Below are positions 1 through 64,000 of a DNA stretch of 64,000 bases, piece after piece. Within the stretch, counting starts at the first letter, position 1. Every line of letters starts with the position of its first letter. Made by a program: the position numbers and the translations under genes. Below the pieces are notes generated by a model. That model saw only the letters and a list, made by a program, of their open reading frames with translations, was not told the DNA's origin and did not search any database. The stretch comes from Brasenia schreberi (Eukaryota > Streptophyta > Magnoliopsida > Nymphaeales > Cabombaceae). The stretch covers positions 3,797,001 to 3,861,000 of the forward strand of contig JAYKKT010000088.1 in assembly GCA_036023115.1 (NCBI GenBank), read 5' to 3'.

Positions 1-1937
1 TATCCTCTATTCGTGCCACTCCTAATTTGTTTCCAATAACCTCATTATGTATATGATCTTTTCTTGTATGACCACTCATCCATCTCAACATCTTCATTTC
101 TGTCATAGACATCTTTTGTACATGTTGATGATTAACTGCCCAACACTCAGAACCATAAAACATGGCAGGCCTAATTGCTGCTCTATAATATTTACCTTTT
201 AATTTTAATGGTATCTTCTTATCATAAAGAATACCTGATGCTCCTCTCCATTTTAACCAACCAGCATTTATTCTATGTGTAACATCTCCATCAATTCTTC
301 CATCACTCTGAAAAATTGACCCTAGGTATTTAAAACTTTCCTTTTGGGGAATGCAATGTGTGCCAATTTTAATTTCTATGTCCTTTGAAATAACCAAATG
401 ATCAAACTTACATTCCATATATTCCGTCTTTGTTCTACTAAGTCGGAGGCCTTTGCTTTATAATGTTTTTCTCCATAGTTCTAATTTTCTATTAACTTTT
501 TCCTTAGACTCCTCCACTAATACAATGTCAAATGCAAATAACATACACCAAGGTACTTCATCTTGAATATGTTTTGTTAACTCATCCATCACCATTATAA
601 ATAAGTATGGACTTAAAGTTGATCCTTGATGTAACCCAATATTAACTTCAAAGAAGTCAGTCATTCCTTCATGAGTCCTCACACATGTTTTTGCACCATC
701 ATACATGTCTCTTATAAGGTTAATATATGTCAATGGGATACCTCTTTTTTCCAAAGTTCTCCAAAGAACCTCCTTCTGTACCCTATCATAAGCTTTTTCT
801 AGATCAATAAATATCATGTGAAGGTCTTTCTATTTTGCTCTAAAATGTTCCGTAAGACGTCTCAAAAGGTGAATCGCTTCAATAGTAGATCTACCTGACA
901 TGAATCCAAATTGGTTCTCTGTTGTACTTGATACTTGTCTTAACCTACGTTCAATAATTCTTTCCCATAATTTCATAGTATGACTCATTAACTTGATATC
1001 TCGATAATTCGCACAATTTTGAATGTCTCCCTTGTTCTTATATATGGGTATAAGTGTACTTGTTCTCCATTCCTCGGGCATCTTTTGGTTTTTCCATATT
1101 TCATTAAATAATCTTGTGAGCCAAGTGATTCCTATTTCTCCTAGAATATTATTTGGTCCTACTGATTTACCACCCTTCATATGTTTAAGAGCCTCTTTGA
1201 CTTCATTCTTTTGAATACGTCGGTAGAAATTGTGGTTTACATACTTTTCAGACTTGGCTAAATCTCTTAAACTAATACTAACATCTTTATTTTCATTACA
1301 AAGATTATAAAAATAGTTTTTCCATCTATTTCTTATATCATCATTTGCCACTAGAATTTTTTCATCCTCGTCTTTTATGCATCTAACATAGTTAAGATCT
1401 TTAGTTTTCTTATCTCTAGCCCTAGCTATCTATCCTAAAAATATCTCTTTCACCCTCTTTTGAGTTGAGTTTTTTATATAGGTCCTCCCAAATCTTAGCT
1501 TTTGCTTCACTAACGGCCTTTTTCGCTTCCTTCTTTGCTTTCTTATAAGCTTCTAAAGTTTCACTAGTTTTCTTAGCATAATGTAATTTGTAACATGCCC
1601 TCTTTGCCTTGATTTTATTTTGTACTACTTCACTCCACCACCAAGCTTCTTTTTGTGCCGATACACCTCCCTTAGATACCCCTAACACATCTTTCGTCAC
1701 TTTCCTAATATGTATAGCCATATTGTTCCACATATCACAGGATGTGCCAACATAATTCCAAACATCTCCTTGAAGGACTTTCTGTTTAAATATATCTTCT
1801 TTCTCGCTTTTGAGGTTCCACCATTTAGTTCGAATAGCTCGATGCACTCTTTTCTTCTTTGTCCATTTTTTTATTTGTAAATCCATAACTAAAAGTCGAT
1901 GTTGGGTGGTTAAGCTTTCTCCTGGAATTACCTTATA
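1..1937 (-). mobile_element. RTE-clade LINE copy A, 5'-truncated, runs off the left edge
   Basis: Minus-strand reading gives, 5' to 3', the basic linker after the endonuclease (1422-1886), the first part of the reverse transcriptase (830-1351) and its core and thumb (458-817). These appear as broken reading frames. Recognisable stretches include [23 protein letters not shown] and [13 protein letters not shown]. The catalytic box, normally FADD in this family, reads FAFD, so this copy is inactive. The endonuclease half is absent and homology stops near 1937. The 3' tail lies left of the window. The name RTE rests on the endonuclease/RT proteins of the better copies at 37.8-40.9 kb and 55.9-60.3 kb. 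Confidence 0.9.
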
Positions 1938-2300
1938 ATCTAGACAGCAAATAACTGTTAGTATATGAAAATTATAATGATACTAAAATTGATGATGAGA
2001 GTAGTTGCCAAAGTTAATTCCGTGATCATAAAACAAGTCAGCCCTTCTTTGATTTTATCTCTGGAAAAGGTCACATTGTAAAGAATAAATGATATCAGAT
2101 AGTTGCCAAGACAACAACAACGTCAAGTTAGTGCTTTGGCAGAAGCCTTAATGCACAAATTGCAAAATTATTAAACATCAGGAAAGTGCATAAGAAACAG
2201 TAAGTAAAGGAAGTAGCAATCAACCTGGACAACGCCACTAAAGTCTATCTTATTGGTGCCTTTTTATCATCCTTATTAGTGTACATGTTGTTTCTTACAG

Positions 2301-2420
2301 TGTACGACACCTGAAGGAAGGTACAATCGCCAGATAGCAATGAAGTTTCATGCACGAGAAAGTGAATTTCAAATAAGAAGCATCAAACTTGCATTTCCAG
2401 AGGGTTCTCAAATGCTTCTG
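2301..2420 (+). CDS. Candidate internal exon of an unidentified gene
   Basis: A 40-codon open stretch lies between a good acceptor (pyrimidine-rich, ending TTACAG) and a good donor (CTG followed by GTAACT), in phase 0 at both ends. The translation begins CTTPEGRYNRQIAMKF and ends FPEGSQMLL. It looks protein-like but I do not recognise the family. No partner exon is visible, because LINE copies lie on both sides. The opposite strand is also open across most of the segment, which weakens the case. It may be a relic or chance. Confidence 0.25.
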
Positions 2421-2631
2421 GTAACTATAGTCATCAGCAATATTACATGTCATATGACAAATATAAGTCAAAACTCAAAAAAATATGTACTCATGGTTTT
2501 GAAATATAATTGTTAAAGCAAAACTCTTGAAGACGTCAACATATGGTAGTTTGATTGTCAAAAAGTTAAAATGCCATATGATAGAAACACAAGTAATTTA
2601 ATACCGAAGATAACAACATTTTATTTCATTA

Positions 2632-4652
2632 CAACAATAACAACAACAACTAAGCCTTTTCCCATACTAGACGGGGTCGGCTAGATTCTTTGTTTCCACA
2701 TAGCTCTATCATGTGCCATGTTAGCAGCTAACTCACAAAAGCTAGATCATTCTTTATTGTTTCTTTCCAACACTTTTGTGATCGTCCTCTACCTCTTTTA
2801 ATACTTTCCAAATTTAGTCTTTCATACCTTCTTAAAGGTTCTTCTGATCTTCTTTCTATATGTCAAAACCATCTTAAACAATATTCTCTCATTTAATCCT
2901 CTATTGGTGTCACTCCTAATTTGTTTCTAATAACCTCATTATGTATACGGTCTTTTCTTGTATGACCACTCATCCATCTCAACATTTTCATTTCTGCAAA
3001 GGACATCTTTTGTACATGTTAATGGTTAACTGCCCAACACTCAGAACCATAAAACATGGCAGGTCTAATTGTTGCTCTATAATATTTACCTTTTAACTTT
3101 AATGGTATCTTCTTATCATAAAGAATACCTTATGCTCCTCTCCATTTTAACCAACCAACATTAATTCTATGCATAACATCTCCATCAATTCTTCCATCAC
3201 TCTGAAAAATTGACCCTAGGTATTTAATGCTTTTCTTTTGGGGATGCAATATATGCCAATTTTAATTTTTATGTCCTCTAAAGTAACCAAATGATCAAAC
3301 TTACATTCCATATATTTTGTCTTTGTTCTACTAAGTCAGAGGCCTTTGCTTTTTAATGCTTCTCTCCATAGTTCCAATTTTATATTAACTTTTTCCTTAG
3401 ACTCTTCCACTAACACAATGTCATCTACAAATAACATACACCAAGGCACTTCATCTTGAATATGTTTTGTTAACTCTTCAATCACCATTATAAATAAGGT
3501 ATGGACTTAAAGTTGATCATTGATGTAACCCAATATTAACTTCAAAGAAGTTTGTCATTCCTTCACGAGTCCTCACACATGTTTTTGCACCATCATACAT
3601 GTCTCTTATAAGGTTAATGTATGTCAATGGGATACCTCTTTTTTTCAAAGTTCTCCAAATAACCTCCCTCGGTACCCTAAATAAATATCATGTAAAGGTC
3701 TTTCTTTTTTGCTCTAAAATGTTCCATAAGATGTCTCAAAAGGTAAATCGCTTCACCAATAGATCGGCTTAGCATGAATCCAAATTGGTTCTCTGTTGTA
3801 CTTGATACTTGTCTTAACCTACGTTCGATAATTCTTTCCCATAATTTCATAGTATGACTCATTAACTTGATATCTCGATAATTCGCACAATTTTGAATGT
3901 CTCCCTTGTTCTTATATATGGGTATACGTGTACTTGCTCTCCATTCCTCGGGCATCTTTTGGTTTTTCTATATTTCATTAAATGGTCTTGTGAGCCAAGT
4001 GATTCCTATTTCTCCTAGTATTTTCCAAACTTTTATAGGAATATTATCTGGTCCTACCGATTTACCACCCTTCATATGTTTAAGAGCCTCTTTGACTTCA
4101 TTCTTTTGAATACGTCGGTAGAAATTGTGGTTTACATGCTTTTTTAGACTTGGCTAAATCTCCTAAACTAATACTAACATCTTTATTTTCATTAAAAAGA
4201 TTATAAAAATAGTTTTTCCATCTATTTCTTATATCATCATTTGCCACTAGAATGTTTTCATCCTCGTCTTTGATGCATCTAACAGAATTTAGATCTTCAG
4301 TTTTCTTATCTCTAGCCCTGGCTATCCTAAAAATATCTCTTTCACCTTCTTTTGAGTTGAGTTTTTTATATAAATCCTCCCAAATTTTAGCTTTTGCTTC
4401 ACGGACAACCTTTTTCACTTCATTCTTTGCTTTCTTATAAACCTCTAAAGTTTCACTAGTTTGCTTAGCATAATGTAATTTGTAACATGCCCTCTTTGCC
4501 TTGATTTTATTTTGCACTACTTCACTCCACCACCAAGCTTCTTTTTGTGTCGGTACACCTCCCTTAGATTCACCTAACACATCTTTCGCCACTTTCCTAA
4601 TATCTATAGCCATATTGTTCCACATATCACAAGGTGTACCAACATAATTCCA
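2632..4652 (-). mobile_element. RTE-clade LINE copy B, 5'-truncated, with its 3' tail
   Basis: The 3' end is marked on the plus strand by a short CAA-repeat at 2629-2649, meaning a TTG-repeat tail on the element strand, as in the other copies here. Minus-strand reading gives the 3' untranslated region, a decayed reverse transcriptase (best block 3677-3955) and the linker (4098-4625). The catalytic box reads FVDD rather than FADD, and several frameshifts separate the blocks. Homology ends near 4652, before the endonuclease. Copies A and B lie in the same orientation with about 700 bp between them. Confidence 0.9.
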
Positions 4653-4800
4653 CCACCAAGCTCCTTTATTTCATTAAAGGATTAAAATGCCCATAGATTT
4701 TTTTGACTAAAATCAATTTCAGGTGTGAGTGCAGAAGGATCTTAAAGCACGATGACAACAAACCTTCGAGAATAAATGACCCTGAGATTCCTGACAGTAT

Positions 4801-5080
4801 CACACAGTCTATTCATCTTAACCAACCAGAAAATCAAAATCATCCTTCTAAAGCTGGATATATTAGCAGAAATACATAATCCAGAAATGTTAATGATGGT
4901 TCTATGCAGAGAAATTATTTCTTGCCAAGTACAAAGAAGTATTAAACAGTCTTCATCTTAGCCGACCAGAAAATCAAAACCATTCTTCTAAAGCTGGATA
5001 TATTAGCAGAAAATACATAATTCGGGAATGACAATGATGGTATCTTCTGAAGAGAAATTATTTCTAGCCGAGTACAAAAA
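4801..5080. repeat. Imperfect tandem duplication, two units of about 140 bp
   Basis: The segment beginning near 4801 recurs with an offset of 140 bp. Both units share CCAGAAAATCAAAA, CTAAAGCTGGATATATTAGC and AGAGAAATTATTTCT. Small indels and substitutions show the duplication is old. No coding function is visible. Confidence 0.8.
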
Positions 5081-5441
5081 AGTTGTGAAAACATTTAGGA
5101 AATGCAGCAATACGTAGAAAAATTCAGAACGACAGAAAATATATTGCAATAACATAAGTGAAACATCATCTAATGATCGTTCACAAGCACAGCACTAAAA
5201 GAATTCTCTGTTATGACTGCAGGAACATGAACTCAATACGAAGATAGGACGATCAGACTGAAAATTCAAGATATTCAGATAAAAGTGACAAAACTAAGCT
5301 AGAAACAAGCTAACCGAAACAATAGAACATGCGTCCAAGAACGATCAGACTTATCTTCACTGAGCACCTAAATAATAGATAACATCAAAGATCTAGTCTC
5401 TTGGACTCGGATTTTGACAGAAAGAAGAAAAGACACGATAC

Positions 5442-5510
5442 CTTAGCAAGTGAAATATCAGAGTCTTTTTTCGCAAAAGATATCTCCTTGGTAAACTTCT
5501 GCCTTGCCAT
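5442..5510 (-). CDS. Candidate first coding exon, unidentified gene
   Basis: Minus-strand ATG at 5510 opens 23 codons, MARQKFTKEISFAKKDSDI and on, ending AAG in front of a GTATCG donor (phase 0). Upstream, on the higher-coordinate side, is a long AG- and CT-rich stretch (about 5515-6400) that could be 5' leader or promoter. No continuing exon was recognised to the left, where the sequence passes into LINE B. I cannot name the protein. Confidence 0.3.
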
Positions 5511-5629
5511 CTTAACAATCTACAATTCCCAAAGAAAATCAACAATCTTATTCCTCTAAAATAGAAGACTTGCTAGGGGAAATCATACACATGGACATGC
5601 GAAAAAAGCCGCTAAAGGAAACTACACAC

Positions 5630-6440
5630 ATGTGCGCGCGCGCACACGCACACACACACAGAGACAGACAGAGACGGAGACCTTCACGTAAGAATTCTCA
5701 GGATCAATGGGTGTGGAAGCTTTAGCAAACGGGACCAACATGATTCGTCGTGTTCCATTACTCAAGAAACCAGTTGCCGCCGTTCCCATCAATTTGTTAC
5801 TGCATCACCAAGATTTCATCCTCATCTCAAAAGACGAACACCAACAGATTCATGCGGACAAACACACACGTACATACAAAAACGAAGAAGAAATAAAGAA
5901 AAAAAGATCGTTCTTGTATCATCCATTCAACGCTCACCAGAAAGGCAAACTTCTCTCCGTCTGATAAAAGGGTGCAGCCATCCCTAGATGCACCAGAAAC
6001 GCCATATCTCACCGAGAGAGAGAGAGAGAGCAGAGAGAAGTTGATCACGCTCTATAGCAGCCTCCGAAAGCAATAGATTACGATTTTGTAGCAGTCCCCC
6101 ATGCGAGAGAACTAAAGATCATTGGTATTCGTTAGAGTGAGAGAAAGAGTGAAAGGTGATGTCCGAAACAGGGGGCAACAAGAAATGCTTTGTTGGTGTC
6201 GTCATTGAAGGAGAATCAGAAGAAGACGGAGACGAACTGCAATCGTGCGAGATAAAACAAACAACGTCGTCGTGGAAGCATTCCAGAAAACACTCCGCCT
6301 CTTTGAAGGCAGAAAACGCACTCCAAATCATCACTATAAGATTCCAAATAAAGAAAAGAACAAAATCACGACGATTTCACACTCCGGACGATGTTGGTAG
6401 GCGGGAAAACACCGGAAAATCCACAGGCAAACCGGAATAA
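5630..6440. other. Low-complexity CA/GA-rich stretch without a supported gene
   Basis: This holds a CG/CA alternating tract (5632-5662) and a GA tract (6017-6031). Short open frames exist on both strands but none shows a recognisable domain or splice structure. It could be the leader or promoter of the candidate minus-strand exon ending at 5510. Confidence 0.4.
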
Positions 6441-6839
6441 ATAGAACCGATTGGTTCTATGAAACCAACGAATAGCGTTGCAAACCGCGAAATGAATGAG
6501 TTCCCAAACCCCTGCATCCCTTCTTCCGTCATCAAACCCACCCACCTCTGTTGCTTTCTTTCCTAATCGTTTCCCGGTGGAAAGGAATACTAGTAATAGA
6601 AACAAATTAGTGTGGGCAATGATTTGCCCGACGACGTGTCCTTTTGCTTTTTTCTCGAGGAAGACAAGACCTTTCGCTTTCTCTCTCGTCCTTTTGTTTT
6701 TTGATCTCTCTCTCTCAACATACGTTATCGTTTATGATCCGGACATGCGCTTCCGTTTTCCCTGAAACTCGGAATCGAGATCAAACTGGGACTGGATTTG
6801 GTTCGACCTTATTAAATCGTTTTAGATGAAGAGGAAAAG

Positions 6840-7180
6840 TCATTAAAAAAAAATTAGTTACAAGAGAAAGCCAAAGCCTAACACACACTCACACATGAAT
6901 CTTCTGGAAGTCAAACTCCCCACCAGCAACGGCCACACCCTGCACCTTGGAGGAGTTGATTACTTGATTTGGTTGGAGACTTAAATCGTTTTAGATCATA
7001 AGAGAAAAGTCATTAAAGGTTTTTTTTTAATTACAAAAGTCTGGCGGACCCTCTCAGGAAAACCAAAGAACACACGCTCATGGACCCTGTCAGGCTCTCA
7101 TAGTCGAACTCTCCACCGATAACACACACGCTCACCTTCTGAGAGTCGAACTCCCCACCAACAGCAGCAGCACTAGAACA
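6840..7180 (-). repeat. Two adjacent SINE-like repeats in antisense
   Basis: Two related segments (about 6840-6960 and 7015-7180) have a T-rich start, a 'lysine-rich' TTACAA(A/G) block, CA-rich tracts, and then a GTCGAACTC or GTCAAACTC motif. That motif is the reverse complement of a tRNA-type B box (GAGTTCGA). The same arrangement recurs at 18.3-18.7, 19.07 and 58.1 kb. A poly-A-tailed tRNA-derived SINE on the minus strand explains it best. Confidence 0.45.
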
Positions 7181-7389
7181 GCTTGTAGTTTAGGTAACAC
7201 TCTCGGTGTTGACTTCGATTCCAACCCGGATTCAACATCATGAAATTTTAAATTAATGTAACAAAAGATGTGTATGTAACCCTGGTGGGTTTCAATTTGT
7301 TTACGACCACATAATTCAAGCTGCTGATTTTAATCTCACCTAAACATGAAACTAGATACGGATTGATTCTATGAATTTAGATATGTTTT

Positions 7390-7585
7390 CGTGTTGATTC
7401 TAGTTCTAGTTTCACTTAAAACTTTCTTGATACTAAGTGGGGAAACCATAAAGAAAGAGAACTGTCGGTTTCGGTTCAATCTTTCAATAGGTAGACCCAG
7501 AACTGAACCATGGGGTTCTCGGTTTCGATTTGATTTGGGTTCTAATACTGAAACAGTTCGTATCCGATTCAAACCCACCTGGCCA
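7390..7585. repeat. GGTTTCGG-rich dispersed repeat
   Basis: Dense runs of GGTTTCGGTT, GGTTCTCGGTTTCG and the complementary GAACC motifs occur here. The same word composition returns at about 9.44-9.92, 15.85-16.13, 17.63-17.95 and 30.95-31.06 kb. No protein is encoded. It is probably a non-coding member of a dispersed family. Confidence 0.5.
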
Positions 7586-9430
7586 ATTGTTAATGGATGT
7601 ATGATGTTGGTTGTGTGTGTGACATCTGAAGGTTGAGGAACATGGTTGGAATATCCAAATGGATCTTGAGTATCTTACTTTCTGTATTCCACTGTCTTCC
7701 ATTTACTGTCATTAAATGCTTCGGGATTTCAAAATGAGTCGATGAGTCGGGTTTGGGCCAAGAGCAGGTCAGACCATGACCCACCCGTTTTTCTGCGGGT
7801 TGTTTTTCGAAAGCCAGACCCGACACAGATGGGTTTAGGCCAGTACCAGACCTTTGTTAGGTTTCTTCGGGTCAAATCTGACCTGGCCTGCTAAGTCCAG
7901 AAAAGAATCAGATTGTTTGGGTGCCATTTGAAAGTTCCAATTCTAAGTTCCAAACTCAATTTTCAGCGTCTTTTCCTTGTTGACAATTAACATTAGTCTT
8001 AAGGTGTTTTATTACGAGGTCTCAGCCTGCAAAACTGAAACTTGTCATAAACCCTAATCAAACCTTGACATACAGTATAAAAAGTAGGATCATACTCATT
8101 TATGGACAACTAAAATTGAGTGTGCAGTCACAATTGTGTAGGCCTAGTAATCAAACATCCCCAAAAAGGATGTGTGTGCCTTGGTATCGAACGATTGTCC
8201 TTCAACTTAAGGTTCTTTCGAGTCGACCCCTTAGCCGTGAGAGTTGTGGCTCCCTGTACTGAGTTTCAATGTTCAAAAGTTTGGATTTCATAATGATCTT
8301 AAATGACATAATTTCCTTGATTGATAAGTTACATAATGTGGCGTATTATATGCTTGAAATTAAATAACTTAATGTGAACATGGTCATTCGATTTAGATTT
8401 ACGTAAAGAAAAGGCACATCGATTTACATTGTTATTCTTTCTCATGCTTGCTGAATGTTTTATGGAAAGTTTGTGAGAGTAACTGGTGCCAAATTTTGAC
8501 CCAACCTGAAAGCACCATACAAACATGACCTGCAAAACCGTGTCTGGGCCAGGAGTTAGGTGCTCTGGGCTGAGTTCGGCTCATTGCAAAATTACCCAAC
8601 CCAAAATCATTATCTTGTATAAACATCTTTGTTGCTTGATCTTTCGTATTCAAATTTGATTTAAAAGCATTATTATATTTTTATACTTTCCATGATGTAT
8701 TGATCATGAGTATAAATGCAAAGTAATTTAAAACTCTATCAAACTTCAAACATGTCCATCACTTTTCACTTTTCATGAATGATCATAGACCTCACCACGT
8801 GACAAGAAGCCATTCTTGATTGTCCATTCAGGCGATCAGAGGTGGACGCTTGGAAGTATATAACTCCGGAGGACTCTATAATATATATAGGATTTATTGT
8901 AGTCACATCGTCGTGAACTCTATCTTAAGCAAACCTTGGTTGTGTTTGGGTCTTGAAAATTGACCGTAACAAAAATTCGAGTGGGTTTCAAATCAACCTG
9001 ATTTTGACCTAAACCCGAAGTGGCATGACCTAAACAAGAGCAATTGACCCGATTTGCAAACTCCTAGGCGAGAGGTGATAAACATGAATTGTTTTTACTT
9101 AATAAATGCCAATTGGTTTATCATTGAGACAAGGTGCAAATTTCTAACTTCAACAACTACTTCATCCATGATGCTGAATTTGGCTTGAAAACGTCGTAAA
9201 CAATAAAACTTTGGTTAAAATGCCCTTGAAGATATCAAACTCAACTATTCTACCTTCTTTTTGAAGTGCAAAACACCTAAAATGGTCATTGTGTTAGGAG
9301 TAAATCATGATATTCTATACAAGAATAAACTTGCCATCACGAACAGGTAATTTAGATAAGTCCATGAAATTGCGAGAAGGAAGAGAACAAAATTAGAGTA
9401 TGATAATAACGTAATCTTGAACTTGTTATA
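7586..9430. other. Intergenic stretch, no gene seen
   Basis: AT-rich sequence with patches of GGGCC/GACCC words (7740-7890, 8490-8610, 8950-9060). These resemble one another and look like remnants of a dispersed repeat. No domain or convincing exon was found on either strand. Confidence 0.5.
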
Positions 9431-9439
9431 TAACCGGAT

Positions 9440-9920
9440 GTGATTAGGCCGGTTTCTGTTTCATGAAAGGTGAAACCAAAACAGAATCGGATGGTTCCTG
9501 GTTTTGAGCTCAGTTTCAGTTCTGATTTTAGCCGGTGCTTGGTCCGATTTAGTTCTCGTTGGAACTGCCATGCGGGTTTGAAATCTGTCATGTCTACGGA
9601 TAGTACTTATGGTTTTGAGACGCTGGTTAAGGTTTCATTGAAACCCAGCACAGGAACTGAACTGGCCTCCCTCCGACTTTGGTCTTCAGATTTGGTTCCG
9701 GTTCAGGATCTGATTCTACCATGGTTTCAGTTCGGTTCCAATTTCATTTGAAAAAATGAGGTAACAAACGTGGGGTTTTAGAATCGGAACCAAAAAATGT
9801 TCAAAACTGCCCGTCCGGTTTCCTGATATGCTGAAACGCAACCGAACTGGGTGCTCTTCATTTGATTCTGATTCTGATTCAGCAGTTCGTTCTAATCCAG
9901 TTCGTGCCAAGCCCAGGTCC
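9440..9920. repeat. GGTTCCGG-rich dispersed repeat (larger copy)
   Basis: A longer example of the repeat at 7390-7585. GGTTCCGGTTCAGG, TTTCAGTTCGGTTCC and their complements are packed through about 480 bp. A CCGGTTTC word starts the block (9451) and GTCCGGTTTCC lies near its end (9812). Open frames through it are compositional artefacts. Confidence 0.5.
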
Positions 9921-10243
9921 AAATGGGCCACCTCTATAGCTGCCATTCATCAACACCACTATTTCCGCCACAACCACTCTCTTACTGCCACCATCCATCA
10001 CCACCACGGCCATTTCCTCTATGATTTGGCGCCGCCATGCTCATCATTCGCTCTACCTTCCATCCTTTGTCATGATCACCATGCAATATCTAGTTCAACT
10101 TCATGAAAGGAGTTGAAAAATCAAACACATAGTACGTTCTCTTTTTTTCATACATACATACGTATACAAATATATACATAAACATACATATCTGTATCTA
10201 TATACATACATATATGTATGTACGTGTCAGTCTTTCTGTCTCT

Positions 10244-10249
10244 CTCTCT

Positions 10250-10297
<48 letters not shown>

Positions 10298-10444
10298 TAA
10301 TTCTATCCGGCACTCCCCTGACTTTGTGCACTCATGCCTGTCTTTGAGTATGAGTTTAATTATTGATAGGCGACTGAAGATATGCCAACAAGGTGCCGTC
10401 CCCCATAACAGCTACATGAAGGAGTATCCTCAAGGACCCTAAAA

Positions 10445-10532
<88 letters not shown>
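10244..10532. repeat. Two AT microsatellites flanking 150 bp of unique sequence
   Basis: Alternating TA runs at about 10250-10292 and 10451-10532. The sequence between is unremarkable. Apparent frames reading YIYIYI are produced by the microsatellite. Confidence 0.95.
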
Positions 10533-10534
<2 letters not shown>

Positions 10535-11039
10535 AGAAAAAAATGGTTTCTTGTGTACACCGATATGTGTACAAAGTACTCTAAAATAAGAGAAGTTGAG
10601 GCCTTATATTAATTATCATTAATAATTAATATTATATTAATAATTAAATAAGTTGACATGGTCGGTAATGTAGCTCAGGTACCACGTCGAGCGTATTGCA
10701 TATTTAGTTTTAACAATCTAAATACATTTTTTTTGGACACATAAAAAACTATTTTTGTTAAATAGAAAGATTATGTAAATATTTGATGGAAAGCTAAATA
10801 CAAACTAGTTGATTTTAATAATGTTTTCAATATGGTGCGTTGGTGCATTTACGCACTTATATTAGTCTTGTAAAAGTCAAACAGTGAACATGGCTAAAAA
10901 TTCTCGAAAATACCCGAAGAGAGAGATGAACTCGAAATTACAGGAAAGAGAAGGACGGATTCTGAAAGAACTTTAAATTAGCGTGTTGATAGGCCTTTGC
11001 ATTCAAAGTTTTTTTATGATTTGCCTCCACGAGTTGCTC

Positions 11040-11043
11040 ATCC

Positions 11044-11077
<34 letters not shown>

Positions 11078-11277
11078 ATCCATGATTCATTGCACCATAG
11101 AAAGGCCTACTCCAACACACACACACAGTTTCTTTGTCCATGATTGCATCATTAACATGGATTCAGCGTCTTGAAAGGCCTACTGCAAAACACACACACA
11201 CAGATTCTTTGTCCATGATTCATTGCATCATATGGGGAACATGTTCAGCGTCTTGAAAGGCCTACTCCAACACGCGG

Positions 11278-11315
<38 letters not shown>

Positions 11316-11525
11316 AGACGTTTCGTTTGTCAATGATCCGTTGCATCATTCTTCCGTGAAAACGAAGCTTGTTGCATCATGCATGCATGTCTAAAATTAG
11401 AGGAGTTAGCGTATTGCTACAGCTATTATTTGTCAATCATCTGTTGCATCATCCCCTTAATGAAAACTAAGTCGCATCACGCGTGAATAAATAAATTATT
11501 CGGGTTAGCTTATTGCTTTAGCATT
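11040..11525. repeat. Tandem CA-bearing units followed by a 100-bp duplication
   Basis: A GA run (11046-11076) is followed by three diverged units that each contain AAAGGCCTACT(C/G), a CA run and TTTGTC(C/A)ATGAT. The unit starts are near 11101, 11174 and 11256. After the CA run at 11280-11312, a roughly 100-bp unit containing GTTGCATCAT and GTTAGC(G/T)TATTGCT occurs twice (about 11330-11430 and 11432-11525). Confidence 0.7.
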
Positions 11526-11539
11526 AGCAATTTCACTGC

Positions 11540-11790
11540 AGTCCCAATGAAAGTGTAACTGAGCCGAGTCTAGTACAGGCAGAGTCTCAGCTCTCGCTCG
11601 AACAAGCATCAACCTTAAGGCTTGAGTCCAAGCTCAGTTTGTGTTTGAACAACTGGAGTTCGGCTCTTTTGGTTTGTTTAAGCTCAATACGACCAAGTTG
11701 ACTCAATTAAGCTCGCCCAAGATCAAGTTCAATGTGCTCCAATTAGAAAGCGTAATTGAGCTCGTGAATCAGGTCAAATAAATGTAGGAT
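11540..11790. repeat. AAGCTC/GAGCTC-rich dispersed repeat
   Basis: Repeated AAGCTCAGTT, GAGCTCGTGA, TTAAGCTC and complementary words over 250 bp. No reading frame or RNA structure is evident. It is the kind of word-rich non-coding repeat common between plant genes. Confidence 0.35.
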
Positions 11791-12204
11791 CGACTCAAAT
11801 TTAGTAACCCTAGTTTCCAATTCAAAATATGACAATTATTTTTTTGGTAAATAATATGACAATTATTTTCAGTGAGTATTTTCCAAAGTCGGAGTCAAAT
11901 TTAGTAAATTCGATCGTTAATGAACAAAACAAGTGGACGCTGTCCACATTCCACTAATCGGCCATCTCTATCTCTCATATTCTGGCGCCTTCCCTTCATC
12001 GTCTTCTGTCTGCAGTACTACAAATCTGCACGCCAGCTTGTTTTACCTTTTCCTTTTTGATCTCATCATCTCTTTCATTTTGTCTGATAGCCCTACTTAC
12101 CAAAAGAAATCTTTTGTTTTCGTGACAGGTTTCAAGCCAGAGATATCACATGTGGGTTGACAGCCTTGCTGTTTAGACAGATAAATTCGATCAGCTTACT
12201 CTCT

Positions 12205-12493
12205 CTGCAAGAGAGAGAGAGAGAGAGACTCAAACAGGCTCATCTGTGCAAGAGGGAGTGAAGATCTTTCCATTTCCCATCTTCCGACGTACAACCAACA
12301 ATCCGATGACTACCCACCTAACACAACGAGGAAACGAAGGAAATAGAGAGAGAAGAAAAGGAGTTTTGTTGAAAGGGGAGTCGGTTCAGACTCCCTTCTC
12401 TCTCACCAACTTCTCCAAAATCTGTATCTCCACTCTTTCTTCAATCAGCCGACGTCCCAACCACCGGAAAGAATTGAAAATGGATAATTAAAG
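12205..12493 (+). promoter_or_regulatory. Probable 5' leader of the FRA8-like gene
   Basis: The 290 bp before the ATG at 12494 hold a GA run (12208-12228) and a CT-rich stretch (12390-12450), typical of plant 5' leaders. An in-frame stop just upstream (TAA at about 12488) closes any longer N-terminus. No TATA box was confidently placed. Confidence 0.4.
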
Positions 12494-14318
12494 ATGGTGA
12501 TAAATGATGACGAGATTGAGAAGCATAAGAAGAGGAGGAAGAGAGGACGGTGGCGGTTCTTGTTCTTCTCACCGTTGGCGGTTTTGGGGAGGATGAAGAG
12601 CCAGAGACAAGGGAAGGGTTACAGGTTCTACAGATATGTAAAGGGTTTCTTATGGTTTTGTATCTTGCTGTACCTCTTCATTTTCGGTCCAGACCTCATC
12701 TTGCTCCTCTCTTCCTCTCCTTCCTCAGTAAAGGAAGACGCTAATGCGTCTCTTCACGCTTTACCTAGCACGGTCTCTTCTTCTAATTTCTTATCTCGAT
12801 CTGTTGAAGAGGCAAACAACTCTATATTGAGGCATGAACCCGAGGAACTCCTCCTTCCCTCTGGTTGGTGTTGTCTTATCTTTGTCTTGTTCCGTTCTCT
12901 TATCTTTGTGTTATCCTTCTCTCTGTAACGCACTTAGCTGTTTTTGTTGTTGGTGTTTGCTATATGTGTTTTATGTTTTGAGTAGGTGATAAGGATGTGG
13001 GTGAGTTGAAGGTGTATATTTACTATCTTCCGTCGAGTTTCAATGAGGATTGGCTTTCAAACGAACGTTGCAGCAAGCATCTATTCGCTGCGGAAGTGGC
13101 TATCCACAGGGCGTTGCTGGGGAGCTCTTTTAGAACTCTCGATCCCGAAGAGGCCGACTTCTTCTTTGTACCCATTTATGCTTCTTGCAACTTTAGTACC
13201 GTCAATGGATTCCCGGCCATTGGCCACGCCCGGAAACTCTTCGCCTCTGCCGTTGAGCTGATCTCTCAGTCGTTTCCTTACTGGCACAGACGCGATGGCG
13301 CCGATCACGTCTTCGTCGCGACTCATGACTTCGGCGCATGCTTCCACACAATGGTACGTTCTAATACTCTGTTGGGCTTGTTTGGTTCAGATGGATGACG
13401 GATCCTTTTGCTGCTCTCTTCTCTCTTTCCGAATTCAAATGTGTGAAAATTGCAGGAGGACGTAGCGAAGTCGGACGGCATTCCGGCGTTTCTGAGGCGG
13501 TCGATCATTCTACAAACGTTCGGTGTGAAGGGGCCTCATCCATGCCAAAACGCTGCCGTCACCGTGCAGATTCCGCCGTACGTGTCACCGGAGGCGATCG
13601 AAAAGGCTTTGGCTGAACGGAAGAGAAAGCGTGATATATGGGTTTTCTTCAGAGGCAAGATGGAGATTCATCCGAAAAACATCAGCGGGAGAGTCTATAG
13701 CAGGTTGGTAGCATTCACTACCATAAATTTTCTGCAAAAATTTCAATCTTTCACCGCCGATTGATCTCCTTTCCCCATGAAGACGATGAGAATACGGAGT
13801 ATGACGGATCAATATAACTAAACGTGAATTTTGATTGTTGGTGTCTGCGTAGGGGAGTTCGGACGGCGATATGGAGGAAGTACAGCGGAAAGAAGAGGTT
13901 TTACATAAAAAGGGAGAGGGACAATGGGTATCTCTCCGAGATAGGAAGGTCGGTTTTCTGCCTCTGCCCGCTCGGTTGGGCGCCGTGGAGCCCCCGAATC
14001 GTCGAGTCGGTAGCGCTCGGCTGCGTCCCCGTCATCATTGCAGACGGCATCCGGCTGCCGTTCCCGGATGCTGTTCCCTGGTCGGCAATCAGCCTCACCG
14101 TCCCAGAGCGCGACGTCCACCACCTCGACCGAATCCTTTCCGACGTCGCCGCCACCAACTTGTCCACCATCCAGCGCAACCTCCGTAGTGCCTCCGTCCG
14201 CCTGCCGCTCCTCTTTCACGTCCCCCTCCGACTTGGCGATGCCACGTGGCAGACCCTCCGATCCTTGACCCACCACCGCAGCAACAACCATATGAAACTA
14301 TCTTCGTCATATGATTGA
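12494..14318 (+). CDS. IRX7: FRA8/IRX7-like glucuronoxylan glycosyltransferase (GT47, exostosin family), 4 exons, 483 aa
   Basis: Four coding exons: 12494-12863, 12986-13353, 13456-13703 and 13853-14318. All three introns are GT-AG and every phase joins (1, 0, 2), giving 484 codons including the stop. The protein has a basic cytoplasmic tail, one membrane anchor at about residues 50-75 (LWFCILLYLFIF) and a short stem. The lumenal exostosin domain starts with GELKVYIYYLPSSFN and includes EADFFFVPIY, NGFPAIGHAR, HDFGACFH, IWVFFRGKMEIHPKNISGR and FCLCPLGWAPWSPR followed by ESVALGCVPVIIADGI. These are the diagnostic blocks of the FRA8/F8H group. Known role of the group: Golgi type II enzyme needed for glucuronoxylan (reducing-end sequence) synthesis in secondary walls. 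Length and completeness suggest a working gene. The last exon is much more GC-rich than the first. The choice between FRA8 and its F8H paralogue is not settled. Confidence 0.93.
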
Positions 14319-15423
14319 ATCACTTCCAATTAGAATGCGACACGTTGGATTTTGCGGCTTATCAGACTCCTTCCTCGACGCCACATTTTGGAATCATGTA
14401 CATTTTGAGAGCCTTCTTTAAAGCTTCTGCGTGGAGTTATTTATAGGTCTGGGCTTGCAGGCCTGAGATGAATACCCCCCGAAAGTTTACCGCTTTGATT
14501 TTTTAACCGTTTACTAATGGTAAAATAGCTCAGAAGATGGTAAAATGGAAGTGGGTTAAGATCTCAGAAAGATGGAGAATCCAACGTGGTGAAGATCTCA
14601 GAAGATGACAAGTGCTTGTGGTGAAGAATCATGGAAAGTTTCAGCTCTTTATTTGTGGTAAAGGTCAGAAGATGGCGTTGCAAGAAAGCAAAAAGGACTA
14701 GATGTCAAATTTAAGTGGCAAGGATCTCAGAGGGTGACAAGTGATGGTGATGAGGATTGGTAAGGCAGTTCATTGAAATTGACAGCCTCAAATGGGCTAC
14801 CCGCTACCCGCTATATCAAGAAGCACAATACGGTCAAAGAGAGCAGGAGGGGAAGGTGAAGAATTACCATGGTCCCAAGGCAATCGCGTGGCGGATAATT
14901 TGCTTAGAGCCCCTGCCTGTGCTGTGATTTCACATTATTTAGCAGATAGAAAGAAAGGGTCTCTCCTTTTTCAGAGGCTTCTGAATATATCTAATCTTTT
15001 GGGGATTGAGCCCGTCATAGATTGTAGCATGGAGACATCAAGATGGGTTCATTTCAGTTCGAGATAAGGTTCTTGATCATGATACTTTTACGAAGAGAAG
15101 ATTATGGTGGTGATATTGACGATGATGGCTTTTGATTAGCTGGATGTTCAGATGTGGCATGTATAGATAAGATTCTTCATCATGATTAGATAACTTTTTT
15201 TTTTGGAGATGATGATGATGGGAATGGTTCTTATGTTTCTAGTTAACCATGAAAAGAAGGGCCAATCTAGTCATGCTTTTATCATCATCATGGTGCCAAT
15301 AATAAACTTATTAAAAGCCACAGTAGAGCCCAGTCTAGTGATGCTTTTATCATCATCAAGGTGCCAAAACTTATTAAAAGCCACAATATAAGGACATCAT
15401 GAGTGAATATCTACATATATATT
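14319..15423. other. Downstream intergenic stretch, no clear gene
   Basis: About 14480-14760 has several loosely repeated segments built on AAGATCTCAGAAGATG and GATGACAAGTG. An open frame at 14792-15067 includes GNRVADNLLRAP, faintly like the RNase H end of an L1-type LINE, but too short to call. The words GTGATGCTTTTATCATCATCA and AGTCATGCTTTTATCATC (15270-15360) show a small duplication. Confidence 0.4.
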
Positions 15424-15575
15424 TTGGTTAGTTCTAAGTGGTTTGGCACTGCTCCCGTTAAACAAGGTGTTGTGTTCGAATCTTGTGAACGGAGGAAACC
15501 AGAGCTTTACCCCTGTAGTGGACGACCCGGCTCAAACCCGGATACCCGTGGACCTCACCAAAAGAAAAGAAAATC
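15424..15575 (+). mobile_element. tRNA-derived SINE
   Basis: An A-box-like TTAGTTCTAAGTGG (15428-15441) and a B-box-like GTGTTCGAATCT (15473-15484) are about 45 bp apart, as in a Pol III internal promoter. A tRNA-unrelated body (TTTACCCCTGTAGTGG and on) and an A-rich tail (AAAAGAAAAGAAAA, 15560-15573) follow. This is the standard layout of a plant tRNA-related SINE. No target duplication was confirmed. Confidence 0.65.
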
Positions 15576-15847
15576 ATTTAAGATGAACAAACAAGGAACT
15601 CTATGATGCTATATAACCTTCTATCGCTTGTTATTGGTGGTTTACCAAAACTTTTTTACAAATATATTTTTCAAAACTAGGGTATGGACTTGTGGTCATA
15701 GCTTCAGGTAAACGACATCTTTCCCTCAAAATATTCACAAAAACTATTCTAAGTAGCTTAGAGAGACTGCAGAAAGCGATTGATGCCTTTAAAAAACTGT
15801 TGAAAGCCTAGTGTGAATGTATTATTGTGTTTAGATTGGGTGCATCT

Positions 15848-16135
15848 AGGTAGACATAGAACCCGGTTTGAAACCAGTTTTGGAATGGTTTTGGTTTGAG
15901 TTTGGAACCATTTAGAATTAGTAAAATATTTAAAATGTAAAATGTAAATAATTTTTTTTTTTAAATACTGAAACTGACAGTTTAGAACTACAAGTTCCAC
16001 TTTGACCATTTCTGGTTTCAAGAAAGATGAAACCAGAACCGAATCGAGTGGTCGTTGGTTCCGGTTCAGCTGGTTGTTAGCTTGATACAGTTCTGGTTGG
16101 AACCATTGAGTTGGTTTGAAACCGGCCATATTTAC
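15848..16135. repeat. GGTTCCGG-rich dispersed repeat with inverted ends
   Basis: Same word class as 9440-9920. The left end has ACCCGGTTTGAAACC and the right end GGTTTGAAACCGGCC, which are near reverse complements. The whole could therefore be a short non-autonomous DNA element of about 290 bp. No target duplication was recognised. Confidence 0.45.
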
Positions 16136-16319
16136 GTTTTAAGTTTTTGACGTGTGAGGAATAAATTGACAGGCACTCATATGATGGTTCGTGCATTTAG
16201 AGAGACGGCCAAGTGGAAAGCTAGACTCCGAAAGTTTTAGAAAAGGAGAAACAAAGGTGGCTGTTGAAAGGAAAGGCCAAGCGTGGCATTGCTTCTCCGT
16301 GGAGAAACACAATGACCAC

Positions 16320-17275
16320 TAAAAATACATGTAGCTTTATCACTAAGCTTCAGATAAGGCTTGGCCTTGGTTAGGTTGCGCTTATTTTTCAGATGATATC
16401 TAATATTTATTAATTATATTCCTTGATACACTTTAAATATAAAACATACATGTAGCTTTCTCACTTAGCTTGAGATAAGGCTTGGCCTTGGTTAGGTTGT
16501 GCTTATTTTTCAGATGATATATAATATTTATTAATTATATTCCTTGATACACTTTAAATATAAAAAATACATGTAGCTTTCTCACTTAGCTTGAGATAAG
16601 GCTTGGCCTTGGTTAGGTTGTGCTTATTTTTCAGGTGATATCTAATATTTATTAATTATATTCCTTGATACACTTTAAATATAAAAATACATGAAGCTTT
16701 CTATAAAAAATACATGTAGCTTTCTCACTTAGCTTGAGATAAGGCTTGGCCTTGGTTAGGTTGTGCTTATTTTTCAGGTGATATCTAATATTTATTAATT
16801 ATATTCCTTGATACACTTTAAATATAAAAAATACATGAAGCTTTCTATAAAAAATACATGTACCTTTCTCACTTAGCTTGAGATAAGGCTTGGCCTTGGT
16901 TAGGTTGTGCTTATTTTTCAGGTGATATCTAATATTTATTAATTATATTCCTTGATACACTTTAAATATAAAAAATACATGAAGCTTTCTATAAAAAATA
17001 CATGTACCTTTCTCACTTAGCTTGAGATAAGGCTTGGCCTTGGTTAGGTTGTGCTTATTTTTCAGGTGATATCTAATATTTATTAATTATATTCCTTAAT
17101 ACACTTTAAATATAAAAAATACATGAAGCTTTCTATAAAAAATACATGTACCTTTCTCACTTAGCTTGAGATAAGGCTTGGCCTTGGTTAGGTTGGTTTG
17201 GTAGTGCTTATTTTTCAGGTGATATCTAATATTTATTAATTATATTCCTTGATACACTTTAAATATAAAAAAGTT
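16320..17275. repeat. Tandem array, seven units, 121 bp changing to 144 bp
   Basis: The marker word GATAAGGCTTGGCC recurs at 16353, 16474, 16595, 16738, 16882, 17026 and 17170. The spacings are 121, 121, 143, 144, 144 and 144. Each unit holds CTTGGTTAGGTT, TTATTTTTCAG, TAATATTTATTAATTATATT and CCTTGATACACTTTAAATA. The step to 144 comes from an added piece, TACATGAAGCTTTCTATAAAA, at the unit boundary, so the later units amplified from one changed copy. The last unit has a short insert (GGTTTGGTA). Confidence 0.95.
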
Positions 17276-17624
17276 GGTAGTGGGTCCAGGGCGTCCAAGT
17301 AAAATTGGCTTCAACTTGATTTCTTAGAAGAAAACTTCTGCAAGTAGAGACTGCAGAAAGCGACTAATAATTTGAACAAGAAGGTTCGATCTAGCCATGG
17401 CACACTTGGTTTTCTCTGGTCCAGACATTCTTTTGTTTGGTTAACGAGCCATTAGATTTTGGTGGGTCATGAACTAATGCATGAAGCCTCTATCAGTCTC
17501 ACAGTCCTGAATATGTTTATATAGGAACAAGGGAATTTGGGATTGAACCTACCCTATTCCCCCTTCTGGTGGGCTCAGTTGCCAGTGGACCCAGTCGAGT
17601 TTTGCATGGACATAGACAAGCGGT

Positions 17625-17950
17625 TTGGGACCGGCCCAGCGGTTTCAACTGGAACTGAACTGGGCCAAGAATCATTTGGAACTTAAACCAGTGAAATCTT
17701 ACTTGAAACTGGACTCAAACTTGAGAAGCACCGAGTTTGGTTCTGGTTCTACATTTCATGAAACTGGAGCCACTGGTTTCAACCACACGTTCTATAATTC
17801 TATTGTTTAAAATTTTAACTTTTTAATGATTTTTTAGAAAATTTTAACTTTATAATGGTTTGAGAATTTTCGGACTCAAACTGGAACCAGCCCGGTCCCA
17901 ATTCAGTTTCAGTTTCTGGTTCCAAGAAAAACGAAAGTGACCATGGCTAC
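17625..17950. repeat. GGTTCCGG-rich dispersed repeat
   Basis: TTTGGGACCGGCCCAGCGG at the left, GGTTCTGGTTCTACATTTC in the middle and TTTCTGGTTCCAAG at the right are shared in kind with the copies at 9.4 and 15.85 kb. A small internal AT-rich duplication (TTTTAACTTT...TTTTAACTTT) is present. Confidence 0.45.
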
Positions 17951-18339
17951 ATGGACATCTAATACGAAGGTCTGAGTGCTTACATGTTTGATAAAACCAA
18001 ACAGTGAACGCTTCTACTAGAGGTTGGTCAATGGTGGGTTCACAACCAAAACCAAGGCTTGTCGCACACTAAGTGGGTGGTGGGGTGTCGACTCTTTTTA
18101 AATAGTCTAGCATGGTTTAGAACTTAGCCAAGGCCCTAACCAAATGCTTCAACCTGCTTGATCAACAAACGAATTTAATATAATGTTACCAGACGTGCTT
18201 AATCTTTCTGACCGCAGGCTTAGATGAGAAAGTTTATGACGAGAAAGAAAGGAAAGAGCAGCCCTAACGAAAATTAGATAAATTAGGTTGTGGTTCATCT
18301 GGTGGTTCATTGTTACGTTTCAAAGTCAATATTGGGGAG

Positions 18340-18374
18340 GTTTCGACTTTTTTTCGTTACAACGGGAAGTCAAG

Positions 18375-18410
<36 letters not shown>

Positions 18411-18475
18411 GGAAATCGAACTCACACCAGCAGTGTGGGAGTGAAAGAGCCCTTTCAGATGAGCTGAGGCTACAT
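18340..18475 (-). repeat. SINE-like repeat in antisense
   Basis: T-run, TCGTTACAA, CT and CA microsatellites, then AATCGAACTCACACCAGCAG. The reverse complement of this last motif holds a B-box-like GAGTTCGATT. Same family as the next entry. Confidence 0.5.
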
Positions 18476-18517
18476 GTAGAGATTTTGACATCTAGAAAAC
18501 GTCTAATGCTAAAAACC

Positions 18518-18660
18518 AATTTTTTTTCTTTTCGGTTACAAAGGGGGGCCGAAGCATAACACACGCACACATGCATCCACTCCCTGAGAATCGAACTCAC
18601 CGCTGCAGCATGGGAGTCTAAGAGACCTGTCATTGAGCGCTCTAGGTGCAAACCGCGCGC
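18518..18660 (-). mobile_element. SINE-like element, best copy of the family
   Basis: Read on the minus strand: GCGCTCAATGACAGG near the start, then GGTGAGTTCGATTCTC (B-box type), a GT-rich stretch, GCTTCGGCCCCCC, TTTGTAACC and a final A-rich tail (complement of TTTTTTTTCTTTT at 18519). That is the order of a tRNA-derived SINE with an A-tail. Related copies lie at 6.84-7.18, 18.34, 19.07 and 58.1 kb, all with the same orientation. Confidence 0.55.
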
Positions 18661-19069
18661 ACTTCGACATGGCTCTTTGGGTCCTTGTATTGGTTTTGCT
18701 TCACGGTAAACAAGCATCAGATCAAGGCTATACACAGTTAAAACAAATATCCATCCAAAACTCGATACTGAAAGTTGAGCAAGCTCACAGGGAAGAGTGC
18801 AATAAAATAACAGTTCACTGGATCCAGCGCTTTAAAGTGCACACTCTGAAACTTGTTAATCACAGCAGAAAGCTCATTTCTTACCACATTATTGCAATTG
18901 TTTCAATATGTACAGCAAATAGATATATCTAGCAAAAAACTATCAACCTATCAAGCTATATATGTATATGTCATGCAGATAAAGTGCATTGACTTGACCA
19001 AATTCGTCCACTCATCCGACGCTAACCAGGTTGGACTATATGGATTTCTTGATCGACAATTCTAAGGTA

Positions 19070-19200
19070 CATGTTCTTTTCTGTTGGTTACAATGGGGAG
19101 GCCAAAGCCAGGTACGCTCGCTGCGAGTGTCAAACTCACAGACCTTCGTCTTGTGAGTCGAGCCCCCTGCCAGGTATTGCAGGCCGTGGGTATGCACCCC
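19070..19200 (-). repeat. SINE-like repeat in antisense, diverged
   Basis: Shares TTTTCTGTTGGTTACAA and GGGGAGGCCAAAGCC with the 18.5-kb element, then departs into GTGTCAAACTCACAGACC. Probably a diverged member. Confidence 0.4.
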
Positions 19201-20018
19201 CGGGTATCATCGACGGACTTACCTTACTGATGATGAAATCTGTACCCATGTGAACAAAACAAAAATTGACAATAACATCGGACAAAATGAATGCAACAAT
19301 TTGGGTATTGAAGGCCTCAAGTTGCAGGGTATGCGAACAGCTATTCATACTTCAACAATGAAATGGCAAGTAAACTATGACACTGAACCATAAAGAATAA
19401 ACTCCCCCTCCACTATAAAACTAGAGAGGAGGTCCTCCAGAAGCATAGAGAAATGAATCCAACAAATGCAAATGACTACATTCATTAGACACAAAATACA
19501 AGGAAGGTAGAGGCAAAAAACATATATAGCAAAACTTATTCCAACCCTGCAATTCTGCTCCGTTGTTTTAGATTCTTCTTCTCCTGCAAAAGAAAAGGAC
19601 TGTTTAGGAACATCCACCAACATAAACTTCTTTGAGGTTCAGTATACATATTTGTAATCCACACATGGGCACATACACGATAATATGCACACTTGCCCAC
19701 ACAACTCAAGAATAAAAAAGAGCTTATGTAAGTAGAATGAATTATAACACATCGCAGCAAAGAGGTGTGGAATGAAATGAGAGAGTAGAAAGTGTTTCTT
19801 GAATTTTCATGAATCCAAATTCCTAAAAGTTGATAGTCTGAATGATGGATTGATTCTGAAAAAGATCATGTTCAGCACGGTTTGCAGAAAGGCGTTCACA
19901 CACACATAAAACAAAACCTAGACCACGAAGCTGTGAATAGTTTTGACAAAATCTCCAATAGAAGGATTTAGCATGGCTGATTTGTTATCCCAAATGAAAA
20001 ATATTTCAAAGTTCTATA

Positions 20019-20296
20019 TGTTAGAGATTGATAATTAATAATCGTTATGGGTCTTAGTGTAACTTATGTCCATTTAGTAGTACTTAAGTATGATTAGGGG
20101 CAGTTTAGTCATTCCAATTAGATAACTTATAAATAAGTAGATTAGGGTTAAGAGTCTTTTAACGTGAAAGAGGTTGTGCAGCAGCTAGAGGAAGAGATGA
20201 CTTTCACTCTTTTGGGGCAGATTGGGGGAATACCTCCAATCTACCAATATTTGTAAGTTTTCAATACTTTCATTCAAATAATATGATTTTGTAACA
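20019..20296 (+). repeat. 5' LTR of Copia-1
   Basis: 278 bp, TG...CA ends. TATA-like TATAAATA near 20128 would be the promoter. It ends directly at the tRNA-Met primer site. Confidence 0.95.
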
Positions 20297-21029
20297 TGGT
20301 ATCAGAGTTTATAAGGCTGTTAAATCTGTGTTTTGTGTGAAAAGAATAAGTTTCTTTCTTGTGAAAAGTGAGAATCAGTTCTGAGAAGAAATCAGACCGA
20401 AACAGTCTTGAAAAAGTGTGTAAATCAAGACAGGAAAGTGGCAGACTACCTTGAACTTTCACATATTGTGCCTTCTTTTTTTCACCTCCAACGTGCCTCA
20501 TCATTTTGGCCTGAAACCACTCTATCCAACATATCATCTGTGTATTGCTCATGCTTAAAAGTGAGCCCTTCAAGCAGCACCGCTCTTCTGCGCATCCACC
20601 ATATGGTCTTCAAACATATTATCTATATTCAGTCTCGTCAAATATCGTGAAGTCCTCCGAGTCCTACAATACAAAGCTAGTGTCCACAACAGAGCCCAAT
20701 TGCTTCACTCTTAAAATCAGATCCTCCAGTTCAACATAAATCTCCTTGCTTCTTGGGTGTGATCTATCAGCAACTATAAAAACATGATTCTTCATGAGAG
20801 CATCACAGTCACTACGCGAATGGAGTAGCCACAGTGAAGTTGTGATTGATGAATTCAGAATATTTTCATCATTAAACCTCATCTGATTCTTTAAAAATTG
20901 AAGTATTGAAGATTGGATTTTTATTCTGTTTGTGAGAAGTCAGTTTGTTCGTTCTTTTATAAATGGCTGAAAAAGGAAAAGGGGGTTAAGAGCCCTTTCA
21001 ACATATCTGAACATTCTTCAATTAAAAAA

Positions 21030-24000
21030 ATATAAAATTTTTAGATTACAACAACGAAATTAGATGGCAGAAACTTCTTAGAATGGTCTATGTCTGTGGA
21101 ACTGACTGTTATAGCAAGGGAGAGATGGGATCATCTAATGGGTCAAATACCGAGCCCATATACACATGATGCACAATATCATGTTTGGAGAAGAGAAGAT
21201 GCATTAATATCATCTTTGTTACTTCAGTTTATAATCCCATCAATTGCAAAAACTTTTATGTTTCTTGAATCTATCCATGAAATTTAGTGTGCAGTCTCTA
21301 AAGCCTATTCCAAAAAAAAAAAAGAATGTTGCAAAGGAGTACAAGATATTGGAAAAGATCAGAAAATATAAACAAGAAACTCGTTCTATCTGTGAGTACT
21401 ATGTAGATATTCGAGGACTATGAGATGAACTTCTTTATTATACTAATATAAAGTGTTCTTCTTGTTACACCAAAAGAAATGCTGAAATTGAAAAGAATAA
21501 AGTATTTGACTTATTGTGGGGTATAAATTCAGAATTAAGTCAATAAAACTCAATATATTGGGCAGAGAATAACTTCTTTCACTGGGCACACTATACTCAT
21601 TATTAATTAGGGAAAAAGATCACAAAAATATTGAGAAGGACAACATCTCTGTCACTGACCAACACACACTTCAAATAAGGGGAGAAAACTCACATTATCG
21701 TGGAAGAGGTGGACAACAAAGTCGTGGACATGGTAGGTTTCATTCTGATAAGAAGGATAAACTTGTATGTTCTCATTGTGACAAATCAAGGCATTCTAGA
21801 GAAAATTGTTAGTAATTACATGATAGACCTGATTTTTCTAGAAATCGAAACTACTCTACTCATGCTAAAGAAAATTCAACTCCCAGTACACATGACATTC
21901 AAGAGAACATTAAAAGGATATAGGGCCTAGAAACAAAATTATCTGAATACTGTCAACCATCTTATTCTCATGCACAGGAGACTCATTCTCTAAAGGGTAA
22001 CAACTTCTCTCTCTCTAATTCAAAAACTTCAATAATTGATTTAGGTGCTACAGATCACATGGTACGAGAGTCGTCATATTTTTCAAAATACAGACTTCTT
22101 CAAAAATAAGAACCGATTAAGTTAGCAGATGATTCATATTCTTATATGATTAGACAGGGAAGTGTCCTCACATGTTTTTCAGACTTAAAATCAGTCTATC
22201 ATGTCCCCAGTTTTTGTATAAATTTACTTTCAGTCAGTTCATTGACTCGTACTATGCTTTGTAGTGTAACTTTTAATCCTCCTGGATGTGTGTTTCAGGA
22301 TTTGAAGACGGAAAAAATCTTTGGTCATGGTAGCCTACAAAGGGGCTTATACATCCCGAAGGACCACTTTCAACATACAACTTTTTATAGTGCTTCAGCT
22401 GCAGCTGTTCAGGATGCATAAATTCATCTTTGGCATTGTCGTCTAGGTCATTTGCCTGTGTCAAAGCTCCAATATGTGCAAACTATCTTAGAGTCAAGTC
22501 AAATAAACCTCATTTTGAATGTAAAGTACGTTAACTTGGAAAACACTAAAGAGCCCCTTATCCTTTTGAGCTCCTTCATTCGGATATATGGGGCCCCAGT
22601 CCAATTATTTCATTGTTTGGTCAAAAGTATTTTATCTCCTTTATTGATGATTGTACGCGTCTTATAATTATTTATTTAATAAAATAAAAATAAAAAGTTT
22701 CTACTATCTTTCTAATTGTAAATAAATTCATTTTCACCCAATTCAATATTTTCATGAAAATTCTTCGTTCGGATAATGGGGGAGAATAAATTAGCAGGCA
22801 TTTACAAGAATATCTATACCCATGGTATTATTAATACACCTCAACAAAATGGTATTGTTGAAAGGAAAAATCATCATATTCTGGAGGTAGCTAAAACTCT
22901 CTTACTCCAAAATAATGTACCTAAATTCTATTGGGGAGAAACTGTTCTTACTGCTGTCCACCTAATAAATAGGATGCCTAGTAGTGCACTCAAGGGTGAA
23001 AGTCCAATGAAATGTCTTGATAAGGAATCAAAAACTTTTCATATAGTTTCTCGTATCTTTGGTTGTACCTGTTTTGTTCATGTTCATCTACCTGGTCGTG
23101 ATAAACTTGATCCTAGGTCTGTAAAGTGTATTTTTATTGGCTATTAAAACTCTCAGAAAGGTTATAAATGCTACGATCTTACTCTTAAGAAACTGTATCT
23201 ATCCATGGATGTCACCTTCTTAGAATCTACTCCCTATTATTCTTCTCAGGGGAAGTCAACTACCTCTCAAAATATATCTCCTTATATCCTTCCACTGATT
23301 CCTAGTGAGGCAGAAGATAATGCATATGACTATAGAGAGAAGGCAAATGAAGACCTTGATGTATAAGAGAGGATCAAGGAAGATTATTTACTCTCAAGAA
23401 GAACCAGTACAATCTCCAATTACAAAAGATATTTCCCCTGACTCAAATCCTCAATTTCAAGTGGAAGAGGACCTGGAAATTCCTATTGCCATTCGCAAAG
23501 ATAAACGTACTTATGCACGGTATCCTATCTTTGATTATGTCTCATATGCTAATACTTTTGAAAATTATCGAAATTTTGTTATGAATGTTGAGAAACATAA
23601 GATTCCTACGAAATTTGAAGAAGCAAACAAGTGTCCTTTATGTAAAGCTACAATAGAAGAGGAATTGGATGCCCTTGTGAAAAATAATACTTGGATCATC
23701 ACAAAACTACCTCTCAACAAGAATATTGTAGGATGCAAGTGGGTATTCACTATTAAATATAAGGCAGATGGAACCATTGAAAGATATAAAGCAAGATTAG
23801 TTGCTAAAGGGTATAGTATGGTATTGACTACACTGAAACCTTCGCATATGTGGCTAAACTTACTTTGACAACTGAAAAATGTCTTCTTACAAGGAGACTT
23901 CAATGAAGAAGTATATATGAAAACTACCTCTAGGAATGAATATCAAAGCATCTGATGATAGAGTGTGCAAACTAAATAAAGCTATTTATGGGCGGAAACA

Positions 24001-24984
24001 GTCACCGAAAGCTTGGTTTGAGAAATTCAGTAAGGGAGTGTGCAATCTGGGGTACCAAAGGAGTCTCAATCATCATACTATTTTTTTCAAGAAATGTACA
24101 AAATTATATATTCTTTCCGTCTATGTTGATGACATCATTGTTACAGGGATGACATTGAAGAAATATCAAGGTTAAAAAGAAATCTTCATAGATTATTTGA
24201 CCTCAAAGACTTGGGCCGACTCCACTATTTCTTGGGCATAGAGGTGTTATATTCCATCCAAGGCATATTCCTAACTCAGAGAAAATATACCATGGATCTC
24301 CTTAAAGAAACAAACATGCTAGATTGTAAATTAAGTGACACTCCTATACAAGTAAATCATAAATTGTTCATTGGTGACAGTGAAGAGTTCAGAGACATTC
24401 ACAAATATCAGACTTTAGTCAGCAAACTTATATAAACTCGTCCAAATATTACTTATGCAGTGAGCATTATGAGCAGATTTATGCATTCTCCTACCAAGAA
24501 TCATATGGATGCAGTGTATAAAATTCTTTGATATCTTAAATCAACATTTGGCATGGGTCTACTTTATTCCGATGCAAACTGGGTTGAATCTAAAGATGAC
24601 CGCAAATCAACTACAGGTTATGTTACACTACTTGGTGAGAATATTATATCATGAAAAAGTAAAAAACAGATAGTTGTTGCCAGATCTACAGCTGAAGCAG
24701 AATATAGAGCGATAACTTAAGCCATGTGTGAAGAAAAATGGGTATCTTCATTGATCAGTGAACTTGGATTTACTTTTATTCAGCCTATACCACTATATTG
24801 TGACAGCAGTGCAACAATTCAGATGGCTTTCAATCCTGTATATTATGAAAGAACCAAACATATAAAAATTGACTGTCACTTCGTTAGAGAGAAGATAACT
24901 AATCAAGAATTCAAATTGGAGTATGTTAAATTAGCAAAACAGAGGGTTGATTTTTTTACTAAAGCTCAAGGACACATTATCTAA
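21030..24984 (+). pseudogene. Copia-1 gag-pol, broken
   Basis: Gag opens near 21045 (LDGRNFLEWSMSVEL) and carries a CX2CX4HX4C knuckle at 21768-21809. The protease site is changed from DSG to DLG (22038). Integrase shows the HLWHCRLGHLP region (about 22430), HSDIWG, SDNGGE and QQNGIVERKNHH. Reverse transcriptase shows GCKWVFTIKYKADG (about 23730) and YVDD (24122-24133). RNase H shows TAEAEYRAIT (about 24690) and the C-terminal block with YERTKHIKIDCHFVREKI. At least eight breaks separate these blocks. The best blocks are at 22776-23147, 23305-23868, 23936-24435 and 24724-24984. Confidence 0.92.
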
Positions 24985-25025
24985 GTTGGGTGTTCTCAAT
25001 ATCCTTCACCCAACTTGAGGGGGAG

Positions 25026-25323
25026 TGTTAGAGATTGATAATTAACAATCGTTAATGGTCTTAGTGTAGCTTATATCCATTTAGTAATACTTAAGTATGA
25101 TTAGGGCAGTTTAGTCATTCAAGTTAGATAACTTATAAATAAGTAGATTAGGTTTAAGTCTTTTAACGTGAAAGAGGCTGTGTAACAGGCAGAGGAGGAG
25201 ACGACTTTCAGTCTTTTGGGGCAGATTGGAGGCAGTCTTTTGGGGCAAATTGGAGGAATGCCTCCAATCTACCAATATCTGTAAGTTTTCAATACTTTCA
25301 TTCAATAATATGATTTTGTAACA
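25026..25323 (+). repeat. 3' LTR of Copia-1
   Basis: 298 bp, 20 bp longer than the 5' LTR mainly because a piece containing CAGTCTTTTGGGGCA is doubled (about 25208-25256). Other differences between the two LTRs are scattered substitutions, so the insertion is not recent. Confidence 0.95.
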
Positions 25324-25348
25324 CTATAAGCATTGGTTTTTGGAGCAT

Positions 25349-27192
25349 CATACCTGTAACAACAACAACTAAGCCTTTTCCCATACTAGACGGGGTCGGC
25401 TACATGGATTCTTTGTTTCCACAGATCCCTATCGTGTGCCCTGTTAGCAGTTAACTCACAATAAGCTAGATCATTCTTTACTGTTTCTTTCCAACACTTT
25501 TATGGTCGTCCTCTACCTCTTTTAATACTTTCCAAATTTAGTTTTTCATACCTTCTTACAGGTTCTTCTCTTGATCTTCTTTCTATATGTCCAAACCATC
25601 TTAAACGATATTCTCTCATTTTATCCTCTATTGGTGCCACTCCTAATTTGTCACTCATCCATCTCAACATCTTCATTTCTGTCATAGACATCTTTTGTAC
25701 ATATTGATGATTAACTGCCCAACACTCAGAACCATAAAATATGGCAGGTCTAATCGATGCTCTATAATATTTACCTTTTAACTTTAATGATATCTTCTTA
25801 TCACAAAGAATACCTGATGCTCCTCTCCATTTTAACCAACCAGCATTAATTCTATGCGTAATATCTCCATCAATTCTTCCATCACTCTAGAAAATTGACC
25901 CTAGGTATTTAAAACTTTCCTTTGGGGGTATGCAATGTATGCCAATTTTAATTTCTATGTCCTCTAAAGTAACCAAATGATCAAACTTACATTCCATATA
26001 TTGTGTCTTTGTTCTACTAAGTCGGAGGCCTTTGCTTTCTAATGTTTCTCTCCATAGTTCCAATTTTCTATTAACTTTTTCTTTAGACTCCTCCACTAAC
26101 ACAATGTCATCTGCAAATAACATACACCAAGGTATTTCATCTTGAATATGTTTTGTTAACTCATCCATCACCAATATAAATAAGTATGGACTTAAAGTTG
26201 ATCCTTGATGTAACCCAATATTAACTTCAAAGAAGTCTATCATTCTTTATGAGTCCTCACACATGTTTTTGCACCATCGTACATGTCTCTTATAAGGTTA
26301 ATGTATGTCAATGGGATACCTCTTTTTTCCAAAGTTCTCCAAGGAACCTCTATCGATACCCTATCATAAGCCTTTTCTATATCAATAAATATCATATGAA
26401 GGTCTTTCTTTTTTGCTCTAAAATGTTCCATAAGACGTCTCAAAAGGTGGATCGCTTCAATAGTAGATATGTCTGGCATGAATCCAAATTGGTTCTCAGT
26501 TGTACTCGGTACTTGTCTTAACCTACGTTCGATAATTCTTTCCCACAATTTCATAGTATGACTCATTAACTTGATACCTCGATAATTCGTACAATTCTGA
26601 ATGTCTCCCTTGTTCTTATATATGGGTATAAGTGTACTCGTTCTCCATTCCTCGAGCATCTTTTGGTTTCTCCATATTTCATTAAATAGTCTTATGAGCC
26701 AAGTGATTCCTATTTCTCCTAGTATTTTCCAAACTTCTATAGGAATATTGTCTGGTCCTACTGATTTACCACCTTTCATATGTTTAAGAGCTTCTTTGAC
26801 TTCATTCTTTTGAATACGTCGGTAGAAATTGTGGTTTATATACTTTTGTGATTTGGCTAACTCTCCTAAGCTAATACTAACATCTTTATTTTCATTAAAA
26901 AGCTTATAAAAATAGTTTTTCCATCTATTTCTTATATCATTATTTGCCACTAGAATTTTTTCATCCTCGTCCTTGATGCATCTAACATAATTAAGATATT
27001 TTGTGCTACCATCTCCAAATCATAGTATCTACCACCTCCATTAGCTTACCGGATAATGTTCCAATATTCCAAGAACCAATACAAATCTTATTATCTAGGA
27101 CTAGCTTCCTTACCCCCCCCCCCTCCCACATCCGTCCATATTCAAAATGCGGAGACCCTCTCTGAAAATTATTCACCTCCATTAGCATCATA
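25349..27192 (-). mobile_element. RTE-clade LINE copy C, internally deleted
   Basis: The CAA-repeat at 25349-25360 marks the 3' tail. The reverse transcriptase is the best preserved in the window: 26240-26950 (236 aa, including [20 protein letters not shown] and [11 protein letters not shown]) and 25887-26243, with an intact FADD box (about 26110). At about 27000 the reading jumps from just upstream of the RT straight into the start of the endonuclease region (KICIGSWNIGTLSGKLMEV, 27010-27120). The linker and most of the endonuclease, roughly 1 kb, are therefore missing. It is not autonomous. Confidence 0.92.
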
Positions 27193-27349
27193 CCTGTAAG
27201 ATTGGTAGAATTCCAACCAATAAGGACTGGATTCCAATGTTCCAGTCATGTGGATTACTTCTATAAGTGATATTTAAAAGCAAATGCCCAAGAAGGTTAC
27301 TAGATTGATTTCCAGTTGACTCTACCAACTCCTTCTGTACACACCTATA

Positions 27350-27354
<5 letters not shown>

Positions 27355-27381
<27 letters not shown>

Positions 27382-27403
27382 GACAGAGAAAGAGAGAGAG
27401 AAT
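27355..27403. repeat. TA/GA microsatellite
   Basis: GT then TA runs (27350-27380) followed by a GA run to about 27400. No other content. Confidence 0.8.
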
Positions 27404-27485
27404 TAGATCCTGTCTTTGTTAACCCTCTTTGCAGAAGGTGGAAAGATCAATCAATCGCTGAATAGGATCCCATCCCAGGACCGTA

Positions 27486-27557
27486 TGGGACTGACAGGCT
27501 CAACACACAGCTTCCACCTTGACAGGGTGGTGTTCTGACCAATTGAACTACAATCTC
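27486..27557 (-). tRNA. trnD-GUC: Degenerate plastid-type tRNA-Asp(GUC) relic
   Basis: Read on the minus strand it matches the plant chloroplast trnD-GUC layout. The acceptor/D-arm start is GAGATTGTAGTTCAATTGGT, the anticodon arm CCACCCTGTCAAGGTGG with GUC in the loop, and the 3' end CAGTCCCA. About two bases are lost in the T arm and GTTCGA is destroyed, so the T-loop cannot form. Both the first and last acceptor bases are changed. It is best read as a nuclear insertion of organelle DNA that has decayed. A plastid-derived mitochondrial copy is the alternative source. Confidence 0.75.
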
Positions 27558-27559
27558 AG

Positions 27560-29400
27560 TTAAATGAGGTACATAGCTTACATTATTATGGTCTTTCATA
27601 TTTTTTCCCCATCATGGATCATATACCAAGAGAGATTTCTGTGTGTTTTGTGTGTGTGCGTATGATTTCGTGTCTGCATGCTTGTGGTGCATGTGCATGT
27701 GTGTTTGCTCAGTTGTTTATTTATGTATGCGCAGCTGATAAGAACCAGGATACCTGATTGTTGTTCGTACCTCCCTCTTTAAACATTTCCATGTTTTCCT
27801 ATATTGTACCCTCCACAACCCATACATATGTAGAACGTGTACAATGCATAAGAAACAAAGCGCAAGTTCCACTTCCAGGACAGGAAGCATCATTTGCATC
27901 CAATCATAGCTTAGATTGACAAGAAACATAAAATCTATCGAAATGATAAGAGCCAAAATTTGTGGTTTACCCATTTGATGTGTTCTATTTATTTCTCCTT
28001 TGGTTGAGATGCCTACACTTGATCTCTTTTTTAGGGACTATGCAAACTTGGGTAGTTGGCAACTTGGCATGTAGGGACTAGGAAACCTGAGAAGAGCCTA
28101 ATGGCCTTAATCTAGACCATTCTACTTGGTGTCACTGCAGCCCAGAGAAAAACACAACAAAATTGAACATAAATCCTAAAACCAATCGCAAAAGCAGAAT
28201 GATTTTTCATGATATTTCTAATGAAACTTATGTAAAACACATACAGCATATATCTAGGTGCATGCCTAGGCACCTACCTAGGTAACAGCCCTACTGCCTA
28301 GGTGGCTTAGGCAGACTATAATAGATTTGGCTAACTAGAGGCAGTAAAGATTATCCCCAGACTTCCTCATTTTGCTCTTCTGACCTTAGGTTAATTAAAC
28401 CTGTTGATATGTTCATCTGTTGAACCTTTTCTATTTATTTCTCTCTAGTTTTGAGGACAGAAAGAGGCTGCACATATAGAAGTTGTAGCACAGGTTGAGT
28501 ATTAGACTATTCTTCTAAAAAGAAAAGCAAAAGTGAACTTGTTGGAACTAAGGCACATTAAAAGACAAAAAGACTGCAATTTAGCAGGAAACGTTCATGC
28601 TATAAGAAAAATGCACATGTTTTGTCTTCAACACGAAAGTAAGGAAGAAGTTTCTGGGAGATAAGAGTTACAGCTCCATCAAGCTAAAGAAGTCACTTCC
28701 AATCCCAACCCCAGATTCCAAATACCAATCATCATGATATGTTGTTACCTTGAATACTCTTTGAGATGGAAGAACCACATGTTTCCTCGTTTCTCAACAT
28801 GTGTTTCACACTCTTAAATTTCGTATCATGCTTTTAGTAGTGGCCCAGTAGGTGCTTCAACTGAAGATTTTGAATGTGATGTTACCTTCTTTCCCTCGTA
28901 AGTGTATTTCAGGATTCAGCAGATCAGGAGTATCTCTGGTTGTAGGCATACAAATTAAGATTCCACACTCTGAAAACCCCACATGCTTTTATCTTCAGTC
29001 TAGTTGTTTCTTAAATTCGAACAGTACGTCTTCAATTTGGAGCACTTGCGGGTATTTATACTATGCAACTATCATTATCAAGTCTTGTATGATGTGAAAT
29101 GTGTAAGAAACACATAAAGTTTCACGATTCCCAATTTTACTTAACACTATTTGTGCTAATTGCATATAATTCTTAGCCACACACTTTTTTTTTTGAAATT
29201 AAGCATAGCTTCATGTTGTTTACCAAAAAGTGATCCAAAATCAAAATCAAGCCATATAATTCACATGCTCACCTTCGCTGATTATCTTGCAGTGAAGAAA
29301 CAGAAGAGGGTTTATCTATCGGAGGAAACTCCGGTGCTCACTGCCATTGTTAGTTTATCATGATCCTAAAAACTAGTGAAGCTGAGAGAATGTTTGAGAA
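27560..29400. other. Intergenic or intronic stretch, no gene resolved
   Basis: AT-rich sequence with a GT-rich patch (27640-27720) and a short CCTAGG-rich inverted patch (28255-28325, with GCCTAGGC and CTACCTAGGTAAC). It lies on the 3' side of the Abraxas-like gene and should contain its later exons, but none could be assigned with confidence. Confidence 0.4.
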
Positions 29401-29548
29401 CGCAATGCAGTTGAAAGAGTTTTTCGGGAAGGCAGTGATGCTGGAAGATACCAGGGTCAAAAATTCAAACAAGAGATTCACTCCGATCGAGAAAAGAAGA
29501 AACAGAAACTTCGTGCTCCCTGAAAATGACTATTTGCTTGAGATTTAC

Positions 29549-30409
29549 CTGGTCATGAAGCTTGGCATTGCTAGATTCCACACTGCGTGCCAAATTCTGG
29601 AGTTTAGAGAGCATCCGTTTGTAAAGATCCTCCAAATCCGCAGTATACTTCGCCGATTCGGCACCGATCAGCCTGCTGCTAACTGGGTCGGCTTCTTCTG
29701 GAACATTCTTTCTGCTGCTGTAACCCTGATTCTCCCTCTCGTCTTCCGTGTCCAACGAGAGCCAGGAGAAGGATGAAATCGGGCAAAAGACATCGTAATC
29801 GCCGCAAAATCCAGGTCCGACGTTGATAATATCGACGGATTTCGGGACGAATACGCCTTCCCGAAGGAACTCAAAGGCTCGATGCTCGTGTGTATGAATG
29901 GAAGATTGGGGAGAAACCGAGTCGGAGAGGAGAAGGAAGACACAGGGTGGTGCGCGCTGGTTCGGAGAGACTAGGCTTTTGCAGGAATTGAGAAGGGAAG
30001 AGGAGACCCCGAATTCGCGCATAGAGGGACGAAGGTGAGTGTTCCTGCGGCCGACGAACCATCCGATCAGTGAAGACGAGGACGTCCCGGCGTCAGAATC
30101 CGGTGGCTCCACCCGCTGCTGGGAGAGGAATCTGTTGAGGACGGGTAGGCGGAGTTGGCCGGAGGCGTTGTAGAAGCTCTGAGGGGAACCGGAGCAAAAA
30201 TATCCGTCGACTAATGCGACGCCGGGGGTTGGATCGGTGGAATTGTCGTAGTCGTCACGGAGTTTGGGGGCGGAGAGGTGGCGGATGTGGCCGAAGAGGA
30301 GGCCGTCGCAATCTCCATTACAAGACGCAACTCTTTGCATCAAAGAGGCCAAGATCGGGCCCGTGATTGATACCTTCTCCAAAGGAGCATCCGCACGGGT
30401 CTCCGCCAT
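29549..30409 (-). CDS. Abraxas-like (FAM175) BRCC36-complex scaffold, first coding exon
   Basis: ATG at 30409, 287 codons, ending CAG in front of a GTAAATC donor (phase 0). The MPN-like fold reads ITGPILASLMQRV, DGLLFGHIRHL, VDGYFCSGS, IGWFVGRRNT followed by LRPSMREF, then HTHEHRAFEF and INVGPGF. This is the order seen in Abraxas proteins, which lack the catalytic zinc residues of JAMM enzymes and bind BRCC36. The end of the exon (DLEDLYKRMLSKLQNLARSV) starts the coiled coil. Known role of the family: scaffold for a K63-specific deubiquitinase in DNA repair (BRCA1-A) or the cytoplasmic BRISC. No frameshift is seen. Downstream exons must lie below 29549 and were not resolved, so the gene is incomplete in this annotation. 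Confidence 0.85.
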
Positions 30410-30780
30410 CACTGCAAACCCAGAAAAATCGAATCGCTTCTCACTTGCGATTGGCGAACAAAATCTAGCAACTCGAAATTTCAGAAGTAGATAACAGAGA
30501 GAATCCGGGACAGGATCCTCCGATCGTTTGATCGATTTATTTCTTCTTGCTGGATTGATCGATCGTTGTCGTTGCCGATGATTCCGCGGGATTGTGTTTT
30601 GTGCAGAAGCAATCTTTTCCTGCGTTTTCTTGCGAAAGACGCCGGAGGTACGTTTATCGGATCACAGGGAAGGGAATGACCCGAGGTATAGCGACGATGA
30701 TACCAGAGGCGGTGTGGTCGGGATATCGTGTCCCGCGATCGGAGGGTTCATTTTGCAGTTTAGGGAGAACTCGACTTGAG
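30410..30780 (-). promoter_or_regulatory. Probable promoter and leader of the Abraxas-like gene
   Basis: GC-richer than its surroundings, with repeated ATCGATCG words at 30526-30565. No TATA box placed. Short plus-strand open frames here have no recognisable domain. Confidence 0.35.
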
Positions 30781-30939
30781 GCGGTCTAGGAGACGGGCTG
30801 GCTCAGGCCCCGTCCGACTTGTCCATATAACGGGCCGACGTAAGGTTAGGTCAGGCTTGTTTTACCTGGAAACGAGACACGAGAAACCAACTTTCGAAAC
30901 CCAGGAAACAACAAAATTACATAGCGGATAGCGAGGGTT

Positions 30940-31081
30940 TTAACAGAAGAAAGATGGTCCGTTTTGAACCGACTGAAACCAGAAACGTTGAAACTAGATT
31001 TAGAATCAGATCTGAAACAGAATAGGATTCGGTTCGGTTCCAATTTCAGTTTCTGTTAAGTCAAAATCAGAAGATATATAT

Positions 31082-31170
<89 letters not shown>
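30940..31170. repeat. GGTTCGG-rich repeat followed by TA and GA microsatellites
   Basis: A short member of the GGTTCCGG word family (30950-31060) abuts a TA run (31078-31139), which passes into a GA run (31140-31168). Confidence 0.7.
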
Positions 31171-31171
<1 letters not shown>

Positions 31172-31822
31172 AGAAAATTAGGGCTGCCTCCTTTTTATGA
31201 TAGAAAAAAAAATTAGGGCTGCTAGGCTCCTTTTTATGATAGACTAAAAGATTATAATCAATCTCATGAACGTTTACGATACAAGTCGTTCAACCGATTT
31301 CATTAGGACGTCAAAGCTCCCGACTCTCTCGAGTCTACGTCCTCCCCAATCTCTCTCGTCCCTCCAATCTCTCAAGCGACTTATGACCAATTTTTTCATT
31401 TAAAGCACACCATTTCTACACTGGTTAGCGAAATACCCTCGTTCTCCGCATCTGTAACGATGCATTTTCACTCGAGGAGACAGTGGATGGTGGTGCATCA
31501 GAGAAAGATGGAGAGGGAAGGATGGTGCAACACAGGAGTAGGGAGACAAGAAGAGGGAGAGAGAGATTAGAGATGACAAAAACTAGAGAGAGTCAAGAAC
31601 TCGGACGCCCTAGTGAGATCGATTGGACGACTTGCATCATAACATACCCAGTAATTTTAATCATTTTAATTTGCTTGGAATTCCCATATTTACCTACTAT
31701 TTTAATTATTTTAATTTGCTTAGAACGCCTCCACAAAACAAAGAATTCATAATGAATGAATATGTATGTGGCATGCACATATTCGAACACGCGTGAATTG
31801 GAAGCATGCATGTGTGTGAACA

Positions 31823-32032
31823 ATGTATTCATGTAGGAGAAACAGCGGTCTGTCTAATGGACTTGCCTGCAGATGCTGGATAGACATGATTGAGCAGCAC
31901 ATATTAAAACGCTCCGCACACGAAGCCTCATATGTGATGAAAGACACAGTAGCTGATCTACTCGCGGGCAAGGTGTGGCAGCTGCCTTGCCCAAAAATCC
32001 CGTACTACCAATTATTCAAAGACATTAGATAG
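31823..32032 (+). other. Unassigned open stretch
   Basis: An open reading stretch includes CWIDMIEQHILKRSAHEASY and ends YYQLFKDIR before a stop. An AG precedes it (TGCCTGCAG, about 31871). It reads more like real protein than chance, but I cannot place it. It may be the end of a LINE or an old exon. Confidence 0.2.
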
Positions 32033-32174
32033 ATCACCTGACTTTCACCCAAACGGACTCGCCCTCATCCCTGAAAAATTTCAGCTATTTCACTGCCACA
32101 AACCCCATAAGGTATATATATACTTCATCTAATATGGAAAAAAAACTTAGTTGTTGTATATATACTCCCCGTGT

Positions 32175-32480
32175 CACAATTGAGAACCCTTATTTCCGGT
32201 CCTTCAATCATAAGTGCTGCATTAGCTCATGCTTAGAACATAGGCGGGCCTACATGAGATGGGGTCGGTTAAATGGATTCTTTGTTTTCATGGAGTCCCA
32301 TCATGTGCCATGTTAGCAATTAACTCACAATTGAGAACCCTTATTTCCGGTCCTTCAATCATAAGTGCTGCATTAGCTCATGCTTAGAACATAGGCGGGC
32401 CTACATGAGACGGGGTCGGTTAAATGAATTCTTTATTTTCATAGAGTCCCATCATGTGCCATGTTAGCAATTAACTCACA
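32175..32480. repeat. Perfectly phased 153-bp tandem duplication
   Basis: Units 32175-32327 and 32328-32480 are near identical, differing at only a few bases (GATGGGG/GACGGGG, GGATTC/GAATTC). Each unit contains flanking sequence (CTTATTTCCGGTCC) joined to the 3' end of RTE D. The duplication therefore happened after the LINE inserted. Confidence 0.9.
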
Positions 32481-33402
32481 ATAAGCTATAGATCATTCTT
32501 TATTGTTTCTTTCCAACACTTTTGTGGTCATCTTCTACCTCTTTCAAATACTTTCAAAATCTAGTTTTTCATACATTCTTAAAGGGTTTTTTTTAATCTT
32601 TTTTCCATCTTAAATGATATTCTCTCATTTTATCCTCTATTTGTGCAATTCCTAATTTGTTTCTAATAACCTCATTATGTATACGGTCTTTCCTTGTACG
32701 ACTCAACCATCTCAACATCTTCATTTCTATCATAGACATCTTTTGTACATGATCATTAACTCCCAACACTCAGAACCATAAAACATGACAGGTCTAATTG
32801 CTGCTCTATAATATTTACCTTTTTACTTTAATGGTATCTTCTTATCATAAAAAATACCTAATGCTCCTCTCTATTTTAACCAACCTGCATTAATTTTATG
32901 CGTAACATCTCCATCAATTCTTCCATCACTTTGAAAAATTGACCCTAGTTATTTAAAACTTTCCTTTTGAGGGATGCAATGTCTGTTAATTTTAATTTCT
33001 ATGTCCTCTAAAGTAACCAAATGATCAAACTTACATTCCATATATTCTGTCTTTGTTCTACTAAGTCGAAAGCCATTAGTTTGTAACGTTTCTCTCCATA
33101 GTTCCAATTTTATATTAACTTTTTCTTAGACTCCTCCATTACAACAGTGTCATATGCAAATAACATACACCAAGATACTTCATCTAGAATATGTTTTGTT
33201 AACACATCAATCACTATTATAAATTAAAGTTGATTATTGATGTAACCCAATATTAACTTCAAAGAAGTTTGTCGTTCCTTCATGAATCTCCACACATGTT
33301 TTTACACCATCGTACATGTCTCTTATAAGGTTTATGTATGTCAATGGGATACCTCTTTTTTCCAAGGTTCTCCAATGAACATCCCTTGATAGTCTATCAA
33401 AA
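32250..33402 (-). mobile_element. RTE-clade LINE copy D, 5'-truncated and heavily decayed
   Basis: Minus-strand similarity to copies A-C runs from the 3' untranslated region (GGGGTCGGTTAAATG) through the end of the reverse transcriptase. No long open frame is left. The catalytic region reads FAYD. Homology stops near 33402 inside the RT. The 3' end is involved in the 153-bp duplication. Confidence 0.85.
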
Positions 33403-34915
33403 ACCCGAATCCAACAAAGATATCAAAAATTCAAATCTGAAAAAAGTTAGGGTTTACAAACACGATTGAGGAGATTTATGCAAAGCAACATCTCACCCTG
33501 ACTGCAATATGTACAATGGGCCGACAACATGGTACGTGAGTAATGCTCTGCCAAAACCAGCACTATTCTTTTCTTTTGGTAGTTAGCAACTAAGATAATC
33601 GTCTATCTATTCTCTTTCTAGTTTGCTAACTTTGTTTGGCAGTTTAAACCTCATTGCTGGTGAATTAAAATGGCAAATCGAAGTATAAAACATTTTGATT
33701 TGTAAGCCATGGGCCGTGACACATTAAAAGCCACAAATCTCACACTAACGATAGCGTTTCCCAAAAGTGGTGAGCAAGGCTTGTTATTAAAACAAGAAGG
33801 CAAATGGGAAAAACCTAAACAAAAACAAGTTCTTACAAAGAAAATATATCCAGCAACAATCGACTTGGCTCTGTTTGGACCATTTAAAGGCTACCTTGAA
33901 CCTTCTCATTTTAATTCAAATTCTTAAAGTCTTACATTTTCAATTTTTTTCCCTTTAAGAGAAATGCACTTGAATGAGAAAGAAGATATGTATTTCTGTA
34001 TGTGCATTGTTAACTCCATTACTTTGATATTTCTTAAAGCTGCTATGAGTTATCAATTTGAAAAGCAATTAAACAAGTTTTTATTAAATAATATAACATT
34101 TTTAGTTTTCTGTGTATTCTTAAAGCTGCATTGTTCGTTCCATTACTTTTATATTTGATGTTAAAAGTTATTATTTTGCTATAGATATCATGATAAAACT
34201 TTAAATTGCCAATATACCATACCATTTTAAATAGCATTATTATGTTCCAAAATGTGAAGAACTTTTAAATAATATTTTTTAAAATAACAATTTAATCAAT
34301 AAATAAGTTATTAAAACTCATACAAGTGCGCTTCACCCTAAAAAAATTCCTGGGGCTGCCACTGGCTTAGAACCAGTTGGAAAGGAACTGTATATTTGTT
34401 GACAACGTGCGTGCTGACATCAATTAGTCAGGCCCCCTCATCGGTGTTTGCCAAATCTCTTGGTGCCTTTGAAGCACAGAAAATAACAAAGCAAGACCTC
34501 TCTCTCTCTCTCAACAATAAATATTGTAGACGTTTGGGAAAGAATGCGAAAATGAATTATGAAAATAATGCCAATATGAATAAAGGGTTTAATGCAAGTT
34601 CTGCATTAGATCAATTCTATCAATAGTCACGACCCATGATTATTCAATCAAAACGAGAAATTGATCAAGAAACATTAGCATGTAGAACCACCTGAGACTA
34701 TGATCTCATTTTCACTTCCTTTCGGCAAAAGCAAGTTCTAAGAATTTATGAAAGAACTGCCGAACCATTATTAAATGCAACTGGGTGAATCTAAATTACT
34801 AACATACAACAGACCGCACCTAACTTTATGGATTAAACAATGCACTATTGTACAACAAACGTATATTTACAAAAAAATACAACACATGAACTGTACACTG
34901 TACACATTATGCAGC
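33403..34915. other. Intergenic stretch between RTE D and the SGR6-like gene end, no gene seen
   Basis: AT-rich. An open frame at 33709-33927 has no recognisable domain. A small repeat of TATTTCTTAAAGCTGC and TATTCTTAAAGCTGC occurs near 34030 and 34120. The right end would contain the 3' untranslated region of the SGR6-like gene. Confidence 0.4.
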
Positions 34916-35695
34916 TCACTTGAGTGAAGAGTTCGCCCTTATCAATGTACTCAAAGCAGCAGATGTAGTGGCGCGAACAATGGCTTCCGGCGACTGACTC
35001 ATTTTCCCAGTTAATAGTGCAAACACCTGATCAAAGAGCGGTCGAGGTCCAATAAAAATTAGTCAAGCAAGAAAACTCGAATTCCAACAAAAACACCATG
35101 TTCAAATTTAAACCTGGGTAAAATAAGAAGAAAACAAGCGTTGATCCTCTAAAAGTGACAGCAAGCATGCAGCAAAGTAAATGGCATTGGCCTGGATAAC
35201 TGGCCAAGGAGCAACAAAAACCTGTCCAGATAAACAAGGGTCAGTAGTGGAGATGGAAACAATTTCCTTTAAATTCATTGTAGACGATAAGCGGGAAGAT
35301 GCACGTGGACCTGAACTACAGATGCCAAGTAGGTATCAGCCCGAGCAGAAGCATGTTGAAGGAGGAGCTTCGTTATGCCTCTAACAAAGTCTTCATAATC
35401 ACTCCTGAAAGACATTTCCAATTTGCTTTCTCATCGATATAAAGAAGGAAACTGTTGAAAGATTTTTAACAAAGAAGCTGATTTCTAAGAACCATAAGGG
35501 AAAAGCGTTCGAAAGCTAGAAGACAGGAAAACATGACGTTCTCCCTACCTTTGATCCAAATTGAAAGGTGCACTCATTAGCAATGAGAAATCATTCACCT
35601 CCAACAAGGGTAATAGTTGCAAAAGAGTGTTCTGCACAGGATATCAATCAGTTTCAACACATGCTTATATGTACATATACGTATATATATACACT

Positions 35696-35727
<32 letters not shown>

Positions 35728-37602
35728 CTTATATCTACATATATAGAGAGAGAAAGAGAGTTTTTAAAGATCACAACTTTTGATCTTCAACGTTGAGATT
35801 TTTAAGTTGAAAAGCTCTTATAATGATTAGGCTTTCCACGGTGGTATCATTGACCTTTCTTTTTCTTATTCTTAGTGTTTATGTGATTGTTTCAATGAGA
35901 TTTTTGAAATCTTGATTTCTTTTCTTTGAGGACTCTATAGACTTAACTTTCTCTATAACATAGACTCTCTTGAGTAGATTGATCTTTTAAATCATCTTGC
36001 TTTCATTACTTTTCTTCAAGCTTATCTTCTTTTTTATGTTTCAAAGCTTTTTTAAAATCTTTCTAAGAAAGAAGAAATTTGCCTATAATACAGGAGAAAA
36101 TGATGGTTTCATTCATGCTATCTTATGTTATTTGAAATTATTCAAGATCCATTCAAGCTCATGCAATTGCTCTATAATGAATCTACCATCTACCATTTTA
36201 TAATTATAGAAATAAGTAACAAGACATTTCTTATTTGTAACATCCTTCTTCATCATGTACCTCGCTTGAAGTTTGTCTCATAAGTCATTTGCATATGCTA
36301 ATGTTTGATAGGTGTTAAATAAGATATTTGACATGTTGTTGAGGGTATCATCATTGCCTCATTTTTTCATTTGCATACTTCTTCAAGGTCTCATTATTCT
36401 CCTTCATTTCTAGTGTTAAATAAGATATTTGACATGTTGTTGAGGGTATCATCATTGCCTCATTTTTTCATTTGCATACTTCTTCAAGGTCTCATTATTC
36501 TCCTTCATTTCTATGTAGTGAGAATATACATAACCTATAATGTAATAAGAAGGAAGTGTATTTTCTTTTGTTACCGTAAGAAATTATTGCCGTCAAATCT
36601 ATCCAACTTGATGAAGTCAAATGTCATCTCTCTAAGGTAAATAACCATCTTGACAAATTCAACCGGAAGTTTATTGAAGTTTAGCTTCTTATAGATGACA
36701 TAGTTTCTTGAGTGGTTGGTATCAAAGAGATTGAATTTAACACCTTGAAAAGAAGGTTGTGATAGTGTTATTTACCTTACAATCTTTACCACATGATATA
36801 TATTTTTTCTAAAAAACAAAATAATCAGTTAACAAAATTTAAAGTCACTCCATCTTTCTCGTTTAAATCACTAAAACAATAGTTTCTATAAATACCTCGA
36901 TATCCTAATGCCTCTTCTGACATGACCATTTATGTATCCTCCCAAACAAATCATATTTTTTTATAGAATTCTTTAAATTAACTTATCTAACTCCTAAAAT
37001 GTTTTCTTTATAATATCTTCTAGTCCTACTTAGGATGCATATGCATAAACTATATTCAAAGCCTCTACTCCTAACACTAATTTCACCATCATATTTCGGT
37101 CCCTATATCGTCGTTTATCCACTACAATATCTTTTAAATCTTTATTTATAATGATACCAATTCTATTTCGAGCATTTTTCTTTCATGAGTATCAAACCTA
37201 TATTCTCAATGTCATTTGTTTTCTCCAACCTAATTTTATCTCTTGTAAACATAGAATATGAATCTTTCTCTTAATTGCACAATCTACCACCTCCATTAGC
37301 TTGCTAAACAATGTTCTGATATTCAAACTATCAATATGAATCTTATTATCTAGGATTAGCTTTCTTATCCATTCGTCTATGTTGAAAATACAAAGACCCT
37401 CTCAGCTTTTGTTTACCAAATTTGAGCATACAGGCTCAATGGCCCTGGTGAAATTCAAATTAACAAAATCCTTGGCTGGCACATGAATAGATCCAAAATC
37501 GGAAAGCATGATATAGGTAAGAAATCACACCTTGCATGCCTGGCGGACTCCAGCATCATCATCGTGAACGTGAAGAATGACACGTGGAAGACTTAAATGC
37601 AC
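34916..37602 (-). CDS. SGR6: SGR6/MROH1-like HEAT-repeat protein, last five exons
   Basis: Exons in transcript order: 37602-37531, 35631-35549, 35404-35311, 35221-35114 and 35026-34916 (ending TGA). Phases join exactly (0, 2, 0, 0). Conserved C-terminal blocks are [20 protein letters not shown], then [22 protein letters not shown] with [28 protein letters not shown] and [19 protein letters not shown]. This is the C-terminus of the plant SHOOT GRAVITROPISM 6 family, the relatives of animal MROH1. They are large HEAT solenoids linked to vacuolar membrane behaviour in gravity sensing. The first intron (35632-37530) contains a copia gag relic and a LINE relic. These exons are open and well spliced, but the middle of the gene is missing from the window. 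Confidence 0.85.
35632..36640 (-). mobile_element. Old Ty1/copia gag relic inside an SGR6-like intron
   Basis: Minus-strand pieces match copia gag. The start, [14 protein letters not shown] and [10 protein letters not shown], lies near 36540-36610. The middle, [18 protein letters not shown] and [18 protein letters not shown], lies near 36120-36290. [13 protein letters not shown] lies near 36010-36060. There are several stops and no LTRs were found. The CA/TA/GA microsatellite at 35690-35760 is at its left edge. Confidence 0.75.
36312..36513. repeat. Tandem duplication of 101 bp
   Basis: Units 36312-36412 and 36413-36513 are essentially identical, beginning GTGTTAAATAAGATATTTGA. The duplication lies inside the copia gag relic and is recent compared with it. 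Confidence 0.95.
36765..37410 (-). mobile_element. Old RTE-clade LINE relic (endonuclease part only)
   Basis: Base-level similarity to the endonuclease regions at 39.9-40.6 and 59.5-60.2 kb, for example CCTCGATATCCTAATGCCTC, ATCTTCTAGTCCTACTTAGG and TCTACCACCTCCATTAGCTT. It is much more diverged than the other copies and has no open frame. It lies in the SGR6-like intron in the sense orientation. Confidence 0.8.
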
Positions 37603-37827
37603 CTGAAACCAAGTTATAACATCCACTGAATTTATCTCCAGCAAAAGATGACAAATTAATAATAGTATGCAGGGGAGAAGACTGAAAAAGCAAGTCTTTC
37701 TTTTTTCCTCAGATAGTACTGGAGGAGTCATTTAACATTATTAGATAACCAGAAAACTGATGGCAGTGACCCAAAGGTATGCTAAATGTTAAATACTTTT
37801 AAGTTCCAACTCCTTAAATGTAAGAAA

Positions 37828-40800
37828 ACAACAACAATTAAGCCTTTTCCCATACTAGACGGGGTCGGCTACATGGATTCTTTGTTTCCACGGATCCCTA
37901 TCGTGTGCATGTTAGCAGTTAACTCCCAATAAGCTAGATCATTCTTTATTGTTTCTTTCCAACACTTTTGTGGTCGTCATCTACCTCTTTTAATACTTTC
38001 CAAATTTAGTTTTTCTAACCTTCTTAGAAGTTCTTCTTTTGATCTTCTTTTGATCTTCTTTCTATATGTCCAAACCATCTTAAACGATGTTCTCTCATTT
38101 TATCCTCGATTGGTGCCACTCCTAATTTGTTTCTAATAACCTCATTATGTATACGGTCTTTTCTTGTATGACCACTCATCTATCTCAACATCTTCATTTC
38201 TGTCAAAGACATCTTTTGTACATGTTGATGATTAACTGCCCAACACTCAGAACCATAAAACATGGTAGGCCTAATTGCTGCTCTATAATATTTACCTTTT
38301 AATTTTAATGGTATCTTCTTATCACAAAGAATATCTGATGTTCCTCTCCATTTTAACCAACCAGCATTAATTCTATGTGTAACATCTCCATTAATTCTTT
38401 CATCACTCTGAAAAATTGACCCTAGGTATTTAAAACTTTCCTTTTGGGGAATGCAATGTGTGCCAATTTTAATTTCTATGTCCTCTGAAGTAACCAAATG
38501 ATCAAACTTACATTCCATATATTCTGTCTTTATTTTACTAAGTCGGAGGCCTTTGCTTTCTAATGTTTCTCTCCATAGTTCCAATTTTCTATTAACTTTT
38601 TCCTTAGACTCCTCCACTAATACAATGTCATATGCAAATAACATACACCAAGGTACTTCATCTTGAATATGTTTTGTTAACTCATCCATCACCATTATAA
38701 ATAAGTATGGACTTAAAGTTGATCCTTGATGTAACCCAATATTAACTTCAAACCAGTCTGTCATTCCTTCATGGGTCCTAACACATGTTTTTGCACCATC
38801 ATACATGTCTCTTATAAGGTTAATATATGTCAATGGGATACCTCTTTTTTTCAAAGTTCTCCAAAGAACCTCCCTCGGTACCCTATCATAAGCTTTTTCT
38901 AGATCAATAAATATCATGTGAAGGTCTTTCTTTTTTTCTCTGAAATGTTCTATAAGACGTCTCAAAAGGTGAATCACTTCAATAGTAGATCTGCCTGGCA
39001 TGAATCCAAATTGGTTCTATGTTGTACTTGATACTTGTCTTAACCTACATTTGATAATTCTTTCCCATAATTTCATAGTATGACTCATTAACTTGATACC
39101 TCGATAATTCACACAATTTTGAATGTCTCTCTTGTTCTTATATATGGGTATAAGTGTACTTGCTCTCCATTCCTTGGGCATCTTTGGGTTTTTCCATATT
39201 TCATTAAATAGTCTTGTGAGCCAAGTGATTCCTATTTCTCCTAGTATTTTCCAAACTTCTATAGGAATATTATCTGGTCCTACCGATTTACCACCCTTCA
39301 TATGTTTAAGAGCCTCTTTGACTTCATTCTTTTGAATACGTCGGTAGGAATTGTGGTTTATATACTTTTCTGACTTGGCTAAATCTCCTTAACTAATACT
39401 AACATCTTTATCGCAAACACTAATACTAACATCTTTCACCCTCTTTCTTATAAGCTTCTAAAGTTTCACTAGTTTTCTTGGCATAATGTAATTTGTAACA
39501 TGCCCTCTTTGCCTTGATTTTATTTTGCACTACTTCACTCCACCACTAAGCTTCTTTTTATGCCGGTACACCTCCCTTAGATACCCCTAACACATCTTTC
39601 GCCACTTTTCTAATATGTATAGCCATATTGTTCCACATGTCACAGGGTGTGCCAACATAATTTCAAACATCTCCTTGAAGGACTTTCTGTTTAAATATAT
39701 TTCTTTCTCGCTTTTGAGGTTCCACCATTTAGTCCGAATAGCTCGATGCACTCTTTTCTTCTTTGTCCATTTTTTTATTTGTAAATCTATAACTAAAAGT
39801 CGATGTTGGGTGGTTAAGCTTTCTCCTGGAATTACCTTACAATCTTTACAACACGCTCTATCTTTTTTTCTATAAATAAAGTAATCAATTTATGTTTGTG
39901 ATAAGCCACTCTTATAAGTAATTAAATGTTCATCTCTTTTATGAAGATTGTATTGACTATAAAGAGATCAAATGCCATAGCAAAATTTAAAATCTCCCTA
40001 CCTTCCTCGTTTATATCCCCAAAACCAAAGTTTCCATGAATCCCTTGATATCCTAATGCCTCTTTACCGACATGTCCATTTAAATCTCCTCCTAAACAAA
40101 TCAACTCCCTTTGTGGAATGTTTTGAAATGCCTTATCTAACTCTTCCCAAAAAACTATCTTTATACTATCTTCTAGTCCTACTTGGGGTGCGTAAGCACA
40201 AACTATGTTCAAAACCTTTGCTCCTAACACTAATTTCAACGTCATGATTTGGTCACCATATCATTGTATGTCTACTACACTCTCCTTTAAATCTTTATTT
40301 ATGATAATACCAACTCCGTTTCGAGCCTTTTCTTTACCTGAGTACCATAATTTAAAACCTGTATCCTCTATCTCCTTTGCTTTTTCTTCAACCCATTTTG
40401 TCTCTTGTAAACATAAAATATGAATCTTTCTCTCAATCATAGTATCTACCACCTCCATTAGCTTACCGGATAATGTTCCGATATTCCAAGAACCAATACG
40501 AATCTTATTATTTAGGACTAGCTTCCTTACCTCCCGCATCCGTCCATAATAAAAATGTGGAGAACTCTCTGAAAAATTTTCACTACATTCGGGCGACAAT
40601 GTAGCGGGACTAACTTCTTTACCCACACCCGTCCATGATGTGGGAACCCTCTTTGCAATTGATTCACTATATTCGGGCGAAAATGTAGTAGCCCTTGCTT
40701 ACTTCTTACTGCATTTAGGCTCTGCAGCACGTCGCTAGGCGGGGATGCCCTAAAGCAATCCTCATAATTTTGGTAATCCATGTTATAAAAATCCGACGAA

Positions 40801-40889
40801 GTTTTACGCTGGCTGTCGGAAGCCTAACACAACCCTCCTCCTTTATCCGGGCTTGGGACCGGCAATGCAAGGGTGATCCCTTACATGGG
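37828..40889 (-). mobile_element. RTE-clade LINE copy E, near full length (3.06 kb)
   Basis: The CAA-repeat at 37828-37839 marks the 3' tail. The reverse transcriptase is at 38180-39001 and 39017-39301. The endonuclease is at 39922-40245 and 40261-40626, including RIGSWNIGTLSGK, LCLQETKWV and GGDLNGHVG. The 5' untranslated region runs to 40889, where similarity with copy F also stops (plus strand ...CATGGGCGGAGTT), so this is probably the true 5' end. Defects are a premature stop in the endonuclease (40261-40263), a deletion in the linker (about 39405-39440), a break in the RT at 39002-39016 and FAYD in place of FADD. Confidence 0.93.
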
Positions 40890-43800
40890 CGGAGTTTTTT
40901 AGTAGAAGAGTACCAAAAGAAAATGCACTTAATTGATCTTGTATCTAGTTTATCTTTGGCGCCTTGATGAATATGAACGAAGCATGTACAGCCAAAAACT
41001 CTTGGTAATAAGTGAAATTGTTTATGGGAAGGACATAAAGAGTGAAATGGAGTATTTCCGCAGAGGACTCTGCTTGACATACGATTTATAAGAAAAACTG
41101 ATGTTAAGACTACTTCACCCCAATAATATTTTGGTACATGACATCTAATTAAAAGAGTCCTTGCTACTTCTAAGATATGCCAATTCTTCCTTTCGGCTAC
41201 ACCATTTTGTTAAGAGAGTAATAACATGAGGTCTGGTGTAAAATTCCATGATGTAGAAAATATGAGTGAAGAGATTGAGACATAAACTCTCTCCCATTAT
41301 CACTGCGAAAAACTCTTATAGTACTGTGAAATTGAGTCTGTACAAACTGACAGTATGCAAGAAGAATTTCCTTCACTTTATCTTTAGTCTTCGTAAGGTA
41401 AATTATAATAAATCTAGTACAATCATCAATAAATGAGACAAAGTACTTATGTCCATACACAAAAGCTGTAGAACACGGGCCCCGAATATCATAATGCACA
41501 ATATCAAATGGAATGGAAGATCTTTCTTCATTTAAAGGAAAAGAAATACGATGGTGTTTTGCCTTCTGGCACGTTTCACAATTCAAGTTTAAATCATTAC
41601 AATCACTAAACTCTGGTAATAACAACTTTATTTTAGAAAATGGTAAATGGCCTAGTTGTTGGTGCCAATGAGGTATATCCTCCTTCTGTTTCTCTGTAAT
41701 AATTGTTGATTGTAATGCTGCTCTTTTATTGTCCTCGTAAAAATAGAGGCCTCTACTCACATTACCCTAACCAAAGATCTTCCCCGTCTTCATTTCTTGA
41801 AAGACACATCCAGTGGAATCAAAGATTATACGACATTTCAAATCTTGAGTCATAGCAAAGACAGATAATAAGTTTATTGATATGTTTGGAACATGTAAAA
41901 CATCTTTTAATGTGCCAAAAGATGTAACAATACTTCCTTTTTCCACCATTGGAGTAAGAGAACCATCTTCCAGTTTAATATTGATTTTTGCCTGTGTCAA
42001 TTCATAGTTATCAAAGAAATCTCTTCAGCTGACCATGTGATCTGTAGTCCCAGAATCAATAACCCATATCCTTAAATAAGAAGAGTTTATATTACCCTGA
42101 GTCAGAAATGAGAATGGATAGGCAATGGTTGCTTGTGAGTCATTGTGAGAGGACGTAGATGGCTGTTGTGGATCAGTCAAACGAGCTTTTAGCAACTCAA
42201 TCTCTTTTTTCATATCTGCCAATGAAGTTGCATTGTCTTCAGCCTTTTGTTTTTCATTCTGATCACTGTTGAAATATGCTTTGTTGGGTCTATTCTTAAA
42301 ATGGATAGGTTTCCAACTAACTCCCAGCATGTTTCCTTGGTATGTCGTGATTTTCCATAATGAGATTTAGTCATTTTATCCTTTTCTTTAGGTGTCAGTC
42401 CAGGTCTACCTCTGCCTCTACCATAACCTTCTCTTTCCCGAGCGAAGAGAGGAACATAAGTATTTTTTCCAATAAATGTTGAGGTCTCTGAATTAATTTT
42501 GGTTTCATTTTCCAAATGTTTTCTGTCTTTTTCCCGAAGAAGAAGTGAGTATGAGTACACTCAAGGTTGGAAGCTCTTCTCTGTTGAGAATATTATTCTT
42601 TATAGCCTAATATTCTGATGAGATGCCCTATAGGAGGTCAAATACTTTACGTTCTTCAAATTCTTCATTTTGCTCTTGTGTGCAAATCTAACACTTTGTC
42701 TTAAAATAAAGCTTTAGTTCTTCCCATAGACTTCTGAGTTCTGCATAGTATTCACTGACTAACCTTCTTCCCTGTATGCATTTTCGAATCTTTTCTATTA
42801 GATCATACTTATTAGCAATATTTTTCCTTTGGGCATAAGCTTCCTGTACTGCCTCCTAAATATCCTTAGCAGTCTCTAAGAACATAAATGTGTTGTCATT
42901 GGAGGGTGTCATGGATTGGATTAGCCAGGCACTTACTAGTGCATTTTCTCTACGCCATCGAGAATACTAAGGATCTGAAATTGGGGGTTGAGGTATATCA
43001 CTTGTTAAATAATCCCATCGCTCCCTGGCCATAATGGCCAGCTCAATAGATCTGGCTCATTGTAGATAATTCTTGCCATCTAGTTTTAAATTTGTGATTT
43101 GAAATCCTTCACTCTTCTCTGACGAATTAAGTTCATTACCATCTACCATCTTTGTTCTCTCCATCTTTGTAGAGTCTCTGATAAAAGTAGTTGACTGTAA
43201 ATGTAGGGAGTCGGCAACCTTCCTTGGGATGATTTCTTAATGGAGATATATCTTCAAATATGCCCCAGTCATTTGAACACTGATAGTATACCTTTTTGGA
43301 GAATAGGAGACAAGGTTATCTTATTTTATCTTCTTCTTACCAATCGATAAAGTCTAACAATAAAGTTGATGATGTTGGCGGCCACAAATCAATCAACAAG
43401 GGTCAATCGCAGCTCGTTATGAAGATAATAAATATATCTAACAAAGATTATGCAAACATATCAATCAAATACCGATTCTAACAAACAGAAGAGAAAGAAC
43501 TTGCTGTCCACTATTCCCTACGAGTTCTTCACTTTGCTCGTAACCCTCTTTTCTGTTTTCCCTTCTCGGTTTGATGCGAAATGGCCACGATAGGCTCTAA
43601 TACCATGTTGGATTTATGCAGCAGAATACATCTCTTTATTGATAATAGAAGAAACTTACAGCAAGAGAAGAAAAGAGGTGCAAGTCGGCCACCTCCAGCC
43701 GCCTTCCTCTCATTCACGTGTTTCCTCTTCTTTAAACCCTAATGACACTAAGTATTTATAATGCTAATCTAACTTGAAAGACCTAAATGCCCCTAGTTAG

Positions 43801-43962
43801 TAACTAATAAGACTTAGTTTCTAATGGATCAAAATCTGATCCATTAGGACCCGTATTACATATAACTGAATATAAATAGATCCACCTTACATAAGACTCC
43901 ACGTACATAGATATAACTAAAAACTAACACTAAATTAACAAGATTCAAGTTTATCTCCAACA
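40890..43962 (-). mobile_element. Ty1/copia element G, 3'-truncated at LINE E
   Basis: The 5' LTR is 43606-43962 (TGTTGG...CAACA on its own strand). The tRNA-Met-type primer site (TGGTATTAGAGCC on the minus strand) ends at 43605. Gag is broken across about 42300-43200 and has a damaged knuckle near 42350. Protease is intact at WVIDSGTTDHM (about 42035-42070). Integrase occupies 41197-41760 (HWHQQLGHLP, HYDIRGPC, FRSDNGREF). Coding continues to FGCTCFVHIH near 40960 and stops at 40890, exactly where LINE E begins. RT, RNase H and the 3' LTR are not found on the other side of the LINE. Confidence 0.9.
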
Positions 43963-45392
43963 CTCCTATCAGTTTGGAAATTTAATATGGACATTAAAAT
44001 TGAATATTTACCAAATGTCCTCATCATAGTTACTAGATACCAAGAGCAATTGGCAAAGAGTTTTGTCTGGTCCTGCATGAATCCACCCACGTATTCTTTG
44101 GGCAGATCCTGTCCACTACGCCACTATCTTTTGAACAAAATCAATTCTGTTGCCAACATGGTCCTTTACCTTCCTTTTCCTTACATTTCTAGAATGTTGA
44201 AAGTTGTATAGCAATGGTACCCATAATAGGCCATGACCCCCAAAAGATTCACAGCGAACAATGCCAACGCATCCTCACTTCTAATGGGGTGCTCGTGTCA
44301 CACACTTTCTCACCCAGTACTAGTACTTTTCCCCAATAATTATTTCTAGATACCTTTTAACTAAAAATTTCACTTAGAGAGATGGTTCAGTGCTAATATT
44401 ACTTCATATAAGAGCTTATGTGAAGTAAGTCCTTATTTTACTTTGATGAGACATGAGATATTATAAATTATGCAAAACTAACATGCATAATGAAGCAGAC
44501 ACACACATGCACACATAGAGCTGTACCTTGGCACCCATGGTTTTGAAATTGCCGCACCTACAACCTCCTCAAGGGTTTGTTATTGCTATGGTTTATCCTA
44601 ATTAAAGGAAACTGATGTATATACACACCTTGTAATAGTTCTCAAGTGGGGCCATTAAGAGTCACCTTGTGATATAACAATGTAGGCATATCATGCATAT
44701 GACAAGACATGTATCAACATTGCCAATAAGATTTTCAATATGTAGGAGTCCTTTAGCATAAAAGGGCTCTCTATTTTAGGATACAAAGGCATTTTGTACC
44801 ATACGATAAGACACAAGGATGTCTTCTGACCACACTGCAGGAACATTGTACTGTATCTAAACAAATATTTTGATATTTTGAAAGTTATGATATGTACTGA
44901 TGCATCCTATCATTGATCCTTAATGCTACAGCTTGTGTACCGATGCTTACAATAGTTTTATTCCTTAAAGAAAGAAAGAAGTATGGTATTCAAGAAACAT
45001 CACTAAGAGTTCTCATGTCCTTAACAAACACTTCACGGTCTACCAAAGCAAGCTGAACGGTTGGCCTTCATAATCCTTTTATCATCAAACTCTGAATTCA
45101 CTTCAAGCACATGATCTAGGCTCCAAATCTAAGGTAATACATTACTAAATTGCTCGAAAATTGAATTGCTATGCTATCACTGGACATATCAAGCATTTTC
45201 AGATTATGAGTCTATCAACAGAAGAAAGCAAACAAGTTTTGCAGAAAATAAATGAAAGAAAAAGTCCAACAAAAGAAAAGAACATTAGGAGATGATATTA
45301 TAAGTTTCCTAGAAAATATAAAGACAAGGGGAAAAGAAGAAAGTAACATTCTAGGGTACTCTGGATGTAAGATGCCTTAGACATGAGTTACA
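43963..45392. other. Stretch between two copia elements, no gene resolved
   Basis: AT-rich. A minus-strand open patch at about 44524-44572 (EEVVGAAISKPWVP) precedes a GTACAG and could be an exon relic, but no acceptor was found. This interval was searched for the missing middle exons of the SGR6-like gene and none was recognised. Confidence 0.35.
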
Positions 45393-45410
45393 TGGTTCTG
45401 ATACCATATA

Positions 45411-45517
45411 AATGACCTTAGTTAATCTTATCTACACCTAAATGGACTTTAACCCATATCAGACTCATTACACGACCCGTGAACCCATTACAGGAAAACA
45501 CGTGAACTTGTTTAACA
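45411..45517 (-). repeat. Truncated 3' LTR of copia F beside a primer-site-like word
   Basis: Only the first 107 bp of the LTR (matching 55640-55749) are present. Its inner end abuts the polypurine tract normally. Its outer end stops at 45411 and is replaced by TGGTTCTGATACCA (45393-45406), whose complement TGGTATCAGAACC looks like a tRNA-Met primer site. Confidence 0.7.
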
Positions 45518-47501
45518 CTCCCCCTCAAGTTGGGTGAAAGACACAACTTGGATAACATATCTTTGAGTTGTCTGCTAGCAATAGCTTTAGTAAAAAAATA
45601 AGCTCTCTGATATGTTGATTTAACATACTCCAATTTGAATTCTTGAAGAACAATCTTATCTCTGATAAAATGACAGTTAATTTCAATATGTTTGGTCCTT
45701 TCATGATATAGAGGATTAGAAGCCATCTGAATTGCTGCACTGATGTCACAATATAGTGGTATAGGATGTATAGGATCAAATCCCAATTCACTTATTAGAG
45801 AAGCTACTCATTTGCCTTCAAACATTGCTTGAGTTATGGCTCTGTATTCGACTTTCTCGTTGCTCGATCTTGCAACAATGGGGCCTGCTTTCTTTGCTTT
45901 TTCATGAAACTCAGAGTTACTTCCATTGCGTGAAACTAACAAGAACCTAATGTCAATTACCAAGTAATTCTAGCATCACATAGTCCCAATCTGCATCAAG
46001 TAAATAATCAATCCAATGATATTAGTATGGACTCTCTTTCATACTAATACAAGCCCTTTCACGCAGGTGATCTTTGATCCCGTATCTTAGAATTCGTTGA
46101 TGCATATCCCGTATTCCAATGGACTCTCATGGGTTGAGATCCTGCACAAATTGTGAAATCACACTGACAGAATACGCTAGATCCAGGTCTGGTATATAGG
46201 TAATAAATTAAGCTTTCCAAACTAATCTGTACAGGTATCCGCTAGATTCTCCAGTAAGGCTCAGACCTCTTTATCAGCTTCAGCAGCTTTGGATTTTTGT
46301 TCCATGGGAGTATGCAGCCTGGGTAGGCCTTTACAATCAAGCTTTCCCGTTTCTTCCAGAATATCTATGGCGTATTTCCTTTGAGAAACAAGCATACCAT
46401 GTTCATGAGAATCGGGCAACTTCAATCCTAAGGAAGTATTTAGTCTTCCAAGATCTTTCATTTCAACTCAACCGAATTGTGTAGCTCCCTTCAATCAGGC
46501 TTAATCTATTCTTGGTCATCACCCGTTATAATCATATCATCAACATACATAAAAGGATAACCACAAAGAGCACCTAAATGAATGTTTGACCACGAAGAGA
46601 CTTGAATCTGCATCACTTTAATGGTCCGCCTCGAATCCACAAATCGTGCCAAACCATTAACAACTTTATTGTGCAATCTTCCCAAACCAAGCACATGGAG
46701 ACCCAAGTTTTAACCCGTATAAAGCCTTCTTTAACGGACACACATAACACCGATGTTCCTTCCGAGCAAGGGGAAACCTATCCAGGTGAACATATCCATG
46801 TAAATTTCCTCCTCCCGTATCACCCTATAAGAAGGCATTTTTAACATCAAGCTGTCAAAGATCCCACCCCAAATTTACTGCCATACTAAGGAGAATTCAT
46901 ATTGATGTAAGCTTAGTCACTCGTGCAAAAGTTTCTGTATAGTCGATGCCATATGACTGACTGTAGCCTTTAGTCACTAATCTGGCTTTATATCTTTCAA
47001 AGGTACCATCTGCCTTATACTTAATAGTAAACACCCATTTGCATCCTATAATATTTCTATCTGAAGGTAGCTGTGTGATGGTTCATGTGTTATTTTTCAC
47101 AAGAGCATTCAACTCTTCTTCAATTGTTGCTTTTCATAAGGGGCACTTATTGCTTCTTCAAATTTAGAAGGAATCTTCTATTTATCAGCATTCATAACAG
47201 AGTTTTGATAATTCAGAGAAGTATTTGCATATAAAACATAATCAGAAATCGGATAACGGGCACATGTATGTTTACCTTTGCGAATGGCGATAGGAATGTC
47301 TAGATCTTCTTCTTCTTGAGGATCTCAATCAGGAGAAATCTCTTTGGTGATTTGATGTTGTACTGTTCTTTTTTGGGGATAAACAATATTCCTTGATCCT
47401 CTCTTATACATCAAAATTTCCTTTGATTGATCTGATTTTTCTTCATTATCACCAGTAATAGTGTAATACTTTCTGCTTCACTAGGAATTAGAGGAAGAAC
47501 A

Positions 47502-47820
47502 TGTTGAAGAATATGAGTTTTGGAGTCAGTTTTAGTAAGGTTGATGTCTTAGGACAGTAAATTTGATGTTTTAGGTATTATTGTAATTGTCCGAAGTCAT
47601 AAGGGTATTTTGGTAATTTTCTATATTAGGGATATTTTAGTCATTTAATGTTTTACAACTCCTTATATAAGGGTTGAGAGGTTGTATTAGGTTTTAAGTT
47701 GCTGGGATTAAGAAAGAGAGAGAAAGAGTAGGGGCGGCCTCCAATTTCCTCCGATCTCCAAATTTCCTCTTCATTGTGTATGATCTTTTTCTTTTCCGTT
47801 ACGCAATCTCGTTTTCAACA
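47502..47820 (+). repeat. 5' LTR of NA1
   Basis: 319 bp, TGTTGAAG...TTCAACA. A TATA box (TATATAA, 47664-47670) sits in CTCCTTATATAAGGG, the likely promoter. Confidence 0.95.
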
Positions 47821-49234
47821 TGGTATCAAAGCCTCCGATTGTTGAAAGAAGTGGTTGCGGATGTGCGGCGAAGAAAATATATATATATATATATACATAT
47901 ATTAAGGTTGAAGGAGATTTGCTGTTATGGAACTCGATGAGATGAAGAAGAGGCAGGGAGCCAACTTCTGCAAGTGTGCAGATTGTTCAGTCTACACACC
48001 TTCTGCAAGTGTGCAGGGAACTGGTAGTCTGGTAGTTTGTGAGGTCTATCATATTTTGAGGGCATCCATCAATGTTGGAAAAAGGTTGAAAGATGCTACA
48101 TTGAATGGTGTGCCATCATTTTTTTGGTATGGAATTGGTAGCTGGAACTGTTTGCTTTGTATTGAGAAGGTAAGAAGGCCTGGGAATGGAGCAGAAGAGG
48201 AATTAGGATTTTCTGGTTGTGGATAGGATGAAATTTCTGATTTTTATCATTGAAGGAGTGGAGTCCTCGTTCATGAATTCATGGAGAGCATGACGATTCT
48301 TCATTGTGGACTTTATATTGGGTCATTGTTCATCTCTATTCTATCCTGAAAGGTTTGATGGGCAAGCAGAACAGTACTCCCACCATTGTCATGGTTTAGT
48401 CTATTCTTCTGGCTTCTATTTTCTCATTTGTGTGGGTGAGGGTCAATCCATTTGTGAGCAGATCAACAGGGCCTGTACTAGAAATACGTGGACTGGATTG
48501 TGAGTACAACTAGTACAGTCTGTCATCGGTTGGGCTTTCTGTAGGTAGGGGGTCGGCCAGCTGCAAAGAGGAAGATTTGCATCATAAACAGCATAACAGA
48601 TTGAAGCTGCAGAAGCCTGTGTAGATAATCATATTGAGGCTACATCGGTCGAATGAGTGCTCTAAGAAGGAACATGTACCATTGATGGCAGATGTTGTTA
48701 GCCTGTTACAGTATGTAGAGGGGCTCCACAATGCAGCTACGCAGTTCCAGCTTGGGTTGAAGAAGGAAGGCTATTAGTTGCCTAAAGTGAATGGGTCATC
48801 ATTTCTCAAAGTAGTTACACACTAATCTAGAAAGTAAGATTTGAATTTTTTAGAAAGGTAATTTCATTTCAATTTTTTGAATTTCAAATACTGGAAATGG
48901 AAGTTACAGATTATTTTTTCCTGATATTGTGGAAAGTAAACCAGAAAGGTAGATATGGAAAGTACTTTTCTGATTTTGTGGGAAAGCTAACCAGAAATAG
49001 TTATAGAAATTAATTTCCTGATTTGGTGGAAATGATAAGGAAAAGAAATCAAGATAAGGATGATTCTAAAAATAAGGATGAGTCTCACATTTTTTTTTAG
49101 AAAAGAAAAAGGTAACTTCTAACCATCATCTCCAAAAAGAAAGTGAATGCAAGAAAAGGAATGTGGTTGATTATAGCAGGTGAATAATCACATGTATGGA
49201 AGTGGAGCAGCAATCCAAATCTAATTTATAATGT

Positions 49235-49728
49235 ATGAATGAGCTCACTAGACAAGGCAGATTTGAGGAAGTAGACCAACTATATGATCGATTGTTGGAA
49301 GATGGTTTAGCCCTCGATCTCATAATATACAATCTAATGATTCATGCTCACTCAAAATTTGGTGATATACAAAAGGCATCCCGGCTGCAGGTAGATATGA
49401 TAAAGGATGGAATAGGTATTAACGAGATGACTTACTCGAGTCAGATAGTGAGATTGTGCCGGGAAGGAAAGTTGCATAAGGCAGATAAACTCTTCATGCA
49501 GTTGAAGGATAAAGGGTTGGTGAATAGCAGTGTTATGTATCTCTCATTGATTGGCACTGCAAGTCACACGACTACCATGGAGCTTACCACTTGAGCAGAG
49601 AAATGGCCAGAAAGGGGTTCTGTCTTGAGAACTCCCTATGTGATGTACTGGTTGATGGCCTCAAGAAGGAGGGCAGAGTGCATGACGCCGAGCTTCTTAT
49701 TGCTGAGATGGAAAGGAGAAATGAATAG
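49235..49728 (+). pseudogene. Captured pentatricopeptide-repeat (PPR) gene fragment in NA1
   Basis: Tandem 35-residue P-class PPR motifs: RFEEVDQLYDRLLEDGLALD followed by LIIYNLMIHAHSK, then KASRLQVDMIKDGI, GINEMTYSSQIVRLCREGK and KADKLFMQLKDKG. A frameshift at about 49570-49590 moves the reading, which then continues through HLSREMARKGFCLENSLCD and GRVHDAELLIAEMERRNE to TAG at 49726. About 4.5 repeats remain of a normal gene with ten or more. PPR proteins bind organellar RNA. This piece lacks any start, transit peptide or full array and is a retrotransposon passenger. Confidence 0.85.
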
Positions 49729-50374
49729 TTATTGCCTCAAGTTGAATTGAGATTACCTTGTTGACATCCATTTTTGTTTGACCTCTCAATCTGCCACCCA
49801 GACTTTTAGATTTTGAATCCCAATTTTCCCTCTCACGCAACTTCGTGCTATAACTTGCAAGAGTCAGAGAAGGGCAAAAGAGAGTTCACATTCTAAGATG
49901 GGAGTAAATTCTGGAAAAACTTTTGCATCAAGAGTTCATATTCTCAAGTGAGTTCTTGCGAAATTATCCAAAGTGAAAAGTTGTGGTGATGGTTCACAGA
50001 TGATTGCTTTAGTTCTCTAGCACCTGGCAGATCAGCTTTCTTTGATATTTCATAGTTGATGTAAGCTAGGAACAACGGTAGAGAAATCCTTCAGATCTCG
50101 GTGCTTGATGGATGATTGCAGAGGACGTTTTGCATGACTTTGGCTAGGTATGGACACTATATATGTATATATGAGAAGAGATGCGTCTTCCCAGCAAATC
50201 ATTCCAACTATTCCCTTTATGGAAGATGGTGATTACTATATGCTACTTACCTGCAAGTATGAAGAGGTGTATGTTCCTGCACTTGAAGACTTTGTCATCA
50301 TTTCTGATAGAACTGGTGTATGATAATGATATATCAAAACATCTTCGTTGTGATAGATGGGCAATATGCAGACC

Positions 50375-50527
50375 TTCAAGTTTAGTTCTGTTAGAACTTG
50401 AAAGACATGTTATCGTTGCTAGGGCAGAATATGAAACAAGAATGAGGTCCATGGAAGAGAAATGGCAAAAACAGATGATGTCATTGGAAATGAGTATGAT
50501 TGCAGCTAAGAAGAGCTTGTTGCAGCC
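50375..50527 (+). pseudogene. Captured coiled-coil fragment in NA1, possibly from a myosin VIII tail
   Basis: An open run reads ELERHVIVARAEYETRMRSM, then EEKWQKQMMSLEMSMIAAKK. It is strongly helical and resembles the end of plant class VIII myosins, where a similar E-E-x-W-Q-K-Q-M-x-S-L pattern is found. A frameshift near 50525 moves into ELVAAMRASEGPPSENGAND. The assignment is from memory of the family and is tentative. Its position between LTR and 3' domain shows it is a passenger. Confidence 0.45.
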
Positions 50528-51677
50528 ATGAGGGCAAGTGAAGGACCTCCTTCAGAGAATGGTGCCAATGATGTAGGTTTAGTCCTAAATGCACAAGTTG
50601 CTACAAGGAAGATAGCTGCCATATATGAATCATGTGCAGGAGAGAGTATGTTGAATTATTAGTAGAGTTACATCTTCTTTAACAAGAGATCATCATGTCG
50701 AAAGAGTGACAAAGATGTTAAGAAAACAATATTAAGAAAACAAGAAAGAGAAGCCAGCCGTGTAGGGCTCCAATGTTCAGTTGTAGGCAGATTGGATGGA
50801 AGGTCTCCAATCTACTAATTCTTGAAAGTTTCCATAAAATAGATAAATGCTAAAGATTGCAGTCATGAGGACTGCCGAAATGTTTTTTATTTGCAGCCAT
50901 TGAAGTTACAGAAATTTGCAGCAATGAAAGTTGCTGAAGATGAATAGCTAAGAAGGCTAAGTTGAAGAAGATTACAATCATGAAGGTTGCTGAAAAGTGT
51001 TGCAGCAAAGAAAATTGCTTAGAAAATGGACAGCTAAGGGGCTAAAAAAATTCAAAAGAATGTAGAAAATCAATCTTCTTTCACTACATATGCATGAAAA
51101 AATTAAATCATTGAAGAGGCCAGAGGAATTTGTTGATATAGAATGTGGCAGTATCACCAAGAAGCATGAAAGTTAAAACCTTGAGTTGCTGAAGTAAACA
51201 GTCAAAACCTTGTGTTGCTGAAGTAAACAGTCAGGAGGGCTAAAAAAGCGGCTGCAGTCACTATGTGAAGAGGCGCAGACCGACTAGTATGAGCAACTGT
51301 CTGTATTCTGCTATTTGAGTGGTAGAGATAGGGCACCTAACCAACACACCAGTTGTAGCCACCATATGAAGGGGCGTAGGAAAAGCCGTGTGAAGTGTGT
51401 ATGGTGGAGTAGTACCTCCTATTACAAAAGATCAGCTTTCTTAAGAGTAGAAAAACATGACTTTTGAAGTGTAGCTGCCGAATCCCTTTATGGAGAGAAA
51501 AAAAGGAGAGAGTAACCGACACCCATAGAAGGGTCGCGTGCTACCCATGTGTTCTTCATTGTTCCAGTTGTTTTACAGAAGCCTCAAAAAGATCGCTTGT
51601 GCACTTGTGGTGAAGAAAGAACCAGTTTTTTTGCAAGTTTGGAGTTCGAAGTATCTCACTCCCAACTTGAGGGGGAG

Positions 51678-52006
51678 TGAAGAATATGAGTTTTGTAGTC
51701 AGTTTTAGTAAGGTTGATGTCTTAGGATAGTAAATTTGATGTTTTAGATATTATTGTAATTGTCCGAAGTTGTAAGAGCATTTTGGTAATTTTCTGTATT
51801 AGGGGTATTTTAGTCATTTTATGTTTTACAACTCCTTATATAAGGGATGAGAGGTTGTATTAGGTTTTAAGTTACTGGGATTAAGAAAGAGAGAGAAAGA
51901 GGGGGGGCGGCCTCCATTGGAGGTCCGCCCCCTCCTCCGATCTCCAAATTTTCTCTTCATTGTGTATGATCTTTTTCTTTTCCGCTACGCAATCTCGTTT
52001 TCAACA
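51678..52006 (+). repeat. 3' LTR of NA1
   Basis: 329 bp. It differs from the 5' LTR by scattered substitutions and by retaining GGAGGTCCGCCCCCTCC, which is missing from the 5' LTR. TATA box at 51837-51843. Confidence 0.95.
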
Positions 52007-52177
52007 GAACATACGGAGAATGTTGTTGAGATAGACTTGACTCCCCCTTGAAAGCATAATATGGAGTAGATTCACTAAAGGTGACATCCATGGATACATA
52101 CATTTTTTTAAGAATCAGATCATAGTATTTATAGCCATTTTTAGAATTTGAATAACTAAGAAATATACACTTGACAG

Positions 52178-52507
52178 TGTTAAGAATATGAGTTTAGAGT
52201 CAGTTTTAGTACATTTAATGTCTTAGGACAGTAAATTTGATGTTTTAGGTATTATTGTAATTGTCCGAAGTCGTAAGGGTATTTTGGTATTTTTTTGTAC
52301 TAAGGGTATTTTGGTCATTTTATATTTTACAGCTCCTTATATAAGAGATGATAGGTTGTATTAGGGTTTAAGGTTGCTGAGATTAAGAAAGAGAGAGAAA
52401 GAGGGGGGCGGCCTCCATTAGAGGTCCGCCTCCTCCTCTGATCTCCATATTTCCTCTTAATTGTGTATGATCTTTTTCTTCTTCGCTGTGTAACCACGTT
52501 TCCAACA
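52178..52507 (+). repeat. 5' LTR of NA2
   Basis: 330 bp, TGTTAAG...TCCAACA, clearly homologous to the NA1 LTR throughout, including CTCCTTATATAAG. Confidence 0.95.
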
Positions 52508-52675
52508 TGGTATCAGAGCTTATTTTGATCGTTGGGAGAAATAGAGAGATTATTTTCCAACAACGTTGTCGTTCCGGTCACTTTGAGGCCTAACTCACTG
52601 CCGGCTCTTGCATATGTTGTTGGGTTGTCGAGTGGTAAGAGGAATCACGTGGAACCCATCTTAAGGGGTCCTACA

Positions 52676-53220
52676 ATGGCACATCAATGGGCAAAGATCG
52701 TCTTTCATCGGATTAGGCTTTTGCATTCATTTTCTTCGTCATCCTTCTTTTTAAGGTTTTCAGATTCGGGACCGAAGTTTCACCCTTCTTCGTCCATGGG
52801 CCGATTCTCCTTCTCCCTTCTGCGTCATTCTAGCAGCGCTGATCTGCAGCCTCAGTTGTTCGTGGATCTGTTGAAAATTATGGAACAAAGAGTGGCAGAG
52901 ATTGAACGGAGGAGCACTCAGCTTCAAAATACCATTGCTCAGTCAGAAGTAACATCCGAAGAGTATAAGGGCTACCAAGGAACTGCGTAGACTTGGGGGA
53001 ACTATGACACTTATAAAGGATGTGAGGGAAAAGCAGCAGGAAATTGATGGTTTAAAATCTTTAATCACTGAATCTCCTGAAGACAAAGACATGCATGAAA
53101 TGGTTGCTCAGGAGTTGGATGAAGCAACTGAAGCAGTAAATAAATTGCAGTGTACTTCTCAAATCCTTACTCCCAAAAGATGATGCTGATGAAAGGGACT
53201 GCATTTTTAAAGTTGGGTTA
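52676..53220 (+). pseudogene. Captured organellar peptide-chain release factor 1 (N-terminal part) in NA2
   Basis: An ATG at 52676 opens a serine/arginine-rich presequence (MAHQWAKIVFHRIRLLHSF) of the mitochondrial type. The PCRF domain follows: LFVDLLKIMEQRVAEIERRS, then RATKELRRLGGTMTLIKDV, KQQEIDGLKSLITESPEDKD and LLPKDDADERDCIFKVG. Frameshifts occur near 52965 and 53165. The sequence then departs before the GGQ peptidyl-tRNA hydrolysis region, so no active factor is encoded. The exon order is continuous with no intron-like interruption, as expected for a captured spliced message. The normal role of the parent gene is stop-codon-dependent termination of organellar translation. Confidence 0.85.
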
Positions 53221-53265
53221 GAAGGTTTGCGAGGAGGACCAACAAGGATGCTCAAGAAGAGTGGT

Positions 53266-53490
53266 GCACATCAAATGTTTGACGAAATGTCCAAGAAGAG
53301 CTGAGTTACTTGCACATCAAGTATTCAATGAAATGTCAAAGAGAAATATTCAACTGCACATCAAGTGTTCGATGAAAAGCCTAAAAGAGATGTTTATCTG
53401 CATATCAAGTGTTCGCTGAAATGCTCGAAAAGAGATGTTTACCTGTGCATCAAGCGTTTGAAGAAATGTTTAAGAAAGATGAAAAAGATT
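53266..53490 (+). repeat. Five-unit minisatellite in NA2, potentially encoding a PPR-like motif
   Basis: Units start at 53266, 53312, 53356, 53400 and 53447 (44-47 bp). The consensus translates as AHQVFDEMPKRDVYL, which resembles one half of a PLS-class PPR motif. Unit lengths that are not multiples of three break the frame between units. It could be a locally expanded piece of a second captured gene. Confidence 0.7.
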
Positions 53491-54152
53491 TAGAAAAAGA
53501 TTCAGAAGATATAAAGTAGCAGGTGATGATGTCCTTCGTTGAAAAAGCAGCTAAATGTGAGTTTAGAGTTGTTGATGGAATGCAGAAAATCAGTTTTTCT
53601 CACTATGCATGCATGACAAAGCAAATCATAGAAGATGTCAGAGGAATTTGTTGATATAGAATGTGGTAGTATCACCAAGAAGCATGAAAGTTAAAACCTT
53701 GAGTTCCTGAAGTAAACAGGCAGGAGGGCTGGAAAAGCGACTGCAGTCACCATATGAAGGGGCGCAAACCGACTAGAATAAGCAGATGTCTCTATTCTGC
53801 TATTTGAGTGGTAGAGAGAGGGCACCCAACCAACACACCGACTGCAACCACCATGTAAAGGGACGCAGGAAAAGCCATGTGAAGTGTGTATGGTGGAGTA
53901 GTACTTCCTATCACAAAAGATCAGTTTTCGCATGAGTAGAAAAAACATGACTTTTGATCACTTTATGGAGAAGAAGAAAGAGAGGGAGCAACCAACACCC
54001 ATAGAAGGGTCGTGTGCTATCCATGTGTTCTTGATTATTTAGGTTGTTTTTATAGAAGCCTCGAAGAGATTGCTCGTGCACGTGTTGTGAAGAAAGAACT
54101 AGTTCTTTTGCAAGTTTGGAGTTAACGTATCTCACTCCCAACTTGAGGGGGG

Positions 54153-54478
54153 TGGAATATGAGTTTAGAGTCAATTTTAGTACATTTGATGTCTTAGGAC
54201 AGTAAATTTGATGTTTTAGGTATTATTGTAATTGTCCGAAGTTGTAAGGGTATTTTGGTAATTTTCTGTACTAGGGGTATTTTGGTCATTTTATATTTTT
54301 CAGCTCCTTATATAAGGGCTGATAGGTTGTATTAGGGTTTAAGGTTGCTGAGATTAAGAAAGAGAAAGAAAGAGGGGGGCAGCCTCCATTGGAGGTCCGC
54401 CCCCTCCTCCGATCTCCAAATTTCCTCTTCATTGTGTATGATCTTTTTCTTCTCCGCTATGCAACTACGTTTCTAACA
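54153..54478 (+). repeat. 3' LTR of NA2
   Basis: 326 bp. It begins TGGAATATGAG and ends TTCTAACA, immediately before the second GACAG. Confidence 0.95.
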
Positions 54479-54861
54479 GACAGATCTAAGATCCAGTTTA
54501 TCACGGTTAGCAAATGAATATGTATAAAGCATGAGCAGCCAAAGATTCTAGGAACTAGATGAAAAAGTTTTGAATTTTGATCGAGGTATTTCATTGGACT
54601 TTCACCTGTGTGGAAGGAGTTGTCAAGTCCTTTCCCTTTGCCAGCCATTAGTCAAAAAATATAATGGAACTTATCTGATATGGTTTATTTAATCGGCCAA
54701 AAAAATGTTTTGCTTTATTGAATTTCAATCGCCTAGTAGAAATAGATATGAATGTATATGTCTGAATAGCCAAACACAGAAGAATGATCAATTACGATTA
54801 GATCTTCATTGAATTTTCTTATAATGAATCGCATGACTGAAGAAAAAATTCTGAATCAAGT

Positions 54862-54966
54862 AAACAAATCTGTCCCATGGTCTGTTAAGAAGAATGAAAT
54901 CAACCAAACAGATCTGCCCCACGGTCTGTTAAGAAGAATAAAATCAACCAAACAGATCTGCCCCAC
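54862..54966. repeat. Short tandem repeat, unit about 44 bp
   Basis: AAACAGATCTGCCCCACGG and GTCTGTTAAGAAGAAT recur with about 44-bp spacing for a little over two units. It lies in the 800-bp non-coding stretch between the copia F primer site and its integrase remnant. Confidence 0.75.
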
Positions 54967-55463
54967 GATATGCAGTTGGTAAATAGTGCAGAAGAAAGTA
55001 CCGCAGTCTATGTTTTCTTCTAGGCTAAAGAACCAGGAAAAACTGATAACGTCAAGATCAACTGCCAAACAGCAGAAAACAACCTTTGCTGAAATATAAA
55101 TCTACAGTCAAAAGGCCGCCAACAATTGCACCAACAGCCGTGTTTCTGCTTCCTTGATGCAGTCACGATTTAATCATCCCAATGAAGCAAATCACGAACT
55201 GTTTTCTTAAATCACATTTGTTGAAGATGATTAAAAAAAAAACTGCAGTGCTATCCATGATTTTGCCACATCACGTTCCAAAATTGATATCTTCTTACTT
55301 CAAGAATACAACCCGTCTTGATTCGAAGGCATAGAAAACCCAAAATCTGATTTTTCTGAGGCACAAACCAAATCGGTATCTATTCCAAATACCAAACTAT
55401 TGTAATCTGATCTTTTTCTTCAAATTCCATTAAGAAAAAACAACCATATAGGCTCTGATATCA

Positions 55464-55749
55464 TATTAAGAAAAAACTGAACTTTATTAACTTGAATTAG
55501 AATAAAACTTACAGGTTATGATCGATTGGAGGTATCCCTCTAATCGACCCTATCAAGAGGTGGCAACCGAGTGCTCCACAGATCCTTCTTAACCTACACG
55601 ATTTGACCTAATCTCTTATTTATAAGGATAACTTGAATGACTAAAATGACCTTAGTTAATCTTATCTACACCTAAATGGACTTGGACCCATAACACTCAT
55701 TACACGACCCGTGGATCCATTACAGAAAAACACGTGAACTTGTTTAACA
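55464..55749 (-). repeat. 5' LTR of copia F
   Basis: 286 bp, beginning TGTTAAACAAGTTCACGTG on the minus strand. It is followed by the primer site TGATATCAGAGCC (55451-55463). The LTR ends TA rather than CA, a mutation. Confidence 0.85.
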
Positions 55750-55752
55750 CTG

Positions 55753-55890
55753 ACTCCCCATGTGTAAAAGGGGTAGAAACCATGGGTCATTTATTGTTGT
55801 TTTGTGAAAGAGCTAGTTATTTGTGGTCTGCAGCATTATATAGTGCTCCAGTTACAATAGGTGCGGGGTAGAAATGCATGTAAGGAGTTA
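55753..55890 (+). mobile_element. L1-type LINE scrap (zf-RVT region)
   Basis: Plus-strand translation reads VKGVETMGHLLLFCERASYL then WSAALYSAP. This is the cysteine/histidine block that follows the reverse transcriptase of plant L1 elements (C...ET..HLL..C..A..LW). Only about 140 bp remain, squeezed between copia F and RTE F. Confidence 0.6.
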
Positions 55891-58104
55891 TGGGCGTAAT
55901 GGTATCTTCTTATCACAAAGAATACTTGATGCTCCTCACCATTTTAACCAACAAGCATTAATTCTATGCATAATATCTCCATCAATTCTTCCATCACTCT
56001 GAAAAATTGACCCTAGGTATTTAAAACTTTCCTTTTGAGGGATGCAATGTGTGCCAATTTTAATTTCTATATCATCTAAAGTAACCAAATGATCAAACTT
56101 ACATTCCATATACTATGTCTTTGTTGTACTAAGTCGGAGGCCTTTGCTTTCTAATGTTTCTCTCCATAGTTCCAATTTTCTATTAACTTTTTCCTTAGAC
56201 TCCTCCACTAATACAATGTCATCTGCAAATAACATACACCAAGGTACTTCATCTTGAATATGTTTTGTTAACTCATCCATCACCATTATAAATAATTATA
56301 GACTTAAAGTTGATCCTTGATGTAACCCAATATTAACTTCAAAGAAGTCTGTCATTCCTTTATGCGTCCTCACACATATTTTTGTACCATCATACATGTC
56401 TCTTATAAGGTTAATGTATGTCAATGGGATACCTCTTTTTTCCAAGGTTCTCCAAAGAACCTCCCTCGGTACCCTATCGTAAGATTTTTCTAGAATAAAT
56501 ATCATGTGAAAGTCTTTCTTTTTTGCTCTAAAATGTTCCATAAGACGTTCAAAAGGTGAATCGCAGCAATAGTAGATCTGCCTAACATAAATCCAAATTG
56601 GTTCTCTATTGTACTTATACTTGTCTTAACCTACGTTCGATAATTCTTTCCCACAATTTCATAGTATGGCTCATTAACTCGATACCTCAATAATTCGTAA
56701 AATTTTGAATGTCTCCCTTGTTCTTATATATGGGTATAAGTGTACTCGCTCTCCATTCCTCGGGCATCTTTTGGTTTCTCCATATTTCATTAAATAGTCT
56801 TTTGAGCCAAGTGATTCATCTTTCTCCTAGTATTTTCCAAACTTCTATATGAATATTGTTTGGTCCTACCGATTTACCACCCTTCATATGTTTAAGAGCC
56901 TCTTTGACTTCATTATTTTGAATATGTTGGTAGAAATTGTGGTTTATATACATTTATGATTTGGCTAACTCTCCTAAGCTAATACTAACATCTTTATTTT
57001 CATTAAAAAGCTTATAAAAATAGTTTTTTCATCTATTTATTGTATCATCATTTACCACTAGAATTTTTTCATCTTCGTCTTTGATGCATCTAACATAATT
57101 AAGATCTTTAGTTTTCTTATCTCTAGCCCTACCTGTCCTAAAAATATCTCTTTCACCCTCTTTTGAGTTGAGTTCTTTATATAAATCTGACCAAATTTTA
57201 GCTTTTGCTTCACTTATAGCCTTTTTTGCTTCCTTCTTTGCTTTCTTATAAGCCTCTAAAGTTTCACTAGTTTTCTTAGCATAATGTAATTTGTAACATG
57301 CCCTCTTTGCCTTGATTTTATTTTGCACTACTTCACTCCACCACCAAGCTTCTTTTTGTGCCGGTACACCTTCCTTAGATACACCTAATACATCTTTCGC
57401 CACTTTCCTAATATGTATAGTCTATGTCACACGGGTGCGGGTGCGGGATACGATAAATTTTAAAAATTTTGGGTGCTGCGACACGACTAATGTACATAAT
57501 ATTATATATATTATATATTCAAGGTAGAACAAGTGAGACATCAATTAACATAAGTACATGACGACAATAGTAAGTGCACAACTTTATATTAAAGCAAAAC
57601 ATGTAAACAACTACTAATTTAATTTCATCATAATACACAAATCAATCAAAAAGAAAATCAGGATTTGCAGATCAACAATATTATAAGTGAAGGGACTATC
57701 GGCAATATTATCAACTATGAAGTTATGAACAATATTATCATAATACAAGGTGCCTCACGTGGTATCTATTCCGGTCGCGATCAGTGTCTGCAGAAGAACC
57801 CACTACATTTACTCGACACGAATTGATAAGTAAAAACTAGGCTTATGCATTGCCCACAAATATGTAGACTGGGTAAGCGCGTGTTACAAGGGCCTTATTT
57901 ATGGGTTCATTACACCCACTCCTTGGGGTATTGGGCCAGCCATACACCTAAGGAGGCAGTTTCGGATGGTTCAACCCGAATATTTATTGGGATTTTTTTT
58001 ACTAAAAGAAGTTAAGAAATCTCAACAACAAAAAAAGTGGGAAAAAAGTTAGCCCTCGATTATTTTTAAGGTGCTCGCACAACATAGTTCAATTCCTAGT
58101 TTGT

Positions 58105-58240
58105 AGGATTGTCTCTCTCTCTCTCTCACACACACATATATATATATACACATATATATAATATATAAAATGTGGCCGAAGCCATACACACCATTCAATA
58201 ATCAATCTCCCACCCACCAGCAGCATTAGAGTATGGTGTA
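58105..58240 (-). repeat. SINE-like repeat in antisense inside the DNA transposon
   Basis: CT, CA and TA runs, then GTGGCCGAAGCCATACACACC and CTCCCACCCACCAGCAGCAT. This is the same order of blocks as the SINE-like copies at 6.8-7.2 and 18.3-18.7 kb. The B-box region is degraded. Confidence 0.4.
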
Positions 58241-58390
58241 AAGCTATTTCCCCCCTCCTATCATATCTTATGTATTTATATATATTTATGTAAAAAGAGT
58301 TGCTGCAAAGAAGTTGGTGTTTGCATCGTCTATGTTCGTTATCTCTATATGTATATATACTGTGTGTATAAAGTTGTATATCTATCACTC

Positions 58391-58903
58391 ACCAGAGCCA
58401 AGCTCTTAATGATCGTGTCAGCATGTTCGTCATCACCCATTTCATTGATAAGGACATCGATGAAGTCATCACCACGTTGCAGAAGTTCCTTTTCTGGCAG
58501 TGCTCCTTTACCCAGGAGGTGGGTACCTCGTCCATCTTTTTGTGGACCCTTTTCATGGTGCTAAAGTAACCACCAACATCCAGCCACTTGAGCCATGGAA
58601 GTGCATCAGATACGGTAAACAGCCTAAGCAGATAAAAGAACTCCTTAATCAACTCGACCAACTCTCTCTTTCTCTTCATTTCCATTTCCATTGTTGCCCA
58701 GTTCCATATATCGTTTTCCAGCGACCAACCTGACCATGATGTTCAATGTCAAGAGGTTCAACAGACACTTCATCTCCACGAGCTCACCATCCCTACTTTT
58801 TTCATAGAGGTCACTCACTAAGGATCCAATCTCCTCCAGCCAGACATGCTTGAACGACTCAAGCCGTCGACTTGATAGGAGTTCAACAGTGGAGTTCCTG
58901 CGT
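58391..58903 (-). pseudogene. Captured cytochrome P450 fragment (CYP82-like)
   Basis: Minus-strand reading: VELLSSRRLESFKHVWLEEI, then GELVEMKCLLNLLTLNIMVR and LVAGKRY. After a frameshift near 58675 come ELVELIKEFFYLLRLFTVSD and ALPWLKWLDVGG. After a second near 58480 come DDFIDVLINEMGDDEHADTI and IKSLAL before GTGAGT. These are the C-helix to I-helix-approach blocks of plant CYP82 enzymes. The oxygen-binding and haem-cysteine regions are absent, so it is not functional. The final GTGAGT may be the original splice donor, which would mean capture at the DNA level. Confidence 0.85.
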
Positions 58904-60869
58904 CGGACAAAGAAGGGAAACAGTGAGGGCCAAGGGGCAGCAGCGGCGCAGAGAAAATAACCTGAGCGTGGCTTAAAAATGACCTAAAAACTGAATGAAT
59001 AAGACCTCCGACATGTTGACCACACCCAAAAATTAGGTCGACATGTTGACCGTGTCGACAATACACGACACCGTGTTGGTGCCGCACCGACACGGTGTTG
59101 GTGTCGCACCCATGTCGATGCAGACACCCCACCTCTTAGAGGTGTCTCTGTGACATAGTGTATAGTCATATTGTTCCACGTATCACGGGGTGTGCCAACT
59201 TAATTCCAAACATCTACTTGAAGGACTTTCTGTTTAAATATATCTTCTTTCTCGCTTTTGAGGTTCCACTATTTAGTCCGAATAACTCGATGCACTCTTT
59301 TCTTCTTTGTCCATTTTTTTATTTGTAAATCCATAACTAAAAGTCGATGTTGGGTGGTTAAGCTTTCTCATGGAATTACCTTACAATCTTTACAACACGC
59401 TCTATCTTTCTTTCTACAAATAAAGTAATCAATTTGTGTTTGTGATAAGCCACTCTTATAAGTAATTAAATGTTCATCTCGTTTTTTGAAGATTGTATTG
59501 GCTATAAAATGACATAGCAAAATTTAAAATCTCCCTACCTTCCTCATTTATATCCCCAAAACCGAAGTTTCCATGAATCCCTTGATATCTTAATGCCTCT
59601 TTACCGACATGTCCATTTAAATCTCCTCCTAAACAAATTATCTCCCTTTGTGGAATCTTTTGAAACACCTTATCTAACTCTTCCCAAAAAACTGTCTTTA
59701 TACTAACTTCTAGTCCTACTTGGGGTGCGTAAGCACAAACTATATTCAAAACCTCTGCTCCTAACACTAATTTCAAAGTCATGATTCGGTCACCATATCG
59801 TTGTATGTCTACTACACTCTTCTTTAAATCTTTATTTATGATAATACCAACTCCGTTTCGAGCCTTTTCTTTACCTGAGTACCATAATTTAAAACCTGTA
59901 TCCTCTATCTCCTTTGCTTTTTCTCCAACCCATTTTGTCTCTTGTAAACATAGAATATGTATCTTTCTCCGAATCATAGTATCTACCACCTCCATTAGCT
60001 TACCCGATAATGTTCCGATATTCCAAGAACCAATACGAATCTTATTATCTAGGATTAGCTTCCTTACCCCCCGCATCCGTCCATAATCAAGATGCGGAAA
60101 CCCTCTCTGAAAAATTTTCACTACATTCGGGCGGCAATGTAGTGGCCCTTGCTTACTTATTACTGCATTCTGGCTCTGCTGCACGTCGTTAGGCGGGGAT
60201 GCCCCAAAGCAATGCTCATAATTTTTGTAATCCATGTTATAAAAATCCGACGATGTTTTACACTGGCTATCAAAAGCTTAACACAACCCTCCTCCTTTAT
60301 CCGGGCTTGGGACCGGCAATGCAAGGGTGATCCCTTACATGGGCGGAGTTGCATCATGTTACAATTTAACCTGAATAAATTTAATTTATAAGCTAATCAT
60401 TTTTTATTCCACTGGGGCTTTATGTAAGTCAATCAATTCATTATTCATCCCACTTTATAAGGTAATTCGCACAAACGGAAGTTGTTTTGAATTTCTAATA
60501 ACTAAACAACAGAGAATTTTATCTTGGACTTTTGAGAAAATTCAAAAAGTGAAAACCAGAAATTCCAGCAGTCGCCACACCCAAGAAACAATGAAATCTA
60601 AATTCAATTTTTCATCACTTAAATTTCAACGATTCATATGGATAAATAATTTCAGATTCACATAGATTGTTCCAAGCGCATTGAAGTTTCATCATTGGAT
60701 CTATGTTAGATCAATTCTTCAAACTTCTATCACTTCTTTTCCCCCTTTTTATGGATAAATTAGGTAAAAACAGCACTAAGATTGTGCAGCACATATATCA
60801 GGACTATGTGAACTCTACAAAATCCATGATAACTATCACCGATTATGCTTTATCAGGAACAATCACAAC

Positions 60870-61113
60870 GTTGTATGTGAACAGACAGAAGAATCAAACT
60901 TAAGCTACAAATAGGAGAAAATGAAACAAGTAATTTCATTCACCACAAAACTAAATAATCTTACAAATCAATGCCAGCTTCTAGACACAATGTTGTATGT
61001 GAACAGACAGAAGAATCAAACTTACGCTACAAATAGGAGAAAATGAAACAAGTAATTTCATTTGCCACAAAACTAAATAATGTTACAGATCAATGCCAGC
61101 TTCTAGACATTGC
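60870..61113. repeat. Tandem duplication of 122 bp
   Basis: Units 60870-60991 and 60992-61113 differ at only a few positions and begin GTTGTATGTGAACAGACAGA. The pair lies immediately downstream of the last upstream SGR6-like exon. Confidence 0.93.
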
Positions 61114-61186
61114 TACCTCTCATCATTGGAAGCTTTAAGTGACAGTTCGACAATTTTAAAGAGGTAAGTACCTAACTTAAAACTAC

Positions 61187-62779
61187 CTGTGAAGCAGAGA
61201 AGTGTGCTCATCATCACCAGCATAAAGAACGTAGTGACTTGAAAATGCATTTCCCAATGAGATTGTCCAAACACTGTCAGATATAACGTCTAACGTCTCT
61301 GCAAGGAACTGCCACCATAAAATTCTGAAGTCAAGTGTGACAGCTGTCACTTTAAAAGGCTTACTTAGTCCTCAAATTTTAAATGCTTATGTGAATCAGA
61401 ACCATGGCCACTCTCCAATAAAACTACAAGCTACAAGACTTCCAGATATCGAAGAGAATACATAATTAAATGCCACTATAAGGTGTAAACTTATGACCAT
61501 GACTTGCACTTACATTGATGATCATGTTATCCCAAGTTTCCTTATATGAGCAATCTTGTTTTAAATCCTCAGTGTCACAAATATATGCCTTCATTTTTGG
61601 GATCTGGAGAATGCCATGTAAAATAAATGAGTAGTCACATTGACTATTCTTATCAAAGAGAACACAGCAGCCATGTATCATTCTGCTAATACAGAGAAGC
61701 AAGGCAAAACCTTAGAAATACATGTGATCGCAGAAATATGGCAAGCATTATGATAGTGCTTATGAAACTTCCACATATCAATTATCGTACACCTAGTACT
61801 GAAACGAAGCAGTCATGAAGAAACTAGGGAAGAATATTATCCTCATTATGTCATTTCACAGCCCCATGTGCATGATGGTATGGAACATGTCTGGATGTGC
61901 TTAAAAACCATAAACCATGGTATAATGAGAATATACCAAAGAAAAAGAAATTAGAAAGTAAGTGTTTGGACGAAACCCCATCCTATAAATTTGGGGCTGG
62001 TACATGATGGTTGTAAGGGAGGACAGGGTGGATAGGGGTTAATGCAGGTTGTAGGGGGAGTGGTGGTGGTAACAGTAGGTGCGATAAGTGCAGATGGCCA
62101 GCCTAATCTTTCACTGATTACAAACTATTGGTCAAAATTACTTGGCACTCCCTTGACCCTATCTGTCTTTTCCCACACCAGGAAGTGATTTATAGAGGGT
62201 GTGATAAGAAAGTTCATTAGGACTCAACCAGCCCTAGTAGGATGAATCTCACCCAAGCACTCTTAACTTTGAAGTTCTTGTGACTCTGGTGGATGAGTTC
62301 TGTAAAAAACCCATATTAAAATAGCTGACAGTTTTATTTGGGTATGGGCTACCAAAACACAATCTCCAGGTGTGCTTGGGTCAGCTGTAATGGTGAACCC
62401 TCACATGGGTGGAAAGTGCAAAATTAGTCAGACACTACCTATCCAAAAATTTGAGGCAAAATGTTGTTGAGTATACTTTTTGTGCACATGACCTGGTTAC
62501 CTAGGTTTTCCCGATATTCTAGAGTTGCCACCTCTAATTAGTTGTACATCGTAGAAAAGGGAAACACACACAGTTCTAGTCACATAATAGCATCTCCTAG
62601 GAAATACATATAAATTAAGTTAAAGAAACATGGAATAAGACGGCCGGGAGCTATAGAGATGCATAACACAGATTCTAACAAACAGATGACCATGCATAAC
62701 ATGAATTCTTCAAGCGTACCTCATCTTGCCAGAATGAAGATATATTTTTTGGGAAAAGGGATGACAGGTACCACAGGAC
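61187..62779 (-). CDS. SGR6: SGR6/MROH1-like HEAT-repeat protein, three internal exons
   Basis: Exons in transcript order: 62779-62720 (20 codons, [20 protein letters not shown]), 61603-61514 (30 codons, [20 protein letters not shown] then [10 protein letters not shown]) and 61308-61187 (40 codons plus two bases, [20 protein letters not shown]...DDEHTSLLH). All have clean CAG acceptors and GT donors and join in phase 0. The order IPKMKAY...DDEH..LLHR is characteristic of plant SGR6. The third exon ends in phase 2, so the next exon must start with one base completing a codon. None is found downstream until the phase-0 exon at 37602. Upstream exons beyond 62780 were not recognised and probably lie outside the window. 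Confidence 0.85.
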
Positions 62780-63844
62780 CTGAAACAAGAAGTCCAATAA
62801 TAATGTATCTGTGCTATCCAAAAATCATCAATTAATACTTGAGCAATTATATGCCAGATACAAAAGTATGAACTATGTGTATATATTGTGTGTGCATGTA
62901 GCAGTGCTAAGGTGGTGTTGTACCACCATAGCTTATGGTCGCGACATCTTGATTGACATCAATCAAATCTTGAAATTCACAAACTATCTGACGTCATTTC
63001 CTTGCAATGTTCATGTAAAAAATTTGATTAAAACTTCAAAAAATAATAATTTCAGCCAACTCTGAATCTATTACAATCATGATTTTGAGCCATTGGTTTT
63101 TCATGATTTTTGGCATCCTGAAAATCAAATCTTGGACTGCAGTAAACTCAACAAAATAATAAATACATGATAAAAAAAGCATCAGTGCCATTTGATCATG
63201 TTTCTAAACCACCATAAGATATATACATAAACACATATAGTACGTACATAATAAATACAAATATATATTATTATGTATATATACAGAGAGAGAAGACTGA
63301 CAGACTCACACACACTTGTGTTGAAAGGAAGATCGTAGTCCGATTTTCTTGCTCATTGCATCAAGTATGCAGTTTATATAAATCGATAAATGAACATATA
63401 AACATCTGCCTTCTAAGGTTGACTGAGAAAATTATACATTATTGATTTTCTCTTTCTTAATGGTTAGATCAGCAGCAGAGTATGTATGATGGAGAAGCTT
63501 CCAGGTTTACTCTGTTCGCTCAACATATGCTAAGCAAACATGCAGGACAAATCGTGCTAAAGGAATTGTTCTTTCTTTTGAGGAGCATCCGCACAAATAA
63601 GAGCATATGGTAGGTGAATTATCTACCATTCAATTGCTACCAACAGCTGCAAAGGTAACAAAAAGGCAGTCAAAGGAATGGCTATCATACGATCAGAAAC
63701 AACAATCCTGACAATGTGTAGAAACTTGACCACATATTTTCATCTTCTACTAGTCATATGTCATCTTGGCATTTTCTGCTCAATTCGGGTAACTTCAAAC
63801 TGACATTCTTTATTCATATTTTTCAAACTTCTGTTATTGTTTTG
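62780..63844. other. Intronic stretch, no exon recognised
   Basis: AT-rich, with a TA/GA microsatellite at about 63250-63295. By position it should lie in an intron of the SGR6-like gene. No other feature is supported. Confidence 0.45.
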
Positions 63845-64000
63845 CAACAACAACAACTAAGCCTGTTCCCATACTAGATCATTTTTTGTTGTTTCTTTCT
63901 AACACTTTTGTGGTCCTCCTCTTCTTTTTTTAATATTTTCATAATCTAGTTTTTCATATATTCTTATAGGAGTGCCCTTGGGTCGTCTTTCTAGGTGTCA
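63845..64000 (-). mobile_element. RTE-clade LINE copy H, 3' end only, runs off the right edge
   Basis: A CAA-repeat (63845-63856) followed by ACTAAGCCTGTTCCCATACT and the 3' untranslated region seen in copies B, C and E, with a small deletion after CATACTAGA. The rest lies beyond the window. Confidence 0.85.

Follow-up and report, generated by a model that had tools for sequence, protein, structure and literature searches.

A 64,000-nucleotide stretch of Brasenia schreberi DNA (the window, to which all plain coordinates refer) contains two neighbouring LTR elements, NA1 and NA2, that carry different host-gene sequences between their LTRs. Do these elements record an isolated accident, or do they belong to a family in which a constant carrier systematically captures exchangeable host cargo, as an earlier note on this DNA proposed? 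The parts of both elements, including the primer-binding site (PBS), the target-site duplication (TSD) and the constant 3' domain (D3), were placed as follows.

47497..47501 and 52007..52011, no strand: left and right copies of the NA1 TSD, GAACA
47502..47820, + strand: NA1 5' LTR, with ends TGTTG...CAACA
47821..47832, + strand: NA1 PBS, TGGTATCAAAGC, directly after the 5' LTR
47833..51057, + strand: NA1 cargo, common to L014, L016 and L017 (also L015 and L032)
49235..49969, + strand: PPR-gene piece in NA1 (PPR Pfam match, E 1e-16)
50175..50528, + strand: NA1 ORF labelled a coiled coil in the earlier note, no family match
51058..51675, + strand: NA1 D3, with the polypurine tract (PPT) at its end
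51678..52006, + strand: NA1 3' LTR
52173..52177 and 54479..54483, no strand: left and right copies of the NA2 TSD, GACAG
52178..52507, + strand: NA2 5' LTR
52508..52519, + strand: NA2 PBS, TGGTATCAGAGC, directly after the 5' LTR
52564..53213, + strand: NA2 cargo, a piece of spliced release-factor mRNA (donor gene C57:8881490-8885163, paralogue C46)
53265..53487, + strand: minisatellite with a unit of about 44 bp, encoding the PPR-like motif AHQVFDE(K/M)PKRDVY
53578..54151, + strand: NA2 D3
54153..54478, + strand: NA2 3' LTR

The kinship that the earlier note saw between the two elements was borne out: their LTRs are 84 to 90% alike, D3 of NA1 (51058-51675) matches that of NA2 (53578-54151) at 80.5% (E 2e-168), and each element is flanked on both sides by its own perfect target duplication. 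Within elements, the two LTRs are 94.3% alike over aligned bases in NA1 (90.6% by BLAST, gaps counted) and 93.6% in NA2 (93.5% by BLAST, gaps counted). The PBS of NA1 is presumably of the initiator tRNA-Met type. A paralogous copia at 22995-23863 of the same window can be aligned piecewise to the sequence flanking both insertion points, and NA1 and NA2 are therefore two insertions into one older copia.

The variable middles fit the earlier description in part. In NA1 the PPR piece is well supported, with host-like loci at C89:42253157 (93%) and C92:30175587 (95-96%, gapped), whereas the supposed coiled-coil ORF matched nothing in Pfam or NCBIfam; by eye, we take it to resemble a plant class VIII myosin. 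In NA2 the release-factor cargo, common to L009-L011, is confirmed by a PCRF match (E 7e-8) on the L010 copy and by agreement with the donor gene; the longest NA2 frame itself has no Pfam match. The minisatellite had been regarded as cargo particular to NA2, but its units occur at 70% or more in 21 of 29 interiors, and they are absent from NA1. As for the reported lack of gag and pol, copia integrase and reverse transcriptase probes found no match inside NA1 or NA2, which upholds the claim for pol; gag was covered only by Pfam scans of ORFs, which contained none.

The genome search suggested by the earlier note was run in part with the LTR, and with D3 as well, and it yielded many copies with a common 3' domain and different host cargo. 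From these searches of the window's genome, 35 family interiors were read. Loci were taken from 15 of 40 listed LTR matches and 12 of 40 listed D3 matches, the latter after five NA1-type matches; the best-ranked were read first, so the sample leans towards NA1-like copies. L009-L011 (3 of the 29 interiors) and L048-L051 were chosen by cargo. L015 and L032, classed as NA1-type, stand outside the 29; the stretch read there holds no 5' LTR. L019, which has LTR and PBS and lacks D3, does not enter the catalogue; L001-L008, being flanks of matches, were not treated separately; and the 5' boundaries of L030, L031, L033 and L040 were placed by eye.

Across these copies the carrier has the order LTR, PBS, short or absent leader, cargo, minisatellite (21/29 at threshold), D3 of about 600 bp, PPT and LTR. 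D3 is nearly constant (mean column identity 88% over 23 aligned sequences, all closed by a G-rich tract) and exceeds 500 bp in 11 of the 15 loci picked by LTR similarity alone; three of these 15 (L021, L025, L026) retain only its last 60-284 bp, and L019 has none of it. Covariation within D3 was not convincing (covariation term -1.79; two-sided changes in 10 of 135 pairs), and a packaging role for D3 is thus only inferred. In NA1, NA2 and most other copies the PBS motif is found at the end of the 5' LTR or close to it; none was seen in L040. LTRs are about 330 bp and LTR-to-LTR lengths mostly 2.1-4.7 kb. With the boundaries used, a 5-bp TSD flanks 15 of the 26 copies tested and differs in each of them, one copy has a 4-bp match and 10 have none. 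The integrase and reverse transcriptase probes gave 0 matches in the 35 interiors versus 9 in the positive control, and a coding copia with matching LTRs, which would be the autonomous partner, was looked for and found nowhere among the copies read.

By contrast with this constant carrier, the 5' interior is the variable part. A hand count from the comparison table gives 20 cargo groups in the 29 interiors, which are thus far from all alike, and the idea of a systematic gene-capturing family proved largely right. The domains recognized in the cargo are, among others, release factor (PCRF), PP2A, dynamin, GIP1, EMP70, malate dehydrogenase, Ras, response regulator, MBD, CCT epsilon and those of a number of PPR proteins; PDB matches added GlyRS and lariat debranching enzyme. 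Counting PPR models as one family and RING models as one, 16 Pfam families exceeded the cut-off, 14 in sense frames. Scans covered 44 sense ORFs (32 matched at E 0.01) and 7 antisense ORFs (2 matched); since sense ORFs were favoured, the sense bias is no fair strand test, and 12 of the 44 lack a Pfam match. Of 10 proteins compared with NCBIfam, two matched: L049 (CCT epsilon and relatives) and L028, the latter to a rad18 model far below that model's cut-off, and one L031 ORF had no match in PDB. Antisense capture of dynamin in L035 was considered and rejected: in the sibling L048 that piece runs in sense, which makes the L035 orientation a later inversion of 378 bp. The exonuclease piece of L039 lies antisense, and L050 contains a 233-codon open frame running into PP2A.

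Cargo from at least two genes is frequent (L020, L022, L025, L026, L031, L035, L038, L049, L050), and in 18 of 29 interiors at least 39% of the sequence has no match to another member. NA1 and NA2 each belong to a small subfamily in which several copies share the same cargo. L020 combines a GIP1 part, common to a C60 locus, with a PPR part, common to L034 and to C36 and C45 loci (the C36, C45 and C60 loci being known from search matches), and L025, L049 and L050/L051 have a common PP2A 3' half with differing 5' parts. Because subfamilies repeat cargo and members recombine, part of the cargo variety reflects reshuffled earlier captures. Strict 5'-ward replacement of cargo fits two read sets (L020/L034 and L025/L049/L050-51), and search matches to the L035 PPR part hint at a third. 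Two other sets do not fit: L030/L031 and the release-factor group have 5' parts in common, not 3' parts, so exchange is not only 5'-ward.

The carrier thus lies at many sites with variable cargo, and for four genes, release factor, PP2A (9 blocks), dynamin and GIP1 (5 blocks, splice flanks read only in part), blocks that are separated in the donor are contiguous in the cargo, so this cargo was taken from spliced RNA. One 68-bp gap at the release factor is without clean splice sites. Donor-cargo identity ranges from about 88% to 99%. At the junctions, the dynamin and PPR pieces have 7 nt in common (CTCAAAG), a 313-bp piece inside PP2A is bounded by TTCGTA (6 nt) and GC (2 nt), and one more junction has AGCAA (5 nt), the last three read by eye; the chance of at least 6 shared nt is 0.0013-0.0015 per junction. 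L020/L034 contain a fusion of two PPR genes that keeps the register of the PPR motif. Judged from sequence, several junctions (2-7 nt in common, or in register) look as expected of template switching; the release-factor junctions have almost no bases in common.

Based on these observations, we consider it very probable that NA1 and NA2 belong to one non-autonomous copia-like LTR family that acts as a carrier, acquiring cargo from co-packaged spliced host mRNAs by template switching and then undergoing amplification and recombination. Carrier RNA would be packaged, together with host mRNAs, into particles supplied in trans by an unseen copia. Reverse transcriptase would first copy LTR, PPT and D3 from the 3' end, would then jump to a host mRNA at short common sequences, perhaps onward to further mRNAs, and would return at or just after the PBS. 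On such a path the 3' domain would stay constant while the 5' interior could be exchanged, and cargo-bearing copies would afterwards amplify and recombine mutually. Several observations weigh against this reading: the release-factor junctions and the 68-bp gap there, the antisense exonuclease piece of L039, the unconvincing covariation in D3, the 5' parts common to L030/L031 and to the release-factor group, the sense ORFs without a Pfam match, and the absence of a partner element from the copies read.

Other origins account for less of this. An accident confined to two copies was rejected on reading 35 family interiors. A history of one capture or a few in the distant past, with later decay and recombination and no ongoing capture, would agree with the recombination seen in the L020 chimera and in the common PP2A half of L025, L049 and L050/L051, but 16 protein families, mostly unique 5' cargo (the 18 of 29 interiors noted above) and the range of donor identities fit one old event poorly, and we regard this history as decidedly improbable. 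Capture at the DNA level in the manner of Pack-MULEs, whether by recombination or by gene fragments inserting into LTR elements, is contradicted by the absence of introns for all four multi-exon, non-PPR donors that five cargo searches yielded; pieces from C74 and C70 and the PPR pieces of NA1 and C80 do match contiguous genomic stretches, which are uninformative on introns, and we give this route hardly any credence.

The copies might instead be deleted derivatives of an ordinary copia with incidental host pieces, D3 being its 3' end and the cargo variety passive. The copia-like PPT and PBS, the lack of an integrase or reverse transcriptase match in any copy read, and the retention of only the D3 end in L021, L025 and L026 agree with such an origin, yet it leaves unexplained why so many of the copies sampled contain host mRNA while a pol remnant was detected in none. 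As a full account we think it unlikely; as an origin of the carrier it is compatible with capture by template switching.

The minisatellite may have a part in this capture. We tentatively propose, as a possibility somewhat short of even, that it is a homology pad that pairs with the motif of PPR mRNAs during reverse transcription and steers the jumps, so that the family would preferentially collect and splice PPR genes in frame and register, and after them further mRNAs upstream. Of the 20 cargo groups, 7 contain PPR pieces; these adjoin the minisatellite in L020/L034, L024 and L035, and a repeat-rich common part in L021/L026. The switch point of L035 lies inside the PPR motif, and the two PPR genes of L020/L034 are fused in register. 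The PPR pieces of NA1 and L038 do not adjoin a minisatellite.

Paired TG...CA LTRs with TSDs (NA1, NA2) and a PBS and PPT adjoining the LTRs identify LTR retrotransposons. PBS, PPT and 5-bp TSD are copia-like features, and we filed the family as non-autonomous and, by these three alone, copia-like; the gag-pol with integrase before reverse transcriptase that defines Ty1/copia was not seen (0 integrase or reverse transcriptase matches in 35 interiors, no gag in the Pfam scans of ORFs). With cis signals retained and no pol match, the copies are non-autonomous LTR elements of the TRIM/LARD kind. TRIMs are very short, and most copies here, at 2.1-4.7 kb versus 1.2-1.4 kb for soybean TRIMs, are too large for that class. 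Intron-less exons of release factor, PP2A, dynamin and GIP1 inside LTRs agree with RNA-mediated transduction of the Bs1 type, whereas direct LTRs and lost introns separate the family from Pack-MULEs, which have terminal inverted repeats and keep introns.

Capture of host genes by LTR elements is already known from Bs1, soybean TRIMs and pepper NLR elements. Maize Bs1 is an LTR element with transduced pieces of three host genes (PMC13317346), exons only (PMC4717578), as here; it is described in those accounts as one element with one cargo set, versus 20 groups in 29 interiors. TRIMs with gene fragments, such as soybean GmaRetroS15, have exon-only cargo, with three host genes in one element, and 5-bp TSDs, the account giving 30 elements of 7 subfamilies and 1,172-1,449 bp (PMC4717578); the multi-gene cargo is similar, and a constant 3' domain with exchangeable cargo does not figure in the portion of that report consulted. 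In maize, gene fragments were reported in 425 LTR retrotransposons of 81 families, from at least 189 captures, and under that survey's conditions no element combined fragments of two or more standard nuclear genes (PMC2774510), whereas copies with at least two genes are frequent here. Non-autonomous LTR elements account for about 72% of retroduplicated NLRs in pepper (PMC5664825); these too are host genes of spliced origin in elements without gag or pol, with the stress in that account on NLR copies, in contrast to mainly fragments of unrelated genes plus PPR genes here. Rice and sorghum have 672 and 1,343 LTR-captured genes, with PPR among the commonest domains in both (PMC3726574); PPR capture is thus shared, and a single carrier family is not described in those genome-wide tallies as cited. 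Pack-MULEs work alike, with fixed ends and exchangeable host cargo, and the NA family is not a member: they are DNA transposons carrying exons and introns (PMC4717578), whereas NA-family cargo has lost its introns.

The novelty lies in a single carrier family whose 3' end is fixed and whose many cargoes are exchangeable and often multi-gene. In the accounts cited, plant LTR gene capture is presented for the most part case by case or as counts over whole genomes. With its fixed 3' end, its many cargoes and donors that can be traced, such a family is a natural record of template switching, in which junction rules, mRNA choice, multi-gene fusion and the order of events are readable from sequence. 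The family also bears on annotation, since cargo copies such as the open frame of L050 may be called genes. The PPR homology pad, if true, would tie a mobile-element repeat to the way in which a very large plant family of RNA-binding genes grows and is shuffled.

We searched the genome assembly of Brasenia schreberi (1.055 Gb, 92 contigs, here C57, C92 and so on) for relatives of NA1 and NA2, the two non-autonomous copia-like LTR elements of the window (C88:3797001-3861000); handles from L009 to L051 denote loci elsewhere, mostly family copies. In both elements the primer-binding site (PBS) lies immediately 3' of the 5' LTR and the polypurine tract (PPT) is G-rich.

NA1, NA2 and copia sequence in the window
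47502-52006: NA1; paired LTRs, PBS, PPT, target site duplication (TSD) GAACA
52178-54478: NA2; paired LTRs, PBS, PPT, TSD GACAG
23299-23868 (+): decayed copia piece (RT, integrase)
40715-41766 (-): decayed copia piece (RT, integrase)
46907-47414 (-): decayed copia piece (RT, integrase)
Spread across 46907-54606 (-): copia hosting the NA1 and NA2 insertions

The earlier note's separate target duplications were confirmed as distinct 5-bp sequences. LTR pair identity is 94.3% over aligned bases in NA1 (90.6% by BLAST with gaps) and 93.6% in NA2 (93.5%). A related copia in the window, at 22995-23863, aligns piecewise to 54606-54480, 52177-52011, 47497-47471 and 47414-46907, indicating that both elements inserted into a single older copia, itself in reverse orientation. 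The matches on either side of NA2 have 4 bases of that related copia in common, about the length of a TSD.

Elsewhere, the window holds six copies of a repeat, with identities of mostly 83-94% (two in 1-4652, then 25357-27004, 32408-33402, 37827-39411 and 55897-57420); the one tested, at 38180-39016, encodes a non-LTR-type RVT_1 domain. There is also a tandem array at 16321-17272 (units of ~120-145 bp from self-match offsets), an Exostosin GT47 gene piece at 13818-14318 (+; E 1e-28) and, at 29465-30661 (-), an open frame of 398 codons, probably a host gene exon, that encodes an Abraxas-type MPN domain (E 9e-11).

Genome searches with the NA1 LTR and with D3, the ~600-bp 3' domain before the PPT (NA1 51058-51675; NA2 53578-54151), gave 3196 first-look candidates and 1638 candidates, with 40 scored matches listed for each; these figures are bounded by the search method and are not copy counts. 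The loci read were L014-L028 (15, picked by LTR similarity), L029-L040 (12, by D3 match, ranks 6 to 17), L009-L011 (three, for release-factor cargo) and four sibling copies (L048-L051). Among the LTR-chosen loci, D3 exceeded 500 bp in 11 of 15, was limited to its last 60-284 bp in three and was absent from L019. An all-against-all comparison left at least 39% of the length unmatched to any other member in 18 of 29 interiors. The prediction of many copies with a constant 3' domain and exchangeable cargo is supported: mean column identity in a D3 alignment of 23 sequences is 88%, and by our count the 29 interiors form 20 cargo groups (L020 and L034 counted as one, as were L030 and L031).

Copia integrase and RT probes, which gave nine matches in the window as a positive control, matched none of 35 interiors (91,892 bp, some being whole stretches with LTR), and Pfam scans of cargo ORFs returned no gag or pol model. 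The claim that NA1 and NA2 lack gag and pol holds within this scope, pol being covered by the probes and the ORF scans and gag by the ORF scans. A 5-bp TSD, different each time, flanked 15 of 26 copies tested; one had a 4-bp match and ten had none at the boundaries used. LTR pair identities of 89-97% in the 21 copies measured correspond to ages of ~1-8 million years under two assumed substitution rates. L020 interrupts the integrase region of a copia, and the two halves still match (L020 flanks 2897-3019 and 7000-7434).

Pfam matches at E 0.01 were obtained for 34 of 51 cargo ORFs (44 sense, 7 antisense). The coiled coil previously named in NA1 proved to be an ORF without a Pfam match, and the same holds for NA2's longest frame and for ORFs from L036, L037 and L040.

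Cargo assignments (Pfam above the cut-off unless stated)
PPR: NA1, L020, L021, L024, L026, L031, L034, L035, L038; below cut-off, L030, L040
PCRF (release factors): L010
Villin headpiece: L018
GIP1_N: L020
Porin: L026, barely above
Calcineurin-like phosphatase: L025, L027, L050
RING: L028
EMP70: L029
Malate dehydrogenase: L033
Ras: L031
Response regulator: L038
MBD: L040
Cpn60_TCP1: L049
SWIM: L050, possibly transposon-derived
Dynamin: L035, antisense frame
5'-3' exonuclease: L039 at 1730-2263, antisense to the element
WD40: L022, L027, below cut-off
GH17: L028, below cut-off
Snf7: L036, below cut-off
GlyRS: L023, PDB match, 3e-17
Lariat debranching enzyme (1e-9) and G-beta (7e-5): PDB matches, both in a single L022 open frame
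PP2A: L025, PDB match
CCT epsilon: L049, NCBIfam match, 1e-51

The PPR-like minisatellite (unit ~44 bp, encoding AHQVFDE(K/M)PKRDVY) is present in NA2 as described, at 53265-53487. It is not NA2-specific cargo, since 21 of 29 interiors carry units at 70% identity or more; NA1, L014, L016, L017, L018, L025, L026 and L035 have none at that threshold, L035 having weaker units. A separate short repeat is common to L018, L025 (4769-4850) and the NA1 group (NA1 ~48790-49010), and its L025 part recurs many times in the rest of the genome at 92-96%. By our count, 7 of the 20 cargo groups include PPR pieces. PPR genes make up 1.6-3% of genes, and the binomial tails against this rate, 1e-8 to 6e-5, apply to the nearby counts 8/28 and 6/24, not to 7/20. 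In rice and sorghum, too, PPR is among the commonest domains of LTR captures (PMC3726574), so PPR genes may be no more than an easy target for capture.

Five cargo searches against the genome gave a result (NA2, L025, L035, L020 and NA1). The release-factor cargo of NA2 has four full copies in the genome and matches a C57 gene in separated blocks. Judged by splice-like flanks (GT after, AG before; by eye), this donor has at least three introns, which are absent from NA2, L009, L010 and L011; no flanks of this type border another gap, of 68 bp. PP2A cargo (L025) matches nine blocks across 5.5 kb at C37, dynamin cargo (L035) blocks with splice-like flanks across 4.4 kb at C92, and GIP1 cargo (L020) five blocks across 4.2 kb at C71, where flanks were read at the last block only. 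These four donors point to capture from spliced RNA. The NA1 PPR piece matches unbroken host-like sequence at C89 (93%) and, gapped, at C92 (95-96%), which is uninformative on introns. In L035, cargo 425-802 from the PBS is a 378-bp inversion within the captured dynamin cDNA, not found in sibling L048.

Several capture junctions have bases common to both sides, in a small set selected by which donor searches gave results; random joins would share at least six with a probability of 0.0013-0.0015. The dynamin-PPR junction of L035 has CTCAAAG (7 nt) in common, an upstream pair shares AGCAA (one side known only from another family copy), and the PPR donor and minisatellite diverge within a motif that is ATGAAATGC in donor and element alike. 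A 313-bp piece in L025 (C74, 95%) takes the place of a few PP2A bases, its ends sharing GC (2 nt) and TTCGTA (6 nt) with PP2A by eye. The PP2A end adjoins the PBS. Where the element reads TATCAGAGCAAGAGG, a PP2A retrocopy at C48 has TCTGAGCAAGAGG, so that four bases (GAGC) are common to PP2A and PBS; the comparison is with a paralogue rather than with the exon of the donor itself. L020 and L034 each have two PPR genes (C80, C56) fused in register at ATGGAAGTTGCT, inside, or next to, one open frame in their long PPR ORFs. The release-factor cargo ends have almost no common bases.

Members also recombine with one another, sharing parts in different combinations. L025, L049 and L050/L051 have a common PP2A 3' half, joined to three different 5' parts, one likewise from PP2A, one from CCT epsilon and one from a SWIM protein. 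L020 combines a GIP1 part common with a C60 locus and a PPR part common with L034 and loci on C36 and C45 (the C60, C36 and C45 loci known from search matches), and L030/L031 and the release-factor group have common 5' parts and different 3' parts.

No title or abstract opening, in literature without most subscription journals, described one carrier family like this. The family fits the published model of microsimilarity-guided template switching from LTR element RNA to co-packaged mRNA (PMC5408686; PMC13317346). For NA1, NA2 and their relatives we infer packaging, a partner enzyme and a role for D3. Minus-strand synthesis would start in the 3' LTR and D3, so that both stay constant, and after D3 would jump to another template.
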